From: a virus
Reading direction: 5' to 3' (one strand)
Length of the DNA stretch: 64,000 bases
Virus record (IMG/VR): IMGVR_UViG_3300025897_000012
Span: 1 to 64,000 of that record
The position numbers were made by a program, and so were the translations under genes. Below the pieces are notes generated by a model that was not told the DNA's origin, made no database searches, and worked only from the letters and a program-made list of their open reading frames with translations. Every line of letters starts with the position of its first letter. Position 1 is the first letter of the stretch. This document shows, piece after piece, positions 1 through 64,000 of the stretch.

Positions 1-1
1 A

Positions 2-247
2 CGAGGTACACTACAAGAAGAACTTAATAATGTTATTGCTGACGAGATTCAAAAAGCAACAGGTACTAAAAATGTTGGTGTTTACATTCAAGCAACACAC
101 GGTTGTTGTGAGAATAGAGGTATTATGGCACATAGCAGTTTAACACAGACAACTGTGCTACGTGGTGCATTTAATGAAGACCCTGGTACTAAGAAAGAGT
201 TTATGGATAATATTAAATTACAACAACAGTTTGCATGTGGAGCCTAA
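2..247 (+). CDS. folE: GTP cyclohydrolase I, C-terminal part (5' end outside window)
   Basis: This is the last 81 codons of a gene whose start lies outside the window. The reading has the FolE C-terminal signature THGCCENRGI, with the Cys that corresponds to the zinc-ligand Cys of the family's HxCxxxRG motif, followed by a TVLRGAF segment and a helix with EF as in FolE proteins. FolE converts GTP to dihydroneopterin triphosphate, the first step of folate and of 7-deazaguanine (preQ0) synthesis. The gene is followed one base later by queE, so the pair most likely feeds preQ0-type base modification or queuosine synthesis. QueD and QueC are not visible and may lie upstream. Confidence 0.85.
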   Translation, partial: RGTLQEELNNVIADEIQKATGTKNVGVYIQATHGCCENRGIMAHSSLTQTTVLRGAFNEDPGTKKEFMDNIKLQQQFACGA

Positions 248-248
248 T

Positions 249-1142
249 ATGAAACTTAGATATTCAGAAGCATTTTATAGTGTACAAGGCGAAGGCAAGT
301 TTGTAGGAGTACCTAGTGTGTTCCTACGTACATTTGGTTGTAACTTTCGTTGCATGAACTTTGGTACAGATGAGAAACGTAACAGAACAGAATTACATGC
401 TGATGGGATTAGATATAATCCCGAAGTAAAAGCACTAATAGATGCTGGTGTACATGAAACTACTAAAGAGTTTAACGACTTACCTATTATACACACAGGA
501 TGTGATACATATGCAAGTATCTATCCTGAGTTTAAAAAGTTTAATAAGCAGGCAACTGTTGACGAAGTAGTAGAACATTTACTTTCACTTACTCCAGAAG
601 GTAAGTGGACAATGAACAACGGTCAAGATATTCATTTAATCTTTACTGGTGGCGAACCTCTCCTGGCGTGGCAGAGATTATACGTCGATTTATTTAAACA
701 CCCACGTATGCAGGACTTAAAAAATGTTACATTTGAAACAAATACTACACAATCTTTACACGACGACTTGTTCGACTATCTCAACGATCAGGACAGATTT
801 GAAGTCACATGGTCTTGTTCCCCAAAACTTAGTGTTAGTGGAGAACCTTGGGATACTGCTATTAAGCCTGATGTGGCTTTTGAGTATCAGCTTGTTAACA
901 ATAGTAACATGTATCTCAAGTTTGTTGTCGCTACTGAAAGTGACTTTGACGAAGTTACTCGAGCTGTTCAAGCATATCGTGATGCGGATATCAATTGTCC
1001 TGTTTACCTTATGCCGTTGGGCGGACGTTCGGAAGAGTATAACCTCAATGTTAAAGAAGTTGCAGAGGCGTGTATGGAAAGGGGCTGGAGATTCACCCCA
1101 AGACTCCACATCAGCCTATTCGGAAATGCATGGGGAACTTGA
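249..1142 (+). CDS. queE: 7-carboxy-7-deazaguanine synthase (radical SAM, QueE-like)
   Basis: A 297-residue protein that starts at the ATG one base after the folE stop; a longer reading from 162 would overlap folE and lacks family similarity. The N-terminus (YSVQGEGKFVGVPSVFLR) and the TGGEP motif are typical of QueE, which rearranges 6-carboxytetrahydropterin to 7-carboxy-7-deazaguanine with SAM and a 4Fe-4S cluster. The cluster motif is unusual. GCNFRC supplies the first two Cys, but the third, in GCDT, comes about 60 residues later instead of two residues after the second. An insertion inside the cluster loop therefore appears likely. The usual length is about 210-250 residues. Function is well supported by motifs and by the folE neighbour. 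Confidence 0.85.
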   Translation: MKLRYSEAFYSVQGEGKFVGVPSVFLRTFGCNFRCMNFGTDEKRNRTELHADGIRYNPEVKALIDAGVHETTKEFNDLPIIHTGCDTYASIYPEFKKFNKQATVDEVVEHLLSLTPEGKWTMNNGQDIHLIFTGGEPLLAWQRLYVDLFKHPRMQDLKNVTFETNTTQSLHDDLFDYLNDQDRFEVTWSCSPKLSVSGEPWDTAIKPDVAFEYQLVNNSNMYLKFVVATESDFDEVTRAVQAYRDADINCPVYLMPLGGRSEEYNLNVKEVAEACMERGWRFTPRLHISLFGNAWGT

Positions 1143-1248
1143 TGCGTTACATGCAATCAAAAAAGAAACAAATGAACAACTTGAAAAGGCTATGAAGGCA
1201 GAAATTAAAAAAGATCCTTCAGATGCTATTAGAAAGGCAGGATGGTAA
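1126..1248 (+). CDS. Small hypothetical protein, 40 aa
   Basis: A short open frame that begins at an ATG inside the last 17 bases of queE and ends three bases before the next gene. The product is charged and helical in character (many Lys, Glu and Ala) and ends in RKAGW. A longer frame from 724 is a shadow of queE, so only this part is a candidate gene. Support comes from its tight packing between two genes and its phage-like composition. No strong ribosome binding site is visible, and translation would probably depend on coupling to queE. Function unknown. Confidence 0.45.
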   Translation: MHGELDALHAIKKETNEQLEKAMKAEIKKDPSDAIRKAGW

Positions 1249-1251
1249 AAT

Positions 1252-1641
1252 ATGTGGGATAAAATAAAAGATACAGTAAACAAGATACAAGGCAAAAATA
1301 AAAAACCTAAAAAAGTATCAAACGAAGAAACTCGAAGAAGTACGTTAGAGTTAGAAAAAAAAGCGGCTACTAAGGCCGGTAAACCTTGGGTAGCAGTAAT
1401 TGATACGCAGGTTAATCCAAAAGATATAAAGAACGGTTTCTTTGAGCTCGATTGGAATAATGAGTTTATTGAAGAACTTCTTGATGCTGGTTATTCTGGT
1501 GAGACTAATGAAGCTATTGTAGATGCTTGGTTTAGAACTATTGTTTCACAAATGCTACAAGATGAAGGTCAAAGTCCAGATAGAGGTATGGGACATATTA
1601 ATGTTGTGCCTCTTGATAAAGGTAAAAGTGAAGTATCTTAG
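1252..1641 (+). CDS. Conserved-looking hypothetical phage protein, 129 aa
   Basis: The product has a lysine-rich N-terminal third (about residues 1-45) followed by a more hydrophobic part with WVAVIDTQVNP and an acidic stretch ending near HINVVPL. It has no membrane segment or signal peptide that I can see. It follows the small 40-residue frame by three bases and is the last gene before a sigma70-like promoter, so it probably closes the folE-queE transcription unit. I do not recognise a family with certainty. Confidence 0.75.
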   Translation: MWDKIKDTVNKIQGKNKKPKKVSNEETRRSTLELEKKAATKAGKPWVAVIDTQVNPKDIKNGFFELDWNNEFIEELLDAGYSGETNEAIVDAWFRTIVSQMLQDEGQSPDRGMGHINVVPLDKGKSEVS

Positions 1642-1644
1642 TGG

Positions 1645-1673
1645 TTGACACAAGCCAGATTTGGTGCTACAAT
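1645..1673 (+). promoter_or_regulatory. Sigma70-type promoter ahead of the RNase H-like gene
   Basis: TTGACA at 1645-1650 and TACAAT at 1668-1673 are separated by 17 bases, which is near-consensus for a host housekeeping sigma factor. It starts just after the preceding stop and lies 29 bases upstream of the ATG at 1703. It suggests early transcription by host RNA polymerase. Confidence 0.75.
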
Positions 1674-1702
1674 AATACTATAAATTACACAAAGGCAAAC
1701 TT

Positions 1703-2692
1703 ATGGCAACTTATATTCTAGTAGATACTGCTAACACATTTTTTCGTGCAAGGCACGTGATACGCGGCGATCTTGATACAAAGGTAGGCATGGCTCTACA
1801 CATAACACTTAATAGTGTTAAAAAAGCATGGAATGATTTTAATGCAGATCATGTTGTGTTTTGCTTAGAAGGTCGTAGCTGGCGTAAGGACTTTTACGAG
1901 CCTTACAAACGTAATAGACAACAGGCACGAGATGCACTAACAGAATCACAAGCAGAAGAAGATAAGGTATTTTGGGAGATCTTTGACGAGTTTAAAGACT
2001 TTGTAACTACAAAGACTAACTGTACTGTAATGCGGCATCCTGAACTAGAAGCAGACGATCTTATTGCAGGTTGGGTACAAGCACACCCTAACGATACACA
2101 TATTATTATTAGTACAGACGGTGACTTTGCACAACTAATTGCACCTAATGTAAAGCAATACAATGGTGTTAGCAATACAATTATTACACACGAAGGTTAC
2201 TTTGACGATAAAAAGAAGAAGCCTGTGCTTGATAAGAAAACAGGAGAGCCTAAGCCTGCACCTGATCCGCAATTTATGTTATTTGAAAAGTGTATGCGAG
2301 GCGATACTAGTGACAACGTATTTAGTGCATATCCAGGTGTACGTAAAAAAGGTACTAAGAACAAAGTAGGCCTTATAGAAGCATTTGCCGACAAAGATAC
2401 AAAAGGTTACAATTGGAATAATATGATGTTGCAACGATGGGTTGATCATGAAGGTGTAGAACATCGTGTACTAGATGACTATACTCGCAATGTTGTCCTT
2501 TGTGACTTGACTGCACAACCTGATAATATTAGAAGTATTATTAATGATGTAATAGAAGAACATATGACACCTAAAGAAGTTACACAGGTTGGTATGAGGC
2601 TAATGAAATTTTGTGCAAAATGGGATATGCAACGAGTTGCAGATCAAGCTACCTATTTTGCAGAACCACTTAACGCGAGGTATCCACAATGA
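1703..2692 (+). CDS. rnh: T4-type RNase H / 5'-3' exonuclease (FEN-like)
   Basis: A 329-residue protein of the PIN/FEN nuclease fold, as in T4 RNase H, which removes RNA primers and flap ends during lagging-strand synthesis. The acidic metal-binding residues expected for the family are visible: Asp8 in LVDTANTFFR, the ELEADD cluster (about 114-119), STDGDF (about 137-142) and GDTSDN (about 200-205) before a PGV segment that resembles the helix-3-turn region. The length is close to T4 RNase H (305 aa). It has its own early promoter and overlaps the next gene by four bases (ATGA), which suggests coupling. Confidence in the fold is high; the exact name follows T4 usage. Confidence 0.85.
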   Translation: MATYILVDTANTFFRARHVIRGDLDTKVGMALHITLNSVKKAWNDFNADHVVFCLEGRSWRKDFYEPYKRNRQQARDALTESQAEEDKVFWEIFDEFKDFVTTKTNCTVMRHPELEADDLIAGWVQAHPNDTHIIISTDGDFAQLIAPNVKQYNGVSNTIITHEGYFDDKKKKPVLDKKTGEPKPAPDPQFMLFEKCMRGDTSDNVFSAYPGVRKKGTKNKVGLIEAFADKDTKGYNWNNMMLQRWVDHEGVEHRVLDDYTRNVVLCDLTAQPDNIRSIINDVIEEHMTPKEVTQVGMRLMKFCAKWDMQRVADQATYFAEPLNARYPQ

Positions 2693-3162
2693 CAATTAAA
2701 GCAAAAGAAGTATTAAAAAATAAATTTTGGCTAGTTGAAAATGACGGTGAAAAGATTGGAACATTATCTTACGACAACGAAAAATATATGCTAAATGATA
2801 GTACAGGACATTGTCATTATTTTAATAGTCAAACTGCATTTGCTAAAAAGTTTAATAGTAAAATAAATTGGACTAAATTAGATATTTTAGAAACGCCTCC
2901 TGTAGAAAAAATAGTACACGGTATGCCAACTAGTTGCTTACCTTATAACCCTATCTACGATGTTAAACGTAGATTACCTATGTTTAGTAAATCTGGTAAG
3001 TCTAAAAGTTTGTACTGTGCAGGATACTTTATTATTAGATTTGATAAAGGTTGGGTTAAAAGTTTTTGTCCAAAGCTAATTACTATTGAACGTTATGAAA
3101 GTAAAGGACCTTTCAAAACAGAAATAGAAATGAGAACGGAGTTATCTCGTGTCAACAAGTGA
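2689..3162 (+). CDS. Hypothetical phage protein, 157 aa
   Basis: The start overlaps the stop of the nuclease gene in an ATGA arrangement. The product is basic and compact, with an N-terminal half rich in beta-like hydrophobic and polar alternation (GEKIGTLSYDNEKYML) and a central CLPYNPIYDVKRRLP segment. Similar proteins are common beside the nuclease in marine T4-like phages, but I know of no assigned function. The 3' end overlaps the next gene by 14 bases. Confidence 0.75.
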   Translation: MTIKAKEVLKNKFWLVENDGEKIGTLSYDNEKYMLNDSTGHCHYFNSQTAFAKKFNSKINWTKLDILETPPVEKIVHGMPTSCLPYNPIYDVKRRLPMFSKSGKSKSLYCAGYFIIRFDKGWVKSFCPKLITIERYESKGPFKTEIEMRTELSRVNK

Positions 3163-3391
3163 ACCATTAAATACTAGTGCTATTCAAAACTTTATTCAAC
3201 AAGTAAAGTCTGCTGAAGGTTCTAATGCCCCTGAAATAAGATTATCTATGGCACAAGCTAAAAATCTTGCATTTACTCTTGGTATTACAATGTCTAGATT
3301 ACACGGTGATTTAGAAAAATTTGTAAAAGAAAGTAAGTCGACTGATAACGAAGTTATTGAAGTTAACATGGATGTAGGTGGCAAATGGTAG
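3149..3391 (+). CDS. Hypothetical phage protein, 80 aa
   Basis: The gene starts at a GTG inside the end of the preceding gene, preceded by GGAG at about 3138-3141. The product looks helical, with an Ala/Gln-rich middle (MAQAKNLAFTLGITMSRLHGDLEKFV) and an acidic tail. Small proteins of this pattern are seen in marine T4-like phages next to the nuclease. The stop is directly followed by the ATG of the oxygenase gene at 3392. Function unknown. Confidence 0.7.
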   Translation: MSTSEPLNTSAIQNFIQQVKSAEGSNAPEIRLSMAQAKNLAFTLGITMSRLHGDLEKFVKESKSTDNEVIEVNMDVGGKW

Positions 3392-4015
3392 ATGAAGAAG
3401 TTTAAGCACCATTGTATTATTGATGAAATAAGTTACAACAAACAAGAACTTATAGATTTGTTTAATCGTATTCCTAAAGAATGCGAACTCCCCTGGAATC
3501 AATATAAAAAAGCAATAAAAAATGAAGGCGGAGCCAAGAGCTATACTAGAAATCAGAATAGAGGTGACGGTGGATTAAATGGAATATTTACTCCGTATTG
3601 GGAAGGTAAACAACTTACCGAATATCCAGAAATACAAAATGTTCTAAATCGTTTTAATTTTGTAAAACCAATTGATGAACACGATATTACATTTATGACA
3701 TACACACCCGGATTTACTTTTAGTAATCACACAGATAGATATTTAGAATATAATATCATGTTTCCACTTATTCCAAACACCGGCGGTGAACCTATTACAT
3801 TCTATAAAGGTGAAGATAAAGATAGAGATAATCCTTTAGGTGTCGAATACACATATAGTTATAACACAACACATCCTACAGTATTTAACGGTAAAACAAT
3901 ACATAGTGTAGATACAATAAAAGAATATCGTGTGATGTTTAGGATAAAAGTTGTAAACGAGTTATATAACGATATGATTAACAGATACGAGAAAGGTGAA
4001 TTTATTAATGTATAG
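3392..4015 (+). CDS. 2-oxoglutarate/Fe(II)-dependent oxygenase
   Basis: A 207-residue protein with the facial-triad pattern of the 2OG-Fe(II) superfamily: His113-x-Asp115 in SNHTD, a distal His171 in TIHSV, and Arg180 nine residues later, suited to bind the 2OG carboxylate. The family hydroxylates proteins, nucleobases or small metabolites; the substrate here cannot be read from sequence. It starts with no gap after the previous stop and overlaps the SET-domain gene. Clear remnants of a second, decayed copy lie at 10862-11096, which suggests past duplication or acquisition of a related gene. Confidence in the superfamily is good. Confidence 0.75.
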   Translation: MKKFKHHCIIDEISYNKQELIDLFNRIPKECELPWNQYKKAIKNEGGAKSYTRNQNRGDGGLNGIFTPYWEGKQLTEYPEIQNVLNRFNFVKPIDEHDITFMTYTPGFTFSNHTDRYLEYNIMFPLIPNTGGEPITFYKGEDKDRDNPLGVEYTYSYNTTHPTVFNGKTIHSVDTIKEYRVMFRIKVVNELYNDMINRYEKGEFINV

Positions 4016-4328
4016 ACCATTACCGGACGGACTAACAATTAAAGAATCTAATGTCCAAGGATTAGGATTGTTTTCTACAAAAGATTTTGAAGCTGAAGTT
4101 GTACTAGGAATAGTACATATACTAGACAAAAACTTTCCGCATGGTGCTATAAGAACTGCCTTAGGAGCATTTTACAATCATTCAGAAGATCCTAACTGTA
4201 AGAATATAAAAGGATTTTGGCATCAAAAACCTGTATGTTATCTTATAACAACAAGACCTATCAAAGCTGGCGAAGAACTTACTGCCAAATATACTTTGTA
4301 TAAAGACTTTGATATGGATGAAAGTTAG
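4008..4328 (+). CDS. Minimal SET-domain protein (putative protein lysine methyltransferase)
   Basis: A 106-residue protein made up of little more than a SET domain. It shows the N-terminal GLGLFSTKDF strand-turn motif, the pseudoknot-forming YNHSEDPNCK motif, and GEELTAKYT, where the Tyr is the usual catalytic or structural tyrosine. This is close to the size of chlorovirus vSET (119 aa). SET proteins transfer methyl groups from SAM to lysines. I chose the ATG at 4008, which has AGGTG nine bases upstream, over a GTG at 3996. The gene sits between an oxygenase and an SDR-like gene. The target could be host or virion protein; this is inference. Confidence 0.8.
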   Translation: MYRPLPDGLTIKESNVQGLGLFSTKDFEAEVVLGIVHILDKNFPHGAIRTALGAFYNHSEDPNCKNIKGFWHQKPVCYLITTRPIKAGEELTAKYTLYKDFDMDES

Positions 4329-4913
4329 ATGCCCAACTCTCTTATAATTGGATACACATCAAGTATTGGTAAAGCAATATACGATGAGTGTAATAGAAGA
4401 TCAGAGAATGGTGCAGCAGGCATAGGTTCTAGAGAACAAGATAATATAAATGATAAAGATACAAAGAATGCTATAGTAAGTAAAGCTATAGATATGGATC
4501 ATATATATATTATACCGTCGGGCAAGTCTACTATTAAGAATAGTTTTAGGGTTTCTCAAATTGAACTGCTCTGTGATTTATACGAAGCATATAAGGATAC
4601 TCCAAAAAAAATTATTGTAATAAGTAGTTCTAGTCCTGAACAACGTCCATCTGCTCACATGATGAGAGCAAAAATTAGTATTAATACACAACTATATGAT
4701 GTAGCAAAATATGCATTAGATAAAATTTGTTTAGACCTTAATTATAGAAAAAATCGTTGTCAAATAATTAATATTAAATCTGGTGCAATTACCGGTTCCC
4801 GTCATGGCCCAGGGCAAGGACTTGATGTAGACAAACTAGCAAATACTGTATGTAATATAGTAGATTTATCATCAGATATGAGAATTATCTCAACCACTAT
4901 TATTCCTTATTAA
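4329..4913 (+). CDS. SDR-like Rossmann-fold protein, possibly inactive
   Basis: The 194-residue product begins LIIGYTSSIGKAI, a variant of the TGxxxGIG dinucleotide-binding turn of short-chain dehydrogenases. It then has a KKIIVISSSSPEQRPSAH strand and loop at the place of the catalytic Ser, followed by a MRAKISIN segment where a YxxxK motif would be expected; the Tyr seems absent. A late IINIKSGAITGSR segment resembles the PG loop after strand 6. It may therefore bind NAD(P) without normal redox activity. It abuts the SET gene with no gap and is probably co-translated. Confidence 0.55.
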   Translation: MPNSLIIGYTSSIGKAIYDECNRRSENGAAGIGSREQDNINDKDTKNAIVSKAIDMDHIYIIPSGKSTIKNSFRVSQIELLCDLYEAYKDTPKKIIVISSSSPEQRPSAHMMRAKISINTQLYDVAKYALDKICLDLNYRKNRCQIINIKSGAITGSRHGPGQGLDVDKLANTVCNIVDLSSDMRIISTTIIPY

Positions 4914-4936
4914 GTACCTACTTAATAGAAAAAAGA

Positions 4937-4944
4937 GATAAATA
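4937..4944 (+). promoter_or_regulatory. Late promoter motif (GATAAATA)
   Basis: GATAAATA lies 29 bases upstream of the ATG at 4974. It matches the T4-type late promoter -10 element (TATAAATA) at seven of eight positions and is repeated ahead of virion genes in this window. It sits in the 60-base gap after the SDR-like gene. Confidence 0.55.
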
Positions 4945-4973
4945 TACGTAGTTAACTAATAAGGAACTATGTA

Positions 4974-5264
4974 ATGAGTAGACCAAAACCAAATATACTA
5001 CTAGAACACGTTGATAAAAAGACGTATAAAAGCGAACAAGTACTACAAGCAGATGCTATTTGGGCAGTATTCTATAACGGGGCGCCTTTTAATTTAAAAA
5101 CTCAAAATATTCTTACAAGCTATCCTGGCCCTAAGTATAAAAAAGTTTCGTTTAGTAATCCAGGACATGCAATAAATTTAGCTAAAAAACTAAACGATAC
5201 ATTTAATTGCGACAAATTTTCAGTAGTAAGGCTTACTGACGGTGACGAAGTTTCCGACTCATGA
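4974..5264 (+). CDS. Hypothetical phage protein, 96 aa
   Basis: A small protein behind a late-type promoter motif and a GGAA-type ribosome binding site. It contains WAVFYNGAPFNLKTQN and a C-terminal CDKFSVVRLTDGDEV segment; the mix of short strands and helices suggests a small globular domain. Proteins of this type are frequent in marine T4-like phages and have no known role to me. The end overlaps the next gene by four bases. Confidence 0.75.
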   Translation: MSRPKPNILLEHVDKKTYKSEQVLQADAIWAVFYNGAPFNLKTQNILTSYPGPKYKKVSFSNPGHAINLAKKLNDTFNCDKFSVVRLTDGDEVSDS

Positions 5265-5653
5265 ACTGGAAAGAAGCATATACTAAAATTTTTTTAAAAG
5301 AAGCAAGTAAGTCAGTTAACGAATCCACTATGCAAGAATTTATGCCCGTGTGGTGGCAAAATAATAGAAGTAAAGATAAAGGTGGGTTACGACTTACTGA
5401 TCAGGGAATGGAATTTATAACTGAAGAAATTGAATTAACTACCTATGAAGTTCCTTTTCCAAAAGATTTTATAATGACTTCAAATACCCTAGTATGGTTA
5501 GATGAATTTATTGATTGTCCTTATTGGATTGGGCGGCACGGAATGATAGTTACGAACGAAAAGAAAGCATTAGAACTGCATCTTTTCTCCGGTGATGTTA
5601 AAAAATACGGCATAAACAAAGCATTATCAAAACAAAAAAATCAAAATAATTAA
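5261..5653 (+). CDS. Conserved T4-like phage hypothetical protein, 130 aa
   Basis: The start overlaps the previous stop (ATGA). The product has the features of a family found in marine T4-like phages: an N-terminal helix, an EFMPVWWQNNRSK segment, GGLRLTDQG, and a late LDEFIDCPYWI followed by LHLFSGDVKKYG. The strong Trp/Phe conservation suggests a structural or scaffold-like role, but I cannot name one. It closes the unit before a sigma70-type promoter. Confidence 0.8.
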   Translation: MNWKEAYTKIFLKEASKSVNESTMQEFMPVWWQNNRSKDKGGLRLTDQGMEFITEEIELTTYEVPFPKDFIMTSNTLVWLDEFIDCPYWIGRHGMIVTNEKKALELHLFSGDVKKYGINKALSKQKNQNN

Positions 5654-5663
5654 AAAAAAACAG

Positions 5664-5691
5664 TTGACTTTTATTATAAAGGTGCTATAAT
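5664..5691 (+). promoter_or_regulatory. Sigma70-type promoter ahead of the MoxR gene
   Basis: TTGACT at 5664-5669 and a perfect TATAAT at 5686-5691 are 16 bases apart. The ATG at 5747 follows with a strong AAAGGAG ribosome binding site. This suggests early expression of the ATPase. Confidence 0.75.
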
Positions 5692-5746
5692 ATATACATA
5701 CTTAGAAATTAAGTATGGCACTGAGATAATATAAAAGGAGTACACT

Positions 5747-6838
5747 ATGTCAACAGAAACACTTTTAAGAACCGTAAGCCCTAACAAGGCTAAGAAAAGC
5801 ATTTTAAGAGCTTTTAGTAAAAAACGTCCTATATTTTTATGGGGACCTCCAGGTATTGGTAAGTCTGATATTATTGGACAAATTACTAATGGACTTTCTA
5901 AAAGCCATTTAATTGATATTCGACTATCTTTATGGGATCCAACAGATATTAAAGGTATTCCATATTATAGTGCAAATGATAACACTATGGCATGGGCACC
6001 GCCAGCAGAACTTCCAACACAAGAGTTTGCTGCACAATTTGATAATATTGTTTTGTTCTTAGACGAAATGAATTCAGCGGCACCAGCAGTACAAGCGGCC
6101 GCTTACCAGCTTATTCTTAACAGACGTGTAGGACAATATAAATTACCAGACAATGTTTTGATTGTTGCAGCTGGTAACCGTGAAGCTGATAAAGGTGTTA
6201 CTTATAGAATGCCTGCACCATTAGCAAATAGATTTGTTCACTTAGAACTAGCAGTTGATTTTGATGACTGGTTCCAGTGGGCTGTAGACAATAACATACA
6301 CCAAGATGTTGTTGGTTACTTGACATTTGCAAAGAAAGACTTGTATGACTTTGATCCAAAAAGTCCAAGTCGTTCATTTGCAACACCTCGTTCTTGGTCA
6401 TTTGTATCTGAATTACTTGAAGATGATGATGACGAGAATACCACTACTGATTTAGTTAGTGGCGCAGTTGGCGAAGGCCTAGCTGTGAAATTTAGTGCTC
6501 ACCGTAAAATTGCGTCGAGCTTGCCTAACCCAACTGACATATTGGACGGCAAAGTAACAGACTTGCACACCAAAGAAATCAGTGCCATGTATTCCTTAAC
6601 GGTGTCATTATGTTACGAATTGAAGGAAGCATCAGACAAAAATGATAAGAAATTTGATGCTAAAGTCAACAACTTTTTGAAGTTCTCAATGGCAAACTTT
6701 GAAACTGAATTAGTGGTTATGGGTATTAAACTCGCACTTACTCAGTATGGTTTACCAATTGACCCGGATGAAGTTGAATGCTTTGATGAGTTCCATGAAA
6801 GATTTGGAAAATACATCACAGCCGCTCAAAAGGCGTAA
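5747..6838 (+). CDS. MoxR/CobS-type AAA+ ATPase
   Basis: A 363-residue AAA+ protein with Walker A GPPGIGKS (33-40), Walker B LFLDEMN (about 103-109), a sensor-like AAGNRE segment and an arginine in PLANRF that could serve as an arginine finger. MoxR ATPases act as chaperones with a VWA partner to remodel or insert metal into client proteins; CobS is the cobalt chelatase relative and is common in marine T4-like phages, where its role is unclear. The next gene encodes a VWA protein, matching the usual pairing. It has its own early promoter, and a hairpin terminator follows the gene. Confidence 0.85.
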   Translation: MSTETLLRTVSPNKAKKSILRAFSKKRPIFLWGPPGIGKSDIIGQITNGLSKSHLIDIRLSLWDPTDIKGIPYYSANDNTMAWAPPAELPTQEFAAQFDNIVLFLDEMNSAAPAVQAAAYQLILNRRVGQYKLPDNVLIVAAGNREADKGVTYRMPAPLANRFVHLELAVDFDDWFQWAVDNNIHQDVVGYLTFAKKDLYDFDPKSPSRSFATPRSWSFVSELLEDDDDENTTTDLVSGAVGEGLAVKFSAHRKIASSLPNPTDILDGKVTDLHTKEISAMYSLTVSLCYELKEASDKNDKKFDAKVNNFLKFSMANFETELVVMGIKLALTQYGLPIDPDEVECFDEFHERFGKYITAAQKA

Positions 6839-6853
6839 AGGTGAATATGAGTT

Positions 6854-6890
6854 TGGACGTTCTCATTCAAAAAAACGTCCATTTTCTCTT
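6854..6890 (+). terminator. Rho-independent-like terminator after the MoxR gene
   Basis: An 8-base-pair perfect stem (TGGACGTT with AACGTCCA, arms 6854-6861 and 6874-6881) with a 12-base loop is followed by a T-rich run. It sits between the MoxR stop and the next promoter, so the two genes appear to be transcribed separately. Confidence 0.6.
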
Positions 6891-6917
6891 GACTTTTTCC
6901 ATTAAATATAGTATTAT
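6889..6917 (+). promoter_or_regulatory. Sigma70-type promoter ahead of the VWA gene
   Basis: TTGACT at 6889-6894 and TATTAT at 6912-6917 are 17 bases apart, starting in the T-run of the preceding hairpin. The ATG at 6954 follows after a weak purine-rich ribosome binding site. Confidence 0.65.
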
Positions 6918-6953
6918 ATAAACATAATAAGGCACTGAGATAAGGAATACAAT

Positions 6954-8252
6954 ATGACATCTAGTACAACTGTTACAAAACAAGGTAAAAAGAACTGGCA
7001 ACCTAATCCAGATATTACTGCTGAAGAATTAAAAGTAATGCGAGAAGACGTTTTAGAACGTATTGTTGTTGCTCGTGTTGGATTACTATTAAGACATCCT
7101 TTCTTTGGTAATATGGCAACACGCCTTCGTATTAAAGAAGCAGATGACTGGGTTCCTACTGCGGCTGTAGATGGTCGTAATTTATATTTTAATACACAAT
7201 TTTTTAATGCAATGGATAATAAAGAAATTGAATTTGTTATTGCACACGAAATCCTACATTGTGTATTTGATCATCTTACACGTAGAGATGATCGTGATCC
7301 GCAAATTTATAATATTGCCGCTGACTATATTGTTAATAACTTGTTAGTACGTGATAGAATTGGTAATAAACCTAAACTTATTGACTGTTTTCAAGACTTT
7401 AAATATGATGGTTGGTCTTCAGAAGCAGTTTATGATGATATTTTTGAAAAATACGATCAAGAAGAATTAGATGCTCTTGGTGAATTATTAGATGAACATG
7501 TTGACTGGGAGGGTAAAGACCAAGAAGGAAATGGTCCTGGTGTTAAAACAAAAGGTAAAAACGGTAAACCTTCATATTCAAAAGACGAGCTCAAAAAGAT
7601 ACGTGATGAAATAAAAGAAAACATGCTATCAGCAGCACAAGCCGCAGGAGCAGGTAATACTCCGGGCGAAATTGAAAGAATGATTAAGGATCTTACAGAA
7701 CCTAAAATGTCTTGGCGTGAAATACTACGTCAGCAAATACAGTCTACAATACGTAACGACTTTACATTTAGTCGACCTAATAGAAAAGGCTGGCATACTG
7801 GTGCTATACTACCAGGCATGAATTTTGATGAAACTATTGATATTGCTATTGGTATTGATATGTCAGGTTCAATTGGTAATTCACAAGCTAAAGATTTCTT
7901 AAGCGAAGTTAAAGGCATTATGGAAGAATATAAAGACTATAATATTAAATTATGGTGCTTTGATACACGAGTATATAACGAACAAGACTTCAGTGCAGAA
8001 AACGGCGAAAACTTAGAAGATTACCAAATTATGGGAGGCGGTGGAACTGAATTCGACTGCAACTGGGATTACATGAAAGAAAACGATATTCAACCTAAGA
8101 AGTTTATTATGTTTACAGATGGGTATCCTTGGCAGAGTTGGGGTGATGAAAGCTACTGTGACACTATATTTGTTATTCACAGTCATCATGACAAGAACTT
8201 AGAAGCACCATTTGGACTAACTACACATTATGATCAGCAACAAGCCGCCTAA
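6954..8252 (+). CDS. Metallopeptidase-like plus VWA domain protein, MoxR partner
   Basis: A 432-residue protein with two parts. The N-terminal half holds a zinc-metallopeptidase signature, AHEILHCVFDH (His98-Glu99, His102, third ligand perhaps His107), as in the DUF2201-type proteins. The C-terminal half is a von Willebrand A domain with the metal-site motif DMSGS (about 302-306) and a late FTDGYPW. Such proteins are encoded beside MoxR ATPases and are thought to act as substrate adaptors, similar to CobT. All key residues of both domains are visible, so it should be active. The gene has its own early promoter and overlaps the next gene by 23 bases. Confidence 0.8.
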   Translation: MTSSTTVTKQGKKNWQPNPDITAEELKVMREDVLERIVVARVGLLLRHPFFGNMATRLRIKEADDWVPTAAVDGRNLYFNTQFFNAMDNKEIEFVIAHEILHCVFDHLTRRDDRDPQIYNIAADYIVNNLLVRDRIGNKPKLIDCFQDFKYDGWSSEAVYDDIFEKYDQEELDALGELLDEHVDWEGKDQEGNGPGVKTKGKNGKPSYSKDELKKIRDEIKENMLSAAQAAGAGNTPGEIERMIKDLTEPKMSWREILRQQIQSTIRNDFTFSRPNRKGWHTGAILPGMNFDETIDIAIGIDMSGSIGNSQAKDFLSEVKGIMEEYKDYNIKLWCFDTRVYNEQDFSAENGENLEDYQIMGGGGTEFDCNWDYMKENDIQPKKFIMFTDGYPWQSWGDESYCDTIFVIHSHHDKNLEAPFGLTTHYDQQQAA

Positions 8253-8526
8253 AATTAAAGAACCAAATGCATTAAACTATTTTGAGTTAAGAAAACTCAA
8301 TAGAATTCCGCCTCATTTTGAATTTATTTCTATACCTATACCATATAATCTACAAAAAAGTATAGAAAAATGGATACTATCTAACTTAAAAGGTAGGTAT
8401 TACATTGACAAAAACATAGATGTAGACGATTCAGATACTATTCAAAGTGTATTAAAGATTGGATTTGAAGAAGGAAAAGAGATGAGTTATTTCACTTTAG
8501 CTTGTCCACATTTGAAATATAAGTAA
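8230..8526 (+). CDS. Hypothetical protein, 98 aa
   Basis: The start lies within the last 23 bases of the VWA gene. The product has an N-terminal FELRKLNRIPPHFEFISIPIP stretch, a basic centre and an acidic DVDDSDT segment, and ends with a Cys-His pair near the C-terminus. I see no recognised motif. Packing and codon use fit a real phage gene. Function unknown. Confidence 0.6.
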   Translation: MISNKPPKIKEPNALNYFELRKLNRIPPHFEFISIPIPYNLQKSIEKWILSNLKGRYYIDKNIDVDDSDTIQSVLKIGFEEGKEMSYFTLACPHLKYK

Positions 8527-8548
8527 ATAATATGAAGGAGAAATACTT

Positions 8549-8827
8549 ATGAGTGAAGACGCAACAATTAACGAACTAGGCGATATTTCAGCAGCAGCAC
8601 CAGAAGCATCTGAAAAGCCTGCAGCAACGCCGGCAGGTGAAGAAAAAAGTTTAGAATTAACTGTAAACGATTTACAGTTACTACGCCAATCAATTGAAGT
8701 GGCAACATCAAGAGGTGCTTTTAAAGCAGCTGAAATGTTAACTGTAGGAACTGTATTTAATAAGTTAGATGCTTTTTTAAATGCCGTTGCACAACAACAA
8801 AAGCAAGGAGAGACAAATGGCTCTTAA
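8549..8827 (+). CDS. Hypothetical phage protein, 92 aa
   Basis: A gene with a good AAGGAG ribosome binding site. The first 35 residues are Ala/Pro/Glu-rich and probably disordered; the rest (about 36-85) looks helical, with LTVNDLQLLRQSIEVATSRGAFKAA. This pattern is seen in a small protein of marine T4-like phages located near virion assembly genes. A degenerate late-promoter-like TAAATA lies upstream at 8524-8529. The end overlaps the next gene. Confidence 0.7.
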   Translation: MSEDATINELGDISAAAPEASEKPAATPAGEEKSLELTVNDLQLLRQSIEVATSRGAFKAAEMLTVGTVFNKLDAFLNAVAQQQKQGETNGS

Positions 8828-9428
8828 ACACGTAGGAAGAATAAAAAAGAATAAAAATAAAGTAGTAGTAGCATATAGAACTATACCAGGTGATGCAAAA
8901 TCAGCAGTCGTAGTTAATACTCAAGCACTTTCAGCAGACGAACATGATTCGTTAATGATTCAAGTTGAATCACAAGCAGGTCAATCTGCTTATGAATTTG
9001 CAGAGATGATGGCTAGAGCATCATTGCCTGATGGAAGGAACATGTTAGCAGCTTTTCATAAAACAGGAAAAATGATGAAAGTAGCAGTTGAAGAAGTTGA
9101 AATGCAACCAGATCATCAAACTATAATTCCTTTAAATGAACTTAATCAAATGATTGCAGATCAAAAAGGTGTTACAATTGACGAGCTTGCACTACAACCA
9201 AACGTACCAGCTCAGTCAGAAGCTACTCCTGTTGCAAGTATGCAAACAGCAGATATTAAGGCACCACAACAAGATACAGTCTTGTCAGATGAAGACTTAG
9301 CCGCACAATATCGTAGTCAAGCAGATTCTTTATACAAAGAAGCTAAAGCACTTAGAGCTCAAGCTGAAGAACTAGTACCGACTATTAAAAAGTCTAAAGC
9401 CAAAGCAACTGCAAGTGCCGTCGGATAA
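8817..9428 (+). CDS. Conserved T4-like phage hypothetical protein, 203 aa
   Basis: I chose the ATG at 8817, preceded by AAGGAG, rather than an in-frame start at 8781. The N-terminus MALKHVGRI, then VVAYRTIPGD and the helix AYEFAEMMARASLPDG, match a family I know from T4-like cyanophages, where it is unassigned. The C-terminal third is Ala/Lys/Glu-rich and probably coiled coil. It overlaps the previous gene by 11 bases and the next by 14, so the three are probably translated together. A virion-assembly role is plausible but not shown. Confidence 0.8.
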   Translation: MALKHVGRIKKNKNKVVVAYRTIPGDAKSAVVVNTQALSADEHDSLMIQVESQAGQSAYEFAEMMARASLPDGRNMLAAFHKTGKMMKVAVEEVEMQPDHQTIIPLNELNQMIADQKGVTIDELALQPNVPAQSEATPVASMQTADIKAPQQDTVLSDEDLAAQYRSQADSLYKEAKALRAQAEELVPTIKKSKAKATASAVG

Positions 9429-9735
9429 TACAAAACTTCCAAAACACGTAATTGATATATGGCCAGATGTATTTAAGGACATAGATCTAAAAGTTGTTCC
9501 GTTAGACTACCTGCATTCTATTAGGGTAGTCTTCCAAGATGGAAAAATATGGGACATAGATATACAAAATTCTAAAGATGAAAACGGTCAACAAGTAAAC
9601 GTTAAGAAAGAACTTGAAGATATCTTTAAACAATATGAAAAAGATATTTCAAACGTAGATTTTAGGTTAGATACTGAACGTGTAAAAAGAGACATTAAGA
9701 AAAGAACTGCTCTTTTTATGAAGAAACGAAAGTAA
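9415..9735 (+). CDS. Conserved T4-like phage hypothetical protein, 106 aa
   Basis: The gene starts at GTG inside the end of the previous gene. The protein has a hydrophobic N-terminal part with DIWPDVFKDIDLKVVPLDYLHSIRVVF and ends in a strongly basic tail (KKRTALFMKKRK). Its association with the preceding gene is also seen in marine T4-like phages. The basic tail might contact nucleic acid. No function is known to me. Confidence 0.75.
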   Translation: MPSDNTKLPKHVIDIWPDVFKDIDLKVVPLDYLHSIRVVFQDGKIWDIDIQNSKDENGQQVNVKKELEDIFKQYEKDISNVDFRLDTERVKRDIKKRTALFMKKRK

Positions 9736-9741
9736 AATAAA

Positions 9742-10872
9742 TTGAAAGCATTTGTTATACAACACGATAGCCCTATAGATTCTTGGTTCTATCGAGTGGT
9801 AACAAATTATACAAAGTTGAACTTTGACTATTGTATGGCTGATCGGTTTAAAGAAAATGCCGAATGGGAATTTTTTGAATCAAATACTCTAATTACATCT
9901 TGCTTACCTGGTTTTGAATTTACTATTGTAGTTAAACCTGGTACTATTTTTCCTTATTCATTCTACCAACGTAAAATTGAACCTAGACTAGGTAAGTTTC
10001 AAATTACTACTGTAGGTCCTGCTAAAGTTTATCACTCAGACATTAGTCTTCCTAAAGAAGGTATTTTAAAAGTAAAGTACCAGTTTCCTTATATAGATCC
10101 AACAAACGAAAATACATTTTCTAGTACACATGATCAAGGTATAGACATGTTACTAAAAAATTCTAACCTATCTTATGTAGTACACAACGAAATTCCTGAA
10201 CCTGTATATAATCTTAATAAACCAATTGAATGGGCAATGACTGTAAGCTCAGGATTTTACATAAATTATATATTACATGCCGGTGGGTTTAATTCAAACA
10301 CTATTGTTAATCATATAGATATTAGCAAAAGTAGTTTAGAAGTGCGTAAGTATACTATTGAAAATTGGAACGGTATTGATTATTTGCACTGGATAGATCA
10401 TCTATACGAGAAATTTCCGTTACTAAATGTTTTTAACGGTGACCAATTTAAACGAGGACACAAACCAACACATGTTGTTTTAGAACATATGTCGACAATA
10501 TGGTCAGATTCTGAATGGGTAAAGCATTGGCGGAAATATCAAACATGTACACATAATTATTATACTTGTAACTTTGCAGATACTAAAAGTTTTAAAAAAA
10601 TTCTTAGCACGTATAAAAACAATTATACAAGTGTATTTTGGTACAATGGTGCATTAAAACGTATGCCTGCAAATATTAATAAGACTAGCGAACAAAGTCA
10701 TAGTCATGCAAAGACATTTATGCAACAAGTAGTAGATTATAATCCTAATACACTAGTATACGGCTCAGATCATTGTTGTGCAAAATATAACGGTATTAGT
10801 GCTTTAGATGCATTAACCAGTATGAAGGAAGATTCAAGATTAAACTTATGGAGAACTTATAGTGGAACATAG
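9742..10872 (+). CDS. Uncharacterised protein, 376 aa
   Basis: The reading begins at a TTG six bases after the preceding stop; the next in-frame ATG would remove about 30 residues that look like a normal first strand (KAFVIQHDSP). The middle has a hydrophobic SSGFYINYILHAGGF followed by VNHIDIS, a strand-loop arrangement that could belong to a Rossmann-like fold, and a later HVVLEHMSTIWSDSEW. The order is not convincing enough to name an enzyme. There are no membrane segments. Its 3' end overlaps the decayed oxygenase copy. It could be a transferase acting on sugars or nucleotides; this is a guess. Confidence 0.65.
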   Translation: MKAFVIQHDSPIDSWFYRVVTNYTKLNFDYCMADRFKENAEWEFFESNTLITSCLPGFEFTIVVKPGTIFPYSFYQRKIEPRLGKFQITTVGPAKVYHSDISLPKEGILKVKYQFPYIDPTNENTFSSTHDQGIDMLLKNSNLSYVVHNEIPEPVYNLNKPIEWAMTVSSGFYINYILHAGGFNSNTIVNHIDISKSSLEVRKYTIENWNGIDYLHWIDHLYEKFPLLNVFNGDQFKRGHKPTHVVLEHMSTIWSDSEWVKHWRKYQTCTHNYYTCNFADTKSFKKILSTYKNNYTSVFWYNGALKRMPANINKTSEQSHSHAKTFMQQVVDYNPNTLVYGSDHCCAKYNGISALDALTSMKEDSRLNLWRTYSGT

Positions 10873-11096
10873 AGGAATATCACAAGGAGATCACCATAGA
10901 GTCTTACACGAAATAAAATTAGATAGACAAGCATTAATAGACTTTTATCATATGTTTCCTAAAGAAACTCATTTACCTTGGAATGAATTTAAATTAAAGT
11001 ACAATTCCTAGGGTTTTATTACGTATTAGAAGTGGTGACGAAACATTTAATGATATTATACATAAGATTGATCAAGGAACCTTTTTTAACTTATAA
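10862..11096 (+). pseudogene. Remnant of a 2OG-Fe(II) oxygenase gene with central deletion
   Basis: Two short readings in different frames match the two ends of the oxygenase at 3392-4015. From 10862 to 11011 the translation includes ALIDFYHMFPKETHLPWNEF, which parallels ELIDLFNRIPKECELPWNQY. From 11013 to 11096 it includes a segment beginning VLLRIRSGDE and ending in GTFFNL, which parallels VMFRIKVVNE and GEFINV at the C-terminus. About 120 central residues with the metal ligands are missing, so the copy is dead. It probably arose by gene duplication or by loss from an acquired paralogue. Confidence 0.75.
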
Positions 11097-11099
11097 ATA
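11092..11099 (+). promoter_or_regulatory. Late promoter motif (TATAAATA)
   Basis: A perfect match to the T4 late promoter element, overlapping the end of the oxygenase remnant. It is followed by a small hairpin and then a second late motif at 11164. It could be the original upstream signal of the fibre gene or a leftover from the lost gene. Confidence 0.5.
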
Positions 11100-11105
11100 C
11101 ATATA

Positions 11106-11128
11106 GGAGCAAATTAACTGCTCTTTTT
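11106..11128 (+). terminator. Small hairpin with T-run
   Basis: GAGCA (11107-11111) and TGCTC (11119-11123) form a 5-base-pair stem with a 7-base loop, followed by five T. It lies after the decayed oxygenase and before the late fibre gene, a sensible place for a weak terminator. The short stem makes this tentative. Confidence 0.4.
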
Positions 11129-11163
11129 ACAAACAAAAGAAGATAAGTATTATTGCAATATGG

Positions 11164-11171
11164 CATAAATA
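11164..11171 (+). promoter_or_regulatory. Late promoter motif (CATAAATA)
   Basis: CATAAATACAT ends 30-34 bases before the ATG at 11205, the same distance seen for other late motifs in the window, and matches the shared core ATAAATACA. It most likely drives the fibre-like gene. Confidence 0.6.
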
Positions 11172-11204
11172 CATGTAAGAAACTATATTTCAGGAGTTCT
11201 ATAA

Positions 11205-12602
11205 ATGGCTTTAAGACTTAGACGTGGTACCGATGCTGAAAGACTGCTAGTAACCCCAATAGAGGGTGAGTTAGTATATACCACAGATACAAAAAAGATC
11301 TATGCAGGTGACGGATCGACTATTGGTGGCACAGAAATTGCTGGTTTAAATAGTGTAGTAGCAGATACATCACCGCAACTAGGTGGTAACCTAGACATTA
11401 ACGGTAAGAATATTACAGGTACAGGTAATATAACAATAGACGGAACTATAACTGCTCCGCAATTTGAAGGTAATATTTTAGCAGACGATAGCACATTAGT
11501 TTTTAATAGTGCTACACAAAGTTTAGCAATTACAAATTTAGATATTTCAGGTGATATAGACTTAACAGAATCTACTAATAAATTAGATGTATATTCAAAC
11601 CACGCAAGTACATCAAGTAGTATAGTTTTAAACAGATCAAAAGGGACTAAAGCCAGCCCAACTGCTCTTATAGATAATGACAATATTTTTAGTGTTAACT
11701 TTGTAGGTCATGACGGATCAAACTATGTTGGCGGTTCTAGCATTGTATCAGATGTTGACGGTACTGTATCGTCTGGAATAGTACCAAGTGATTTATCATT
11801 CAAAGTAACAGCTAGTTCTGGTTCACAAACTACACCTTTAACTATAAGTTCATCTGGATTAGCAACATTTAGTGTAAATGATGTTTATATAGAAAAAACT
11901 TTAAGATTAGACAGTTATGGTAATTCATCAAATGCTCGCGGAATAGAAAGATATAGATCAAGAGGAACTTTAGCTAGTCCATTAGCTAACAATCAAAATG
12001 ATAGTGTTTATGAAGATAGATATTATGGATATGAAGGATCAGCTTATAAACTTGTTGTAAGAACACAGGCAATGGTAGGCGCTTCATCTATATCATCAGG
12101 TATAATGAGTGGTAGATATCGTATACGTGTAGCAGATACAGCAGGTGTTGAACAAACTATGCTTGACATTAGAGGTGTTGATAATAGAGTACGTGTATAT
12201 AGCGATTTTAATGTTCCTCAGACTAGATCTACATTTGGTGATATTGAACTATTTCAAAATAGAATTACTGCTACGGCTTCAAACCAAGATTTAGAAATTG
12301 CAACTTCAGGTACAGGTGATGTAGTTGTGTCAGGCGGACTTAGAGCAGATGGAATTAAGCTAGAAGGAAACACTCTTAAAACAGTTGACTCAAACGCTCC
12401 GTTAGAACTTTCAGCTTCAGGTACAGGAATTGTATCAGCAACTAACTTAACTGCTATTAATTATATGCAATTAGCAACGTATGCTAACAATGCCGCAAGA
12501 GATTCAGCTATTGCTAGTCCAAATGCAGGTATGATAATATTTAATACAACAGGCACTAAATTCCAAGGATATACTGGTGCATCTTGGGTTGATCTTAATT
12601 AA
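11205..12602 (+). CDS. Tail fibre-like virion protein
   Basis: A 465-residue protein. The first 45 residues (MALRLRRGTDAERL, then GELVYTTDTKKIYAGDG) form the small fibre N-terminal domain that is shared by many phage fibre and receptor-binding proteins. The rest is rich in Gly, Ser, Thr and Asn with short strands, like a beta-helical or triple-stranded fibre shaft, and a C-terminal segment, GMIIFNTTGTKFQGY, resembles the head of carbohydrate-binding fibre tips. It would bind a host surface component. A late promoter precedes it, and a consensus sigma70 promoter for the next unit lies just after its stop. Confidence 0.75.
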   Translation: MALRLRRGTDAERLLVTPIEGELVYTTDTKKIYAGDGSTIGGTEIAGLNSVVADTSPQLGGNLDINGKNITGTGNITIDGTITAPQFEGNILADDSTLVFNSATQSLAITNLDISGDIDLTESTNKLDVYSNHASTSSSIVLNRSKGTKASPTALIDNDNIFSVNFVGHDGSNYVGGSSIVSDVDGTVSSGIVPSDLSFKVTASSGSQTTPLTISSSGLATFSVNDVYIEKTLRLDSYGNSSNARGIERYRSRGTLASPLANNQNDSVYEDRYYGYEGSAYKLVVRTQAMVGASSISSGIMSGRYRIRVADTAGVEQTMLDIRGVDNRVRVYSDFNVPQTRSTFGDIELFQNRITATASNQDLEIATSGTGDVVVSGGLRADGIKLEGNTLKTVDSNAPLELSASGTGIVSATNLTAINYMQLATYANNAARDSAIASPNAGMIIFNTTGTKFQGYTGASWVDLN

Positions 12603-12609
12603 TTAATCA

Positions 12610-12638
12610 TTGACATTTTGTATTATTCGTAGTATAAT
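12610..12638 (+). promoter_or_regulatory. Consensus sigma70 promoter, leaderless start
   Basis: TTGACA (12610-12615), 17 bases, TATAAT (12633-12638): a perfect consensus. The ATG starts at 12644, only five bases after the -10 box, so transcription would begin at or within a base of the start codon. No ribosome binding site can fit. The same arrangement occurs on the other strand at 26994-27022. Confidence 0.8.
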
Positions 12639-12643
12639 AAACT

Positions 12644-13300
12644 ATGAATAATTCTAATCCTATTATTGTAATTAATGCTAACATGGGTTCGAAAGGACAT
12701 CAGATTGGTAGACTAATTGCAAGTTGCTCAAATGTACGTTGGTATGACCATAAATGGAATGGTCCAACTCCTTGGGAACCTTGTAGTCATATATTAAACC
12801 ACGAACATAGTAAGTTTCACTTTGATCGAAGATTTAGTGACGAAAGTACTTTACCTCCTGTACTAGATTTCGCTGAACGAAGTAATCACATAGATCAAAA
12901 TATTCCATACGAAAAATTAAATAAAAATGAAAATTTTTTATACGTTACGCACAGTAAATTGGATGAAGCACGTAGCTACTTTAATGGTAAACATTTGGTA
13001 GTTTTTGATAAAGATATAAAGAGATTTTTTGAAACATCTTGGAACTTTAAAGTAGGTAAAACAAAGACAGCTATTAGCGAACTATATACTGTAAAGCAGG
13101 CAAAAACAATGCTAAAAGGCGTCTTAGACAGCTATACAGCCCATATAAGCAACAAAGACTTTGCTATACATAGTGTAGACGATTTATTGCATAAAGACAT
13201 GTTTAAGATGCTTTGTAGCAAGTTTAATTTAGAATTTAACGAGATAGAGTATAATAAGGTATGTAAATTTATAAATGATAATAGTACCAATAACAGATAA
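12644..13300 (+). CDS. Sulfotransferase-like P-loop protein
   Basis: A 218-residue protein with a degenerate P-loop region near the N-terminus (NANMGSKGHQIGRLIAS, about residues 12-28), followed by a WYDHKWNGPTPWEP stretch as in small phage sulfotransferase-like proteins. The family would transfer sulfate from PAPS, but the binding residues are not conserved enough to claim activity. It is the first gene of a cassette with three more genes that overlap in series, and its transcript should lack a leader. An internal Met14 is an alternative start but has no better ribosome site. Confidence 0.5.
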   Translation: MNNSNPIIVINANMGSKGHQIGRLIASCSNVRWYDHKWNGPTPWEPCSHILNHEHSKFHFDRRFSDESTLPPVLDFAERSNHIDQNIPYEKLNKNENFLYVTHSKLDEARSYFNGKHLVVFDKDIKRFFETSWNFKVGKTKTAISELYTVKQAKTMLKGVLDSYTAHISNKDFAIHSVDDLLHKDMFKMLCSKFNLEFNEIEYNKVCKFINDNSTNNR

Positions 13301-13829
13301 TTTAAAACCAAAACTTAGATCTTTTTGCCAAAAAGCAAAAGAACTAGGATATCAAAATAATTCTAGTTTGGAGGCAATGAAGTTTGATTGGTGTCACGAA
13401 CTTGGTAAGTGGTTCTGTGCAATAGAAGATGACAATATAGTTGCTGTTGCAGGATGTCATCCTTTACCAGAAGTAAGTCCAAATGCTTGGCGTATATTAT
13501 TTAGAGGGTGCGAGCTTCCTAACAAAAAGTCATACAAAGGACTTAGCAAATATAACTGGTTTAGTGTAACTTGGAGAGAATTTATTCCATATTTTATAGA
13601 ATGGTGTCCTAGTAAAGAGCTATATATTACTACTAATATAGACAATGAACATTCGAACGGAAAGGTAGCTCGTAATCATAAATTAATGGGATTGCTTGCT
13701 AAACAAAATATATTAAACAAACACAGAGACATGGTATTATATTATACTGATCAAACTGTATGGAAATTAAATATCAGCGAATATAATCGCCGAAGGAAGG
13801 AACTAGATGAAGTGGGACATAGACTTTAA
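13275..13829 (+). CDS. GNAT-like acyltransferase (tentative)
   Basis: A 184-residue protein whose start overlaps the preceding gene by 26 bases. The pattern of an N-terminal helix pair, a KWFCAIEDDNIVAVAGCHPL strand pair, and a long middle with ELYITTNIDNEHSNGKVARNHKLMGLLAK resembles an N-acetyltransferase fold. The usual QxxGxG acyl-CoA loop is not clear. GNAT proteins acylate amino groups of proteins, sugars or small molecules. The neighbouring mini adenylating enzyme would be a natural partner to activate an acyl group. This is a low-confidence family call. Confidence 0.4.
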   Translation: MIIVPITDNLKPKLRSFCQKAKELGYQNNSSLEAMKFDWCHELGKWFCAIEDDNIVAVAGCHPLPEVSPNAWRILFRGCELPNKKSYKGLSKYNWFSVTWREFIPYFIEWCPSKELYITTNIDNEHSNGKVARNHKLMGLLAKQNILNKHRDMVLYYTDQTVWKLNISEYNRRRKELDEVGHRL

Positions 13830-14034
13830 TCATTTATCTAAAGTTAAATCAAGTTATTTTAAACACTTGTACTACGCAACAAAATTTAATTTTGTTAGTT
13901 TATTAATTTTTATAACAGGAACAATACATAGTATATTTCCTTTTGTATTTGCTTATACACCATATAAACTTGCAAAATATATAGTTGACGAAACGGAAAA
14001 ACATCTTGGAAAACCTAAAAACATATCTAAGTAA
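13807..14034 (+). CDS. Small membrane protein, DUF6356-like
   Basis: A 75-residue protein with one long hydrophobic stretch at about residues 29-50 (FVSLLIFITGTIHSIFPFVFAY), which could form one or two membrane passages, and charged ends. The N-terminal SSYFKHLYYATKF and the IHSIFPFVF segment resemble the DUF6356 family of small membrane proteins, which has no experimentally known role that I can cite. A second copy with the same layout lies at 23725-23970. It overlaps the gene on either side. Confidence 0.6.
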   Translation: MKWDIDFNHLSKVKSSYFKHLYYATKFNFVSLLIFITGTIHSIFPFVFAYTPYKLAKYIVDETEKHLGKPKNISK

Positions 14035-14731
14035 AGGAGTCTATGTAAAGTCTAGTGGAACTACTGGAACTCCTAAGAATATATTTAGAACTCCAGAAAA
14101 TTTAAAACATTGTAATCGTATAGCAGTAGACTCACAAAAAATTACAAAAGATTCAAATATCTATACAGTATGTAAAATGGATCATGCCGGAGGTATGTTA
14201 GCACAAACTTTGCCTGCTGTAAGTGTTGGTGCGAATGTAACAGTAGAAGATTTTAATCCTAAAAGGTTTATGTCTGAAATACACAAATATACACATACAC
14301 ATTTAACTCCAAGACAAGCAATTATTATTAAAAATACAAAAGATTTTACAAAAATAGATTTAACAGGTATTTGGATTACATGCGGTAGCGATATTGTATC
14401 GTATGAATTAATAAAGTCGTACGTAAAACAAGGTGCAACATTTATGACAAATTGGGGTATGAGCGAAATAGGCCCTTGTGCAATCAATACAGTATTTAAT
14501 AATTTAGAATATGTAGAAAGACATCAAGAGTGGGCCCCTAAAGGATTGCCTATGTTAGGTGAAAATATATATTGTAATTATCAAATTGACTATTTAACAA
14601 ACGAGTTACTTGTTAAAGGTGATATGTGTATATACGATGATTGGTTTAATACTGGTGACTTAGTAGAATTAAAGTATAAAGTTCCTCCATTGGGATATTT
14701 TGCAGTACTATACTATGCTGGAAGATTATAA
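13985..14731 (+). CDS. Mini AMP-forming adenylating enzyme (ANL superfamily), truncated
   Basis: A 248-residue protein with the hallmark motifs of adenylate-forming enzymes: KSSGTTGTPK (ATP loop, about 22-31), TNWGMSEIGP (A5-like), and WFNTGDLVE (A7-like). It ends just after the YYAGRL segment that corresponds to the hinge Gly-Arg, so the C-terminal lid domain with its catalytic Lys is absent, as is most of the usual N-terminal subdomain. Normal members have 450-550 residues. It may still adenylate a carboxylate or work with another protein. The start is uncertain: TTG at 13985 or TTG at 14006, with no ATG available. It converges with, and overlaps by six bases, the next gene. Confidence 0.75.
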   Translation: MTKRKNILENLKTYLSKGVYVKSSGTTGTPKNIFRTPENLKHCNRIAVDSQKITKDSNIYTVCKMDHAGGMLAQTLPAVSVGANVTVEDFNPKRFMSEIHKYTHTHLTPRQAIIIKNTKDFTKIDLTGIWITCGSDIVSYELIKSYVKQGATFMTNWGMSEIGPCAINTVFNNLEYVERHQEWAPKGLPMLGENIYCNYQIDYLTNELLVKGDMCIYDDWFNTGDLVELKYKVPPLGYFAVLYYAGRL

Positions 14732-15460
14732 AATTCCTGTTAATACTTTTTGGACTGACTGAGTTAAAGCTAGACGATAATCGTTGCTTTCTGAATTATG
14801 GTAATGTGATAATACTTCTGTTAATTTATCATCTCTTTCACAAAATTCTTTATAATCAATTATTTCATTAGGTAGATCTAAAGCTGAAAACATTTCTTCA
14901 ATTGTATGCTTTTCTCTGTTTGGAAAAAACTTTGTTATACAAGAATTTTCTTCTGCTATCTGTTTACGCATACGGTCATCGTCTTTATACCAAAAGTAAT
15001 GAGGGTATGAAATGTCCCAGCCGCCACATACATGCCACCATTCAAAACAGCTTTCATTACTCCGCTGTACACCTATAAACTTAGCATCTGGAAACATTTC
15101 TCTAAGAAAAGGAAGATGATAAGCAAACCAATGACTCTTAATTATTTTTTTACCAGGCTCCCAATTTTTAAATGGTTTTTTAAATTCTTCTACAATTTCT
15201 TCTTTAGTCAATGTATCTATTACATCAAACTTGCCGCCAAATTCATGATCAGGCCCCCAATACGCTCCTCTGTGCCATCCTCGAGCTGCTAATTTTCCTG
15301 TATTAGGATTGACTGCTATATGGTCATATATCCTATCAGTAGTTTCGTCAGATATATTAATATTAATGTTAGATGTTATCATACGCAATGTTCCGCTCCA
15401 TCTACTTCCAGGAGGGCCTGTTGCTATAATTAAATCTTTACCAGTATACTCTTCATACAT
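14726..15460 (-). CDS. Sulfotransferase-like protein A
   Basis: A 244-residue protein with a P-loop for the 5' phosphosulfate of PAPS, GPPGSRWSG (15-23), and a downstream segment IKSHWFAYHLPFLREMFP plus FIGVQRSNESCF, which matches the 3'-phosphate binding region of sulfotransferases (R and S of the QRSNES motif). It would transfer sulfate to a hydroxyl of a glycan or protein. The paralogue at 17223-17930 has the same layout. It is the last gene of a minus-strand unit and overlaps the SGNH hydrolase gene. Confidence 0.65.
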   Translation of the reverse strand: MYEEYTGKDLIIATGPPGSRWSGTLRMITSNININISDETTDRIYDHIAVNPNTGKLAARGWHRGAYWGPDHEFGGKFDVIDTLTKEEIVEEFKKPFKNWEPGKKIIKSHWFAYHLPFLREMFPDAKFIGVQRSNESCFEWWHVCGGWDISYPHYFWYKDDDRMRKQIAEENSCITKFFPNREKHTIEEMFSALDLPNEIIDYKEFCERDDKLTEVLSHYHNSESNDYRLALTQSVQKVLTGIL

Positions 15461-16253
15461 TTTCTATTCCTTGTAATATCTTATCAGCCATTATTTTATG
15501 TGATTCTGGTCCTGGATGAAATCCGTCTCTTGCTAGGTCTACTACTGTTTCCTTTGCACCAAACGATATTTTTTTTATATTATCTAAATTTGGAACACTT
15601 GTTTTCCAAGCTCGCCTTTCACAATATGCTAGTATTAGTTTTGCGTTTGGAAACAGTCCTTTTAAAAAATAATCAAATAACTTTAAACAATCTATATCCG
15701 CTTGTTTAAAATATTTAACATAACCATCTTGTGCTTCTAATTTTCTCATTTTATATATTTCACGTAACCCCCACCCGTAACTTCCAAAAAATCGTGTGTC
15801 ATTTAAAATTATATAATCAGGTTTAAATTTTTTGTACTCAGTTAAAGGATCAACTAAATCAGTTAACGTATCTGCAGGGCTAATATTTAAATAAGAAGCA
15901 TTTAATTTTTTTGCTACAATATAAGGAAAACTATCCTCAACGTTAATACCTGTTCCTAACAACAAACTTCCGCCGGCGAATATTATTTTTGTACTAGCAG
16001 TATAGTCTATTTCTGGACCTCTTAATCCTAAGCTATTCCAAATATACTTTATATCACTCTTAGGTAATTCAGTTTGTACAATATGATGAGTAAAAGGATC
16101 TCTGCCATTACCACCAACTAAAGGCTTACTATTTTCTTTACTATCTTTACCGTGCCATAAATCTATTGTATTAGGAGTATTAAACAATTTTTTATGAAAT
16201 TTAGGTTTCTGCGTAGTAGTTGGATTTGTTAAAGGAGCAATAATCTCAGACAT
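15453..16253 (-). CDS. SGNH/GDSL-type hydrolase-like protein
   Basis: A 266-residue protein with a variant block I, FAGGSLLLGTG (Ser96 as the presumed nucleophile; GGS rather than GDS), an NDTRFFG segment as block III-like, and a clear C-terminal block V DGFHPGPESH (Asp243, His246). SGNH enzymes act as esterases or acetyl transferases on carbohydrates, and their phage versions often modify surface glycans. It lacks a signal peptide, so it acts in the cytoplasm or on the virion. It overlaps neighbours on both sides, giving a compact unit. Confidence 0.7.
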   Translation of the reverse strand: MSEIIAPLTNPTTTQKPKFHKKLFNTPNTIDLWHGKDSKENSKPLVGGNGRDPFTHHIVQTELPKSDIKYIWNSLGLRGPEIDYTASTKIIFAGGSLLLGTGINVEDSFPYIVAKKLNASYLNISPADTLTDLVDPLTEYKKFKPDYIILNDTRFFGSYGWGLREIYKMRKLEAQDGYVKYFKQADIDCLKLFDYFLKGLFPNAKLILAYCERRAWKTSVPNLDNIKKISFGAKETVVDLARDGFHPGPESHKIMADKILQGIENV

Positions 16254-17214
16254 TTATAATATGGTCCTTTGTACCATTGTTCATTAAATCTGTAAACTTG
16301 TCATTTATAAATCCTGTAGCTTGTAACGTAATACGTGGCGTATAACCCATATTAGATGCAGCATGAGGCATATTACACCAGTCATATACTACACATTCTC
16401 CTGCGTCATACCCTTGGTAATATGTATTTCCAAACTGCCATACATGACCGTAGTCCCACGGAGTTAAAGCTATTAGTATTCTACGTAACATTAAAGGATT
16501 CTTATCTGCGCCAGCATTGGTCCATCTTTCTCTCCATTCTGGCCTAGCATATCTCATCTGCTGATCAATATGAAAAGGTGTAACTTCTCCTAATCTTTGT
16601 ATATGAACTCTTGATTGATGTACATCATACATTCCAATTTCTTCAAGCATTCTAAAAAATACAGCAGTATCAGGATGTGTATCTCTCTTTTCAATATTAG
16701 CAATTTGATGGTGGTACATACAAGATACATCATCTTTTCCGGATGCACGTTGTATGTCCATTAGCTCACCATCATGTAAATCTTTATCTTGTTGACTTGA
16801 ATTGCGAGGTCTATAATTTCCTATTGTATGCTCTTTACATTTTCTAAGAGCTCGTTGCACTCCTGCCTCCCAGTCGCCTTTAAATTTACACATTACTGTA
16901 AAAGTCTTTTCTTGCGGGTCAGCTTTTGGGTCAAAATGCCAAGTTGATCTTAATTTATTATGATACCATCTACTAGGTATACCATCAACTGTATATACGT
17001 TCATATTTGATTTTTTATGACGTTCTAATTGTTCGTTTGAGTGAATTTCATCTTGATAATTGCTATCAGTAATGTTTACGCCTTCCTCCAATGGAGGAAC
17101 TGTATCTGGAATTAGATCTTTTACTAAGTCTCCTGAATAATAATTTACATTCTTATCATCGCCTTCAACAGATTTCTTAAGATTTTTATTTGCTTCGTTT
17201 GCGTAATTTTTCAT
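16246..17214 (-). CDS. 2OG-Fe(II) oxygenase-like protein (long form)
   Basis: A 322-residue protein whose C-terminal 120 residues carry the oxygenase triad: His215-x-Asp217 in PFHIDQQ, His284 in MPHAAS and Arg294 in TPRITLQATG. It is a paralogue of the protein at 21336-22052, with which it shares a KGDWE/HGDWE segment followed by a similar helix. The N-terminal 80 residues are an extra charged region. The substrate is unknown; enzymes of this class hydroxylate protein side chains or sugars. It overlaps the SGNH hydrolase gene by eight bases. Confidence 0.65.
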   Translation of the reverse strand: MKNYANEANKNLKKSVEGDDKNVNYYSGDLVKDLIPDTVPPLEEGVNITDSNYQDEIHSNEQLERHKKSNMNVYTVDGIPSRWYHNKLRSTWHFDPKADPQEKTFTVMCKFKGDWEAGVQRALRKCKEHTIGNYRPRNSSQQDKDLHDGELMDIQRASGKDDVSCMYHHQIANIEKRDTHPDTAVFFRMLEEIGMYDVHQSRVHIQRLGEVTPFHIDQQMRYARPEWRERWTNAGADKNPLMLRRILIALTPWDYGHVWQFGNTYYQGYDAGECVVYDWCNMPHAASNMGYTPRITLQATGFINDKFTDLMNNGTKDHIINV

Positions 17215-17222
17215 TATTGATC

Positions 17223-17930
17223 CTAAAAGTTATATTCACAAATATTAATATCAAGTACGTATCTTCCGTTAAAATTATTAACCTCTTTTGGTTGACTCTT
17301 TTCTAAAGAAGAAATGTAGAAATCTAAAAAGTCGTATTCTTCTTTAGACTCTAGTCCCCAACGATCTTTAAAATAATGCCTATCACAGACACTTAGTTTT
17401 AATCTATTATCGCCTACAAAGTTATTTGCTGCTGCTACTTCTTCATGTATTTTTTCTTTAAGTAAATCGTAATTTTTATAATATGTATGGTAATCAGGGT
17501 AATCTATAGATTCAAAGCCGCCTGCACCTTTCCATCCTCTAAAATTTTTAACTTCTGTTCGTAACACTAAAAATATTTTTGCTAATGGAAAAGTTTCTCT
17601 AATATAATCGAGTTGCAAACTAAAATGATGACTTTTAACAATCCTATACTTATCCCAAGATTTATCAGTATAAGCAGCATCTATTTCTGAAATTATTTCT
17701 TCTTTAGACAACGTATCTAATTGATCAAACTTCTTACCATGCTCGTTACCTGGACCCCAGTACGCTCCTAAATGTTGTACAGGTGATCTTGTGTGTGTAT
17801 AAACTCTATCATCCCTATGATCAGATATGTTAATAGGCATTATTTCATTTTTTGAAATAACATTAGATACTGCACTCCATTTACTTCCTGGGGCGCCTGT
17901 AAAGAATATCAGTTTACTTTCGTCGTACAT
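17223..17930 (-). CDS. Sulfotransferase-like protein B
   Basis: A 235-residue paralogue of the protein at 14726-15460. It has the P-loop TGAPGSKWSA (11-20), VKSHHFSLQLDYIRETFP, and FLVLRTEVKNFRGW, the order expected for a sulfotransferase 3'-phosphate site. Both paralogues also share GAYWGPxxEHGxKFD-type residues and a LSKEEI helix. They probably arose by duplication and flank an SGNH hydrolase and an oxygenase. An AATAAATA motif at 17952-17959 on the minus strand could serve as a late promoter. Confidence 0.65.
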   Translation of the reverse strand: MYDESKLIFFTGAPGSKWSAVSNVISKNEIMPINISDHRDDRVYTHTRSPVQHLGAYWGPGNEHGKKFDQLDTLSKEEIISEIDAAYTDKSWDKYRIVKSHHFSLQLDYIRETFPLAKIFLVLRTEVKNFRGWKGAGGFESIDYPDYHTYYKNYDLLKEKIHEEVAAANNFVGDNRLKLSVCDRHYFKDRWGLESKEEYDFLDFYISSLEKSQPKEVNNFNGRYVLDINICEYNF

Positions 17931-17954
17931 TAATTTTTTTTCCTATACTAATAT

Positions 17955-18695
17955 TTATTCTGGCTTGTAAAACTCAAAATATAATCTGTCACCGTTGTCT
18001 TGCTTAAATTTTTCTAATTCAAGATTGTGTGTTTTTGCTTGTTCATACGCTACTTCAAATGTCCAAGGAAATATATCAACATAAGGACCTTTAGGCCACA
18101 AATGTCCTGGATTAGCTCTAAAATACATTCTGCCTCCTGGCATTAGTATTTCAACTAGTTTTGCAAACCTTTTATCAATGTCATTTCTATCGCCAAAGTT
18201 AAGGCTACCAAATACAATAATATGATCATAACTTTTAGGCTCTACAGCAAAATCTAATATATCAACCATGTAGTCTGCACTATTGTTAAAAGGGTCAATA
18301 CCAATAAGATTGTTTATTCTACTCTTAAAAGGATTATAACCGCATCCAAAGTCTAGTACTGCTTTCGGATTTGCATTGTTGATGGCGTCAACTAAAGCCC
18401 ATCCGCTGTATTGATATATCTCGGTTTTAGGTTGCCAAATCTCCCCAAAGAACCTATGCATATATTTTTTGTCAAGATCAGCTACAAGTTCTTTAACTGT
18501 CACATCAACGCTGTCTATGTCAAGTTGTAACTTAGATGTAATACTGTCTTTAAACTTGCGTAGTCTAGCTGGTGACCAAGGTAACGAACCTATGTGTGTA
18601 TTTTCTGTAATCTGTTCATTAATATTGTCATATTTAGGTAAATTGAAGGAGTTCTTTAAATTTTCGTCTATTAAACTAAAAATTCGAGTGTTCAT
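17955..18695 (-). CDS. Class I SAM-dependent methyltransferase
   Basis: A 246-residue protein with motif I VLDFGCGYNPF, a motif II-like NLIGIDPF, and HIIVFGSLNF followed by LMPGGRMYFRAN as motif post-III. This is a normal methyltransferase core with an extra helical N-terminal region of about 90 residues. The substrate is not evident. It is the first gene of the minus-strand cluster; its ATG has a clear AAGGAGA ribosome binding site ten or so bases upstream. Confidence 0.75.
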   Translation of the reverse strand: MNTRIFSLIDENLKNSFNLPKYDNINEQITENTHIGSLPWSPARLRKFKDSITSKLQLDIDSVDVTVKELVADLDKKYMHRFFGEIWQPKTEIYQYSGWALVDAINNANPKAVLDFGCGYNPFKSRINNLIGIDPFNNSADYMVDILDFAVEPKSYDHIIVFGSLNFGDRNDIDKRFAKLVEILMPGGRMYFRANPGHLWPKGPYVDIFPWTFEVAYEQAKTHNLELEKFKQDNGDRLYFEFYKPE

Positions 18696-18820
18696 AAAAA
18701 ATTTCTCCTTTTTGCTAAATAAATGTATACAAAGATAAAAAAAGACTCACTTTTAAAAATTTTTTTATCCGTTTCATATAATTACTTATATAAGATGTAA
18801 ATTAAAAGGTTAAGGTCTGA
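18696..18820. other. Divergent intergenic region between methyltransferase and tctA
   Basis: A 125-base A/T-rich spacer between oppositely transcribed genes. It holds the methyltransferase ribosome site, a TATAAT-like box at 18777-18782 toward tctA without a convincing -35, and an AAGGTTAAGG purine run before the tctA ATG. I see no late motif oriented toward either gene, no hairpin and no small gene. Confidence 0.4.
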
Positions 18821-20260
18821 ATGGAAGAAATTTTAGCATTACTAGCAGGAACACTATATGGACTAATTATAGGTATTATTCCTGGTGCAGGTGCAACTAC
18901 AGGCCTCATTTTTATATTTTCTTTTATTACATTATTTCCAGATCCGTACTTAGGAGTTATATTTTGCATGGCAGTAGTGGCAGCAAGCACAACAGGTGAT
19001 ACTTATACCGGAGTATTGTTAGGTATTCCTGGGGCAAATAGTGCCGCTGCAACTATGGTTGACGGCTTTCCGTTAGCACTACAAGGCAAGGCTACCTATG
19101 CAATATCTGCCGCGGTAACCACAAGTACAATAAACGGACTACTTTGGGGTGCTTTAGTATTCTTTTTACTTCCTTACTATACAAGCCTTATAATGGTATT
19201 TGGAGTGCCTGAACTATGGGCGTTCACTTGTTTAGCATTAGTAACCGTAACATTTATTACAAACAAGTGGTGGGTGAGAGGTGTTATAGCACTTGCTGTA
19301 GGAATTTTTATTGGTATGATCGGTGTTGATCCTAACACTAACGCAGATAGGTTTACTGGAGGGATTGAATACTTAGGTGCAGGAGTACAACTATTACCAT
19401 TAGTAGCAGGATTGTTTGCAATACCAGAACTTTTAGACGGATTAAAAAATAGAAAAAATACTGCTACTGTTTCTCTTTCTAATGGGGAACAAACAAAACA
19501 AGGATTTAAAGCAGTTTGGCAAAATAAATGGCTAGCCCTTAGAGGTGGTGCAATAGGAGCATTTATAGGAATTCTACCTGGCTTAGGTGGTGCAATGGCA
19601 GATTGGATGGCTTATGGGCAAGCTGTCGCAACAACTAAAAATCCAGATGTACCATTTGGAAAAGGAAACATTAGAGGTGTAATTGGACCAGAAGGTGCTA
19701 ACAATGCTCAAAAAGCTACAAGTATGATTCCTACTGTACTTTTTGGAATACCCGGAGCACCATTCGCAGCAATACTAATTGGATTATTCATGTATTTGGA
19801 TTTTGAATTAGGTACTGTAGACCTTGCTAATGACCCTAAGTTCTTTGACAGTATGTTGTACGGGTTTATGCTTGCAACTGTGCTTGTAGGCGCTCTATGC
19901 TTGCTTACGACACCTATTATAGCACGTATAGCACAAATACCCTACAAATATTACTTTCCGCTACTATTAGGTTTTATAACACTCGCATGTGTACAATACA
20001 CAGGTGGTTGGGAAGATTACGCTATTTTGGCAGTATGCTCAGTAATTGGAGTACTTGCCAAAAATTACAAATTTAGTAGACCAGCTCTACTATTTGGGTT
20101 CATTCTATCAGATAGAATTGAACAACTTACATTACAATTATCAAGTTTGTATAGTCTAGATAGACTTATTGATAGACCAATATTCATTGGACTTATCTTG
20201 CTAATTTGTGTTGTACTAATTTGGGGACTTACCCAAAGAAATAAACTAGAATATGCATAA
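18821..20260 (+). CDS. tctA: TctA-like large permease of a tripartite tricarboxylate transporter
   Basis: A 479-residue, strongly hydrophobic protein with about 11-12 predicted membrane segments. The N-terminus has the family motif GIIPGAGATTGL and the second repeat GILPGLGGAMADWMAYGQA; GPEGANNA and GIPGAP motifs also match TctA. TTT permeases import citrate, tartrate or other carboxylates across the inner membrane using an ion gradient and a periplasmic TctC protein. The full length and intact motifs argue for an active protein. It is followed 18 bases later by a TctC gene. This is not a normal phage gene and is best explained as acquired from the host. Confidence 0.92.
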   Translation: MEEILALLAGTLYGLIIGIIPGAGATTGLIFIFSFITLFPDPYLGVIFCMAVVAASTTGDTYTGVLLGIPGANSAAATMVDGFPLALQGKATYAISAAVTTSTINGLLWGALVFFLLPYYTSLIMVFGVPELWAFTCLALVTVTFITNKWWVRGVIALAVGIFIGMIGVDPNTNADRFTGGIEYLGAGVQLLPLVAGLFAIPELLDGLKNRKNTATVSLSNGEQTKQGFKAVWQNKWLALRGGAIGAFIGILPGLGGAMADWMAYGQAVATTKNPDVPFGKGNIRGVIGPEGANNAQKATSMIPTVLFGIPGAPFAAILIGLFMYLDFELGTVDLANDPKFFDSMLYGFMLATVLVGALCLLTTPIIARIAQIPYKYYFPLLLGFITLACVQYTGGWEDYAILAVCSVIGVLAKNYKFSRPALLFGFILSDRIEQLTLQLSSLYSLDRLIDRPIFIGLILLICVVLIWGLTQRNKLEYA

Positions 20261-20278
20261 CAAAGGAGAAAAAATATT

Positions 20279-21325
20279 ATGAAAAAGTTTATTACATCAG
20301 TGCTTTTAGCACTTACTTTATCAACGCCGGCATTCGCTGATTACACGTTTGTGGTTCCTCAAAAGCCAGGAGCAGGTACATCACAATGGGCTGAGATTAT
20401 CGCTAAAGAACTAGAACCGTTCTTAGGTGAAAAAATTGTTATTAAATTTATTCCAGGAGCAAGAGATATTCCTGGGTTCAATAAATGGCATAACACAATG
20501 CGTGACAACGACAAGGCTGTAATGGTATCACACGGCGGAAATGGTGTAAGTTTTCTACAAGAAGAAGTAGACTATGACTACAGGCAATATGATAGTGTAG
20601 GATTAATGAATCTTAACATTATTGCTGGTAAAGCATCAGGTGCTGATATGAACAAGCCAAGTTTTGCAGCAGGTTCAGGTATGGTTCCTGAAGCATTTGC
20701 TTTTACAATGCTTATTTGTGGACCAGACAAAAGTATTGAAGAATATACAGCATGTTTTAAAGAAAATGTAACATGGGTTAAAGGTATGAGTGGTGCTGAA
20801 CGTAGACTAGCTTTTAAAAGAGGCGAGTTGACTGGTACTAGAGAAAATCCTGCGGCTTATAAAAAGCATGTTGCTCCTAATACAAAAGCAGAAATTTGGT
20901 TCCATCATGGTATTTTACAAGCAGATGGTTCGCATGCTGATGATCCAAACTATCCAGGATACCAGTTTGAAACTTTGTTTGAAAAGCGTTGGGGTGTAGC
21001 ACCAAGTGGTGATATGTACAAGGCTTATAAACTTGTAAAAAGTTTCCGTGATGGTATGCAAAAAGCTCTATGGGTTAACAAAGGTAATCCTAATAGACAA
21101 GCACTAGTAGATGCTTTAACTGCTATGAGTAAGGATAAGTCAGCAATGGCTAACATTCAGAAAAAAGTAGGTAAGTATGATTGGCTTATTGGAGAAGCTG
21201 GTAACAATCATAGAGACACACTTATGACTTTTGTTACTACAGATGCTTTAAGTTCTCTAGTTAAGTTCAATCGTAACGCACTAGGATTAAATAGTGTAGA
21301 GAAGATTGAATTAGCATTAAAGTAA
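20279..21325 (+). CDS. tctC: TctC-like periplasmic solute-binding protein
   Basis: A 348-residue protein with a clear Sec signal peptide (MKKFITSVLLALTLSTPAFA, cleavage after residue 20). The mature part begins YTFVVPQKPGAGTSQWAEIIAK, matching the TctC/Bug fold, in which the PGAGTS region contacts the ligand. The ribosome site AAAGGAGA is strong. It would capture a carboxylate and pass it to TctA. Its sequence is more divergent from the usual Bug family than TctA is from its own, so the ligand cannot be inferred. The small permease TctB, normally encoded between or beside them, is not recognisable. Confidence 0.88.
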   Translation: MKKFITSVLLALTLSTPAFADYTFVVPQKPGAGTSQWAEIIAKELEPFLGEKIVIKFIPGARDIPGFNKWHNTMRDNDKAVMVSHGGNGVSFLQEEVDYDYRQYDSVGLMNLNIIAGKASGADMNKPSFAAGSGMVPEAFAFTMLICGPDKSIEEYTACFKENVTWVKGMSGAERRLAFKRGELTGTRENPAAYKKHVAPNTKAEIWFHHGILQADGSHADDPNYPGYQFETLFEKRWGVAPSGDMYKAYKLVKSFRDGMQKALWVNKGNPNRQALVDALTAMSKDKSAMANIQKKVGKYDWLIGEAGNNHRDTLMTFVTTDALSSLVKFNRNALGLNSVEKIELALK

Positions 21326-21335
21326 GGAAGTATAT

Positions 21336-22052
21336 ATGGCGTTTAAATTCAACAGAAGTAAGATGAAATATTTGACCAACCCTGATGATTATAAAAGTAA
21401 TTGGGAGTGGACAAAGAGTAACAGTAACTATCATTTTGATAAAAACACAGTTGACGGCCTAGGTGAAACATTTCGTGTATGCGGAACATTTCATGGAGAC
21501 TGGGAAGCTGAGTTACAAGATGTTATAAAAGACAGCAAAGCTGTTACTTGGGCCACTAGGGGTAAGAAAGGTGAACGAAAAGACAAGTTTATCAAACAGG
21601 AAGAATATGATCTAACTTCTGTTGGCGCTAACGTTAACTTAGAAGTATCTAACTTTAATAGAAACTGTGAGAAATATACAAAAATAAATGAGATGGCAGA
21701 ATATTTCCATCTTGAAAATTTTCAAAAAAGAATACATGTGCAAACTACAGGACAGCTTTGGAATTTGCATATAGATAAATTATACCAATGGAATCCTGAG
21801 GACCCATCAAAAGTAATTAGAATTACAATTATGCTAAATGACTGGGAACCAGGACAATTTTACATGTACGGCAATCGTATATATGATAGATGGAAAACTG
21901 GAGAAATACATATTTTTGATTGGCCAAATACTCCACATTCAACAGCTAATACAAGCTACGTACCAAGAATAAGTTTACAGTTAACAGGTATTAGAACTGA
22001 AGATACTAATAAAATATTAAACGAACGAGATCATTACTATTCTGTGGAATAA
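21336..22052 (+). CDS. 2OG-Fe(II) oxygenase-like protein (short form)
   Basis: A 238-residue protein with a triad His145-x-Asp147 in LHIDK, His201 in TPHSTA and Arg211 in VPRISLQLTG. It is a paralogue of the longer protein at 16246-17214: both share the GDWE segment and the late pattern in which a GEI/GEC strand is followed by D-W-x-N-x-P-H. It sits 10 bases after tctC, so it is in the same transcription unit. A role in processing the imported compound is possible but unproven; the paralogue in the sulfotransferase cluster suggests a more general role. Confidence 0.7.
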   Translation: MAFKFNRSKMKYLTNPDDYKSNWEWTKSNSNYHFDKNTVDGLGETFRVCGTFHGDWEAELQDVIKDSKAVTWATRGKKGERKDKFIKQEEYDLTSVGANVNLEVSNFNRNCEKYTKINEMAEYFHLENFQKRIHVQTTGQLWNLHIDKLYQWNPEDPSKVIRITIMLNDWEPGQFYMYGNRIYDRWKTGEIHIFDWPNTPHSTANTSYVPRISLQLTGIRTEDTNKILNERDHYYSVE

Positions 22053-22056
22053 ATGA

Positions 22057-22410
22057 ATGGTAGAATTATTAGTTGCTAACATAGTCTATGTATTATATAG
22101 ATTACTAGTAACTGCTCATATAGTTAAGTTTTTATACAAGTATATACCTTACGGGTTTGCTGTTTTAGTATCAGCACAGTTAAGTTTTTTATATGACGGT
22201 GGTGTTTTTGCCTACCTATTCCAAGCACAAGCATTACCGGAACTAGCAGAGTTTATACAAGCTAACGTATTATATACACTAAGAGTTGGTATAGCGTGGT
22301 GGATTATAAAGATACTATGGGACCGGCTAGATAATTACTACCTATCAGTGTTTATAGGTGCAGAGCTTACATTTGTAGTAGACTACTTTATTTTTGAGGG
22401 AGTGTACTAG
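22057..22410 (+). CDS. Small integral membrane protein, 117 aa
   Basis: A hydrophobic protein with about four possible membrane segments (roughly residues 3-26, 33-54, 70-88 and 95-115) and very few charges. It follows the oxygenase by four bases. It could be the missing small TctB subunit in a highly diverged form (TctB usually has about 150 residues and four segments), a holin-like protein, or an unrelated inner-membrane factor. I see no conserved motif that decides among these. The ribosome site is weak, so translation is probably coupled. Confidence 0.6.
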   Translation: MVELLVANIVYVLYRLLVTAHIVKFLYKYIPYGFAVLVSAQLSFLYDGGVFAYLFQAQALPELAEFIQANVLYTLRVGIAWWIIKILWDRLDNYYLSVFIGAELTFVVDYFIFEGVY

Positions 22411-22438
22411 TAGGTAAATATAATAAAGGATGCTATTA

Positions 22439-23095
22439 ATGAATCATGATACAATAAAAGAATTTGAAGATTTAAGTAAAGAATATTTTAATGTGCCCGG
22501 ACATAAAAAATTAAGACAAGGACAGAAAAACAGATTACCAAAATATTCCTTTGTAGTAGAGAAGTTTAACAAAGAAGATAACATAGTCGATGCAGGTTGC
22601 GGTGGCAGTTACTTTAAAGGTATTTTTCCAAATTTAATTGCATTTGATATAGTCGACTACAATAATCAAGATTACGTTTGTAATATATTAGATGCTCCTA
22701 TACCAGAAGATAGCCAAGATGGAGTTTTTTGTTTTGGTGTACTACATGAATGTCCAGATGAATATCATCTACCTAATATAGAAAAAATGTTAACGTGGTT
22801 AAAGCCCAACGGACAATTAGTAATGAGATGTAAAGCTAAACTAGTTACAAACAAACATCGTAAAGAACGACTATATGAACGTAAGTATAATGAATACTTT
22901 GATCAAGGATTATGGAGTAGAGAAAGAATTGATCAATTTACACAACAATTAAATTTAAAACTTAATTGGGTTATACATAGAGAAACTCTACGAAAAGATC
23001 AACGAACTAATGTTAAAGGGACTAACTTTGATTCATCTCATGACAATGATGTAGTTTTTAACGGACATATCTGGAGTTGGAGTAAAAATGTTTAA
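22439..23095 (+). CDS. Class I SAM-dependent methyltransferase, tandem copy 1
   Basis: A 218-residue protein with motif I IVDAGCGGSYF, FDIVDY as motif II, and FGVLHECPDEYH plus LKPNGQLVMRCK as the C-terminal core. I chose the ATG at 22439, nine bases after AAAGG, over the ATG at 22430. The next gene is a close copy, with long near-identical stretches (for example around FPNLIAFDIVDY and GVFCFGVLHECPDE). Tandem duplication is evident. Substrate unknown. A late-like GGTAAATA lies at 22413-22420. Confidence 0.8.
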   Translation: MNHDTIKEFEDLSKEYFNVPGHKKLRQGQKNRLPKYSFVVEKFNKEDNIVDAGCGGSYFKGIFPNLIAFDIVDYNNQDYVCNILDAPIPEDSQDGVFCFGVLHECPDEYHLPNIEKMLTWLKPNGQLVMRCKAKLVTNKHRKERLYERKYNEYFDQGLWSRERIDQFTQQLNLKLNWVIHRETLRKDQRTNVKGTNFDSSHDNDVVFNGHIWSWSKNV

Positions 23096-23732
23096 AGAAT
23101 TTGAAGAAATCTCAAGAATATACTTTAGTGCTAATGGCAGTAGGGAATTACGCAGAGGTTCTAAAATTCATAAAAATACTAGTAATGATTTTTTATATTC
23201 TTTACCTAAAAATGCAAATGTTGTTGATGCTGGATGCGGGCCAAATGCGTTTAGAACTATTTTTCCAAATTTAATTGCTTTTGATATAGTTGATTATGGT
23301 AATCAAGATTATGTTTGTAATATATTAGAAGCACCTATACCAGAAAGTAGCCAAGATGGCGTTTTTTGTTTTGGTGTACTACATGAATGTCCAGATGAAT
23401 ATCATCTACCTAACATAGAAAAAATGCTATCTTGGTTAAAACCAGGTGGTAAACTAATAATGCGTTGTAAATCAAAAGAAGTAGTAGATAAACACCCTCG
23501 TAACAGTAATGCCGTTGGAGAAATGCATGAATATTTTGATCAGGGATTGTGGCCAATAGAAAGAGTTAATCAATTCACGCAACAATTAAATTTAACGCTT
23601 GATTGGATTGAGCCTAAAATAATAACACGTAAACAACAGTGGAATTCTAATCCTAAAAAACGTTTTCATTCGTCTCATGACAATGATATAATCTTTGATG
23701 GACATATTTGGTGTTGGAGTAAAAATGTTTAG
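23088..23732 (+). CDS. Class I SAM-dependent methyltransferase, tandem copy 2
   Basis: A 214-residue protein with VVDAGCGPNAF, FDIVDY, FGVLHECPDEYH and LKPGGKLIMRCK in the same order as the preceding gene. Its start overlaps the previous stop by eight bases. The N-terminal 40 residues and the C-terminal 60 differ most, so substrate choice may have diverged. The 3' end overlaps the small membrane protein gene by eight bases. The pair is a recent tandem duplication within a single transcription unit. Confidence 0.8.
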   Translation: MFKEFEEISRIYFSANGSRELRRGSKIHKNTSNDFLYSLPKNANVVDAGCGPNAFRTIFPNLIAFDIVDYGNQDYVCNILEAPIPESSQDGVFCFGVLHECPDEYHLPNIEKMLSWLKPGGKLIMRCKSKEVVDKHPRNSNAVGEMHEYFDQGLWPIERVNQFTQQLNLTLDWIEPKIITRKQQWNSNPKKRFHSSHDNDIIFDGHIWCWSKNV

Positions 23733-23970
23733 AAAAATAAAAGAGCATTTAGAAGAAACTGAATGGAGCTATTGGAAACACTTAACTCATAGTGTTCATC
23801 AAAGTAATAAATTAATAGCATGTGCTATTAAGTCTTATATACATGGAATATTTCCGTGTTGGTTTAAGGCCGATGGGCCTGTAACAGTAGCAAAAATGTA
23901 TCATCAAATAAACAAAATACATCATGTTCACAAAATGATTAAACAGATGAAAAAAGACGGAGACATATAA
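23725..23970 (+). CDS. Small DUF6356-like protein, second copy
   Basis: I start this gene at the ATG at 23725, within the last bases of the methyltransferase gene; a start at 23695 would be in the preceding coding sequence. The 81-residue product has an N-terminal helix, then SYWKHLTHSVHQSNKLIACAIKSYIHGIFPCWF, the same layout as the protein at 13807-14034 but less hydrophobic. It ends in a His/Lys-rich helix. It may be peripheral to the membrane. The two copies occur in separate modification-gene clusters, which hints at a shared function. Confidence 0.6.
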   Translation: MFRKIKEHLEETEWSYWKHLTHSVHQSNKLIACAIKSYIHGIFPCWFKADGPVTVAKMYHQINKIHHVHKMIKQMKKDGDI

Positions 23971-24554
23971 TGGACACAATGAGCTTACATAGTATACTAT
24001 GCTCATATGGAGATGTAGTAGAACTTGATTATAAATTTAGTGACGATACAATAAATGAACTAAAAAACATACAAGAATGGTTACCTGGACCAAACGGAAA
24101 AACTGCTATTAACTTAACTGGTCCTATTGAAGATTTAGGGCTTGATGTATCAGCAGAGGTTAAACATCAAAGAAATCAACCATATAACGAAAATTTATTA
24201 AAATGTCCAACGCTTAAAATATTTTTTGATCAATGGACTGAACTAGCTAGGTGCAGAGCAGCTACTATGAATAAAGGTAGTTTCTTTAGGTTGCATAGAG
24301 ATGCATTTAGACTAAATGATCAGTTTAGGATTTTTATACCATTAAATAAAACAAACGACGACGAATGGATATTTATATATGACGGAGAAGTTCAAAGATT
24401 CAAACAAGGGGTTCCGTATATATTAAATACTAGAAAAACACATGGTAGTTTTGCTATGGCAGACGGTATATATCACGTACTAATGAGCCTGTTTATAAAC
24501 GAACAAAATATTAAACAAGTATCTAAGATGCTACCAAACTGTAAAGAACATTGA
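23970..24554 (+). CDS. Aspartyl/asparaginyl beta-hydroxylase-like oxygenase
   Basis: A 194-residue protein with FRLHRDAFRLNDQFRIFIPL, in which His109-x-Asp111 is the metal pair of the Asp/Asn hydroxylase branch of the 2OG-Fe(II) superfamily, and a distal His158 in KTHGSFA. A conserved Arg three residues before the FIPL strand would bind 2OG. It overlaps the previous stop by one base. It could hydroxylate an Asp/Asn of a host or phage protein, or a small molecule. It is the last gene before a late promoter. Confidence 0.7.
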   Translation: MDTMSLHSILCSYGDVVELDYKFSDDTINELKNIQEWLPGPNGKTAINLTGPIEDLGLDVSAEVKHQRNQPYNENLLKCPTLKIFFDQWTELARCRAATMNKGSFFRLHRDAFRLNDQFRIFIPLNKTNDDEWIFIYDGEVQRFKQGVPYILNTRKTHGSFAMADGIYHVLMSLFINEQNIKQVSKMLPNCKEH

Positions 24555-24560
24555 TAAATA
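24553..24560 (+). promoter_or_regulatory. Late promoter motif (GATAAATA)
   Basis: GATAAATA overlaps the end of the preceding stop codon and lies 28 bases before the ATG at 24589, the usual spacing for late motifs in this window. A GGAGAAAA ribosome site follows. Confidence 0.6.
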
Positions 24561-24588
24561 AGTATAATAGAGTTAACGGAGAAAAAAT

Positions 24589-25320
24589 ATGAATTATTAT
24601 TTAATTGCTGGTGTAGGCTTTACTGAAATGCGTACTGTCGCAAGCAAATTAATGGATAAACTAAGTGCGTTACATGGTGCAGATACTGTAATAAGAGCTC
24701 CTTTTGGTGCATTAAGATTTTGGAGTCATAATGCAGAACAGCCTAATGATGACTTTGTATGTATGCCATCCGGCGTCGCCGGGTTAGGTACAGCATACGG
24801 TCCTCGAATACAAACCGAAATAACTTCTGATACTCAACACATAGTTATGCATGGTCCAGGAATTCTTAATAACTTAGAAACTATTACAACGTTTTTAAGT
24901 AGTAATAATAGCGAATCACCGACTAAAACTAGAATGACTGTTGGATCAACAGTTAACACTTACTTAATTAAAACTAATGAAAGTTCATCAGCAATGGCGT
25001 TACGTTTGCAAGAAGATTGGGATACAACTGTAGACAATATGCCATATAAAGGAACTGGAATTGTAAATCCTACAAATGAAGACATTCAAGCATCAAAAGA
25101 TGCATACTTTGCATGGTGTGTTAAGCATGCAAATACTGCTGCAAACTTATTTGGCAGCTACGACGAAGAGGTGTGGAATGCATTAGGTGGCTGGAACGCT
25201 GACGGAACACCTTCGCAGGTAGGTGTAGGAATTACTGATGTTACTACTTTTGAAAGAAAAGACGGTACAACAGCAAACTTCACAAACCATACTCATCAAC
25301 TTTACATTACACAATACTAA
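24589..25320 (+). CDS. Putative late (virion-associated) protein, 243 aa
   Basis: The only gene in the plus-strand block at 18.8-25.3 kb with an exact-core late motif (GATAAATA) at its own start. The product starts MNYYLIAGVGFTEM and is rich in Thr, Asn and Gly with no membrane segment; a His-rich end (NFTNHTHQLYITQY) closes it. This composition fits a structural or receptor-contact protein. I recognise no family. It converges on the minus-strand gene at 25323 with a two-base gap and no evident terminator. Confidence 0.65.
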   Translation: MNYYLIAGVGFTEMRTVASKLMDKLSALHGADTVIRAPFGALRFWSHNAEQPNDDFVCMPSGVAGLGTAYGPRIQTEITSDTQHIVMHGPGILNNLETITTFLSSNNSESPTKTRMTVGSTVNTYLIKTNESSSAMALRLQEDWDTTVDNMPYKGTGIVNPTNEDIQASKDAYFAWCVKHANTAANLFGSYDEEVWNALGGWNADGTPSQVGVGITDVTTFERKDGTTANFTNHTHQLYITQY

Positions 25321-25322
25321 GT

Positions 25323-25964
25323 TTATTTTATACCAATTCTCATAAATCTTGTATAATTAACATGTTTACTTAGGTCTAATTCACCTTCATATAATATTTC
25401 TGATAGTGGTGCCATACTTGCAAAATCATCTAAATCGTTTACACAGTTAATATGTTCGTCTAATTCAAAGAAATTATTACTTTGTAGTATAACTAATTTA
25501 CCTGCAGGTATTTTATTATACCATTCATTAAAATTTGGAATATGTTCGCAACTAGTGTTTATAATTGTATCTGGCATATCTGTTAATTTTACTTTATTTC
25601 CTTTGTCATTTAATGTATCATATGTTAAAGGATAAGTTAAGTTAAAGATATCCAATGTTGTAGCTTTAAACTTCCATTCGTCTGTTAACCAAGGCATATT
25701 AAACTCCTCGGCTATTTCACAACAACTTTCATCTATATCAAAACTTCTAATTTTTGTAATAATTACTTTCGATTCAAATAACATAGTAGCTAATGTAGCA
25801 TACCAACCTGCACATAAAAATACTATTCCTAAATCAGGACAATGTTCTTGTACTTTTTCAACAAGCCATTCTTTACTTTTAATTTGACCATTAGATAAAC
25901 AATCTTTATTAAACTTAGGATTATCAAATACTCGATATATGCCGTTAATCAGTTGTGTTGTCAT
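25323..25964 (-). CDS. Class I methyltransferase-like protein
   Basis: A 213-residue protein with LGIVFLCAGWYATLATMLFE as a variant SAM-binding turn, IRSFDIDESCCEIAEEF as motif II with the acidic residue, and IINTSCEHIPNFNEWYNKIPAGKLVILQSNNF as the motif IV and post-III region. It belongs to a methyltransferase type I know from marine phages. It could act on the products of the glycosyltransferases in the same unit. It overlaps the end of the gene upstream by 20 bases. Confidence 0.65.
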   Translation of the reverse strand: MTTQLINGIYRVFDNPKFNKDCLSNGQIKSKEWLVEKVQEHCPDLGIVFLCAGWYATLATMLFESKVIITKIRSFDIDESCCEIAEEFNMPWLTDEWKFKATTLDIFNLTYPLTYDTLNDKGNKVKLTDMPDTIINTSCEHIPNFNEWYNKIPAGKLVILQSNNFFELDEHINCVNDLDDFASMAPLSEILYEGELDLSKHVNYTRFMRIGIK

Positions 25965-26988
25965 TAAATTTTCTTTCTAACCATTCAAAGTTGTTTATTT
26001 TTTTAAGAGCAGATGAATCATCTTTATATTTTTCTCCGTATTCTTTACCAGCAAGTGCTCCTGCAATACAGTAGTTTCCAAATGGCTTGTCTTTGCCTTT
26101 GGTACACCATTGTGTTAACCTAATTTCTGTCTCTTTATCTTCTTGTCCTTGTATAATCTTACTAGATAGTTTAACACACTCCCTAAATGCACTTTTCCAA
26201 GTGTTAAAAGGATCAGTATTAAACGTAGAAATGTTACTTACTTCGGGCATTGCTTTAAAACGCACACTAATGCTTGTGGTCATATCAGTGCTTGTAGTAT
26301 CTACATTTAAAGTTAATTTTCTTGGTAGTAATTTAACGCCGCCGTTTCCATATGTAAGTCTGTTTATAGGATTTAGACTACGCCAAACATACACAATATT
26401 CATTTCATCTTCACTAAGATAATTCATTGATGTAAAATCAAAGGTATCGTTTATACGAGCGTCTCCATCAACTACATAGAACATATGTGTTTTACATAAT
26501 TTTGCAGCTTCAATATGTGCTTGATGTATTCCTTTGACACCATGAACACGCTTTGCTGACGGTATCATGCTTAATAAATGTTTATAATTTTCTTCACAGT
26601 TTGGTTCTTTGTAGCTTATAAACACTATGTCATATTTAGATCTATATGGAGTACTAGCAACTATGTCTACTTCTTTTTTATTAATAAAAAATCTATACTG
26701 AGCTTCTCGAGGATGAATTTCTACTCTTTTAGGATATAAGCATATTCCGTCATACTTGCCAGCAGTATTTTTAAAAACATGTATAACTTTTTGATCCCAT
26801 TCTTCAGGAGTATAAGAAAAATCAAAGTCTTTTTTAACTAATGTGTCGTCCCATATAACCCAAAACATTTTTGTGACAACCATTGCCTGAGCTTCAGCAA
26901 AATTAGGAGCATATTTCAATCCAAAAAACTTATCTTTAAGTTCAGTATAGTGAGGAGTTTTTTCTCCAACAAAAATTATATCATACAT
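25945..26988 (-). CDS. Glycosyltransferase-like protein (GT-A type), paralogue 1
   Basis: A 347-residue protein. The first 110 residues form a separate N-terminal domain; the second part has YDIVFISYKEPNCEENYKHL followed by RVHGVKG and a VVDGDARI segment, in which D-G-D replaces the metal-binding DxD of GT-A enzymes. The paralogue at 34021-34956 shares the same YDVIYLSYDEPNAEKNY and VDGDNRI pattern without the extra domain. A consensus promoter ends five bases before its ATG, so its transcript should be leaderless. The sugar donor is unknown. Confidence 0.6.
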   Translation of the reverse strand: MYDIIFVGEKTPHYTELKDKFFGLKYAPNFAEAQAMVVTKMFWVIWDDTLVKKDFDFSYTPEEWDQKVIHVFKNTAGKYDGICLYPKRVEIHPREAQYRFFINKKEVDIVASTPYRSKYDIVFISYKEPNCEENYKHLLSMIPSAKRVHGVKGIHQAHIEAAKLCKTHMFYVVDGDARINDTFDFTSMNYLSEDEMNIVYVWRSLNPINRLTYGNGGVKLLPRKLTLNVDTTSTDMTTSISVRFKAMPEVSNISTFNTDPFNTWKSAFRECVKLSSKIIQGQEDKETEIRLTQWCTKGKDKPFGNYCIAGALAGKEYGEKYKDDSSALKKINNFEWLERKFNDNTTD

Positions 26989-26993
26989 TTCTT

Positions 26994-27022
26994 ATTATAT
27001 ACTCTTTTAGTTACTATGTCAA
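26994..27022 (-). promoter_or_regulatory. Consensus sigma70 promoter, leaderless start (minus strand)
   Basis: On the minus strand TTGACA (27022-27017) and TATAAT (26999-26994) are 17 bases apart, a perfect consensus. Only five bases separate the -10 box from the ATG at 26988. The -35 box overlaps the stop codon of the upstream gene. This gives the last two genes of the island a private early promoter. Confidence 0.8.
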
Positions 27023-28182
27023 CCATATCTTATTTCATCAAACAAATTTAAAAACAAAGGCATGTGAGATCTTTCTAAAAATTTTGCTCTATTTATTTTA
27101 CCAAATTTTCTCATTGTCTTTAGAGCAGTTTTTGTCTCTAATGAGTTTTTATTATTTTCTATTCTATTTAATTCATGACAAATTAAATCAGCACGTATAT
27201 CAAAGTCTAAATATGTATCATATTTTTCATTTATAAGATCATAGAAAGTAAAATATCCTAACTTATTAATATACTTTATTGTTTGTTGACATCCTAGTGC
27301 AATAAACGGTTTACCCATTACTATTAATTGCCATATACTGAGATTTGTAAATAAGGCATTTACTTCACTCATATAAATTCGGTGGTTGTCGGGTGCCCAA
27401 GGAGTTAATATTGTAAAAAGGCTATTAGAATGATAGTCTAACTTATCATCTTTATCAATAATTGTACCACGAGTATGCAAGTTATTCGATTCTAAAGATT
27501 TACGCAAGGCTAAGCAATTATCAGCTTTTGGAAATTCAGAATATGTATGATATAGTAGCTTAGGATTAAAAGTTTCCATATCATAGTCTTTGACTGGCAT
27601 AATCTTATTAATAGGTTCAAAGAAATTTGTGTATTTTTCGGTATTATTATTAATAATTAACTTAGCTTCTATTTGCCACCAATCAATACTGTATGACTTA
27701 TATGGTTGTAATAATTCTCTATAACTATTATTAACATCTGATGTAACAATTAGTATATTTTCTATTGGTACTTGACATCTCATAAACATTTCTGCTACAT
27801 GCCTAGTACGAATTACTTCATTATACCCCTGTAATGTCTGTCCTAGTATTAAAACTTTCATTTTTCCATCTCGTAAATGGTCTAATGTTTTATTTGGTAT
27901 ATTAATGTTTATTCCATAAGACACTTCAAATGGATAAAATACATAATCTTCTACTGTACTAAAAGGATTACCTATTACATCTCCTGTATATAACGTCATT
28001 TCACAATTATTTTTTTTCATTGTATAATAGAAACTAGAAATAACTTCAGTCATTGCATCTTTACTATCTGGCCATTTGCCATAAGGATAGGGCCAAGTGT
28101 CTTTATTAAAATTGTAACTAGTAATTCCGTTCGGTACAGGGCCGTCGTCTGTTATAATATCATAATAAAAATTAATCGACAT
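27019..28182 (-). CDS. Putative glycosyltransferase, GT-B-like, 387 aa
   Basis: The C-terminal part holds a segment around residues 280-330 with NALFTNLSIWQLIVMGKPFIALG and then QTIKYINKLGYFTFYDL, which matches the donor-site pattern of phage GT-B-like or exostosin-like proteins (a helix, a G-K/H-P-F-I turn, and L-x-x-L-G-x-x-T-F). The N-terminal part is rich in Tyr and Asn. The upstream radical-SAM gene overlaps its start by 11 bases. Function as a sugar transferase is inferred from this motif and from the neighbours. Confidence 0.5.
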   Translation of the reverse strand: MSINFYYDIITDDGPVPNGITSYNFNKDTWPYPYGKWPDSKDAMTEVISSFYYTMKKNNCEMTLYTGDVIGNPFSTVEDYVFYPFEVSYGININIPNKTLDHLRDGKMKVLILGQTLQGYNEVIRTRHVAEMFMRCQVPIENILIVTSDVNNSYRELLQPYKSYSIDWWQIEAKLIINNNTEKYTNFFEPINKIMPVKDYDMETFNPKLLYHTYSEFPKADNCLALRKSLESNNLHTRGTIIDKDDKLDYHSNSLFTILTPWAPDNHRIYMSEVNALFTNLSIWQLIVMGKPFIALGCQQTIKYINKLGYFTFYDLINEKYDTYLDFDIRADLICHELNRIENNKNSLETKTALKTMRKFGKINRAKFLERSHMPLFLNLFDEIRYG

Positions 28183-29455
28183 ATTCTTTTAACCACTGTT
28201 TCCATATTTCAGTAAACTTAGGATGAATTTTTGTAACATCTTGATTTCTAATTCTATCATATGTTAGTGTTCTTTTTACAAGGTGATTTCTATAACCCTT
28301 GTGTCTTTCAATTGTTTCAAGATCATCATACGGAGTGGTTAATCTACTTAAAATATGGTTTAATCGACTTATTCTTATTTGTTTATCAGTTAATAAAGGC
28401 AATCGTTTTTTTAAATCTTCTGCAATTTCTATTCTATACTCATAAGGAATAATGTCTAAAATTAAATCAATTGGTCCATTTACAGGATTGAATACAAAAT
28501 TTCCTCTTTTACCATGATCAATCCAGTAATCAAGTAATTTAGGCAATTCCCATGCATTGTAAACTTGTGCAGTAGCTAGAAAATGTACATGTATTTTAGG
28601 CATTGACAAGTAATGTTTATATGCTTTATCTAGTTGTTCCCAGTTTGCTCCATATCTAATATAATCGTTAGTATAACCTATACCGTCCATACTAAAGTGT
28701 AATTCAACTTGCTTAAATTTAGACAACAATGGCGTAACTTTACTCTTTATTCTACTTCCGTTAGTAGTAATATCTAAAACTAAGTGTGTGTTTCCGCTTT
28801 CTACACACCATTTTAATAGAGTATATACTCCAGGCATGAACAATGGCTCTCCGCCTGCTATTTTAATTGTGTGGAGATGTGGTATTTGTTTTTTTATACT
28901 TTCAAAACAAACTGGATCTTCTATCCATTCGTCTACATCTGTCCATTCTTCAAACATAATATCTTGTGTTTCAGGATGTGCTAACTGTTCTTTAGCTATT
29001 GTACTACTAATTGCACCAAAACACATTCTACAGCCAAAGTTACATAACCTACCAGGACGTAGATCTGACCATACTGGATATCCTGTAGTGTTTCCTTTTT
29101 CAATATCTATGTGTATAGGATCTGTTTTTTGCCTATTACTACGTATAAAATTAGTATTTTGACTTTCTCTATCAGAACCTCCACCCTCTCTATCTTGCTT
29201 GTAACAAGTTCCGCATCTACTTTCAAATTTACCCTCTAACATATTTTTTCTAACTTCTTGCATATCTTTTCCAGTCCAGATATCTTGAAGATCTTTTCCT
29301 TTAACATCATCTACGATATTATTGTTATAATCTCCTAAACAACATAAGTTTACAAATCCATTTGTAGCTACATATTGATGAGTAAACGGCATAGCACAAA
29401 ATGCAGGATTATTAGCAATTTGAGACTCAAAGTTTAAATCATAATTTTTTTTCAT
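28172..29455 (-). CDS. Radical SAM protein with N-terminal twitch domain (copy A)
   Basis: A 427-residue enzyme with an N-terminal twitch (half-SPASM) domain whose Cys are at 20, 38-39, 81 and 84 (CAMPF, LCCLGD, CGTC), then the radical-SAM core with CNFGCRMC (138, 142, 145) and IAGGEP. Radical-SAM enzymes cleave SAM with a 4Fe-4S cluster to start radical chemistry; the twitch domain binds an extra cluster. The same family occurs in phage and bacterial sugar or peptide modification loci. It is the fourth and last radical-SAM gene in a row and overlaps copy B by 17 bases. Substrate unknown. Confidence 0.85.
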   Translation of the reverse strand: MKKNYDLNFESQIANNPAFCAMPFTHQYVATNGFVNLCCLGDYNNNIVDDVKGKDLQDIWTGKDMQEVRKNMLEGKFESRCGTCYKQDREGGGSDRESQNTNFIRSNRQKTDPIHIDIEKGNTTGYPVWSDLRPGRLCNFGCRMCFGAISSTIAKEQLAHPETQDIMFEEWTDVDEWIEDPVCFESIKKQIPHLHTIKIAGGEPLFMPGVYTLLKWCVESGNTHLVLDITTNGSRIKSKVTPLLSKFKQVELHFSMDGIGYTNDYIRYGANWEQLDKAYKHYLSMPKIHVHFLATAQVYNAWELPKLLDYWIDHGKRGNFVFNPVNGPIDLILDIIPYEYRIEIAEDLKKRLPLLTDKQIRISRLNHILSRLTTPYDDLETIERHKGYRNHLVKRTLTYDRIRNQDVTKIHPKFTEIWKQWLKEYVD

Positions 29456-31682
29456 TACATTCCTCTATCATCTGTGCTACATCCGGCAATGATGTTTTCC
29501 AAGACTCGTTTCTAATTTTATCTAAACTTTCCATCCAAGGCCATAAACGGTTATACTCATTAGCATCAGGTTCTTTGTCCCATAAGTGCATTAATATACT
29601 TTTGCATCTTTGCTCAACCTTACGACAAAATGCTTTTTCATCTACACTATTATTCCATTTATCATTTATACGTTTTATAAAATTTTTATATTTTTTATCT
29701 ATATATCGTTTGTATTCTATAGGCAAGTTTTGTATATTAAGTGTAGCAGGTCCGTATAGATTATGTACAATTATAACAGGTTCAATCCGATTCCAATTTT
29801 GCTCTTTCATCCACCATTGCATTTCTGGATAATGTAAAACGTTTTGTAGACTTAAAGTAAGTGTAACACTAGCAATTAATCTTTCAAATCCTTGTTCCTT
29901 ATCAATCCTACGCATATTCTTTAGGACAGTACTAAATTTTCCTGGGTGTCGGATGTATTCAAAATGAGAATTAATACCGTCTATACTCATTCCTAAATTT
30001 ACTTGTTTAAAAGATTTCCATTGATCAAATACTTTGCTAGGAACACCTGCCATATTAGTATTATAATCTAACGTAACATTATTTGCTGTTCCTCTTTTTA
30101 TATAACAATCTAACAGTTCTCTATGTTTTAAATTTATAGTTGGCTCTCCGCCTGTAAAATAATACCTTTTAATTGTATCTAAATTATTCATAATATGCGA
30201 CCATAACTTTGTAAAAGTTTGATCTGGTTCAAAAAGATCAGGAACAGTATTTGTACCATCAGGTAAAGTTTCAATCTTAACTGTGTTATGCCCTCTATAA
30301 TTAAAAACTCCTGAAGGCTGTAACTTTACCCAATCATCATACCATAAATTACTATCAGTTGGTCCACAGCTTCTACACTTTAAATTACATTTATTACCAA
30401 ATCTTAAATCCATATATGTTATAGGGAATTCTTCATCTTTTATGGTTCCGTCTTTTTTAGTAAGTGTAACTGCTTTGTGATATACATCTTCATATAATTT
30501 TCTGGTCCACTGGCGTTTACTTCCTATCCCGTTTTGTTCTTCATTCGTACACAGTTTACATACTTCTGGATCAATGCCATTCAGCATTTCTTGTCTTAGT
30601 TTCTTCCATACAGGTGCATTTCTATGCTGTGTAACGTCATCTTTTCCTGTAAGCACAGTACCATCTTCTTTGTATACTGTACCATAAGGATCATTAATCA
30701 TTTGACAACACATGCGAATACTTCCATCAGCGTTTGTTGCTAAGTGATTCCATGCAATAGGACAAAATGCCTTCCATCTATCTTTGTTTACTAACATATT
30801 CTCCTGTGTTTTTTCTATTTTTTCTACAGGTTTATCTAATCTTAGTTTTAACAATGTTCTTATTTTTCTTCCTCGAGGGGTATCTATACTAGGAAGATCT
30901 TTCTTTAGCCATAGTGCTTCAAGAACTTCTTGATCTTTGTCATACTCTGCAACAATCGCCATAACCTCAACCGGACAATCTGGGTGTAAAACCATTTCAA
31001 TTCTTTCTTGTGAAGTACGAACAATATCTAAATCAAAAGACATAGGTTTTTGAGGCCACGTAAAATCAAAAGAAAAATTATTATTTTGTTTTATCCATTT
31101 GTCCATAGTTTTCTGGAACTTCTTTCTATCCAAAGTTGGAAATATATGCAGTAGCTGATCTGTTAATTTTACAGCAGAAATATTTAACTCGTCTAAGTTT
31201 ATAATATATGACTTTTTAAAATAATCAGTGTAATGACTTGTATTATCATGATCTCTTTTCATATTGTCTGAATGTCTTATCATCCAATGTTCAGTAAGGT
31301 TTTCTTGCTCTTTTAATTTTTGATATCCTAATTGTGCCCAGTAATTGTAATTACGAGTAATAACAAAACAGATAACAGTCATACTACTATCCCAGTATTC
31401 TTTAATAATGTTAGGATTATAACTGTGATAATGATCCTTGTACAGATCATACTTGTTAGGATCGTTTTCACCTTCATATATATGTTCTTTTTCGACTAAA
31501 GAATATTTTATTTTACAAAATGACTTCCATCTATTTGTGCCTATAGGCTGTGCTTCTTTTCTAGGTATTTTGTTAATTTCAGGTACACATTCGCTTAACA
31601 AACTAGTAATCATTTCGCCACCAGTTCCAGCAGAATATAATAAAAGATAATTATGATTGTTGTTGGAAGAATTTAATTTCAT
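29439..31682 (-). CDS. Radical SAM twitch protein with extra N-terminal domain (copy B)
   Basis: A 747-residue fusion. Residues 1 to about 295 form an extra domain that starts with LLLYSAGTGGEMITSLL, which resembles a P-loop of sulfotransferase-like proteins. Residues 303-378 are a twitch domain (C307, C325-326, C375, C378), and the core follows with CNLKCRSC (432, 436, 439) and TGGEP. The core is close to copy A, but the fusion is absent there. The N-terminal part may choose or modify the substrate. The start overlaps copy C by 32 bases, which implies coupled translation. Confidence 0.8.
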   Translation of the reverse strand: MKLNSSNNNHNYLLLYSAGTGGEMITSLLSECVPEINKIPRKEAQPIGTNRWKSFCKIKYSLVEKEHIYEGENDPNKYDLYKDHYHSYNPNIIKEYWDSSMTVICFVITRNYNYWAQLGYQKLKEQENLTEHWMIRHSDNMKRDHDNTSHYTDYFKKSYIINLDELNISAVKLTDQLLHIFPTLDRKKFQKTMDKWIKQNNNFSFDFTWPQKPMSFDLDIVRTSQERIEMVLHPDCPVEVMAIVAEYDKDQEVLEALWLKKDLPSIDTPRGRKIRTLLKLRLDKPVEKIEKTQENMLVNKDRWKAFCPIAWNHLATNADGSIRMCCQMINDPYGTVYKEDGTVLTGKDDVTQHRNAPVWKKLRQEMLNGIDPEVCKLCTNEEQNGIGSKRQWTRKLYEDVYHKAVTLTKKDGTIKDEEFPITYMDLRFGNKCNLKCRSCGPTDSNLWYDDWVKLQPSGVFNYRGHNTVKIETLPDGTNTVPDLFEPDQTFTKLWSHIMNNLDTIKRYYFTGGEPTINLKHRELLDCYIKRGTANNVTLDYNTNMAGVPSKVFDQWKSFKQVNLGMSIDGINSHFEYIRHPGKFSTVLKNMRRIDKEQGFERLIASVTLTLSLQNVLHYPEMQWWMKEQNWNRIEPVIIVHNLYGPATLNIQNLPIEYKRYIDKKYKNFIKRINDKWNNSVDEKAFCRKVEQRCKSILMHLWDKEPDANEYNRLWPWMESLDKIRNESWKTSLPDVAQMIEECNEKKL

Positions 31683-33048
31683 TATCGCTATATCCTACTA
31701 ATTCACTACTATTGTCTATTCCTCTAATAGGAACTAAACTGGTAGCGCCAATTTGTCTTCCGTTTGCACCGTTGTCAAAAATTCCAAGTTCTATAATTTT
31801 TTCATTAAATGATTGAGCTCTTTCTAACATACCCGGTGGTGTCATTAATTTAATCTCTAACCAAAAGTCATCATTTACACTTTTATGGTGATCAATTATA
31901 ATTTTACAATTTTCAATAAATCTTTGTTCGTTTCCTTTGTATAAATCCATACTACCAAAATGGGCACTCATATTTATACTGTTAATATACTGACATGCTT
32001 CTTTCCAATATTTTGTACTTCTACTTCCATTAGTAGTAACAAGTATCCATTGATCTCGTTCCTTTAAATGTTTTAGTATATCTAAAAACTTTGGATTCAT
32101 TGTTGGCTCTCCGCCCCCAAAGTTCCATCTTATACTAGCACCTTTACTCCATGTATCTATTGCTTTATCTATAGTTTCAATAATTTTATTATATGAGTGA
32201 TGTTCTTCTGTATTATTATGAACACTTGGCCAACAGTAGTCACAATCGTAATTACAACGTCTAGTAATGTCCCATAAAATTTGATACTCAATTGGAAAAT
32301 TCATTTCTATTCCAACAGGAATAGTATCAAATGCTATGTGTGGATTTTTTACTGCATCTTGTAATTGTCCTTTGTCTTGTCCATCATACCCATATTTTGT
32401 TACATTTAAATTTTCTAAAGCTAACTCGTCTTTAGCTTTACTTAAAATTACATCGGCTCCACAACCACAACTTGTTAACGGACATGTAGTCCATTTTTTA
32501 GGAGCTTCCCATCCTGTAAAAATACTACCTTGTAATCCCCATACTTTAGTATCTTTTTGTGCTTTCCACTGCCAAGTTGCTGGATCTTTCATAAACTGTT
32601 TGTAAGGATCGTCAAAAAATATTTTTTCTAACCTTCCAATTTCTGCCATTAATTTATGTTGCTGTTCACTGTTCTTGTAATCATGCTTGGGCATAGGCCA
32701 ACCGTTTTCAGTATTAGCATTTATCCAATCTTTACGTTTATCACTGCCGTCTGCTCCTATAATAGATTCTCTATATTCTTGCCATTGCCTATCTATTAAC
32801 TTTGGATCTTGATTCGTATAGGTTGTTACACGCTGATCATGAACTTTACCGTAATGAGATGCACTTGCACAATTTGCAATCCATACATTACCATCATAAT
32901 CTATGTATAAACTTCGCACTCCAGCACTACACTTCCAATCTTTCCATTTGTTTAAGTTATTTGCAATTACTTCATCAACACTAAAAAGACTATACTGATT
33001 ATTTTTGTTATAAATTCTAAGTTGTTTATTGTCTGTAGGTTGATCCAC
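31651..33048 (-). CDS. Radical SAM protein with SPASM-like domain at the N-terminus (copy C)
   Basis: A 465-residue protein. The core lies in the C-terminal half, with CNYDCDYC (265, 269, 272) and FGGGEP. The N-terminal half has Cys at 40, 60, 189, 194 and 196. The spacings C40-C60 (20) and C189-C194-C196 (5 and 2) equal those of the C-terminal SPASM-like domain of copy D (C260-C280, C304-C309-C311), so this domain appears to have been moved to the front, with about 105 extra residues between. It starts at GTG directly after the copy D stop, with AAGGAG nine bases upstream. The order of domains is unusual for the family. Confidence 0.8.
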   Translation of the reverse strand: MDQPTDNKQLRIYNKNNQYSLFSVDEVIANNLNKWKDWKCSAGVRSLYIDYDGNVWIANCASASHYGKVHDQRVTTYTNQDPKLIDRQWQEYRESIIGADGSDKRKDWINANTENGWPMPKHDYKNSEQQHKLMAEIGRLEKIFFDDPYKQFMKDPATWQWKAQKDTKVWGLQGSIFTGWEAPKKWTTCPLTSCGCGADVILSKAKDELALENLNVTKYGYDGQDKGQLQDAVKNPHIAFDTIPVGIEMNFPIEYQILWDITRRCNYDCDYCWPSVHNNTEEHHSYNKIIETIDKAIDTWSKGASIRWNFGGGEPTMNPKFLDILKHLKERDQWILVTTNGSRSTKYWKEACQYINSINMSAHFGSMDLYKGNEQRFIENCKIIIDHHKSVNDDFWLEIKLMTPPGMLERAQSFNEKIIELGIFDNGANGRQIGATSLVPIRGIDNSSELVGYSDNEIKFFQQQS

Positions 33049-34017
33049 TTATACACGCTCCTTCTTACTCATTATATCAAAGTTACAATGACAATAGCTT
33101 TTATTGCATATAACAGGATCAATAGGCCATGCTATGTTATCAGGATCTTTCATATTTCCTAAAGAACCACCAACACGGCACCAACCAATCATTACAGTTC
33201 CATCAAAGTCTACAACAATCTGTTCAACGCCACTATAACACTTCCAGCCCTCCCAGTTGTTAGTATTTTCAGCAATAAATCTATGTGCGGCACTATTTTT
33301 TGTTTTACCTGTTACTGTATCAATCATATCCATACTGCCTCTATAAAGTTTAAAGTTGTTGCTTTCTTCAGTATACTTTATATGTTTTCCAAAATCTTGC
33401 CATTGCCTATCAATAACATCAAGTTGGTCTTGTGTGTAAGGAAATCGTTCATTACCAAAGTCGATTACAAGCGGTTGCAACGCTAAACTAAAATTTTCAG
33501 CTTCTTTAACTAATCTTTTTGTAAGATTTACTCCATTATTAAATCTATCTTTATCAGTATGCATCATAATGTTTACATGAGTTCTACAAACCTTTGACAT
33601 AATTTTTACTACTTCTAAAAAGTGGCCTGCTTCTGCACTTTCAGGATGAAAACTTAAACAAACATGATCAAAATTATTTTTATTCTTTTCCCACCAACGA
33701 ATAGTTCTACTAGCGTTACTAATAAATCCTATATCGTGTCCTTTAGACTTAATGTACTGAGCACACTTTATAAAATCTTTCCATAAAGTTACTTCGCCTC
33801 CAGTAAACTCAAAATAAACTTTCCTTGGAGCATAATGTGTTTCACAAGCATCAATAAATTTTTTAATTACTTTAAAATCTTGCCAACCAAAACTACCATT
33901 ATTTAAAATAGGAGGACAGTAACTACAGGTATAGTTACACATGTTTCCTAAATTCCAGTTTACAACAACCCAGTCTTTAGCTTCTTTATGATGATGGTCT
34001 AAGATATTATATTGCAT
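33049..34017 (-). CDS. Radical SAM protein with C-terminal SPASM-like domain (copy D)
   Basis: A 322-residue protein with a standard N-terminal radical-SAM core: CNYTCSYC (27, 31, 34), FTGGEVTLW (71-79) and a strand pattern of a partial TIM barrel. The C-terminal part carries five Cys (260, 280, 304, 309, 311) that would bind an auxiliary cluster. It is the first of four radical-SAM genes in the unit and follows a glycosyltransferase gene by three bases. Such enzymes can modify peptides or sugars. I found no short precursor peptide nearby, so a sugar or protein substrate is the simpler guess. Confidence 0.85.
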   Translation of the reverse strand: MQYNILDHHHKEAKDWVVVNWNLGNMCNYTCSYCPPILNNGSFGWQDFKVIKKFIDACETHYAPRKVYFEFTGGEVTLWKDFIKCAQYIKSKGHDIGFISNASRTIRWWEKNKNNFDHVCLSFHPESAEAGHFLEVVKIMSKVCRTHVNIMMHTDKDRFNNGVNLTKRLVKEAENFSLALQPLVIDFGNERFPYTQDQLDVIDRQWQDFGKHIKYTEESNNFKLYRGSMDMIDTVTGKTKNSAAHRFIAENTNNWEGWKCYSGVEQIVVDFDGTVMIGWCRVGGSLGNMKDPDNIAWPIDPVICNKSYCHCNFDIMSKKERV

Positions 34018-34020
34018 ATA

Positions 34021-34956
34021 TTATTTCTTTCCTAATCCGCTTATTCCTCTGTGTCTATCAACACGATCAGGTTGTCGGTAAATTGTTTTAAAGAATTTAC
34101 TAGCACCTTGAGAGAACGGTTCTTTGTCTATAGGTATTTGAAGTTCATTAATTAATTTTGTTCCGTAATTTGTAGATAATTCTAAAATTTTATCTTCAGG
34201 TATGTCTGCAAATTCTTCTTCCCATAAATTATTTAAATATTTAAAATCTCGTACATTAATGTAATTCCAATCTGTACACATTGTTTTATATACTGCGGCT
34301 CTAGTTCCTAATATAGCCCAGTTTCCGTTTTCTACATCTGCGCCAACCATTGCCCAAATATACATCCAATGTAGACATCTCCAATGAAGATTTAAATATT
34401 CTTCTTTGTTTGGTTTTATACCTTGATTAAGAGATAATTTAACTCCTTCTCTAAACCCAGCTCTCCATGCTTGTTGAGGAGTTTCGTTATTATATACATC
34501 TGAAAAACAACTATTCATTTGTACATATTTTAAATCCCAACAAAAATCTACTTGAGCAGCTATGTTATTTGGATCTGCATTTTCGTGTGTCCGCATATTT
34601 AATACATGTTGTTTAGGCCAACATTTTAAGCCGCCGTTTCCATATAGTAATCCGTTAATAGTATTTTTTCCTGCCCAGCTTATTACAGAATTTTCTAACT
34701 CAACATCATCATCAAAACTAATTTCTTCTTTTAAAAAATCATTTTTAATTCTGTTGTCGCCGTCTACTGTAATAAAGCGATCAGTTTCTGATAATTCTGC
34801 ACAGGCTTTGTGTGCCGCGTCACTACCGTCTACCCCGTGTACACGTTTTGCCCACGGAACTTTAGTTAAGAGATCTGCATAGTTCTTCTCAGCATTAGGT
34901 TCATCATAACTTAGATAAATTACGTCATAATCTAGTACTTTAAATTTATTAGACAT
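34021..34956 (-). CDS. Glycosyltransferase-like protein (GT-A type), paralogue 2
   Basis: A 311-residue protein with DYDVIYLSYDEPNAEKNYADLL, AKRVHGVDG and TVDGDNRI (Asp65-x-Asp67 as a likely metal site), the same order as the protein at 25945-26988. Later segments NTINGLLYGNGGLKCWP and CFSDVYNNETPQQAWRAGFREGVKL are also shared. The two genes flank the radical-SAM block and probably come from one duplication. Sugar transfer is the inferred activity; donor and acceptor are unknown. Confidence 0.6.
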   Translation of the reverse strand: MSNKFKVLDYDVIYLSYDEPNAEKNYADLLTKVPWAKRVHGVDGSDAAHKACAELSETDRFITVDGDNRIKNDFLKEEISFDDDVELENSVISWAGKNTINGLLYGNGGLKCWPKQHVLNMRTHENADPNNIAAQVDFCWDLKYVQMNSCFSDVYNNETPQQAWRAGFREGVKLSLNQGIKPNKEEYLNLHWRCLHWMYIWAMVGADVENGNWAILGTRAAVYKTMCTDWNYINVRDFKYLNNLWEEEFADIPEDKILELSTNYGTKLINELQIPIDKEPFSQGASKFFKTIYRQPDRVDRHRGISGLGKK

Positions 34957-34960
34957 ATAA

Positions 34961-35542
34961 TTATTCCTTTACAACGTGATAAAAGATTTCATTAATAACA
35001 GGACAATACAAACTTATATTGTCTAGTATGACTAAAGAATCATTATCACACTTGATATCAAACATTTTCTTTTTAGTAAATTTTCTCATATCTATAAATA
35101 GTTCTCCTATTAAGATATTAGGGTTATGTTCTTGTGTAATATACACTCGTTTGATTTGACTTAAATATTTATTTGTCTCTAGGTTGTTACGTATTAGGTC
35201 TGAAACTTGTGCCTTTGCTTGCCATTTTTTCTTTTTTTTGTCTTGAAAGATATAGAATGATTTTGGATCATATTTAGAGATTTTATCTAAAACTGTAATT
35301 TCATGAATACTTTTATCAACATCAAAATTTTCAGGAGCATCTTTTCTTACAAGCTCTGGAGGATCTGTACTTGTTATATTTGTAACTTTGCAAATATAGT
35401 CAACAAGATTAGCTTTGCCTGAAACAAATTTAACATACTCTTCTTTAGAAATCACAATATAAGGTTTATCTTCATTCAATTCATTTGTAACTGATAATAA
35501 TTGTCCTGAAACATCATCATAATATACATAAAATGAAAACAT
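34961..35542 (-). CDS. Hypothetical protein, 193 aa
   Basis: The product begins MFSFYVYYDDVSGQLLSVTNE and has a KKKKKWQAKA basic patch in the middle and hydrophobic C-terminal strands. I see no membrane segment or enzyme motif. It lies between two glycosyltransferase-like genes and overlaps one by one base, so it is part of the unit. A role as an accessory or structural protein is possible. I do not recognise a family. Confidence 0.65.
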   Translation of the reverse strand: MFSFYVYYDDVSGQLLSVTNELNEDKPYIVISKEEYVKFVSGKANLVDYICKVTNITSTDPPELVRKDAPENFDVDKSIHEITVLDKISKYDPKSFYIFQDKKKKKWQAKAQVSDLIRNNLETNKYLSQIKRVYITQEHNPNILIGELFIDMRKFTKKKMFDIKCDNDSLVILDNISLYCPVINEIFYHVVKE

Positions 35543-36375
35543 TACAATAACTCCAATCTATCAACTATTCTATCAGTTAAAAATTCTGGCTCTACGTAAT
35601 GTAATATATTACGTTGTAAAAAATTACCAATTAACATAGTTTTATCATTAGTTAAGTATCCGCCTAATACTGTAGTCCATTTTTCTGGCACTTCATGCCA
35701 ATTTTGACAATGAGGTTTCATATGGGTAAATGTTATAAAAGAATTAGAATCAGTTATTTCAAGAGTATTATTTAATATTTTACTTACAATACTACAACTT
35801 AAATCCATACTACACCATTTTTGATAATAGTTACTTGCAAACTTTCCGTAAAATAATTCCCAATTTATCATAACTATTTCTAAAAGTTTAAAAAATTCAT
35901 GTGCAACATCTCCTTTTTTAAAATAATAAAATGCACTATATAAATTAGGCAAATTATTTTCATTAAAGGTTTTTCTATAGTACACTGAATCTACAATTTC
36001 ATTTCGATAATTCTTTACATTACTTACAAAAAATAAATCTCTCTTTTTAAGTTCTGTCCACCAATGTGTAATATCATGTAACACTAACATATCTACATCC
36101 ATAACAATGGTATGATCATATGGAGATGCATGATATACTTTCCATCTATTTTCAATTTTCCAGTCTGTTTCTTGTGCTTGGTCAGTCCACGGTATTTTTA
36201 TAATTTTATCAAATACTGGTCTATACTTCGTAGGAACTTCATCGTTAGTAACCAAAGATACATTTTGATCTTTATTAAACTTATGTATACTTACTGCAAG
36301 AGCATATGCTTGCTTAATATAATCTACAGTAGCATTATTCTGTGCTAGTAAACAAAAACCTTCACTCATTTGCAA
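35542..36375 (-). CDS. Glycosyltransferase-like protein (GT-A/GT8-like), paralogue 3
   Basis: A 277-residue protein with EGFCLLAQNNATVDYIKQAYALAVSIHKF as the first Rossmann strand and helix, VSLVTND, and DHTIVMDVDMLVLHD, in which Asp93-x-Asp95 is a standard DxD metal motif. The following gene (36362-37231) has the same layout. Both would transfer a sugar from a nucleotide donor. The C-terminus has a WCSMDLSCSIVSKIL helix. The start overlaps the next upstream gene by 14 bases. Confidence 0.65.
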   Translation of the reverse strand: MQMSEGFCLLAQNNATVDYIKQAYALAVSIHKFNKDQNVSLVTNDEVPTKYRPVFDKIIKIPWTDQAQETDWKIENRWKVYHASPYDHTIVMDVDMLVLHDITHWWTELKKRDLFFVSNVKNYRNEIVDSVYYRKTFNENNLPNLYSAFYYFKKGDVAHEFFKLLEIVMINWELFYGKFASNYYQKWCSMDLSCSIVSKILNNTLEITDSNSFITFTHMKPHCQNWHEVPEKWTTVLGGYLTNDKTMLIGNFLQRNILHYVEPEFLTDRIVDRLELL

Positions 36376-37231
36376 ACTCTTTATCGCTATCTATTGCTCT
36401 ACTTAAACTAAATTTATTCATTACATGTACGTTTGAGTCTTCTACTGTTACTCCTACATAATAACCACCGCTACTAGTATAGTCGCAAATAAAAGATAAT
36501 TTATCACCATCTACAGAATGTAACATATCTGCATCAGATGCCATATACATATTACCTGGCATTTTTATAGGCCAATTTGGGTTAAGTTGAAATCCTCGTA
36601 AAATATGTATTGCTATACTAAACGAAAAGTCGTTTCTATAAGTGCTATGTGGAATTTGATATATTAGTCTATAATATGGCCAGTTGTCTTTTATGTGTTG
36701 TATTAATTCAAAATACATTTTCATAAACGGTGTCTTCTTAAAGTAAAAACCTGTAGCCCACCACATATCAATTGAACGGTCGCTTATCCTATCAAATTTT
36801 TGTATCTTTCTTAATGTACTAGCAATATCTGTTGGATTTCTGTATATTAAAAAGTCTTGATTTAATTTAAAACAGTTTAATAAACTATCATTGCCAATAA
36901 TATAGTCTGCATCTAATACTATAGTTTCATCAAATGGTGTTAGGTTATAACAGTCTGGACGACTGTGATTTTTCCACGGTAGTTTTCTTATAGAATATAC
37001 TCCATCTAAGAATCTTTTTGTTTGAGGTGTAAAAACTTCAGGAATATCTATTATTTGGTCTATATATTTTTCAAAGAAAGGAAATCGTTTTGTAAGATAA
37101 TTACGATTGTCAGTTACTACTGCAACTGGTAATTTTAAATGATTTTTAATTTTCTTTGCACAAAATATTGCTTGTTTGATATAATCAACATCTTTATTAT
37201 TAAGTGCAAAGAGCAATACTCCTTGCGTCAT
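36362..37231 (-). CDS. Glycosyltransferase-like protein (GT-A/GT8-like), paralogue 4
   Basis: A 289-residue protein that begins QGVLLFALNNKDVDYIKQAI, parallel to the start of the preceding paralogue, and has ETIVLDADYIIGNDS with Asp107-x-Asp109 as the metal motif, and a DRSIDMWWATGFYFKK acceptor-side segment. The two genes overlap by 14 bases and clearly derive from one duplication. It overlaps the 115-residue gene by four bases. It probably adds a sugar to a virion or host surface target; this is inferred. Confidence 0.65.
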   Translation of the reverse strand: MTQGVLLFALNNKDVDYIKQAIFCAKKIKNHLKLPVAVVTDNRNYLTKRFPFFEKYIDQIIDIPEVFTPQTKRFLDGVYSIRKLPWKNHSRPDCYNLTPFDETIVLDADYIIGNDSLLNCFKLNQDFLIYRNPTDIASTLRKIQKFDRISDRSIDMWWATGFYFKKTPFMKMYFELIQHIKDNWPYYRLIYQIPHSTYRNDFSFSIAIHILRGFQLNPNWPIKMPGNMYMASDADMLHSVDGDKLSFICDYTSSGGYYVGVTVEDSNVHVMNKFSLSRAIDSDKEFANE

Positions 37232-37575
37232 ATGTTAAGAATACCTTCTACTGATCTATTTTTTTTAATTTCGTTAAATTTTTGTAAATATTCATTCATG
37301 TTTTTTGAATATATACTAAGTATTTCATCTAAAAAATCTTCTAGTTCTTTAACTTCAATTGGTGTATTATTATCATCTAATAGAATTGCATCTTTTTGGC
37401 CGTTTTGAATTAGTGTATGACAAAAATTAATAATATCTCTATTAACATTAAACTTACCACCGTTTACATAATGTACACAATTTTCTAAAAACTTTTCGTG
37501 AATAAGATTACGTTGATTGTTTAACGTAATCATAAGATTGGAAAAATCTAATGCTTTTTCTAGTCTATCATCCAT
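37228..37575 (-). CDS. Conserved T4-like phage hypothetical protein, 115 aa
   Basis: A small protein with MDDRLEKALDFSNLMITLNNQRNLIHEKF, VNGGKFNV and a later ILLDDNNTPIEVKELEDFLDEIL, a pattern I recognise from T4-like marine phages, where it is unassigned. It is mostly helical. It is the first gene of the 25.3-37.6 kb unit, with an AAAGGAGT ribosome site and a near-consensus sigma70 promoter. Its conservation suggests a core phage role rather than a role in sugar transfer. Confidence 0.8.
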   Translation of the reverse strand: MDDRLEKALDFSNLMITLNNQRNLIHEKFLENCVHYVNGGKFNVNRDIINFCHTLIQNGQKDAILLDDNNTPIEVKELEDFLDEILSIYSKNMNEYLQKFNEIKKNRSVEGILNI

Positions 37576-37600
37576 AGAGTACTCCTTTAATAATACTACT

Positions 37601-37629
37601 AGTATATACTAAAAAAAGCGATTTGTCAA
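37601..37629 (-). promoter_or_regulatory. Sigma70-type promoter for the glycosyltransferase/radical-SAM unit
   Basis: On the minus strand TTGACA (37629-37624) and TATACT (37606-37601) are 17 bases apart. The first ATG (37575) is 25 bases further on with a good ribosome site. It probably drives at least ten genes as one early unit and sits between this unit and the late virion genes. Confidence 0.75.
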
Positions 37630-37642
37630 TGGAATATGTGGC

Positions 37643-38659
37643 TTATGCTATGCCAGAACCAACAAATGCATATGTTGGAGTAACTATAGAAATTGGTCCA
37701 TTGCAACGGACTTGTGACATAGTAAGATCAATATCTAGATTTACAGTTTCGTCAGTAAATGGATCACCTGAGTCAGCATCTGTCCAACTAAATTTAAAAG
37801 TAATAACACCACTATTGTTGTGTTTGGCTTCTACTTTAATACTATTTTCTGCATATAAAGAATCTGATCCAAATTTTACTGCAATCTGTTGGTAACTAGT
37901 AGTCAAATCTTCCGATCCAAATCCTGCACCAACTGTAGCTGTACCTGTTGTAGTAGTAGCACTATTTTTAAATGTAATAGTGCCAAAATTAGATAGCATT
38001 GTTGCCCAATCTGCATCTTTAGTTCCTGAGCCGTTAGTTCCTGCTGTTGAAAATCTTATTTCTCCACCAGTATTAAAAAAGTGTCGTCTATGATCATCAC
38101 CTGTTGCTGTTACATTTGCGCCGGCATTATTTTTACAAACTGCTCCTCCTGCAAAAGATACATTTACCTCAGCAGTTAAAGATTGCCAACCGCCAGTATA
38201 AGATGCTCCGCCTGTTGCTGGAGTAATTTTAGATTCTAGCACTAAATGGCTAGCAAACACTTGTTCTGGATCTGCTTCAATAGCAGCAAATAGTCCACTA
38301 AAATCATTAACACCCTTATTAACATCAGGATTAACAATAGTAAAGGCATCACTAGCATCACGTAATACAGTACTACCTGTGCCTACATTTGATTCATCTG
38401 CACCAATTATGTTTCCAGTAATTATTTCGCCAACACTAGTTGATGTATTTAACTGGTGTGCATGGATTAAATTAAGATCTGTGCGTAATCCTGCCCATTG
38501 TGCGGCTGTAATATCAGTTGTTCCTACTATTGCTTGTCCAGTATTAGCCATAGCAACACCATATCCGCTTCTGCCGGAGCCAATACCTAGTATGGCATTA
38601 ACACGAGAAACATAATCATTATATTCTGTTGCTTCAACATTTCCGCCTACTGAAACCAT
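37643..38659 (-). CDS. Virion structural protein, paralogue 1
   Basis: A 338-residue protein, rich in Gly, Thr and Ser with many short strands. The N-terminal 100 residues (GGNVEATEYNDYVSRVNAIL, then a YGVAMANTGQ segment) align with the protein at 38726-39625, and the later GGEIRFSTAGTNGSGTKDADWATML segment is shared with GGQIRFQANLSNGSGAKDSDWAAML there. This matches small virion proteins of marine T4-like phages. A late GATAAATA motif lies 34 bases upstream of the ATG. The exact place in the particle is unknown. Confidence 0.8.
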   Translation of the reverse strand: MVSVGGNVEATEYNDYVSRVNAILGIGSGRSGYGVAMANTGQAIVGTTDITAAQWAGLRTDLNLIHAHQLNTSTSVGEIITGNIIGADESNVGTGSTVLRDASDAFTIVNPDVNKGVNDFSGLFAAIEADPEQVFASHLVLESKITPATGGASYTGGWQSLTAEVNVSFAGGAVCKNNAGANVTATGDDHRRHFFNTGGEIRFSTAGTNGSGTKDADWATMLSNFGTITFKNSATTTTGTATVGAGFGSEDLTTSYQQIAVKFGSDSLYAENSIKVEAKHNNSGVITFKFSWTDADSGDPFTDETVNLDIDLTMSQVRCNGPISIVTPTYAFVGSGIA

Positions 38660-38693
38660 TAACTAGTAACCTCCATTATATTACGTTATAATG

Positions 38694-38701
38694 TATTTAT
38701 C
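38694..38701 (-). promoter_or_regulatory. Late promoter motif (GATAAATA, minus strand)
   Basis: The motif GATAAATACAT reads on the minus strand, ending 34 bases before the ATG at 38659. Same core and spacing as other late motifs. Confidence 0.6.
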
Positions 38702-38725
38702 GAATACATCATAGGCAACAAATTT

Positions 38726-39625
38726 TTACAGTTCAGAAGTGTTATTATAAATTGGGGATGGAATTGACACATATGTTCCTGAAGGACGTCTATGTGTAAT
38801 AGAACTTAAAATATCGCCCGATACGTTAGGATCGCCGCCACCATCAGCATTATCTTGAAATTGTATTTCAAACTCTATAATATTATCTGCTAGTGTTTTT
38901 GCGTTTACTGTATACATATTGTTAGCGTAATCGTATGCTGTTCCTAACTTATGGAATATTCTTTGTGAGGAAGATGTAAGTTCAAAATTGCCAATTGCTG
39001 TTGGAACGCCTGATCCACTTTGTGTAGTTGCATGAGACGCTATTGATATTGTTCCCATTGCTGCTAACATAGCAGCCCAATCTGAATCTTTGGCTCCTGA
39101 ACCATTTGATAAATTAGCTTGGAATCTAATTTGTCCGCCAGCATTAAAAAAATGCCGCCTTGCTTCAAAATTTGTAAATGTTACTGTAAATTTATGAATG
39201 ATTGTACCGTTCCATTCTGATACTCTAGTACTAGATAAAACTGCTTCAACTGAAGCTTGTGTATCATCACATAATTGTTTATCACCTTCAATATCGTTAA
39301 CCAACGCTAAGTAATCATTGATGCCTTTTGCTGTATCTGCAGCTCCGTCTTTATCTATAGACTCTGATGCACCAATTCTGTCTGTTGAAGCAATAGTTGA
39401 TAAAGTAGTTAAACTACCGGTTTGATGAGCTCTGCACTTATCAATATCTGATTTTAAATTTGTGAGGTGTAATGCTGTTATAACTGTATTTGCTGCAACA
39501 ATTGAACTGCTTAACGTTTGACCGTATCCTGTATCACTAAAGCCTTGGCCTAATACAGTTTCAATTCTACTTTGCAATCCATTAAATGTTGCGGCTGTGA
39601 TTACTTCTTGGGCGTTAACTGTCAT
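38726..39625 (-). CDS. Virion structural protein, paralogue 2
   Basis: A 299-residue protein with N-terminal VNAQEVITAATFNGLQSRIE and a helical block of about 90 residues, followed by a beta-rich domain with FFNAGGQIRFQANLSNGSG that is shared with the preceding-listed paralogue. The C-terminus has a Ser/Pro-rich end. Duplication of the whole gene is evident. It is probably a minor capsid or tail decoration protein made late. It starts 18 bases after the stop of the fibre gene and is likely read from the promoter upstream of that gene. Confidence 0.8.
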   Translation of the reverse strand: MTVNAQEVITAATFNGLQSRIETVLGQGFSDTGYGQTLSSSIVAANTVITALHLTNLKSDIDKCRAHQTGSLTTLSTIASTDRIGASESIDKDGAADTAKGINDYLALVNDIEGDKQLCDDTQASVEAVLSSTRVSEWNGTIIHKFTVTFTNFEARRHFFNAGGQIRFQANLSNGSGAKDSDWAAMLAAMGTISIASHATTQSGSGVPTAIGNFELTSSSQRIFHKLGTAYDYANNMYTVNAKTLADNIIEFEIQFQDNADGGGDPNVSGDILSSITHRRPSGTYVSIPSPIYNNTSEL

Positions 39626-39643
39626 AACAAGCTAATCCTATTT

Positions 39644-41170
39644 TTAAACTTTCAATACACATTCAACCAGCTTCTCACTTTCGTTATCATTAGACTCTAA
39701 TGCAATTCCTACAATACTTCGTCCTTCTGAATTAGCTGATTGACATACACCGTTTTCTCCTACATAAACAGGATCGCCTTTTACTACTGAACCTATAACA
39801 CGTACTGGAACTCTTCCTTTTAATCCAACAATTTGACCTTCACTATCAGCGTTCATAAGATATGCAGGCGAATCTGAAATTACACCAATACTTATATCTA
39901 CATCTGATGCTGGGTCAACTTCATGACTTGGATGTCTACAAATAGCCATTGCTGTTCCTACTGGATGTTCTTCAGCAGTAGTGTATTTTTCCGCTAAATC
40001 AGCATATTGTGCTTGTGTTGAAATACCAACAAAATAATTTGCTTTAAGTGAACCAGCTGGAATAGTTTGTGCATTAATAACTTCTGATGCAGCTGTTCTT
40101 GTTGCAACTGTACCATTAGCAATAGTCTCTGAACCTGCTCTATTAGTTCCATCTACAACTAAGTTTGTAGCTTTTTCTGCTAATCCTGTAAAGTTACTTG
40201 CATAAACATTACTAAACTGATGATCAACATTACCTAAAGTAACAGTTTCAGTTGAAACTCCATCACTAGCTAATCCTGGAATTACTGAGTTTGCTTGAAT
40301 TTTTAAAGTATTTTTAATAGAACCTAACGTGTCTTTTGCTCGGATAGTAATTAAACTACCTATTTCATTAGCAATAACTGCTTCGTTCCCGTTTTCAATT
40401 TTGATTCTAAAATCATTTGAGTCACCAACTGCAATACCAACATCTGCAAATTCTGCTAACTGTGTAAAGTTTGCATCACCAACTTGAATATATCCAGAAG
40501 CATCAACACCACCTAGTTTATCTGCATTAGATGCTGTTCCCCAATATCTAAAGTTTGTAGAAGTAACACCGCCTGTTGCATTAACAGTATTCTTAAGTGT
40601 CATACCTTGTTTAACAACATCAAACCCTGCTAAAGCATTTGTAGCATCTGTACTATCAATCGTAAATGCTTGATTAGATACAATCATTACAACTTCATCG
40701 TTAATAATAGCTTTTATTATTGAACGTGAAGCACCTGTATTATCGTTAATTGTATCACTCTTCCATTGTGTTAAAAGAGAGCCTGCATCTTGTGGACCAA
40801 CTAGTACAAAACTTGAACTGTTAAAAGCATAAAGCTGCTCGTTTACAGTATCCCACCAAAAGTCACCTTCTGTTAAGCCTGCTGGTTGTGTAGCACTTAC
40901 TTCTGCTCCACCTGTTGTACGGAACTTAGTTCCATCATAAAATTTTAATTTCTTCGTTGAACTATCAAACCAAATTTGCCCTGAAATTGCTTTAGGAGGT
41001 GCTGATGTTCCTGAAAAGTTTTCTAAAAGAAATACAAAGTTTTCGTTTTGTATTTCTCCGTATCCGGCATAATTTTTACCAACTAACTTTAAGTCGGTAG
41101 TTTGGTCAATGGTTCCATCTTCGACAACTGTAAGTTGAGAATTATTATATCTGTCAATTGTGTATGCCAT
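39644..41170 (-). CDS. Tail fibre/collar protein, paralogue 1
   Basis: A 508-residue protein that begins MAYTIDRYNNSQLTVVEDGT and has the GKNYAGYGEIQNENFVFLLENF plus SGQIWFDSSTKKLKFYDGT pattern repeated in the two following genes. The rest is a beta-rich shaft with a C-terminal domain starting near AQYADLAEKY, known from marine phage fibres, which ends in short strands around GDPVYVGENG. Length and order fit a fibre or collar spike. A late motif lies 34 bases before its ATG. Confidence 0.8.
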   Translation of the reverse strand: MAYTIDRYNNSQLTVVEDGTIDQTTDLKLVGKNYAGYGEIQNENFVFLLENFSGTSAPPKAISGQIWFDSSTKKLKFYDGTKFRTTGGAEVSATQPAGLTEGDFWWDTVNEQLYAFNSSSFVLVGPQDAGSLLTQWKSDTINDNTGASRSIIKAIINDEVVMIVSNQAFTIDSTDATNALAGFDVVKQGMTLKNTVNATGGVTSTNFRYWGTASNADKLGGVDASGYIQVGDANFTQLAEFADVGIAVGDSNDFRIKIENGNEAVIANEIGSLITIRAKDTLGSIKNTLKIQANSVIPGLASDGVSTETVTLGNVDHQFSNVYASNFTGLAEKATNLVVDGTNRAGSETIANGTVATRTAASEVINAQTIPAGSLKANYFVGISTQAQYADLAEKYTTAEEHPVGTAMAICRHPSHEVDPASDVDISIGVISDSPAYLMNADSEGQIVGLKGRVPVRVIGSVVKGDPVYVGENGVCQSANSEGRSIVGIALESNDNESEKLVECVLKV

Positions 41171-41204
41171 GTTTATCTAACCCCTATATGCATTATATTA
41201 ATAG

Positions 41205-41212
41205 TATTTATC
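41205..41212 (-). promoter_or_regulatory. Late promoter motif (GATAAATA, minus strand)
   Basis: GATAAATACTA reads on the minus strand, ending 34 bases before the ATG at 41170, and partly fills the gap between two fibre genes. Confidence 0.6.
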
Positions 41213-41216
41213 AGCA

Positions 41217-43130
41217 TTACGGATAATTACTCGTGCTACCGTGTGACCAAGAAGTTCCATTACTAGTAAAAGTCATAGTATATCTTGTTGGTGTAATTGT
41301 TGCTGAACCTGACACTCCAGCGGCATCTACTGCAAGATCCTGCATTACTGATGTGGAAGATGATACATTGTCTTTATCTACTGCTATATAGGACTTATTT
41401 AAAGCCCCTGCAAGCAATCCTTGGCTAATATTAATACTTGCACCTGCATAGTTTGTGCAATGTACAGTAGCTATTGCTCCATTTTTTGTATTTGCAGGAT
41501 ATAAAGTTTGTAAAACTGCAATTACATCAGCTGTTGGTCCATTACCTGTACCTGCTGAGTTTGGATTTGAAAATCCAGTAATATCTAGTGAAAATCCAAC
41601 ATTTTCTGCATCAATAGTTATATCAACATAATTTTTTGTTGCAACACCTTGTGGATCTGTTGGATCAGTTACTCCAGTAATCTTTTGTGTATTTACTGCT
41701 ATGTCGCCTGATGATACAATATTAAGGCCACCGCCAGTAATAGTAATAGTTGATCCGTCAAACCCTAAATTATCAATATTTAGACTTCCTAAAGTACCAA
41801 TATTAACTAATCCTGTTGCTGTTGTTACTGTTGATGCTAGTTCTGTCTTACTTAAAACTGTTATGCCATCAATTTTAAAAGAAGGATCAGGATTAATTTC
41901 ATTTGTAATTAAATCAATATTTTGATTAAAAGTCCAACTATTTGTTGCATCAAACCATATAATATCTTTACTGCCTTGTGACGAAGATAAAGTTATACCT
42001 CCTCCGTCGATAGCAGCATCGTTACCTTCTGTACTATCACCTTGCAATCCTAATTGTATATTTTTATCTTCTACTCGTAAAGTTGTAGTATCTAAATATG
42101 TTGTATCACCCGATACAAGTAAGTTTCCACCTACTGTTACGTTTCCAGAAAATTTTCCTGCTCCAGTAACGTCTAATTCAACTGTTGGATTATCAGTAAA
42201 TACACCAACTCTTTCGTTAGTTGCATCAACAACTATACCTGAAATATATGCGTTACCTTTTCTTACTTTTAAATTAATATCTGTGTCAGCTTGTTGTGCT
42301 TCTATTTCTAATTGGTTAGTACCTGAATTAACTTTTAAAATTCCATATTCAATATCACCAACACCAACTGCTAATCCTGCTTGGTTCTTAATTGAAAGTT
42401 TACCAGTAGTTTGAGTTGCACCTACTGCACTCATAAAACTAGTTGTGTTAAATTTAGTACCACCTGCATCAATTAAGTTTTCTGCTGATTCTGCAATTCC
42501 TAAATACTTAAAGTCTGTAGCAATAGGATTAAATCCTTTTTTGTATAATTGTCTTTTAGGTGTTTGTGTATCATTAACATCTTGTGGATAACCTGGAATG
42601 CCGTTTACAAGTTCAACATAAAATTGACTGTCTGCAAATACGCCTACTAATTGACCGCCTATAAATAATTTTAATGCTGTGCGTGTTACGTTTACTGAGT
42701 CAATAACTGATTGTACTTCAAAACCTGTTTTTTGTTGTCCTGCTTGATACGGTGGTCCAGCTAATACTAAATCTGTTCCGTCAAAAAAGTATAACTGATT
42801 ATTTTTACTATCTATCCAGAGATCGCCTGCAACCATTGTAGGTTGTGTTGTAGAAACAATAGGCCCGCCTGCTGATTTAAAAGCAGTACCGTTATAAATT
42901 TTTAAACGTTGTTCGGTTGAATCAAACCAAAGTTGTCCTGTAATTGGTGTACTAGGAGCTGTTGTATTTGAAAAGTTTTCTAAAAGTTTTACAAAGTTTT
43001 CATTAACAGCTTCACCAAATCCTGTATAGTTTCTACCTACAAGTGTTAGACTTGACGATGTTACATCAATTTGACCATCTACTAAATCTACTAGTAAGTC
43101 ACCGTTAGCTTTATTAATTCTATAACTCAT
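41217..43130 (-). CDS. Tail fibre/collar protein, paralogue 2
   Basis: A 637-residue protein with the shared N-terminal fibre domain (GRNYTGFGEAVNENFVKLLENF, then GQLWFDSTEQRLKIYNGT) followed by repeats with GNVTVGGNLLVSGDTTY and a GSKDIIWFDATNSW segment, which are typical of phage fibre shafts with a carbohydrate-contact head. It has a helical linker near residue 500 with ITGVTDPTDPQGVATKNYVD, the coiled-coil-like trimerisation segment found in many tail fibres. Its start overlaps the end of the next fibre gene by one base. Confidence 0.8.
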   Translation of the reverse strand: MSYRINKANGDLLVDLVDGQIDVTSSSLTLVGRNYTGFGEAVNENFVKLLENFSNTTAPSTPITGQLWFDSTEQRLKIYNGTAFKSAGGPIVSTTQPTMVAGDLWIDSKNNQLYFFDGTDLVLAGPPYQAGQQKTGFEVQSVIDSVNVTRTALKLFIGGQLVGVFADSQFYVELVNGIPGYPQDVNDTQTPKRQLYKKGFNPIATDFKYLGIAESAENLIDAGGTKFNTTSFMSAVGATQTTGKLSIKNQAGLAVGVGDIEYGILKVNSGTNQLEIEAQQADTDINLKVRKGNAYISGIVVDATNERVGVFTDNPTVELDVTGAGKFSGNVTVGGNLLVSGDTTYLDTTTLRVEDKNIQLGLQGDSTEGNDAAIDGGGITLSSSQGSKDIIWFDATNSWTFNQNIDLITNEINPDPSFKIDGITVLSKTELASTVTTATGLVNIGTLGSLNIDNLGFDGSTITITGGGLNIVSSGDIAVNTQKITGVTDPTDPQGVATKNYVDITIDAENVGFSLDITGFSNPNSAGTGNGPTADVIAVLQTLYPANTKNGAIATVHCTNYAGASINISQGLLAGALNKSYIAVDKDNVSSSTSVMQDLAVDAAGVSGSATITPTRYTMTFTSNGTSWSHGSTSNYP

Positions 43131-45154
43131 TACGTACTCCTACCAGTGTATATGATATAGTTAATTATCAAATGTGGATTCATTAAATTCAAAGGTTGTC
43201 CAACAGCAGAATCAGATTCAATTCCGCCACTGTTTGGTAGATACTGTCCACCATTTGTTGCTGTAGGTCCGTCACCTCTAAATGCTCCTGTATCCGTTGT
43301 TGGAGCAGCTAAATCGTTAATAGCATAAAACTGTGTTAATGCATCGCCTTTTAAATCGTGTTTGTGATCTGGTAAGTTAGTAACAGCAATATCTGTTTTT
43401 TCTTGTCCGTCTTGTGAACCTATAATATCTGCTGATTCATCTGTAATAACATTAGCACTAGTTCCGCCCATATTATCTTTACCAACAGTAGTTCTACCTC
43501 TTAAATCAGGAACTTTAAAAAACCCTGTTGTTACTGATGCTTCAGCACCAAAGTTATATCCAATTGCTGTAAACAAAGCAGTATAATCAGAAATTCTATA
43601 TTCTGAACCATCACATAATAACCAATCTTGTGGTGATGCTGTGCCGCCGTAAGCCATCATTACTCCTGCAGGGTTAGTTGCTACAGAGGAAAATAAATTT
43701 GCTCTTGAAATTTTAGCTAAGCCAGTTGCACCTGTTACTCTGTTTAGTAAAAATTCATCATCAGCTTGTGATGCTACTGTTGCACTTTTACCACCAATAA
43801 TTGTATTACTAATTGTAGCATTAAATATCTTAGTTGATCCGCCAGTTTGTCCGTCAAATGTAAATGCTGGTGCAGTAACGTCTCCTGACAGTTGAAAATT
43901 AGTTGCAGTAGTTAACTTATCTGCAGATCCTGCTCTACCTGATACTGTACCACTTACATTTCCTACAAGGTTTCCAGTAAATGCTGTTGAATAAATATTC
44001 TTCCATTTAACAGCAGCAGTTCCTAAATTATACGTATTATGAGCAGTTGGCATTAAATCGCTTAGTGTTGACGTTCCTGCAACGTTTAAAGTACCACCTG
44101 TGTAAACATTCTTAGCAACTCCAAGTCCACCTTTTGTTACTATAGAACCTGTACCTATAGTTTCACTTTGTGTAGTTGAGTCTATAGCCGCTGTTCCACT
44201 AGCTTTTATGTTGCCTGTAATATCTAAAGCTTCATCTGGAGCAGTATTATTAATACCAACTCTTAAATTAGAATCAACTCTTAAAACTGTTGTTAATATG
44301 CCATTATTTTTTACACGAACATCAATATTAGAACCTTCAATTTGATGTTGTATAACTCCAGCTGATCCTTCAATACCAATATTTAATTCAGCATTAACAC
44401 CGTAATTGATTCCTGTGTTGTTTTGAACATTAATAGGATAGTTTGTTGTACTAGTAACATCTGATCTTAAAAAGTTTGCTGCAGGAATAGCTGACCCTGC
44501 AACTATTAAACTTTCTGATTTTTCACTAGTTCCTCTGTATTTTAAGAATCCAGCGCCAGTAATATCAACGCTACTTAAATTAACTCCTGGTGATATTGTT
44601 GAAAATCCAGGAATAGCTGTCTTTGGTGTAAATGCGTGTGTTGAAATTATTGCAGCTGGCTTTGATAAAACATCAAGTTGTATAACTGTATAAGATACGT
44701 TATCGGTACCAACAATAGTTGCTGGGGTTACTCCGGTTGATAAACCATCACTAAATTCTGGACCAATTAAGATCCAGCCAGATCCTGAAAACAAATATAG
44801 TTGCTGATTATCTGTATCTACCCAAAGATCACCTAACTGTGAAGTTGATACGTCAGGAGCAGAAACTGCTTTTTTAATACCTGCCGCTGATACCCAATTA
44901 GTTCCGTCAAATACTTTTAGTGTTTCTGCACCTCCTGTATTGTCGTACCATAGTTGTCCTTCTATACCATTACTTGGCGCTGTATTAAAAGCAAAGTTTT
45001 CTAATAGATGTAAAAAGTTTGTTGCAATAGCAGACCCATATGCTGTAGTATTTCTACCCGGAATCTGTAACGTTGTACTAGTATTTAAAGAATTATCTTC
45101 TACTACTATAGTACCTTTATTTGCAGCGTCTGTATATGATATAGTATAAGCCAT
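43130..45154 (-). CDS. Tail fibre/collar protein with collar domain, paralogue 3
   Basis: A 674-residue protein with the same N-terminal domain as the two previous-listed fibres (GRNTTAYGSAIATNFLHLLENF) and a shaft with the GNLVGNVSGTVSGRAGSADKL segment. Near residues 495-565 it has the phage tail collar domain: PAGVMMAYGGTASPQDWLLCDG and FFKVPDLRGRTTVG. This domain joins fibre subunits or tips and can bind receptors. The three fibre genes lie side by side and probably arose by duplication of the N-terminal attachment domain with different distal ends. Confidence 0.85.
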   Translation of the reverse strand: MAYTISYTDAANKGTIVVEDNSLNTSTTLQIPGRNTTAYGSAIATNFLHLLENFAFNTAPSNGIEGQLWYDNTGGAETLKVFDGTNWVSAAGIKKAVSAPDVSTSQLGDLWVDTDNQQLYLFSGSGWILIGPEFSDGLSTGVTPATIVGTDNVSYTVIQLDVLSKPAAIISTHAFTPKTAIPGFSTISPGVNLSSVDITGAGFLKYRGTSEKSESLIVAGSAIPAANFLRSDVTSTTNYPINVQNNTGINYGVNAELNIGIEGSAGVIQHQIEGSNIDVRVKNNGILTTVLRVDSNLRVGINNTAPDEALDITGNIKASGTAAIDSTTQSETIGTGSIVTKGGLGVAKNVYTGGTLNVAGTSTLSDLMPTAHNTYNLGTAAVKWKNIYSTAFTGNLVGNVSGTVSGRAGSADKLTTATNFQLSGDVTAPAFTFDGQTGGSTKIFNATISNTIIGGKSATVASQADDEFLLNRVTGATGLAKISRANLFSSVATNPAGVMMAYGGTASPQDWLLCDGSEYRISDYTALFTAIGYNFGAEASVTTGFFKVPDLRGRTTVGKDNMGGTSANVITDESADIIGSQDGQEKTDIAVTNLPDHKHDLKGDALTQFYAINDLAAPTTDTGAFRGDGPTATNGGQYLPNSGGIESDSAVGQPLNLMNPHLIINYIIYTGRST

Positions 45155-45158
45155 CTAT

Positions 45159-45773
45159 TTACGCCTCATTAAACCCAGTTAAACTTTGAATTCTAACTGT
45201 ATAATCTATTTGTATAAGTCTGTTAAGTGATTTTTGTACTGGATGAAAAATAACATGAGTAAGTAATCTTCCAGTTCCGTCTGCGGAATAGGCTTTTAAT
45301 CCTAATTCATCAAAAACATATAAACTTGAACCATCTGTAGCAGTATCGTAAGCATCTTGCCCACTAGGTTCGCTATAATCAAGTAAACATGTAACTAATA
45401 CATCTGTATAGTTTGTGCCACTTACATGTCTTGTTTCTATTTTATTTCTTACAGGATCTAAATTGTTTACACTTCTATCATCAACTACTTTTGTATGAGT
45501 TTGATTGTATAAACTTGCATTTGTTCCTGTTGAATTTGGTGTTAAGTAAGTAATAATACCTGTTGGGTCAACGCTAGTGCCACCGTTACCAAAACTCATT
45601 TCATAAATCCAACCTGCGCCACCGTTACCAATACTTTCTGCAAGGCTTAAACTCATGTTTTCATAATGAATTGCATTACGCTTATCAACAAACGTATGAT
45701 TTGATTCTGGATCGTGGATCTTGATATGTCCTTGTATCAAAACTCCGCTCATATCATTTAATTTGTCTGTCAT
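45159..45773 (-). CDS. Virion protein, 204 aa
   Basis: I place the start at the ATG at 45773, which has AGGA upstream and lies about 20 bases after a late motif. An in-frame ATG at 45815 would put the late motif inside the gene. The product starts TDKLNDMSGVLIQGHIKIHDPES and has a beta-rich body with WIYEMSFGNGG and VIFHPVQKSLNRLIQIDYTVRI at the end. This is the layout of a small baseplate or fibre-attachment protein found beside giant tail genes in marine T4-like phages. The late motif lies in the 3' end of the giant gene. Confidence 0.75.
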   Translation of the reverse strand: MTDKLNDMSGVLIQGHIKIHDPESNHTFVDKRNAIHYENMSLSLAESIGNGGAGWIYEMSFGNGGTSVDPTGIITYLTPNSTGTNASLYNQTHTKVVDDRSVNNLDPVRNKIETRHVSGTNYTDVLVTCLLDYSEPSGQDAYDTATDGSSLYVFDELGLKAYSADGTGRLLTHVIFHPVQKSLNRLIQIDYTVRIQSLTGFNEA

Positions 45774-45792
45774 ATTTTTTTTCCTGTCATTG

Positions 45793-45800
45793 TATTTATC
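45793..45800 (-). promoter_or_regulatory. Late promoter motif (GATAAATA, minus strand)
   Basis: GATAAATACA on the minus strand, about 20 bases before the ATG at 45773. It lies inside the end of the giant gene. Confidence 0.55.
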
Positions 45801-48800
45801 GAGGTAGGTCAACACTTGTAGCTCGTAAGAATCTACCTATATCAGTATCTGCTTGGCTAAGTGCTATACCTGGATCTGTCCATTGTTTTCCTTGTTTTCT
45901 TATTATAATAACCTTTTGATTTTCGCCTGGCGTAGTTAATAACGATAATGTACTACCTAAAATTGAAAATTCTGCTGGTAATATTTCGTCACCTTCTGGG
46001 CTATCTTGGGCTATACTGCTTGTTTTTACACCATTTATAGTAGTTTCAAACTTATAAGAAGAAATTGAATTTTTTCTTAATCTCTTTCCTGCTACAAATA
46101 CATCAAACTCGTTAACTCCGCCTGTTCCTGGTGTAAAGTCTAAATCAAACGTAGAACTTGTGCCGTCTGCTGTAAATACTGTACTAATTGTTTCATCTTT
46201 ATATGGTATTGATGCATTAATACTTTGATCATATACTTCTGTACCACTTGTATGCAAATCATTTACTCCTGTACCTAACGTACCTCTTTGTAACTGTTTA
46301 AGTAAATTTCCTTCTTTAATTCTATACTCAATTCTTTCACCGTTAACAAATATAATTCCTGGATACTCTGATCCTGCTGTTGGATCAGTTATTCCACTAG
46401 CGTCAACTAATTCTATTGTTTTATCGTAAGGTGTTAAATCTTTTCCAAGAATATAGTTTTTATCTCCATCTATTCTCTTGTAATGTGTTCTGTTAAGCAT
46501 ATCCTTAAATTGTCTAAATCCAAATTTAGTAATTACTGTTGGATTACCAAAATGTAATACTTCTATTCTATCACCTTGGTTTAAAGGACTTACTAATTTA
46601 ATAAAATTCTTGTCTGTAGTAACACTATAGTCTACATCTGCAAGTAAAAGTTTGTTATTTAATATTACCCAAACATATTTAGAATCAACTGCTGGACTTC
46701 TTAATTTAAATAATCCTGCACGTAAATTATTTAAGAAATAGTATTCAGGTGTACCTTTTGTAATTGGTGTATTCTCTTGGACTTGATAAGATTCTCTTTC
46801 AAATTTTTGAGCTGTACTATTACTAAACTGATAAACTTTCATTCTAGTTCCAATTGGCCTATCTACTTCAAAAGAACAAATAGTTGGCGTTGGAACAAAT
46901 ACGTTTGATGAATCACCTTGTTGTTCAAAGTAACCAAATCTATATTGACTTTCAGTAATAATGTATACTAATAACGTATCTCCAGCTACACCAATGTTAT
47001 CTGAAAGTTTTACTGTGTTGCCTTTTTGTTGATCTAAAGGCGTATCACTATCAAATGCTTCAGCTGATGTAAATGTCCAGTCTGTTGCATACTCTAACAT
47101 TCTACCATTTAGGTAAACTTGAATCTGTGAACTTTGTACTAATGCAATAGGTATTTGCCAAAGGTCTAATTTATAATCTCTTGCTGACGAAACCGTAAAC
47201 TGCTGATTAAACCCAGAATGTAAAATATCATCTCCTATTTGTACAAGTGTGTGTATGCCTGCAGGACCGTATGAGAAAGGTGCTTGACTTAATACAAGTG
47301 TATCGTTTCCTTGTGGAGTTGTAGCAATAAATTCATCTACTACTACTTGACTAAATGAATCTAATTCAGATCCGTCACCAATAAACAATGCAAATCTAAC
47401 AACGTCTCCTGCCTTTAACGGAGAAGCTAATACTAGTTCAACATTGTTTGGATGCGATCCTGTACTTTTTACAAATACAGATTCTAATTTTTTACCATCA
47501 CATGTTGCAATACCTTGAACATTATCAGTCCATCGTACATTTGTTTCAAAGCTATTTGAACTGCCATCACTTACAAAACTATCTATATCTAAAATTTGCA
47601 AGCCTGCTACTTCAACAAGTGTTAAATTAATTTTAGAACCTTCTGCTGGTGCAACTTCAAAGTCTACAGTTTTATTAACATAGTTTACTGTATAACCTAA
47701 AGTTGAATCATCTGTAGTAGGTTCAAGTATATCAGAGCCTACTTTTACAAATAATGAACTTCCAGTAAATGGCGTCTTTCCTAAATCAAACGATTTAGTA
47801 GATCCATCACCATTATAATTTCTATTTACAACTATACTACTTCCGCCAACTGGTCTTTCAAAAACACTTATATCAACAGAGTCTAAAACTTGTCCTGGAA
47901 CGATTTCTTCAGGACCTTTGCTTGTAGTAGGAGTAACAAACCCGTCACCGTCTACAGTAATATCTTCTGACTTTAAACCTGTAGCTGAATTGTAAGCAAG
48001 TGTGCCGCCAACTATTGAAGTATCATAACTTTCAGGGTCGTTAATAAAACTACCATCACTTGTTTCTTTTCTTACAATAATTGTATCATCAACTTGAGTT
48101 GGTACTTCTAACTCTTGTAATTCTATAACTGTAGTTGTGCCGTCACCAGTAATGCTTTGCATTATTGCATTAGGATTTTTTACTAGTGCTGAATCGTATC
48201 CTGGTTCTGGTGCCCAGTTTGGATCGTCTAATCTTATACCGTTTCGATATAAATTATAAACTACTCCATTTTCTAAAGGCTTGCTTAACGTAATACTTAT
48301 TGTACTGCCATCAAGTTTGAATACTTCATCTTCGTATGTAGTATCGTATGTATCCCAGGTATCAGTATACCAAGGAGCTGAGTCCCAACCAGTGTTACCT
48401 CCAAATTCAAAACTTTTTACTTCTACTCCGCCGTAATCAATACCGTCCATAACTTGTGATAAATCATTACCAAACTGTCCAGCAATTGGATTGTATGATA
48501 AGTTAACTCTATCTGCTGCTGTTAGATATTCAATTGGTTTTTTATATTTTATTACTATAGAAGAATTACTTGCTGGTGGTTTAGTAAATGTAACTCTACC
48601 AAAATATCTATCATATCCTTTTGTAGTATCTTTTATATTTTCATATGTATATTCACTTTGTAAAGAAAGTTCACCTGCAATAGTTATTTCTACAGTATTT
48701 GTTTTTAAGTCCATTGGAAAGATTAAATCAAATACATAAGAACTACCTGATCCAACAAATGTCTGCGATTCACTTAGTTTAGTTACTACAAATTTTCCTA

Positions 48801-51800
48801 TAACTCTGTCAAACTTAACAGTAGTGTGCATTCCTCTAACTAACCCGTCACCTAATATTGCAACTAATTTTGCAGGTTTTCCGCCTTCTCTAATTGAACC
48901 ATTTATTTCTACTACTGGAGGATTTAAATAACCAGTTCCTTTATTAGTAACTTCAATAGAAGCTATCTTGCCGCCTTGACCTAATCTTGCAATAGCAGTA
49001 GCGCCTGTGCCAGTTTCCGATGTACTTAAATCTTGTCCAACAAAATTAATTTCTGGCGGCTGTGTATATCCACTTCCAGCATCTGCTATTTCTACACGAT
49101 TAATTTTATAAGATAAATTATCTACCCAATTTTTATTTGGATATGTTGTAAGGTCTGCATCAGTTCCTACAATAGCATTGTCAATAACTTTAACAGATAA
49201 TGGCGTAATTGATTTTGTTTCATTATCCCATCTTGGAGGCAAATCAAAATCTGTAACTAAGTTAGCAGATACATTAAGTTGATTATAATCACTAATATAT
49301 TCACGTAATTTAGATTTAAACGGTTTTACCTCTTTTAGGTATTCTTCGTAACTAGGTAAGTTATCATTTTGGAAAGTTATCTTTTTACTTAGATCACCTA
49401 CATTGTGTCTTGCTTTAATAAAGCTAGTTTTAAATGCCCAATCTACTAAACTTTGTTCAGTAAAGACATACTTTAAACTTGATAAAAATAAATTATTGTA
49501 TTCTACTGCTAGTTCATCAACGAATAAGTTATCTCTTAACGCCTCAAGAATAATCCTTGTTTCTTTAACCGGCTGTACATCGTAAACTTTAATATCATAA
49601 CTTGCACTATCAAAGCCTGAACCAACACTGGTGTTAAACAGTGAAGGAAGGAATTTAATTGTTCCGTTTTGTCTACCAACTGTTTTATAATTTATTGTGT
49701 AATCAATTGAATCAGCATTATCAATTTTTTCTAATAGTAGCCAACCGCCTGAACCAACATTTGCTATTTTAACTATATCTCCTGTACTATCATCTAACGA
49801 TTCTAATTGATAACTTGAATCAATTAAATAATTAATATCAGTAAATTCGTTATATCCTGTATCGTACCAATCTATATAATTCCAAAATAAAGATACATCA
49901 AACACTTGGCTAAGTTTTCTTACCCATAAAGTATTGTTTATATTTCTTTCGTAAACTGACCATTTACCTGATAGCGTACTATCACTTTTTACAAGAACTG
50001 CAAAAGGCCTAACACTTAAAGTTGTTAAAGTTGAACTATATCCGCTTCCTTGACTATTAACTGTTGCTGAGGTAACCGTGCCAACACTATTAATTGTTAA
50101 TGTGATATCTGCAGCTGTTTCGTATCTCCCATTAATAATAACTTTAGGAATAACTTTATAACCTCTACCAGGGTCTGTAATAGTAACCCTAACTATTTTT
50201 CCATCAATTATTACTGGCGTTAATACTGCTTGTTTAACTTTTGCAGTACCTACAAATTCTAAATCTTCAAAAGTATCTACAACTAAATCATATGTATTGT
50301 TTGAAGCAGGCGGTATTTCTTGTTTTGAAAGTAAAGGCGTAATAATTTTATCGTCAACAATTAAGTTTTCTTTTAAGACTCCGTTAACTCTATCTATAAC
50401 TTGCTTTAATGCTTCTGTTCTATTAACAAACCAACTTTGTCTTGGATCATTAAGAATGCCATATTTTTCTTTAGCTGATAAATTTGGATCAGGAACTATT
50501 CTACCTGCATCGTCATATCCAATTAAACTATCAAACCATTTGCGTTCTATATCTGCATTTGGTTTACTTGTATCTAAGCCTGCTGTATATAATTGATATT
50601 GATTATGAATATTAATATCTTGATTTTCAATAGTCCAGTATTGTATGCTAAGAGCAACTTCTTTATCTTTAAGAAGACTTTCACAATTATGTAAAACAAA
50701 ACTTGTAGGACTTATGAAGTTAATAAATCTATATCCCATGCCTGCAGGATCATCTATGTACCGTGCAACATTAAATGAACTTAGTTTTCTTGATTCAATA
50801 TTAGGTGCGGTAATTTTTCCTTTAACCCAGTAAAAATATTTGTTTGAAAATGTTTGTGCTATATCATCGTATACTCTTTTAGTTGAATAAATTGTATCAT
50901 CATATTTTGTTGTACCAGAGATGCCTTCAGTTACTCCTTCAGTAGTTGCTGCTGTTGCATTCCATTCTGATGGTAATAATGTAGTTTCAATCCATTCGTA
51001 TACGTCTATACTATTTCCTGTAAATTGTGTGTTCCAATTATTAACACTAAAAATAGTATTATTTTGATAAGCATTTAAAAATTTAGCTGTTGATAAATCC
51101 CACCAAAGTTCGCCAACTTGCTCTTGTCCCCAAACTTCTGATTTGTTAGTGTTTACATCTGAAGTTCCAACTGTGTATACTGCTGGATCATAATGCAACT
51201 TATATGAAAGTTCTTGTTCAGCTATACCAGGAATTTTTCCTTGTATAGGATCTAAGTAATCTATATAACTAATTAACTTATTTTCTTTTGTATTATACAA
51301 TAACACTTTTTTAATTTTTGCTACATCAACAGTATCTTTAGGTAATGAATAAGTTGACCAAATATTCTTGTTAGTATCTTTTCTAAAATCTATTACTGCA
51401 CCGTTTTCGCCTTCAAAAACTGTATGTTTTGGTAGTCCTACATATACATGACTATTGTTTGTATATAAATTTAAACCAAAGTCCCTAATACTATTATTAG
51501 GATTAGTATTTGCTACAGCTTGTGTAGAGTCTGCTAGTTCGTTATAAGCAATAGTTTGCCCGTAAACTAAATTTCCATCAATATTCTCATAAAGATAAAC
51601 AACTCCAGTATCTATAAACTTCTTAGCAAAAGTAGTAAAGTTATTATCCCAAGTTGTTTGTGGTATACCATTTAAAGAATCAAATGTTGTCTTAGAATCT
51701 GAATCTCCATTTTTTGCTGTAATAGCTAGTACATTATTATCAAACGAAAGTTTAGTACCAAATAATTCTACCTTTTCGTTTCCTCTACTGAATAATGTTT

Positions 51801-54800
51801 GTGATAATTCAAATAATCCAGTAGTTGTATTTTTCTTCATTACAAATACTCGACCTTGATCAAGTTGTATACGTGACGGGTCAGCTTCACTACGTTGTGT
51901 TTCTGCAAAAGGTTCACTTATTGCAATCATAGTACCGTCATTGTTGATAGCTATAGCTTCGCCCCATAGCGTCTTATTAATTGACCAAATATCATCAGCA
52001 TCAGTTGCAGTAGAGAAGCTGGTCTCTAGTATACTTTGAACTCTTTGATAATTTCCATTCTTATTTCTGTATACAACTACTTGATTGTCTGTTTCTGTTA
52101 AGTATTTGGCGACTCCTATAAGTACTTCACCATCATCAGAAACATCTACTTTACTAAAGTTATATATTCCTTCTTGGTCTTGAACTGTACTAGGATCAGC
52201 ACTATCAAATATTGGTAGTATTTCTGTATTATTTGGTACATAACCTAAATAATCTATAGGCTGTGTTTGTTGTGTCCAGTTTGCTCCATTAAATATTCCT
52301 GGAGATAAGTTTGTATTAGCTTTATAAATGCCTCTGTCAAGGTAAATTATATCATTAGTCTGATAACTTACTAATGAAGAATATGTTCCTTGGAAATTTT
52401 TATCTTTAGCTAGTTCCCAATCCCAGACATTGCTATCAGCATCTGTTCCATGCTTTATAAAATAAGTTCGCCCTGGCAAGAAAGTACTGTCATCTAACCT
52501 TTTGTCTAATCTCTTAAAATCACCACGTCGTGAATAACTTTCGCCTGCATGTATAAACAATCTATATAAATCATTTTTCTTTGCACTTTTTATTTCAGAT
52601 CCTAAGTAAAAGTCTTCTATTGCTTCTGGTACAATATAACTATTTAAAAGACCAAATCGATTAGTAGTACCTGTACCAAAGACCGAATACATTCCTTGAT
52701 TTTCATAATCACTTGCTGTTGCTCCGTCTACAGCCGGAATACTATAAACATTTATCCAATCGTTATTTCCTGCTGAAGGTAAATTAGCTACAACAGGCAC
52801 ACCTGAAACTACGTTTGCTTCATAGAACCAATATTCAGTATCAGTCATTACAGATGTTGTAGGTAATAAAATATCAGCTCCTGAATCAACTACTATTAAT
52901 TTTCCAATTCCTTCAGAAGCTAGTCCTAATGATTTTGCTTGTACTTCGCCCATCACACGATCAACTTGATATATTGGACTAGGATCTGTTGGTGTTCCTA
53001 AAAATTCTATTTCAGCATTATTATTAAACAAAGATCCGTTTGAGAAATTACCAACTACATCTTTTACAAATATCGTTGCATTTAATGCATCTCTTTGATA
53101 AAAAGTTACTTCTGCTGTTGCTCCTGTAGTTATATCTCTAACAGTATCTCCAACTCTAGGTTCAAAAGGTTCTCCGAATAAGTTAAACTTAGTAAATCCA
53201 AATTTAATATATCCGTCCCATAAGTCATGGACAGTTAATTGTTTGTTAGTTTGTGCATATGATAACCCAATAACAGCAGGGTCGTTGCTAGTACCTGACG
53301 CATACCTTGCTAATGAAGGAATAAACATATTAAAGTTACTGCCATTTGATAACGTATCAGTTAGTGCTTTAGGAGCTCTTAATACAAAGTACGGACTTAG
53401 GAAAGCAGTAGTTGTGCCGCCTGCACCTGGAAGTCCTTGATATGTTAATGTTTCTAAATAACTTGCTAAAGTATCTTGACTTGAAATAGTTGTTGTTTCA
53501 TAGTCTCTTGAATTATAGTAATAATTAGAAGGTGCCGAACTATCAGTAATAGCTTCTTGGTATACTAAACCTTTACCTTGATCTGATGTTGTTGTAAAAA
53601 TATTATATCCGCCCGGAACAGTAATCATAAAATAGCCACCGTAGTAACTACTTACATCTAATGCTTCTGAAGGTGCAGATGTAGTATATTCTCCAACAAA
53701 GTCACCGTTTGAAAGGAACAGACTATCTGTAGAGTCAAAACTACCTGTAACGCTATTAATGTATAATCCAAGGCTTCCGTCAACTTCATAAGAATATGCT
53801 ACTGTACCTGATCCTGTTTGAGTTTGAACTGTATCGCCAATAGCTGGTTGATTTGTAAATGCATTAATATTAAGAATTAAATCAATCTTCATTTGTACTT
53901 GATGTGTACCGCTAAAGAAAGTAGAACTTAATTCTGACATACCGCCTCCTGGAAACGGCTCTTTACTTGTATAAGTTGTTTGCTCTTGATTTGCTATTGT
54001 TTTTGTATTCCACTTTAACTTAATTTCATCATTTATATCAAGGCCAGCGTATTGTAACTTTGGTACTTTAAGTAGCACGTGATCAACATTAATTTCAGTA
54101 AAAGGATACTTACCTGTTAGTATTACATCTACTTGTTCCGAAGCTTGTGTTGTATTACCAATTGATTCAATTTGTTGGACTACGCTACCAAAACTAGTAA
54201 ATTGGATACTAGCAGATTGTGGTACAATTGATGTAGTTGATTTCCATAATTTATTATTATAAGTTACAATATCGTCTTGTACATACGCGATGCTAGGATC
54301 ATAATTTGCTTTATATCTTGTTTTTACGTTACTTGCGTTAGGCGAACCAACAATTAAATATTTTCCATCTTCTGTTAAAGATACAGATGCACCAAATTTC
54401 TGTAAATTAGGCGGAGTTGTTAATATTGTATGCTTTGCAAGATCAAAGTCTTGTCCTGCTATATGTGTTTCTGATACTGTATAAAAATTATTGTTAAACT
54501 GTACTAAATCACCTACAGTATATGTAGCACCTGTATAAAATCTTTTATATGTAAATGTTGTATCTGTTGGAGCTGCAATAACTTGTGATAATACAAAATT
54601 TCCGTTTGACGAACCTCTTGTGTAAATATAAACTTTTCCATCATTTTCGTCTGGTGATCCTACTGCTAATACTGTATTACTTTTATTTGCAGACATAGAT
54701 ATTGCAAAGGTTTCGTTGGAAATGCTTTGGCCACTACTTAGATCTTGTAATTTTGTAAATGCTTGCGTATTTTCATATACAGTCCATTTACTGTCTTGGC

Positions 54801-57800
54801 CTTTATCTACCCAAAATTTTGATTTAATATTTGCTAATTTTTGTGCAATAGTATTTAGATTAATTAACGAGTCTGTTCTAACAGATACAAGTTTACTTAA
54901 CCTTCCTATACATTCATCTATATCTTCAACTTTGTCTGAACTTTCAAATGTAATTTTTTCTAAACTTATAGACTTTACTTTAAAAAATGCACCAACAGCA
55001 GCTTTAGCAGTCTGAGCAGTTGCAAATGAACTATCTGCTGTATCTAGTGTTGTAGAAATTAAATCATAAACTCCAAATATATCTCCTACATTAATATCCT
55101 GCGGAGTTGAATTTAATGATACAGTAAATTCAGTATCACCTCCTGTTACTTTTTCTACTCTTAAATCTGTATCATCATGTCTATATATGTTCCAGGTAAG
55201 TTTATCATTACCTACCCAGATAAGATCACCCCGATTGCAATTTTTAAAATCAATGTTTAAAATTGAATTAAAATCTTCAACAATAAATTTTACATCATCT
55301 GGATTTACATACCCACTATCTTTTGCATATCCATCTTCAGAAGCAATATATTTTTTTGGAAAAGGTGCATGTGTATAATTTTTTGGTTTTAGATAAGTTT
55401 CGAACGGAGGTATTCTATAAACTAAATCTGTTTCTTCACCAGTAACACTCTGTACTAATTCAATAGGCTGAGGTGAAAGTCTAAATTTGCTTTCGTCTAG
55501 TTTAAATTCTACTTCATCATATCCTGCAGAGGCGCCGTACTGGCCTCGTTTAATTGCCCACTCTTCATAAAATTCTAAACTATCTTTATCAGCATTACCT
55601 AAAACATCAAATAACTTAGTAAGAGCATTTTTTGTACCTTTATCTTGAATAAATCCTTGATAAAATTTATACTGACTAACATCGTCGTTAATAATGTTTT
55701 CTAAATACTTACGTTTTTGATAACCAATAAGATGTTGTGCTAACCTTTGTTGCTCGCTATCAAAATTATCGCTGTCTAAATCGTAAAAGTCTGCAAACTG
55801 ATTTGTTTTATATTCAAAGTTAGCAGTTAATCCAGACTTAGGTTTAGAGTCTAATCTTGTCCATTGTGTTGTAATAAATGATTCAGTTCCAGGAATTTTA
55901 CTATTTGCTGTATAAAAGAATTCTTTGTGCTTTACAATATCACCTATAAAGTAATCTTTGTTTGATTCCCAATCTGATATTGTTGCTTGGTCATATACAA
56001 ATCCTTCTATATTTAAACTGCCATCCCAATTTGTTGTTCTATATCCTAAAACTTTTATTCTTTCTTGCCTGTACCCTGGCTCAGGGTCGTATATAATATC
56101 GTTAAATACAGTCTTGTTATCTAATAAAACAACGTGTTCTTTTTGTACACAAGGTAACTTTATAGAAAAGATTCCGTCTGCCGAGCTTTTTGGTCTTAGA
56201 ATAAATTCATTTGGATCTTGTCTATCAACTTGTATAAAATCAGAAGTTAATTTTTGTCCGTCAACTTTAAGTAAGGTATATCCAAAAAATCCGTCAAATA
56301 TATTATCAACAACGCTATAGGTTGTTCTAAATTTTAGTTGATTTGCACCTGGACTTAAACTAATTAAAGTTCCTTCTGCCCAATTATGAAGCGTCCAAAA
56401 AGCAAACTCCTTTGTTGAAGTTTCCCAGTCATCTACTACACTAGCACTTGTTCTAAAATTATCAAATACAAATCCAATAGACTCTAAATACTTTCCATAC
56501 CCTTGAATAAAGTCACATACATCTTGTATTGTTGGAAGTATACTTCCATATGGTAATTCTAAAGGTGCAAATGTTGCAAACTCTCTTCGAAGCGTAATTT
56601 CTCTACCACCATTAACAGGTAGCTTAGGTACACTTGCAAAATTAGATTCATCAAAAGTATCACTAGCTAAATGATTTTTTGTTACTCGATAATATTTTCC
56701 TGAATGTTCTACTATAGCACCTACTGTATAAGTACGCCCTCCTTCAAACTCTAAGAATGGTTCTGAAGTTCCGCCAATAGTTATTACAGGATCTCTATCT
56801 CTTTCAAAATGAGGGAAATATTTAAACGTTGTCGAAGTATCATCATAACCTTTAATTTTATAACCGCTTGCTCTTCTTTCAATTATTAATCCACTATAGG
56901 AAACTGTTTTAATTGGAGAACTTTTGTTAAGAAATATTGAATAATTCTCGTCAGGTACAAATACGTTTCCTTCATTAAGTGGTGTCCTACTATCTAAAAT
57001 AAGTTTAAATTTATTTTTATCTGTATATCCGCCAACTTTAAATCCTATTTGATTAGTAATTGCTTTAATATTTTCTTTATATTCAGTATATGATGTAACA
57101 ACACTAGATGCCATATATCCTGCAATATAATTTACAAGTCCTGATGTAAAAGTTTGTGTGCTATCTAAATGTGTATTAGGAAAAATTATATCTTTTAACT
57201 TAATTTGATTATTTTGTGTTTTATATACTATTTGTTTAGTTAAGTTTCTTACTTGATTAACCCTATCAAATCCTGTAGCTAATACTTTTGAAGGCTGACT
57301 TAGTGTCCAAGCAGTAATTAAGCTAAATGGATACTCACTACTTCTTCTCCATGCTGTTTCAACTGGTGCTTCGTCTCCAAATACAAACGAATCTGTTAAT
57401 TTAGATGAATCAAAACTCTGTGCATATCCTGAATCGTTTGGACTTAATAATTGTCCGTTTTCATTAACAGGTAAATGTGTCAATAATCCTGGTCTTTTAT
57501 ATTTGTTTAAAATTTTTATTTTTTTGTTAGGCTGTCTTACAACACCATTTTGTAAATCAGTCCATAAAACTAAGTTATCTCTTGTATAAGGTGCCGGTCC
57601 ATATTGTTTTTCCCACCAATCTGGTTTTATACTAAAACCTAACATTTCCCAAGGATGAGTATGCGGCCTGTCTGTATCATATGCTTCTCTATAAGCTGCT
57701 CTCCAAAATCCTGGTAATGAAACACCATTAGGAGATACTGCTGAAGAATAATTAAACGTCCAAGAATTTGTTCTATTATGAAAATCGTTTAATGTATAAT

Positions 57801-60800
57801 CTTTGTCTACTAACTTTGACCATTGTATAAAGTCTGAAAGCATTGGGCTATCTATTTCTGATTTATTAAAATCAGTTTTTCTAAATTCGCCGCCTTGAAA
57901 ATCATGAATATCAAATAAATCAGTATCATAGGCTACTTTAATATTATTAAAGATTCTTAGTTCTAATTCTAATAAAAGTTCATCTCTATAATCTTTAAAA
58001 GCTACAATTTTACTTCCGTCGTGTCCTTGTATTATAGGAGTGCCTTCTATCCATTCGTTAATATTTCTTTCTGAATCAGTAGTTCCATGATTGGATCCAG
58101 TGTTTGGCATATAAAATGTTCTATTAAGTCCTACAAAGGTATGTATATGAGAAACACCTGATCCGCCTAGTTCTATATCTTTAGCTTGGGCTTCTGATTG
58201 TGTAGCGTATAACGGATAAAACCATCCTAGTTTACCGGCACCTTTCTGATTAGGTCCTGCTGTTCCGTAAAATTTATATTCACCGGAAGGTGATTGTGGA
58301 GCTTCACTTTGTGTAGTATTATCAATATATAATTCTGGTTGGTAGCTAGGGTATAATCCTAACTTTGTAGGAGTTGGTGGAACATAACTTCCATTAGTTG
58401 TTTCGTATTCGTATATATCAAGTAGATCATCTTTTGCTTTAGTTGCGGTAACCCTACAAAAACCTTCACTATTAAACGTATAATCTTTATTATGTATTAA
58501 TTGTTTTCCGTTTAGATACACTTGTACTGCATCTCTACTAGCAGTACTTAAACTAAAAGTTTTAGATAGTAAAAAATACTCTTGTGTATTATCATCTACT
58601 TTGTGCGTAGTTTTATTAAAAGATCCTTGTGGAATCATGTCTGAGAAATAATACGGCATTGAGTTAATTTTATCTTTATTAAGATCGGCCATTATTTTAT
58701 CAACATGATCTTTAGTTGGGCCTTCCCATCCTAAGTCGTGTGCAACTTGTAAGAACATTCTTTTAAATTTACTATACTCTCTTCTTGCAAAACGCATTGA
58801 TGATATTAAATTTGAATCTTTATCTAACAAACTATACATTGCTAAATTTAACGGTGAACTATGTTTTACAAACCTGTTACCAAACCTAGTTACATCACCT
58901 AAATCTCTTAAGTTACTACTTCCAGGAAATTTTCCTGTAAAGTCTGATAAGTCTTCTACAATACTAGATACATGATTGTTTACTTCACCTACCGTAAATT
59001 CATTAAGATTATTATTAAGAGGATTTCTTTCTAAGTTACTAGGAAACTCATAAAACCCGTTATCATTCTTTAGTGCAATTGAGTTTGTTTTTAAAACAAC
59101 TGTATCTCCAATAGTTAACCCATTTGCTGATGTAAATGCTGGTTTTAAAAATGTAACTGTAGTTGCATTATTTGGTGACGTTCCTAATGTGTAATCTACA
59201 TCTTTTAATTTAAGTTGATTATTTAAGAATACTGTTAAGTTTAAATCTGCAAGCGAAGCACTATTTTCATAAACATCTACTTCAAATGTTGACGTAGAAT
59301 TGTCAAAAACATATTGTCTTGAAACTAGTTGTTTACTATCGGTAGGTGCTTTTGTCCATGCATTTTCATTAGTATACGATGCTATAGCAGAGTACTTTTG
59401 AAGGAATCCTATATCAGTATTTTTATAATATAATTGACTTCCAATTAAATATTCAAAATACTCTGTAAGTAAATCAAATTTAAAAGTAATATCACCTACG
59501 TTAGTAATTGTTCTATACGATAGAACAAGTCCAACTTCACTATCTGCTGTGCCTATAGTGCCTTCTTTGTAACTAAAAATTTTGTTACCTTTAAAGGTTG
59601 ATGAATTGTATACTGTTATGTCGCTAAAACTCTTATTGTTTTCGTCAAACAGATCAAACAAGGGTGCTTGGTTTACGCTTGTTTTAGTTTGTGCTTGTTT
59701 CCATTCTGTACCATTGTAATAATACATTAACCCTTTATAAGCAGTACCTTGACTTACTAAAACAACTTCATTTGTTATAGGTTTAGAATCTGTTACTTCG
59801 ATTAATGAAATTTGTTTTATATTTTGGTTTACTTCAATTTCAGGGCCATCAAATTTAAAAAACTTAACTTGAAAAATTCTTCCGTTTACTAAAGGATCTG
59901 GATCTGCTGTAAATAGTATTCTCATACCGTCAATTAAATCTACGCCATCAATGTTATATCCTGTACTACCTTCAATGGTAGAAAACACATCTTTTGTGTG
60001 TGTATCTAAAAGATTTACATTAGCTTTAGTTTGAGTACCAAAGTTAAATAACTTTAATCCTTTGTTAAATTCAATAATTGGTCTTTTTGCTCTAGCAGAC
60101 TCGTCAATACTAACCGGTTGATCATTTAGCGTTGCACTTTGTTCAATAACAGATTTATGGAACCATCTATTATATCTACTCCATAAGTTTCCGTCGTTAG
60201 CTGAACGATTTATAAGCATGTAATCTCTTACTGTAGGATAACCTATAGCAGTATCAAACGGCTGTCTATCAAAGCCTTGTTTATCAAAGTCTACATCTAC
60301 ATCAGCTACAAATGCACTAGGTACTGTTAATTCGTCTTCATTAATTAAAACAATTTTATCACCAACACCTTCAACATAATATTCTCCTTCAGCGTATTTT
60401 GCAGGTGTTACTTCTCCAATAAATTTAATCTTCATTCCATTACTAAGATCAAATCCGGCGCCTGTTGTATATGTTTTTTTACCTAATACTTCTGCATCAA
60501 TATCAATAGCTGAGGATTCTTCAATATTTGCAACTTTTATTAACCCTGCTGCTTCTATGTCATTGTCAGCTACATAATATAATATATTAGGTGTAGTATC
60601 AGTTGGTGTAAATGTAATTACACCTTCTTCTGTACCTTGATTATCAATTAAATTATTAGTAGCAGATAACATATCTGCTTCATTTAGACTACGTTTTGTT
60701 CTAATAGTAAACGGCAACCCAGGTGTGTTAATATCAAACTTATATGTAACACCCCTAAATAATTTAATAGTAGGATTTTGTGTAAGTCCGTCAGGAGAAA

Positions 60801-61347
60801 ATACATATCCAAAATTATCTAAATTATCAGCAATACTTACTGTGTATGTACTAACTACTTCTGTAGTTTGTCCTCTGACATCAATTGTTTGCGGACCACT
60901 TGGAAGCCAATAATATTCTCTAAAATTAATAAACTTATCCCAATTGATATGGGGATTCCAACTATAGTATTCTTGCTTATTAGCTATATTATGATCTTTA
61001 ACTTTATCATTAAAACTAATAAGTTGATTCATATAATCATTATAGTCTTTATAAAATTTTACAGAATCTAAATTATCTTTAATAACAGCTGCAGGTTCAA
61101 ACTGATAATTTTTTCTACTATCAGAAAAATCTCCTATATAATTGTCATCTTTGTCAAATGACGCTGAAGCCTCACGTCCATAATATCCGTTTAGCTTTTC
61201 AAGAACTCCTGGTTGAACTAACTGATCTAAAGTACTAGATAAAAATTTACTATTAGGTACTGTTCTAAAATATTTTGGAAGATGCTGTTCTGTTTTTCTT
61301 TTGCTTGGATTAGCTTTTCCGTCGTTTTGGTTGTTATCGTATGACAT
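45796..61347 (-). CDS. Giant tail/baseplate protein, 5183 aa
   Basis: A single 15.5 kb reading frame with no stop. Residues 1-130 hold a conserved region with YNDYMNQLISFND and NFREYYWLPSGP. Five short segments of the type Y-x-x-G-D/A-I-V-x-x-x-x-x-x-Y (near residues 1540, 1800, 2275, 2350 and 2990) resemble small chitin-binding-like carbohydrate modules. Between about 2230 and 3300 there are FG-GAP-like blades such as NTVLAVGSPDENDGKVYIY and KYLIVGSPNASN, which suggests a beta-propeller. Three GxGYxxPP repeats lie near 3730, 4100 and 4140. Its start overlaps the gp6 gene stop by one base (TAATG), and marine T4-like phages carry similar giants. It is probably a baseplate or long side-fibre component that touches surface glycans. 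Confidence 0.85.
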   Translation of the reverse strand: MSYDNNQNDGKANPSKRKTEQHLPKYFRTVPNSKFLSSTLDQLVQPGVLEKLNGYYGREASASFDKDDNYIGDFSDSRKNYQFEPAAVIKDNLDSVKFYKDYNDYMNQLISFNDKVKDHNIANKQEYYSWNPHINWDKFINFREYYWLPSGPQTIDVRGQTTEVVSTYTVSIADNLDNFGYVFSPDGLTQNPTIKLFRGVTYKFDINTPGLPFTIRTKRSLNEADMLSATNNLIDNQGTEEGVITFTPTDTTPNILYYVADNDIEAAGLIKVANIEESSAIDIDAEVLGKKTYTTGAGFDLSNGMKIKFIGEVTPAKYAEGEYYVEGVGDKIVLINEDELTVPSAFVADVDVDFDKQGFDRQPFDTAIGYPTVRDYMLINRSANDGNLWSRYNRWFHKSVIEQSATLNDQPVSIDESARAKRPIIEFNKGLKLFNFGTQTKANVNLLDTHTKDVFSTIEGSTGYNIDGVDLIDGMRILFTADPDPLVNGRIFQVKFFKFDGPEIEVNQNIKQISLIEVTDSKPITNEVVLVSQGTAYKGLMYYYNGTEWKQAQTKTSVNQAPLFDLFDENNKSFSDITVYNSSTFKGNKIFSYKEGTIGTADSEVGLVLSYRTITNVGDITFKFDLLTEYFEYLIGSQLYYKNTDIGFLQKYSAIASYTNENAWTKAPTDSKQLVSRQYVFDNSTSTFEVDVYENSASLADLNLTVFLNNQLKLKDVDYTLGTSPNNATTVTFLKPAFTSANGLTIGDTVVLKTNSIALKNDNGFYEFPSNLERNPLNNNLNEFTVGEVNNHVSSIVEDLSDFTGKFPGSSNLRDLGDVTRFGNRFVKHSSPLNLAMYSLLDKDSNLISSMRFARREYSKFKRMFLQVAHDLGWEGPTKDHVDKIMADLNKDKINSMPYYFSDMIPQGSFNKTTHKVDDNTQEYFLLSKTFSLSTASRDAVQVYLNGKQLIHNKDYTFNSEGFCRVTATKAKDDLLDIYEYETTNGSYVPPTPTKLGLYPSYQPELYIDNTTQSEAPQSPSGEYKFYGTAGPNQKGAGKLGWFYPLYATQSEAQAKDIELGGSGVSHIHTFVGLNRTFYMPNTGSNHGTTDSERNINEWIEGTPIIQGHDGSKIVAFKDYRDELLLELELRIFNNIKVAYDTDLFDIHDFQGGEFRKTDFNKSEIDSPMLSDFIQWSKLVDKDYTLNDFHNRTNSWTFNYSSAVSPNGVSLPGFWRAAYREAYDTDRPHTHPWEMLGFSIKPDWWEKQYGPAPYTRDNLVLWTDLQNGVVRQPNKKIKILNKYKRPGLLTHLPVNENGQLLSPNDSGYAQSFDSSKLTDSFVFGDEAPVETAWRRSSEYPFSLITAWTLSQPSKVLATGFDRVNQVRNLTKQIVYKTQNNQIKLKDIIFPNTHLDSTQTFTSGLVNYIAGYMASSVVTSYTEYKENIKAITNQIGFKVGGYTDKNKFKLILDSRTPLNEGNVFVPDENYSIFLNKSSPIKTVSYSGLIIERRASGYKIKGYDDTSTTFKYFPHFERDRDPVITIGGTSEPFLEFEGGRTYTVGAIVEHSGKYYRVTKNHLASDTFDESNFASVPKLPVNGGREITLRREFATFAPLELPYGSILPTIQDVCDFIQGYGKYLESIGFVFDNFRTSASVVDDWETSTKEFAFWTLHNWAEGTLISLSPGANQLKFRTTYSVVDNIFDGFFGYTLLKVDGQKLTSDFIQVDRQDPNEFILRPKSSADGIFSIKLPCVQKEHVVLLDNKTVFNDIIYDPEPGYRQERIKVLGYRTTNWDGSLNIEGFVYDQATISDWESNKDYFIGDIVKHKEFFYTANSKIPGTESFITTQWTRLDSKPKSGLTANFEYKTNQFADFYDLDSDNFDSEQQRLAQHLIGYQKRKYLENIINDDVSQYKFYQGFIQDKGTKNALTKLFDVLGNADKDSLEFYEEWAIKRGQYGASAGYDEVEFKLDESKFRLSPQPIELVQSVTGEETDLVYRIPPFETYLKPKNYTHAPFPKKYIASEDGYAKDSGYVNPDDVKFIVEDFNSILNIDFKNCNRGDLIWVGNDKLTWNIYRHDDTDLRVEKVTGGDTEFTVSLNSTPQDINVGDIFGVYDLISTTLDTADSSFATAQTAKAAVGAFFKVKSISLEKITFESSDKVEDIDECIGRLSKLVSVRTDSLINLNTIAQKLANIKSKFWVDKGQDSKWTVYENTQAFTKLQDLSSGQSISNETFAISMSANKSNTVLAVGSPDENDGKVYIYTRGSSNGNFVLSQVIAAPTDTTFTYKRFYTGATYTVGDLVQFNNNFYTVSETHIAGQDFDLAKHTILTTPPNLQKFGASVSLTEDGKYLIVGSPNASNVKTRYKANYDPSIAYVQDDIVTYNNKLWKSTTSIVPQSASIQFTSFGSVVQQIESIGNTTQASEQVDVILTGKYPFTEINVDHVLLKVPKLQYAGLDINDEIKLKWNTKTIANQEQTTYTSKEPFPGGGMSELSSTFFSGTHQVQMKIDLILNINAFTNQPAIGDTVQTQTGSGTVAYSYEVDGSLGLYINSVTGSFDSTDSLFLSNGDFVGEYTTSAPSEALDVSSYYGGYFMITVPGGYNIFTTTSDQGKGLVYQEAITDSSAPSNYYYNSRDYETTTISSQDTLASYLETLTYQGLPGAGGTTTAFLSPYFVLRAPKALTDTLSNGSNFNMFIPSLARYASGTSNDPAVIGLSYAQTNKQLTVHDLWDGYIKFGFTKFNLFGEPFEPRVGDTVRDITTGATAEVTFYQRDALNATIFVKDVVGNFSNGSLFNNNAEIEFLGTPTDPSPIYQVDRVMGEVQAKSLGLASEGIGKLIVVDSGADILLPTTSVMTDTEYWFYEANVVSGVPVVANLPSAGNNDWINVYSIPAVDGATASDYENQGMYSVFGTGTTNRFGLLNSYIVPEAIEDFYLGSEIKSAKKNDLYRLFIHAGESYSRRGDFKRLDKRLDDSTFLPGRTYFIKHGTDADSNVWDWELAKDKNFQGTYSSLVSYQTNDIIYLDRGIYKANTNLSPGIFNGANWTQQTQPIDYLGYVPNNTEILPIFDSADPSTVQDQEGIYNFSKVDVSDDGEVLIGVAKYLTETDNQVVVYRNKNGNYQRVQSILETSFSTATDADDIWSINKTLWGEAIAINNDGTMIAISEPFAETQRSEADPSRIQLDQGRVFVMKKNTTTGLFELSQTLFSRGNEKVELFGTKLSFDNNVLAITAKNGDSDSKTTFDSLNGIPQTTWDNNFTTFAKKFIDTGVVYLYENIDGNLVYGQTIAYNELADSTQAVANTNPNNSIRDFGLNLYTNNSHVYVGLPKHTVFEGENGAVIDFRKDTNKNIWSTYSLPKDTVDVAKIKKVLLYNTKENKLISYIDYLDPIQGKIPGIAEQELSYKLHYDPAVYTVGTSDVNTNKSEVWGQEQVGELWWDLSTAKFLNAYQNNTIFSVNNWNTQFTGNSIDVYEWIETTLLPSEWNATAATTEGVTEGISGTTKYDDTIYSTKRVYDDIAQTFSNKYFYWVKGKITAPNIESRKLSSFNVARYIDDPAGMGYRFINFISPTSFVLHNCESLLKDKEVALSIQYWTIENQDINIHNQYQLYTAGLDTSKPNADIERKWFDSLIGYDDAGRIVPDPNLSAKEKYGILNDPRQSWFVNRTEALKQVIDRVNGVLKENLIVDDKIITPLLSKQEIPPASNNTYDLVVDTFEDLEFVGTAKVKQAVLTPVIIDGKIVRVTITDPGRGYKVIPKVIINGRYETAADITLTINSVGTVTSATVNSQGSGYSSTLTTLSVRPFAVLVKSDSTLSGKWSVYERNINNTLWVRKLSQVFDVSLFWNYIDWYDTGYNEFTDINYLIDSSYQLESLDDSTGDIVKIANVGSGGWLLLEKIDNADSIDYTINYKTVGRQNGTIKFLPSLFNTSVGSGFDSASYDIKVYDVQPVKETRIILEALRDNLFVDELAVEYNNLFLSSLKYVFTEQSLVDWAFKTSFIKARHNVGDLSKKITFQNDNLPSYEEYLKEVKPFKSKLREYISDYNQLNVSANLVTDFDLPPRWDNETKSITPLSVKVIDNAIVGTDADLTTYPNKNWVDNLSYKINRVEIADAGSGYTQPPEINFVGQDLSTSETGTGATAIARLGQGGKIASIEVTNKGTGYLNPPVVEINGSIREGGKPAKLVAILGDGLVRGMHTTVKFDRVIGKFVVTKLSESQTFVGSGSSYVFDLIFPMDLKTNTVEITIAGELSLQSEYTYENIKDTTKGYDRYFGRVTFTKPPASNSSIVIKYKKPIEYLTAADRVNLSYNPIAGQFGNDLSQVMDGIDYGGVEVKSFEFGGNTGWDSAPWYTDTWDTYDTTYEDEVFKLDGSTISITLSKPLENGVVYNLYRNGIRLDDPNWAPEPGYDSALVKNPNAIMQSITGDGTTTVIELQELEVPTQVDDTIIVRKETSDGSFINDPESYDTSIVGGTLAYNSATGLKSEDITVDGDGFVTPTTSKGPEEIVPGQVLDSVDISVFERPVGGSSIVVNRNYNGDGSTKSFDLGKTPFTGSSLFVKVGSDILEPTTDDSTLGYTVNYVNKTVDFEVAPAEGSKINLTLVEVAGLQILDIDSFVSDGSSNSFETNVRWTDNVQGIATCDGKKLESVFVKSTGSHPNNVELVLASPLKAGDVVRFALFIGDGSELDSFSQVVVDEFIATTPQGNDTLVLSQAPFSYGPAGIHTLVQIGDDILHSGFNQQFTVSSARDYKLDLWQIPIALVQSSQIQVYLNGRMLEYATDWTFTSAEAFDSDTPLDQQKGNTVKLSDNIGVAGDTLLVYIITESQYRFGYFEQQGDSSNVFVPTPTICSFEVDRPIGTRMKVYQFSNSTAQKFERESYQVQENTPITKGTPEYYFLNNLRAGLFKLRSPAVDSKYVWVILNNKLLLADVDYSVTTDKNFIKLVSPLNQGDRIEVLHFGNPTVITKFGFRQFKDMLNRTHYKRIDGDKNYILGKDLTPYDKTIELVDASGITDPTAGSEYPGIIFVNGERIEYRIKEGNLLKQLQRGTLGTGVNDLHTSGTEVYDQSINASIPYKDETISTVFTADGTSSTFDLDFTPGTGGVNEFDVFVAGKRLRKNSISSYKFETTINGVKTSSIAQDSPEGDEILPAEFSILGSTLSLLTTPGENQKVIIIRKQGKQWTDPGIALSQADTDIGRFLRATSVDLPR

Positions 61348-64000
61348 TAGTAACCTCCGCTACTACTGGAACCTGAGCTACTTGAACTTGAACTCGAACT
61401 TGAACTTGAACTTGAACTACTACTGCTTGAAGATGTTGACGTTGTGTTTGTCGCAGTGGTGTTTGTTGAAGTTGTTGAACTTTGTATACCAGCAGATATT
61501 CGTGTACTTGCTGTTACAACACCGCCCTCTTGAGTTCGTAATCGTGTTGCTGTAACTGCATCTATAACATTAACGTTATCTACAGTTGCACCACTTATAA
61601 AAATTTCATCGCTTTCTGATTTTATTTCGTATAAGCTACCAAATACTTGCGACGTTTGATTTGGAACAATAATAAATGTAACTAAATCAGGTGTCATTTG
61701 CGACATAACATAATTTGCCATTTCGGAGAAGAAAAATTTATCTCCAAAATCCCAGTTTTCAAGTGCAAAATATTCGTTTATTGCTGAAACAATTCTAGAT
61801 TTAATATCATTGTCGTTTAACACAATATCAGGATTTTTTACTACTTTAAATGTTGCTTGCAAATCTGCGTCTGCCCTTTCTCCAAATAACACTTTGTACT
61901 TAACTGGATGGTAAATTATTTCATCTGATAATGATTTAATTTTAGATAGTTGCGAATTATACGATAATGATAGTGCATCAGAACTTGGTGGTAAAGGTAA
62001 AGTTCCTGCACCATTTAAAAATAACCTAAAATCTGTATCATAGCTTTTAGTTAAGATGTATGTATCAATTAAATTACTTGCACTTGGGTCAATTCTAGAA
62101 CTATCATCTGCTCCGTGAATATAATGGAATGTTAGATCATCTCTACCAACCCTTGCTCTATAATCTGTTGTTTGTTCTAGTACACCTATTGTACTATTAT
62201 ATGTTTTAAAAATATTGTTATTAGTAAAGTAAAATAATTGTCCATTAGTATATGTACTTAATGCTTGTAATGATGCTTCTAAACTTAAAATTATTATTCC
62301 TAATGTTGTTGCAGATACATAATTAAAGTCTTCTACGCCGTCAGTTGTAGTGACCTTTTTTTGAAATATATACTTTGTTAAAGGGTTTGTAGTTTCATCA
62401 ACAATAGTATCAAAGATATCAGGATCGTCTACAACTCCGTCATCATCACTATCAAAGAATGTAATTTCAATTTTTTTACTATCAACATAACCTTCTGCAT
62501 CTCTATATTCTTCAGTTAATTCCCAATCATAGTTAACTGTAAATGGTAATGCACTATCAGGTTTAGTATTAATGTTTAATACACTAATTTTATCTTTAAC
62601 AATTTTACCAGTTAAATTATTATAAATTTTATCTGTTTTATCAAAGTAAAATCTCATTTCTTGATCGCTTTCAAAAATGTATCTCATTCCTCTATGTTTA
62701 ATAGTATATGTTTCACCGTTAGTTTCAAATAATAGCATCCAACTAGCGTCTAATTGTTGGTTTGATATGTCGCCAGTTTTACCTGTGCTAAAATTAGCAC
62801 TAACATTTAAGTTATTTTCTGTAACAATTCTCCAAGATCGTGTATCAGTACTATAACGTAATCCAAATGTTTTGTAAGCAAATACTTGATCAATTAATTG
62901 TGTTGATACGTCTGCTTCTAAAGAGCCTGCTAATCCTGGAACAATTTCAGATAATCTAGCACCTGTTGGAATAATATCATTTAACGAAACTGGGCCTGCT
63001 CCTGTTGTAGCAGTTATAGTACCATCACCGGATACAGCAGCTATCTTAACCCATTTATAATCAACTACACCTTTTTTACCTTGATAACCTGTATTACTTA
63101 CTAAATCAGTATTTAAAAAACTCTGTCCTACTGGTGGTAAAAACTTAACTAACGATCCTGGAACCATTAATTTTAATAAAGATGAAGTAAATGAACCTAG
63201 TTGAGATCTTACATCAGCAGAGTTTTTAAAATATCCTGTACTTAAATTTGTAGTTTTAGTTAATTGTGTCCATGTTATTCCTAAATCAACAGTAGAAATT
63301 TTAGGAAAATTATTGTAGTAATAATTTCTAACTTTTTTATCTCTTAGTATAGGTTGTATTGTGTTAACTATTGCTCCTTCAACGTCTGTCTTTGTAATAA
63401 AAGTAAACGTAGTTTTTGGTTCTAAATTTTCCTTAAATATAATACCGTCTGTACCATATAGATTTGTTTTACTATACTTTCCTGTTGCATCAATTAAATC
63501 AAAATATCTAGATATTCCGCTTGAGGTTCTATTAATTGATTTAACTTTAATAATTTCTTGACTTACTGCTAACGGTGAAATTTGATAATCTTCGCCGGTT
63601 ACCATTCTATTTTGTGTGTAATATGTTGCTGGAGCATTTTGTTTAATACTTGCATTTGACTCACTTTGTGTTGAGTTATCAACTGTGTACTTTAACTCGT
63701 ATGTCATTGTTAGTGTTTCAACTTTATCAGTCTTTGACAAATACGGTATAGCAACAGTTATACCTCTCATATCATCAGGAGTAATGATTACTCTTTCATT
63801 TTTACTTACTCTATAAAATATACGGAAGCTGCCTTTGGGTAAATTTCCAAACACCCCATCGGAAAACATTAAACTAATTCTATCGTCAACCCTAGTTAGA
63901 ACTGAATAGATATTATTAATACTTTTATTTAAATTATTATAAACAACGTTGTTTCCTTCTACAGAATCAACCCTTGTCCACAATTCTTGTTCTGCTCCAA
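61347..64000 (-). CDS. Baseplate wedge protein gp6-like (5' end outside window)
   Basis: The frame is open to the window edge (882 residues seen); an apparent TTG start at 63983 is preceded by more open codons. The region near its visible beginning, ISLMFSDGVFGNLPKGSFRIFYRVS, is the typical baseplate J-like/gp6 motif, and EYFALENWDFGDKFFFSEMANYVMSQ with a following FIIVPNQ segment near residue 770 is the usual gp6 C-terminal core. It ends in an unusual tail of Thr/Asn/Ser followed by more than twenty consecutive Ser and a Gly-rich end. It would form the hexagonal baseplate ring. The adjacent giant gene overlaps it by one base. Confidence 0.85.
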   Translation of the reverse strand, partial: GAEQELWTRVDSVEGNNVVYNNLNKSINNIYSVLTRVDDRISLMFSDGVFGNLPKGSFRIFYRVSKNERVIITPDDMRGITVAIPYLSKTDKVETLTMTYELKYTVDNSTQSESNASIKQNAPATYYTQNRMVTGEDYQISPLAVSQEIIKVKSINRTSSGISRYFDLIDATGKYSKTNLYGTDGIIFKENLEPKTTFTFITKTDVEGAIVNTIQPILRDKKVRNYYYNNFPKISTVDLGITWTQLTKTTNLSTGYFKNSADVRSQLGSFTSSLLKLMVPGSLVKFLPPVGQSFLNTDLVSNTGYQGKKGVVDYKWVKIAAVSGDGTITATTGAGPVSLNDIIPTGARLSEIVPGLAGSLEADVSTQLIDQVFAYKTFGLRYSTDTRSWRIVTENNLNVSANFSTGKTGDISNQQLDASWMLLFETNGETYTIKHRGMRYIFESDQEMRFYFDKTDKIYNNLTGKIVKDKISVLNINTKPDSALPFTVNYDWELTEEYRDAEGYVDSKKIEITFFDSDDDGVVDDPDIFDTIVDETTNPLTKYIFQKKVTTTDGVEDFNYVSATTLGIIILSLEASLQALSTYTNGQLFYFTNNNIFKTYNSTIGVLEQTTDYRARVGRDDLTFHYIHGADDSSRIDPSASNLIDTYILTKSYDTDFRLFLNGAGTLPLPPSSDALSLSYNSQLSKIKSLSDEIIYHPVKYKVLFGERADADLQATFKVVKNPDIVLNDNDIKSRIVSAINEYFALENWDFGDKFFFSEMANYVMSQMTPDLVTFIIVPNQTSQVFGSLYEIKSESDEIFISGATVDNVNVIDAVTATRLRTQEGGVVTASTRISAGIQSSTTSTNTTATNTTSTSSSSSSSSSSSSSSSSSSSSGSSSSGGY
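61381..61416. repeat. Hexanucleotide repeat coding a Ser tract
   Basis: Six tandem 6-base units, CTTGAA on the plus strand with one CTCGAA variant, encode on the minus strand alternating AGT and TCA serine codons in the gp6 tail. It is the longest simple repeat that I noticed in the window. Confidence 0.8.

Follow-up and report, generated by a model that had tools for sequence, protein, structure and literature searches.

Four distinct radical-SAM enzymes are encoded side by side with glycosyltransferases in a tightly packed unit of ten genes in the window analysed here, which covers 64 kb of a virus record 79,754 bases long, and the same module recurs in dozens of uncultured phages. The recurrence of this module in phages, together with the surface-glycan and flagellin contexts of its bacterial counterparts, suggests that its probable role is to make an uncommon, modified sugar carried by a surface structure.

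Organization of the ten-gene unit

The unit and its flanks comprise the following features:

37601..37629, minus strand: sigma-70-like promoter TTGACA-17-TATACT (11/12), upstream of the ten-gene unit
37228..37575, minus strand: first gene (ORF), 115 aa, no useful Pfam or PHROG match
36362..37231, minus strand: GT8-like glycosyltransferase, 289 aa, DAD at 107 (family profile, motif)
35542..36375, minus strand: GT8-like paralogue, 277 aa, DVD at 93 (phrog_1903, E 1e-8; family profile)
34961..35542, minus strand: 193-aa protein (ORF) between the GT8 and GT-A genes
34021..34956, minus strand: putative glycosyltransferase of GT-A fold, 311 aa, DGD at 65-67 (predicted structure)
33049..34017, minus strand: gene A, 322 aa, radical-SAM core and C-terminal five-Cys domain
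31651..33048, minus strand: gene B, 465 aa, GTG start, N-terminal five-Cys domain followed by radical-SAM core
29439..31682, minus strand: gene C, 747 aa, N-terminal domain of about 300 aa (GTGGE motif) and twitch radical-SAM part
28172..29455, minus strand: gene D, 427 aa, twitch/SPASM radical-SAM enzyme
27019..28182, minus strand: 387-aa protein (ORF) after D, also present in the closest relatives
26994..27022, minus strand: perfect sigma-70-like promoter match TTGACA-17-TATAAT, in the 30-base gap before the gene at 25945
25945..26988, minus strand: second GT-A-like gene, with an N-terminal extension, 36% identical to the gene at 34021 over 214 aa

The ten minus-strand genes (37575-27019) are spaced by -32 to +4 bases according to their ORF coordinates. 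As initially described, genes A to D and the flanking genes of the unit all lie on one strand, and the radical-SAM genes abut (A/B) or overlap (B/C by 32, C/D by 17 and D with the gene at 27019 by 11 bases). Each of the four carries an intact CxxxCxxC core, namely CNYTCSYC (27-34) in A, CNYDCDYC (265-272) in B, CNLKCRSC (432-439) in C and CNFGCRMC (138-145) in D, along with further cysteines. These four proteins were the sole matches in a PF04055 profile search of the whole record.

The sigma-70-like site before the unit ends 25 bases ahead of the first start codon. A match of 10-12/12 is kept in 20 of 21 closer relatives (those with gene A at least 66% identical and the first gene of the unit present), the exception being locus L020, and most distant relatives (gene A about 50% identical) lack a promoter-like match there. 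The T4-type late promoter motifs TATAAATA and CTAAATA did not occur above their counts in shuffles. The conserved site and the lack of a late-motif excess suggest that the unit may be expressed early or middle. Of the early promoters first proposed, the promoter-like site itself thus stands, while early timing is a reading of these two features.

Several other genes of the window lie outside the unit. On the plus strand, an ORF that reads as QueE-like (162-1142; no Pfam match at E 0.01) has a first motif CNFRCMNF, in which the third Cys is replaced, and a later Cys in HTGCDTYAS. Tricarboxylate transporter genes are present in this phage at 18821-21325 (+), where a TctA-family gene (PF01970, 326 bits) is followed by a gene that reads as a TctC-type binding protein and has no Pfam match. 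Also on the plus strand are a small SET-domain gene (3996-4328; PF00856, 45 bits), a short AMP-binding, acyl-CoA synthetase-like gene of 248 aa (13985-14731; PF00501, 52 bits) and two adjacent methyltransferase-like paralogues, 61% identical, that form a tandem duplication (22430-23732). On the minus strand, two paralogues (14726-15460 and 17223-17930; 40% identical) have weak sulfotransferase matches, the one tested being below the cut-off, and a single ORF of 5183 aa (45796-61347), probably structural, lies upstream of tail-fibre-like genes.

Radical-SAM enzymes and glycosyltransferases

In profile comparison of the four enzymes, C and D fall within the twitch-domain family NF033640 and A and B outside it. 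The family cut-off of 170 bits is exceeded by D (304 bits) and by the radical-SAM half of C (327 bits), C differing from the family in its additional N-terminal domain of about 300 aa. PF04055 matches C above its cut-off and D at 28.2 bits, just under the cut-off of 29.5, and the SPASM model PF13186 matches D at 33.5 bits. The N-terminal domain of C occurs as a separate ORF in other phages; a sulfotransferase identity considered for it was dropped, Pfam and PDB profile searches having given nothing. C and D are 23% identical and fall into different clades of the twitch-enzyme tree, and A and B are about 25% identical, so an origin of the four genes by recent duplication was rejected.

Both A and B exceed the PF04055 cut-off, and no named radical-SAM subfamily fits either of them above cut-off in the profile search. 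They score 24 (A) and 39 bits (B) against NF033640 (N_Twi_rSAM), and 46 (A) and 62 bits (B) against the viperin model NF038283; a viperin identity was dropped because both scores are far under that family's cut-off of 180 bits. PF13186 has no match in A, B or C. In gene A, the core residues C27, C31 and C34 together with C260, C280, C304, C309 and C311 are invariant among 58 distinct sequences, and the corresponding five cysteines of B are C40, C60, C189, C194 and C196. The two proteins share the pattern W-x-C-x19-C...C-x4-C-x-C with the domain order reversed between them, and the genome G151, from a bacterium, has an ORF for a radical-SAM core (locus L135, 14295-15047) next to a 118-aa ORF with the five-Cys pattern (15044-15400). 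Judged by this pattern, it is one auxiliary domain, found behind the core in A, in front of it in B and alone in G151, and it probably binds an Fe-S cluster. The reversed order and the free-standing form in one bacterium provide a useful case of domain shuffling.

In a PDB sequence search, A matches the peptide epimerase EpeE/YydG best, over the core alone (E 1e-5). The AF2 model of A (pLDDT 83.6) matched BlsE, EpeE, SuiB, SkfB, MoaA and viperin at similar E-values; since sugar-nucleoside, peptide and other enzymes are matched alike, the fold does not choose among sugar, peptide and nucleotide substrates. The solved structures of EpeE/YydG, BlsE and SpeY have the radical-SAM core fold in common with A, but at TM values of about 0.3-0.5 and identities of about 15% their substrate class is not transferable. 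In a Foldseek search against viral models, proteins of Campylobacter phages and of uncultured phages proved structurally related to A. Sequence searches of cultured phages with A, B and the GT-A gene returned no homologue at E<=1e-5 and, at relaxed limits, matches at noise level only.

The two GT8-like proteins have a DxD motif, and their family profile matches glycogenin (E about 2e-5); a Pfam search with the single window proteins gave no match. The initial annotation of flanking GT-A-like paralogues is borne out by the predicted GT-A fold of the protein at 34021 and by its paralogue at 25945. The model of the former (pLDDT 88.3) has the GT-A enzymes SunS, TarP, RmlT and WrtF as top Foldseek matches, with TM of only about 0.3, and its D65 and D67 are invariant. 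In locus L080 and its kin, the GT-A domain is fused to an A-type enzyme. A long protein with FDFSWHPDPxxPxYIYxFG-type repeats in loci L071 and L077 (17396-21160) also matches the GT-A-like gene at 25945. The protein at 27019-28182 had been called GT-B-like, a label that is unsupported because Pfam, PHROG and PDB sequence searches give no match and no GT family for it.

Occurrence in phages and Bdellovibrionota

Gene A occurs at about 45-90% identity in some 100 IMG/VR contigs; scanning viral contigs with it confirmed 103 relatives, of which 80 were kept. The recurrent order is a small gene, GT8, GT8, (a small gene), GT-A and A, followed by twitch and B-type enzymes, and it holds also in contigs of 229-525 kb. 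Among the 41 loci whose flanks exceed 7 kb on the upstream and 8 kb on the downstream side of A, twitch enzymes were found in 39, GT-A in 33, the GT8 pair in 32, B in 29 and a B12 radical-SAM enzyme in 27. In 37 of these loci, four or more radical-SAM genes lie between -1.5 and +10 kb relative to A. Because the loci were picked for the presence of A and are related by descent, the counts express constancy and not independent events. Some loci, such as L041, L045 and L057, have A without these glycosyltransferase genes, and the link to glycans is therefore not universal. The B12-binding domain was Pfam-confirmed in one member of the B12 radical-SAM family (L026); the window record, which may be incomplete, has no B12-dependent radical-SAM enzyme. 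Whole-record PF04055 counts ranged from 2 to 12 in 17 phage records.

Of the 63 distinct viral loci, about 43 have a gene of 101-115 aa (two families) in the place of the first gene, and about 43 have fibre-like structural genes ahead of the cassette. No conserved short precursor-like ORF was found near A among ORFs of at least 50 aa in the 63 loci. Among cultured phages, the baseplate-wedge-like gene has its nearest matches in jumbo myophages, with about 31-35% identity. Compared with three relatives, A to D have pN/pS values of 0.09-0.41, with synonymous sites near saturation, indicating that purifying selection acts on all four genes. The layout is thus not confined to this record.

In bacteria, scanning genomes with A gave two loci; searches at class level brought in further loci, most of them distant. 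In a Bdellovibrionaceae MAG (L089), A and B sit between two flagellins; in L116, two flagellins adjoin two twitch genes, an A-like gene and a gene that reads as B-like, and a carbamoyltransferase lies about 3 kb away; and in L129, a twitch enzyme lies between two flagellin-like genes, one of them with a listed PF00669 match. In L090, L095 and L096, the series A, twitch, B, twitch adjoins an ABC-2 exporter pair, a GT1 gene and a weak Stf0 sulfotransferase match, a setting of polysaccharide export. Pfam matches back the identification of the flagellin, carbamoyltransferase, ABC exporter and GT1 genes. Most loci among the Bdellovibrionia twitch matches listed are not beside flagellins; flagellin was consequently rejected as a general neighbour of these enzymes, and the flagellin link rests on L089, L116 and L129. 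By rough, uncomputed estimates, two loci with a flagellin link out of roughly a dozen of the A type in the class would exceed chance, and three out of all twitch loci would not. Phage and bacterial members are intermixed in a tree built from 76 twitch enzymes, the label changing at least 10 times, so genes have moved between phages and bacteria. At least seven twitch radical-SAM genes stand in a row in each of two Bdellovibrionia loci (L132, 4236-14018; L135, 5469-17996), the row in L132 coming after genes that read as ATP synthase subunits.

Possible functions and comparison with known systems

The reading to which we give about an even chance is that the module assembles a glycan and uses radical chemistry to alter it, the carrier being a surface polymer or a filament protein that belongs to the host or the virion. 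A glycan is chosen because of the gene partners and the genomic contexts. The GT8-like and GT-A-like transferases would build or lengthen a short glycan, while different radical-SAM enzymes, several in number and each with an auxiliary Cys (probably Fe-S) domain, presumably acting in series, would make C-H changes on sugars or on a sugar-bearing protein. The putative reactions include oxidation, epimerisation or a change of the carbon skeleton, and C-methylation where relatives have the B12 radical-SAM enzyme. The target would most likely be a surface polymer or filament, either a host cell-surface glycan, by which a receptor might be blocked or altered, or the virion fibres. The stepwise pathway for a sugar, surface glycan or protein proposed at the outset gains from the four distinct enzymes, their placement in one operon with glycosyltransferases, the conserved order and the surface-glycan and glycoprotein neighbours; its GT-B component is unsupported. 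A more far-reaching reading, less likely than not, is a multi-step radical-SAM pathway conserved between Bdellovibrionota and uncultured phages. Its product would be a new kind of glycan, modified by radical chemistry and borne by a surface polymer or filament, which would be flagellin in the bacteria and the host surface or the tail fibre in the phages.

Alternatively, the radical enzymes may modify a protein directly (a fibre, flagellin or other protein) by epimerisation, crosslinking or a side-chain change, with the glycosyltransferases acting on the modified protein or being separate neighbours. Peptides are frequent substrates of twitch/SPASM enzymes, and the EpeE/YydG match of A, the fibre-like genes before the cassette and the flagellin neighbours in bacteria are consistent with such a role. 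However, no conserved short precursor-like ORF was seen in the cassette among ORFs of 50 aa and up, glycosyltransferase genes are among its most constant partners, and the polysaccharide-export and carbamoyltransferase contexts suit sugars better. Direct protein modification is considered rather unlikely. It is improbable that these are unlinked auxiliary metabolic genes gathered in a variable host-recognition island tolerant of foreign genes. The unit does adjoin tail-fibre-like genes, the host-recognition clusters of pelagimyophages gain radical-SAM cassettes (PMC7029224), and the twitch-enzyme tree mixes phage with bacterial branches; yet the GT8-GT8-GT-A-A order recurs over contigs of tens to hundreds of kb, and translational packing, domain fusions and purifying selection favour one unit. 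Synthesis or alteration of a small nucleotide or nucleoside, viperin-like or deazaguanine-like, is very improbable, for although the cores of B and A match viperin models and structures and a QueE-like gene lies elsewhere in the window, A and B score far under the viperin cut-off and the auxiliary domains and glycosyltransferase partners fit poorly.

Radical-SAM-rich phages have been noted since 2010, with their function never assigned. The Campylobacter phages CP220 and CPt10 have 11-12 radical-SAM genes each, five of them in one exchangeable module with no function given (PMC2853527). Like the window, they group many radical-SAM genes in a phage; however, a putative glycine amidinotransferase is the partner described there, with no GT8/GT-A cassette (PMC2853527), and the sequence likeness of Campylobacter phage radical-SAM proteins to A is at noise level (E 0.03-3), some folds matching. 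T4-superfamily phages rich in radical-SAM genes offer a second comparison: one Tara T4-like marine genome holds 12 of them (PMC5332604), and in pelagimyophages a host-recognition island by the tail genes has radical-SAM cassettes and GT8 (PMC7029224), no product being given in either case. Compared by description, these two papers describe neither the gene-level layout nor the A and B families nor a pathway. Searches of the open-access literature found no paper on this layout. The initial view that no such phage pathway had been described is partly right: no description of the layout and no assigned product was found, while radical-SAM-rich phage clusters as such have been published (PMC2853527, PMC5332604, PMC7029224), all without a product.

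A cultured comparison is with Vibrio phage K566 (OZ196521), in which two GT8 genes, scoring above the PF01501 cut-off, and a GT4-like gene alternate with four twitch enzymes. The genome has six NF033640 matches, two of them above the cut-off, and no gene A was found in the radical-SAM/GT8 region examined. K566 resembles the window in combining twitch enzymes with GT8 or GT8-like genes, but the arrangement differs. The constant partners (GT8, GT-A and often a B12 radical-SAM enzyme), the promoter-like site and the bacterial counterparts narrow the vague idea of a metabolic boost to a testable one, namely phage-encoded modification of a surface glycan or glycoprotein, which the K566 island makes it possible to test.

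Follow-up and report, generated by a model that had tools for sequence, protein, structure and literature searches.

Does a radical-SAM protein of a viral gene cassette carry ahead of its core the auxiliary cysteine module that its neighbor carries behind it, and, if so, how was the order changed? The locus that raises this question lies within a stretch of 64,000 nucleotides (here denoted the window), which comes from a virus record 79,754 bases long. Four radical-SAM genes, D, C, B and A, form an operon-like run on the minus strand of the window (Table 1). An earlier note had proposed that a SPASM-like domain, C-terminal in copy D, was relocated to the N-terminus of copy C, by circular permutation or by fusion of a D-type C-terminus with a new core.

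Table 1. Radical-SAM genes of the window and the parts of their products.
Feature	Position	Strand	Basis
Copy D, unpermuted relative (core, then twitch-like module), 322 aa	33049..34017	-	ORF; model
D radical-SAM core, residues ~10-202, Cys 27/31/34	33412..33990	-	PF04055 22-124
D C-terminal twitch-like module, residues ~225-318, Cys 260/280/304/309/311	33064..33345	-	profile comparison
Copy C, permuted radical-SAM protein (quite likely), 465 aa	31651..33048	-	ORF; PF04055 E 7e-15
C N-terminal twitch-like module, residues ~8-206, Cys 40/60/189/194/196	32431..33027	-	hhalign to D module
Insertion within C module, residues ~64-169, ~107 aa, lineage-specific	32542..32859	-	alignment, Cys2-Cys3 distance
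C linker, old C-terminus to old N-terminus, residues ~207-250	32299..32430	-	alignment and doubled-profile test
C radical-SAM core, residues ~251-465, CX3CX2C 265/269/272, GGE 312-314	31654..32298	-	PF04055 261-387
Copy B, N-terminal extension with nucleotide-binding-like motif, then N_Twi_rSAM	29439..31682	-	NF033640 E 1.6e-97, 304-738
Copy A, N_Twi_rSAM protein (N-terminal SPASM, then core)	28172..29455	-	NF033640 E 2e-90; PF13186 at 20-85

Modules of copies C and D

The open reading frames of C and D are real. C starts with a GTG codon at 33048, immediately past the stop codon of D, and in three related loci (L001-L003) this start is matched by ATG or GTG followed by identical first residues. 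The PF04055 match (E 7e-15) and the CX3CX2C and GGE motifs place C in the radical SAM superfamily. The cysteine spacings that had been read from the two sequences, 20 and then 5 and 2 residues, before the core in C and after it in D, are exact. The flanks agree as well, with WKC opening and ILSK or IMSK closing both cysteine regions, and C stops where the SPASM-like region of D would start: the end of C corresponds to D column 202 and the start of its module to D column 225, placing the new ends of C within the short core-module linker of D. The C module has the pattern CX19C...CX4CXC. Its second and third cysteines are 129 residues apart in the window protein and 22 in compact members, indicating that the former carries an insertion, which compact relatives (for example L100 and L121) lack.

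Comparing C with D by BLASTP yielded two separate, crossed matches, one joining the cores (E 9e-12) and one joining C 23-71 to D 243-291 (E 8e-9, 37% identity). The N-terminal part of C scored 108 in local alignment to D, whereas none of 1000 shuffles scored above 50. Profile comparison by hhalign matched the N-terminal module of C to the C-terminal module of D over 87 columns (probability 99.8, E 8e-28), with homology spanning the whole module, including the stretch ahead of the first cysteine, and the two cores end to end (E 3e-43). Chance as the source of the cysteine likeness is ruled out by the shuffles and by the module E-value. When C was aligned to a single D profile, two crossed alignments were again obtained, whereas a doubled D profile gave one unbroken alignment of 291 columns (E 6e-56, versus 1e-38 for the core alone). 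A single unbroken alignment to a doubled profile is the usual signature of circular permutation. We are nearly certain that the modules of C and D are homologous and stand in swapped order.

The family of module-first proteins

The earlier note had suggested searching for other proteins with a SPASM-like domain followed by the core. We scanned viral contigs and genome contigs and then searched all ORFs in 288 loci with HMMs. This detected 366 core-plus-module ORFs (redundant), 133 module-first and 233 core-first; among the latter, 167 have a D-like core and 66 a C-like core, and these 66 are here denoted E. After removal of redundancy, the search returned 75 module-first C proteins, from viral contigs and Bdellovibrionota MAGs. 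In the 63 C proteins that were aligned, Cys 40, 189, 194 and 196, the core cysteines and the CX3CX2C and GGE motifs are invariant. Position 60 is a cysteine in 55 of the 63, and the other 8 have one two residues earlier, such that all five auxiliary cysteines are present in every protein. The five module cysteines of D are likewise invariant (43 of 43 aligned D proteins). From the last module cysteine to the first core cysteine the C family shows a median of 60 residues. Thus, the swapped order is the property of a conserved family. In three loci (L232, L233 and L239) the C protein is short (312-322 aa), and a separate ORF that matches a C-like core comes after it. A tblastn search of a phage record collection with C, compact C and D gave no match.

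These data bear on the possibility that the N-terminal cysteines of C resemble those of D by chance or through a gene-calling artefact, such as a wrong start or a frameshift between D and C. The GTG start of C and the adjoining of the two genes are what such an error would predict. However, the same order is found in independent frames in 75 non-redundant proteins and is kept where other genes part D from C or where D is absent, and with the module-module E-value of 8e-28 we give this explanation practically no weight.

The earlier note had also called permuted radical-SAM proteins rare. This holds for permutation of this particular module, but the C family is broad and not the oddity of one phage. 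The statement is further qualified by an N-terminal auxiliary domain that already has a family name, N_Twi_rSAM (NF033640), and that occurs twice in the same operon, in copies A and B; the order of SPASM-like domain and then core is therefore not confined to C, A and B having it by way of a different domain. In each of eight Bdellovibrionota MAGs with a C gene, NF033640 members above the cut-off are present as well. Copy B of the window is a single ORF whose N-terminal part has an SAGTGGE-like motif, and its equivalent at L003:6394-8756 is split into two ORFs.

We considered whether C is itself a member of N_Twi_rSAM, like A and B. It has the same order of parts, its core can be aligned to theirs and the genes adjoin. 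Yet C scores 39 bits against NF033640, in the core only, where the cut-off is 170; the N-terminal domains of C and N_Twi cannot be aligned (hhalign probability 2.6), and the cysteine pattern differs. Membership of C in this family is highly improbable.

Origin of the swapped order

Two routes could lead to the order seen in C: permutation of one gene, or fusion of a D-like C-terminal module ahead of another radical-SAM core no longer joined to a module of its own, an event that the neighborhood of D and C would have eased. A doubled E profile aligned to C over 277 columns (E 6e-65), and D aligned colinearly to the E profile without doubling (283 columns). A single branch of the core tree sets the module-first proteins apart, with moderate support for C as one group (45 in a wide set and 93 in a smaller set). 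In the tree of the short twitch module C falls into 3 to 4 pieces; here the AU test did not reject C as one clade (p-AU 0.35), C together with D (p-AU 0.30) or C together with E.

Fusion is compatible with that last tree, through the grouping of C with D, and D lies directly upstream of C in many loci. On the other hand, in 57 of 67 proteins the C module matches E with a higher score than it does D, the count is the same for the C core, and within C the twitch and core distances correlate with r 0.93, a value reached in 0 of 2000 permutations, as expected if both modules share one history. The scores nearer E and the correlation within C favor permutation of an E-like gene over the attachment of a new core to the tail of D, as far as sequence comparison can tell, and we regard fusion as unlikely. 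Of the two routes in the earlier note, circular permutation is thus the one borne out, by the doubled-profile test, the conserved cut point, the conserved cysteines and the position of C on one side of the core-tree branch, and fusion is the less favored.

SPASM/twitch domains have their canonical place C-terminal to the core. The direction of change is taken from this place, the tree being unrooted: an ancestral order of core and then module would have changed once to module and then core, a linker now joining the old ends, and the new ends arising in the short segment that had connected core and module. The swap probably arose once. That one ancestral gene was permuted, rather than paralogous halves joined, we consider probable, and the wider reading, in which the C family is a circular permutation of the D and E architecture and acts in the joint pathway proposed below, quite likely.

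Gene neighborhood, possible role and known relatives

Glycosyltransferase- and methyltransferase-like genes surround the D-C-B-A run, and beyond them lie genes for tail fibres, the tail and the baseplate wedge. Among the tail and baseplate genes, one ORF at window positions 45796-61347 (minus strand) encodes 5183 aa. Across loci, D lies upstream of C and shares its strand, and in most cases the two genes touch or overlap. D was found in the fetched stretch for 49 of the 75 C proteins; its absence from some loci indicates that it is not an obligate partner of C. N_Twi genes follow C in many viral loci, and the arrangement D-C-N-N is common in a marine group. Extra genes separate D from C at L002:4117-5001 and L003:3734-5001, one encoding an FkbM methyltransferase and the others having no Pfam match. 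On Bdellovibrionota MAG contigs L132, L133 and L134, C stands beside tandem N_Twi genes, and L133 has two C genes in tandem. L132 and L133 are long contigs, with two N_Twi genes next to C; judged by eye from sequence, the other neighbors there look chromosomal, presumably glycine cleavage T and H, biotin carboxylase and carboxyltransferase.

Two genes of the window, 34021-34956 and 25945-26988, encode related glycosyltransferase-like (GT-like) proteins (34% identity) with a VDGD motif. Neither matched an NCBIfam family, and in the Pfam scan the GT-like neighbors matched none, apart from a weak VirK match for 34021-34956 only. In other loci D is fused behind a region of the 34021 type (L110:2672-4936, L112:2126-4942 and L118:2330-4936). 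The Pfam radical-SAM core match falls at residues 464-564 of 754 in L110 and 578-678 of 868 in L118, and the L112 fusion is known from the 34021-type alignment only. That alignment, of the window gene, its relatives and the three fusions, has 45 invariant columns. The protein L116:1405-4230 (941 aa), which is outside this alignment, has the same motif and was taken by eye as the same fusion. In a Bacteriovoracaceae MAG, L138:5333-7264 (minus strand, 643 aa, core match 348-449) carries D behind a different N-terminal part, which by eye we take to be family 2 glycosyltransferase-like; it had no such Pfam match.

From its invariant core motifs, C is predicted to be an active enzyme that cleaves SAM reductively on the CX3CX2C cluster. 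Its N-terminal module would hold one auxiliary [4Fe-4S] cluster and would dock onto the core in about the way that the D module does. The conserved neighbors suggest that C probably works with D, the two N_Twi radical-SAM proteins and glycosyltransferase-, sulfotransferase- and methyltransferase-like proteins, within what would be a phage host-recognition cluster. The target might be a surface glycan or else a tail protein that bears glycans, the link to glycans being argued from the fusion of D to the GT-like region. Such tailoring of glycans or tail proteins is a tentative assignment. Slightly less plausible is direct modification of a ribosomal peptide or tail protein by C and D, through RiPP- or anSME-like chemistry, with the sugar genes as unrelated neighbors. 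It is consistent with the tail genes that flank the cluster and with SkfB, SuiB, anSME and EpeE, which come close behind BlsE among the structural matches of D; against it, no precursor peptide was identified, and some phages have D fused to the GT-like gene of the 34021 type. The fullest form of the glycan or tail-protein reading is equally doubtful: a natural permutation fixed across many phages and Bdellovibrionota, with C, D and the two N_Twi proteins making up a pathway of several radical-SAM enzymes dedicated to the modification of surface glycans or tail proteins. What phage cassettes with many radical-SAM genes do can be approached through the gene neighborhoods D-C and C-N_Twi, both of which are conserved.

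Similar cassettes are described for pelagimyophages, where the host recognition cluster has radical-SAM cassettes, tail fibres and glycosyltransferases between structural genes (PMC7029224). The window is alike in having radical-SAM genes, glycosyltransferases and tail fibres between structural genes; the passages of that report that we compared treat the cassettes only, and not domain order. The N_Twi_rSAM proteins share with C the auxiliary domain ahead of the core and the cassette itself, but differ in an N-terminal domain that cannot be aligned with that of C, which lies far under their cut-off.

Among matches listed from a full-text literature search for permuted or N-terminal twitch radical-SAM proteins there was no such paper. 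Hardly any of the members scanned had a match to a named Pfam domain in the module of C and D (PF13186 gave weak matches in 3 of 63 C proteins), and the NCBIfam matches listed for both proteins fall in the core. The viperin family NF038283 was rejected for C (61.9 bits in the core only, versus a cut-off of 180). The C family, nameless in the libraries searched, is a genuine and conserved variant, with permuted order, of an enzyme class already known.

That class, the SPASM/twitch enzymes (BlsE, SkfB, EpeE, BtrN and anSME), unites a radical-SAM core and a domain for an auxiliary cluster. It is characterized by four or more conserved auxiliary cysteines in a separate domain, and C has five in 63 of 63 proteins; the domain also lies C-terminal to the core, as it does in D and does not in C. 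The D model (pLDDT 94.5) aligns full length, to BlsE over 14-322 (Z 16.7, 267 residues), with SkfB, anSME, EpeE, SuiB and viperin so close behind that the rank among them says little. The C model (pLDDT 90.4) aligns to BlsE over the core only (C 252-465 with BlsE 18-215), the outcome that sequential aligners should give with a permuted protein. C differs from these enzymes in its cysteine pattern and its near lack of PF13186 matches, and in the module that precedes the core. With its unpermuted relative D encoded next door, C provides a natural test of whether a SPASM/twitch auxiliary-cluster domain must follow the core. The family has ordinary parts in an unusual order.
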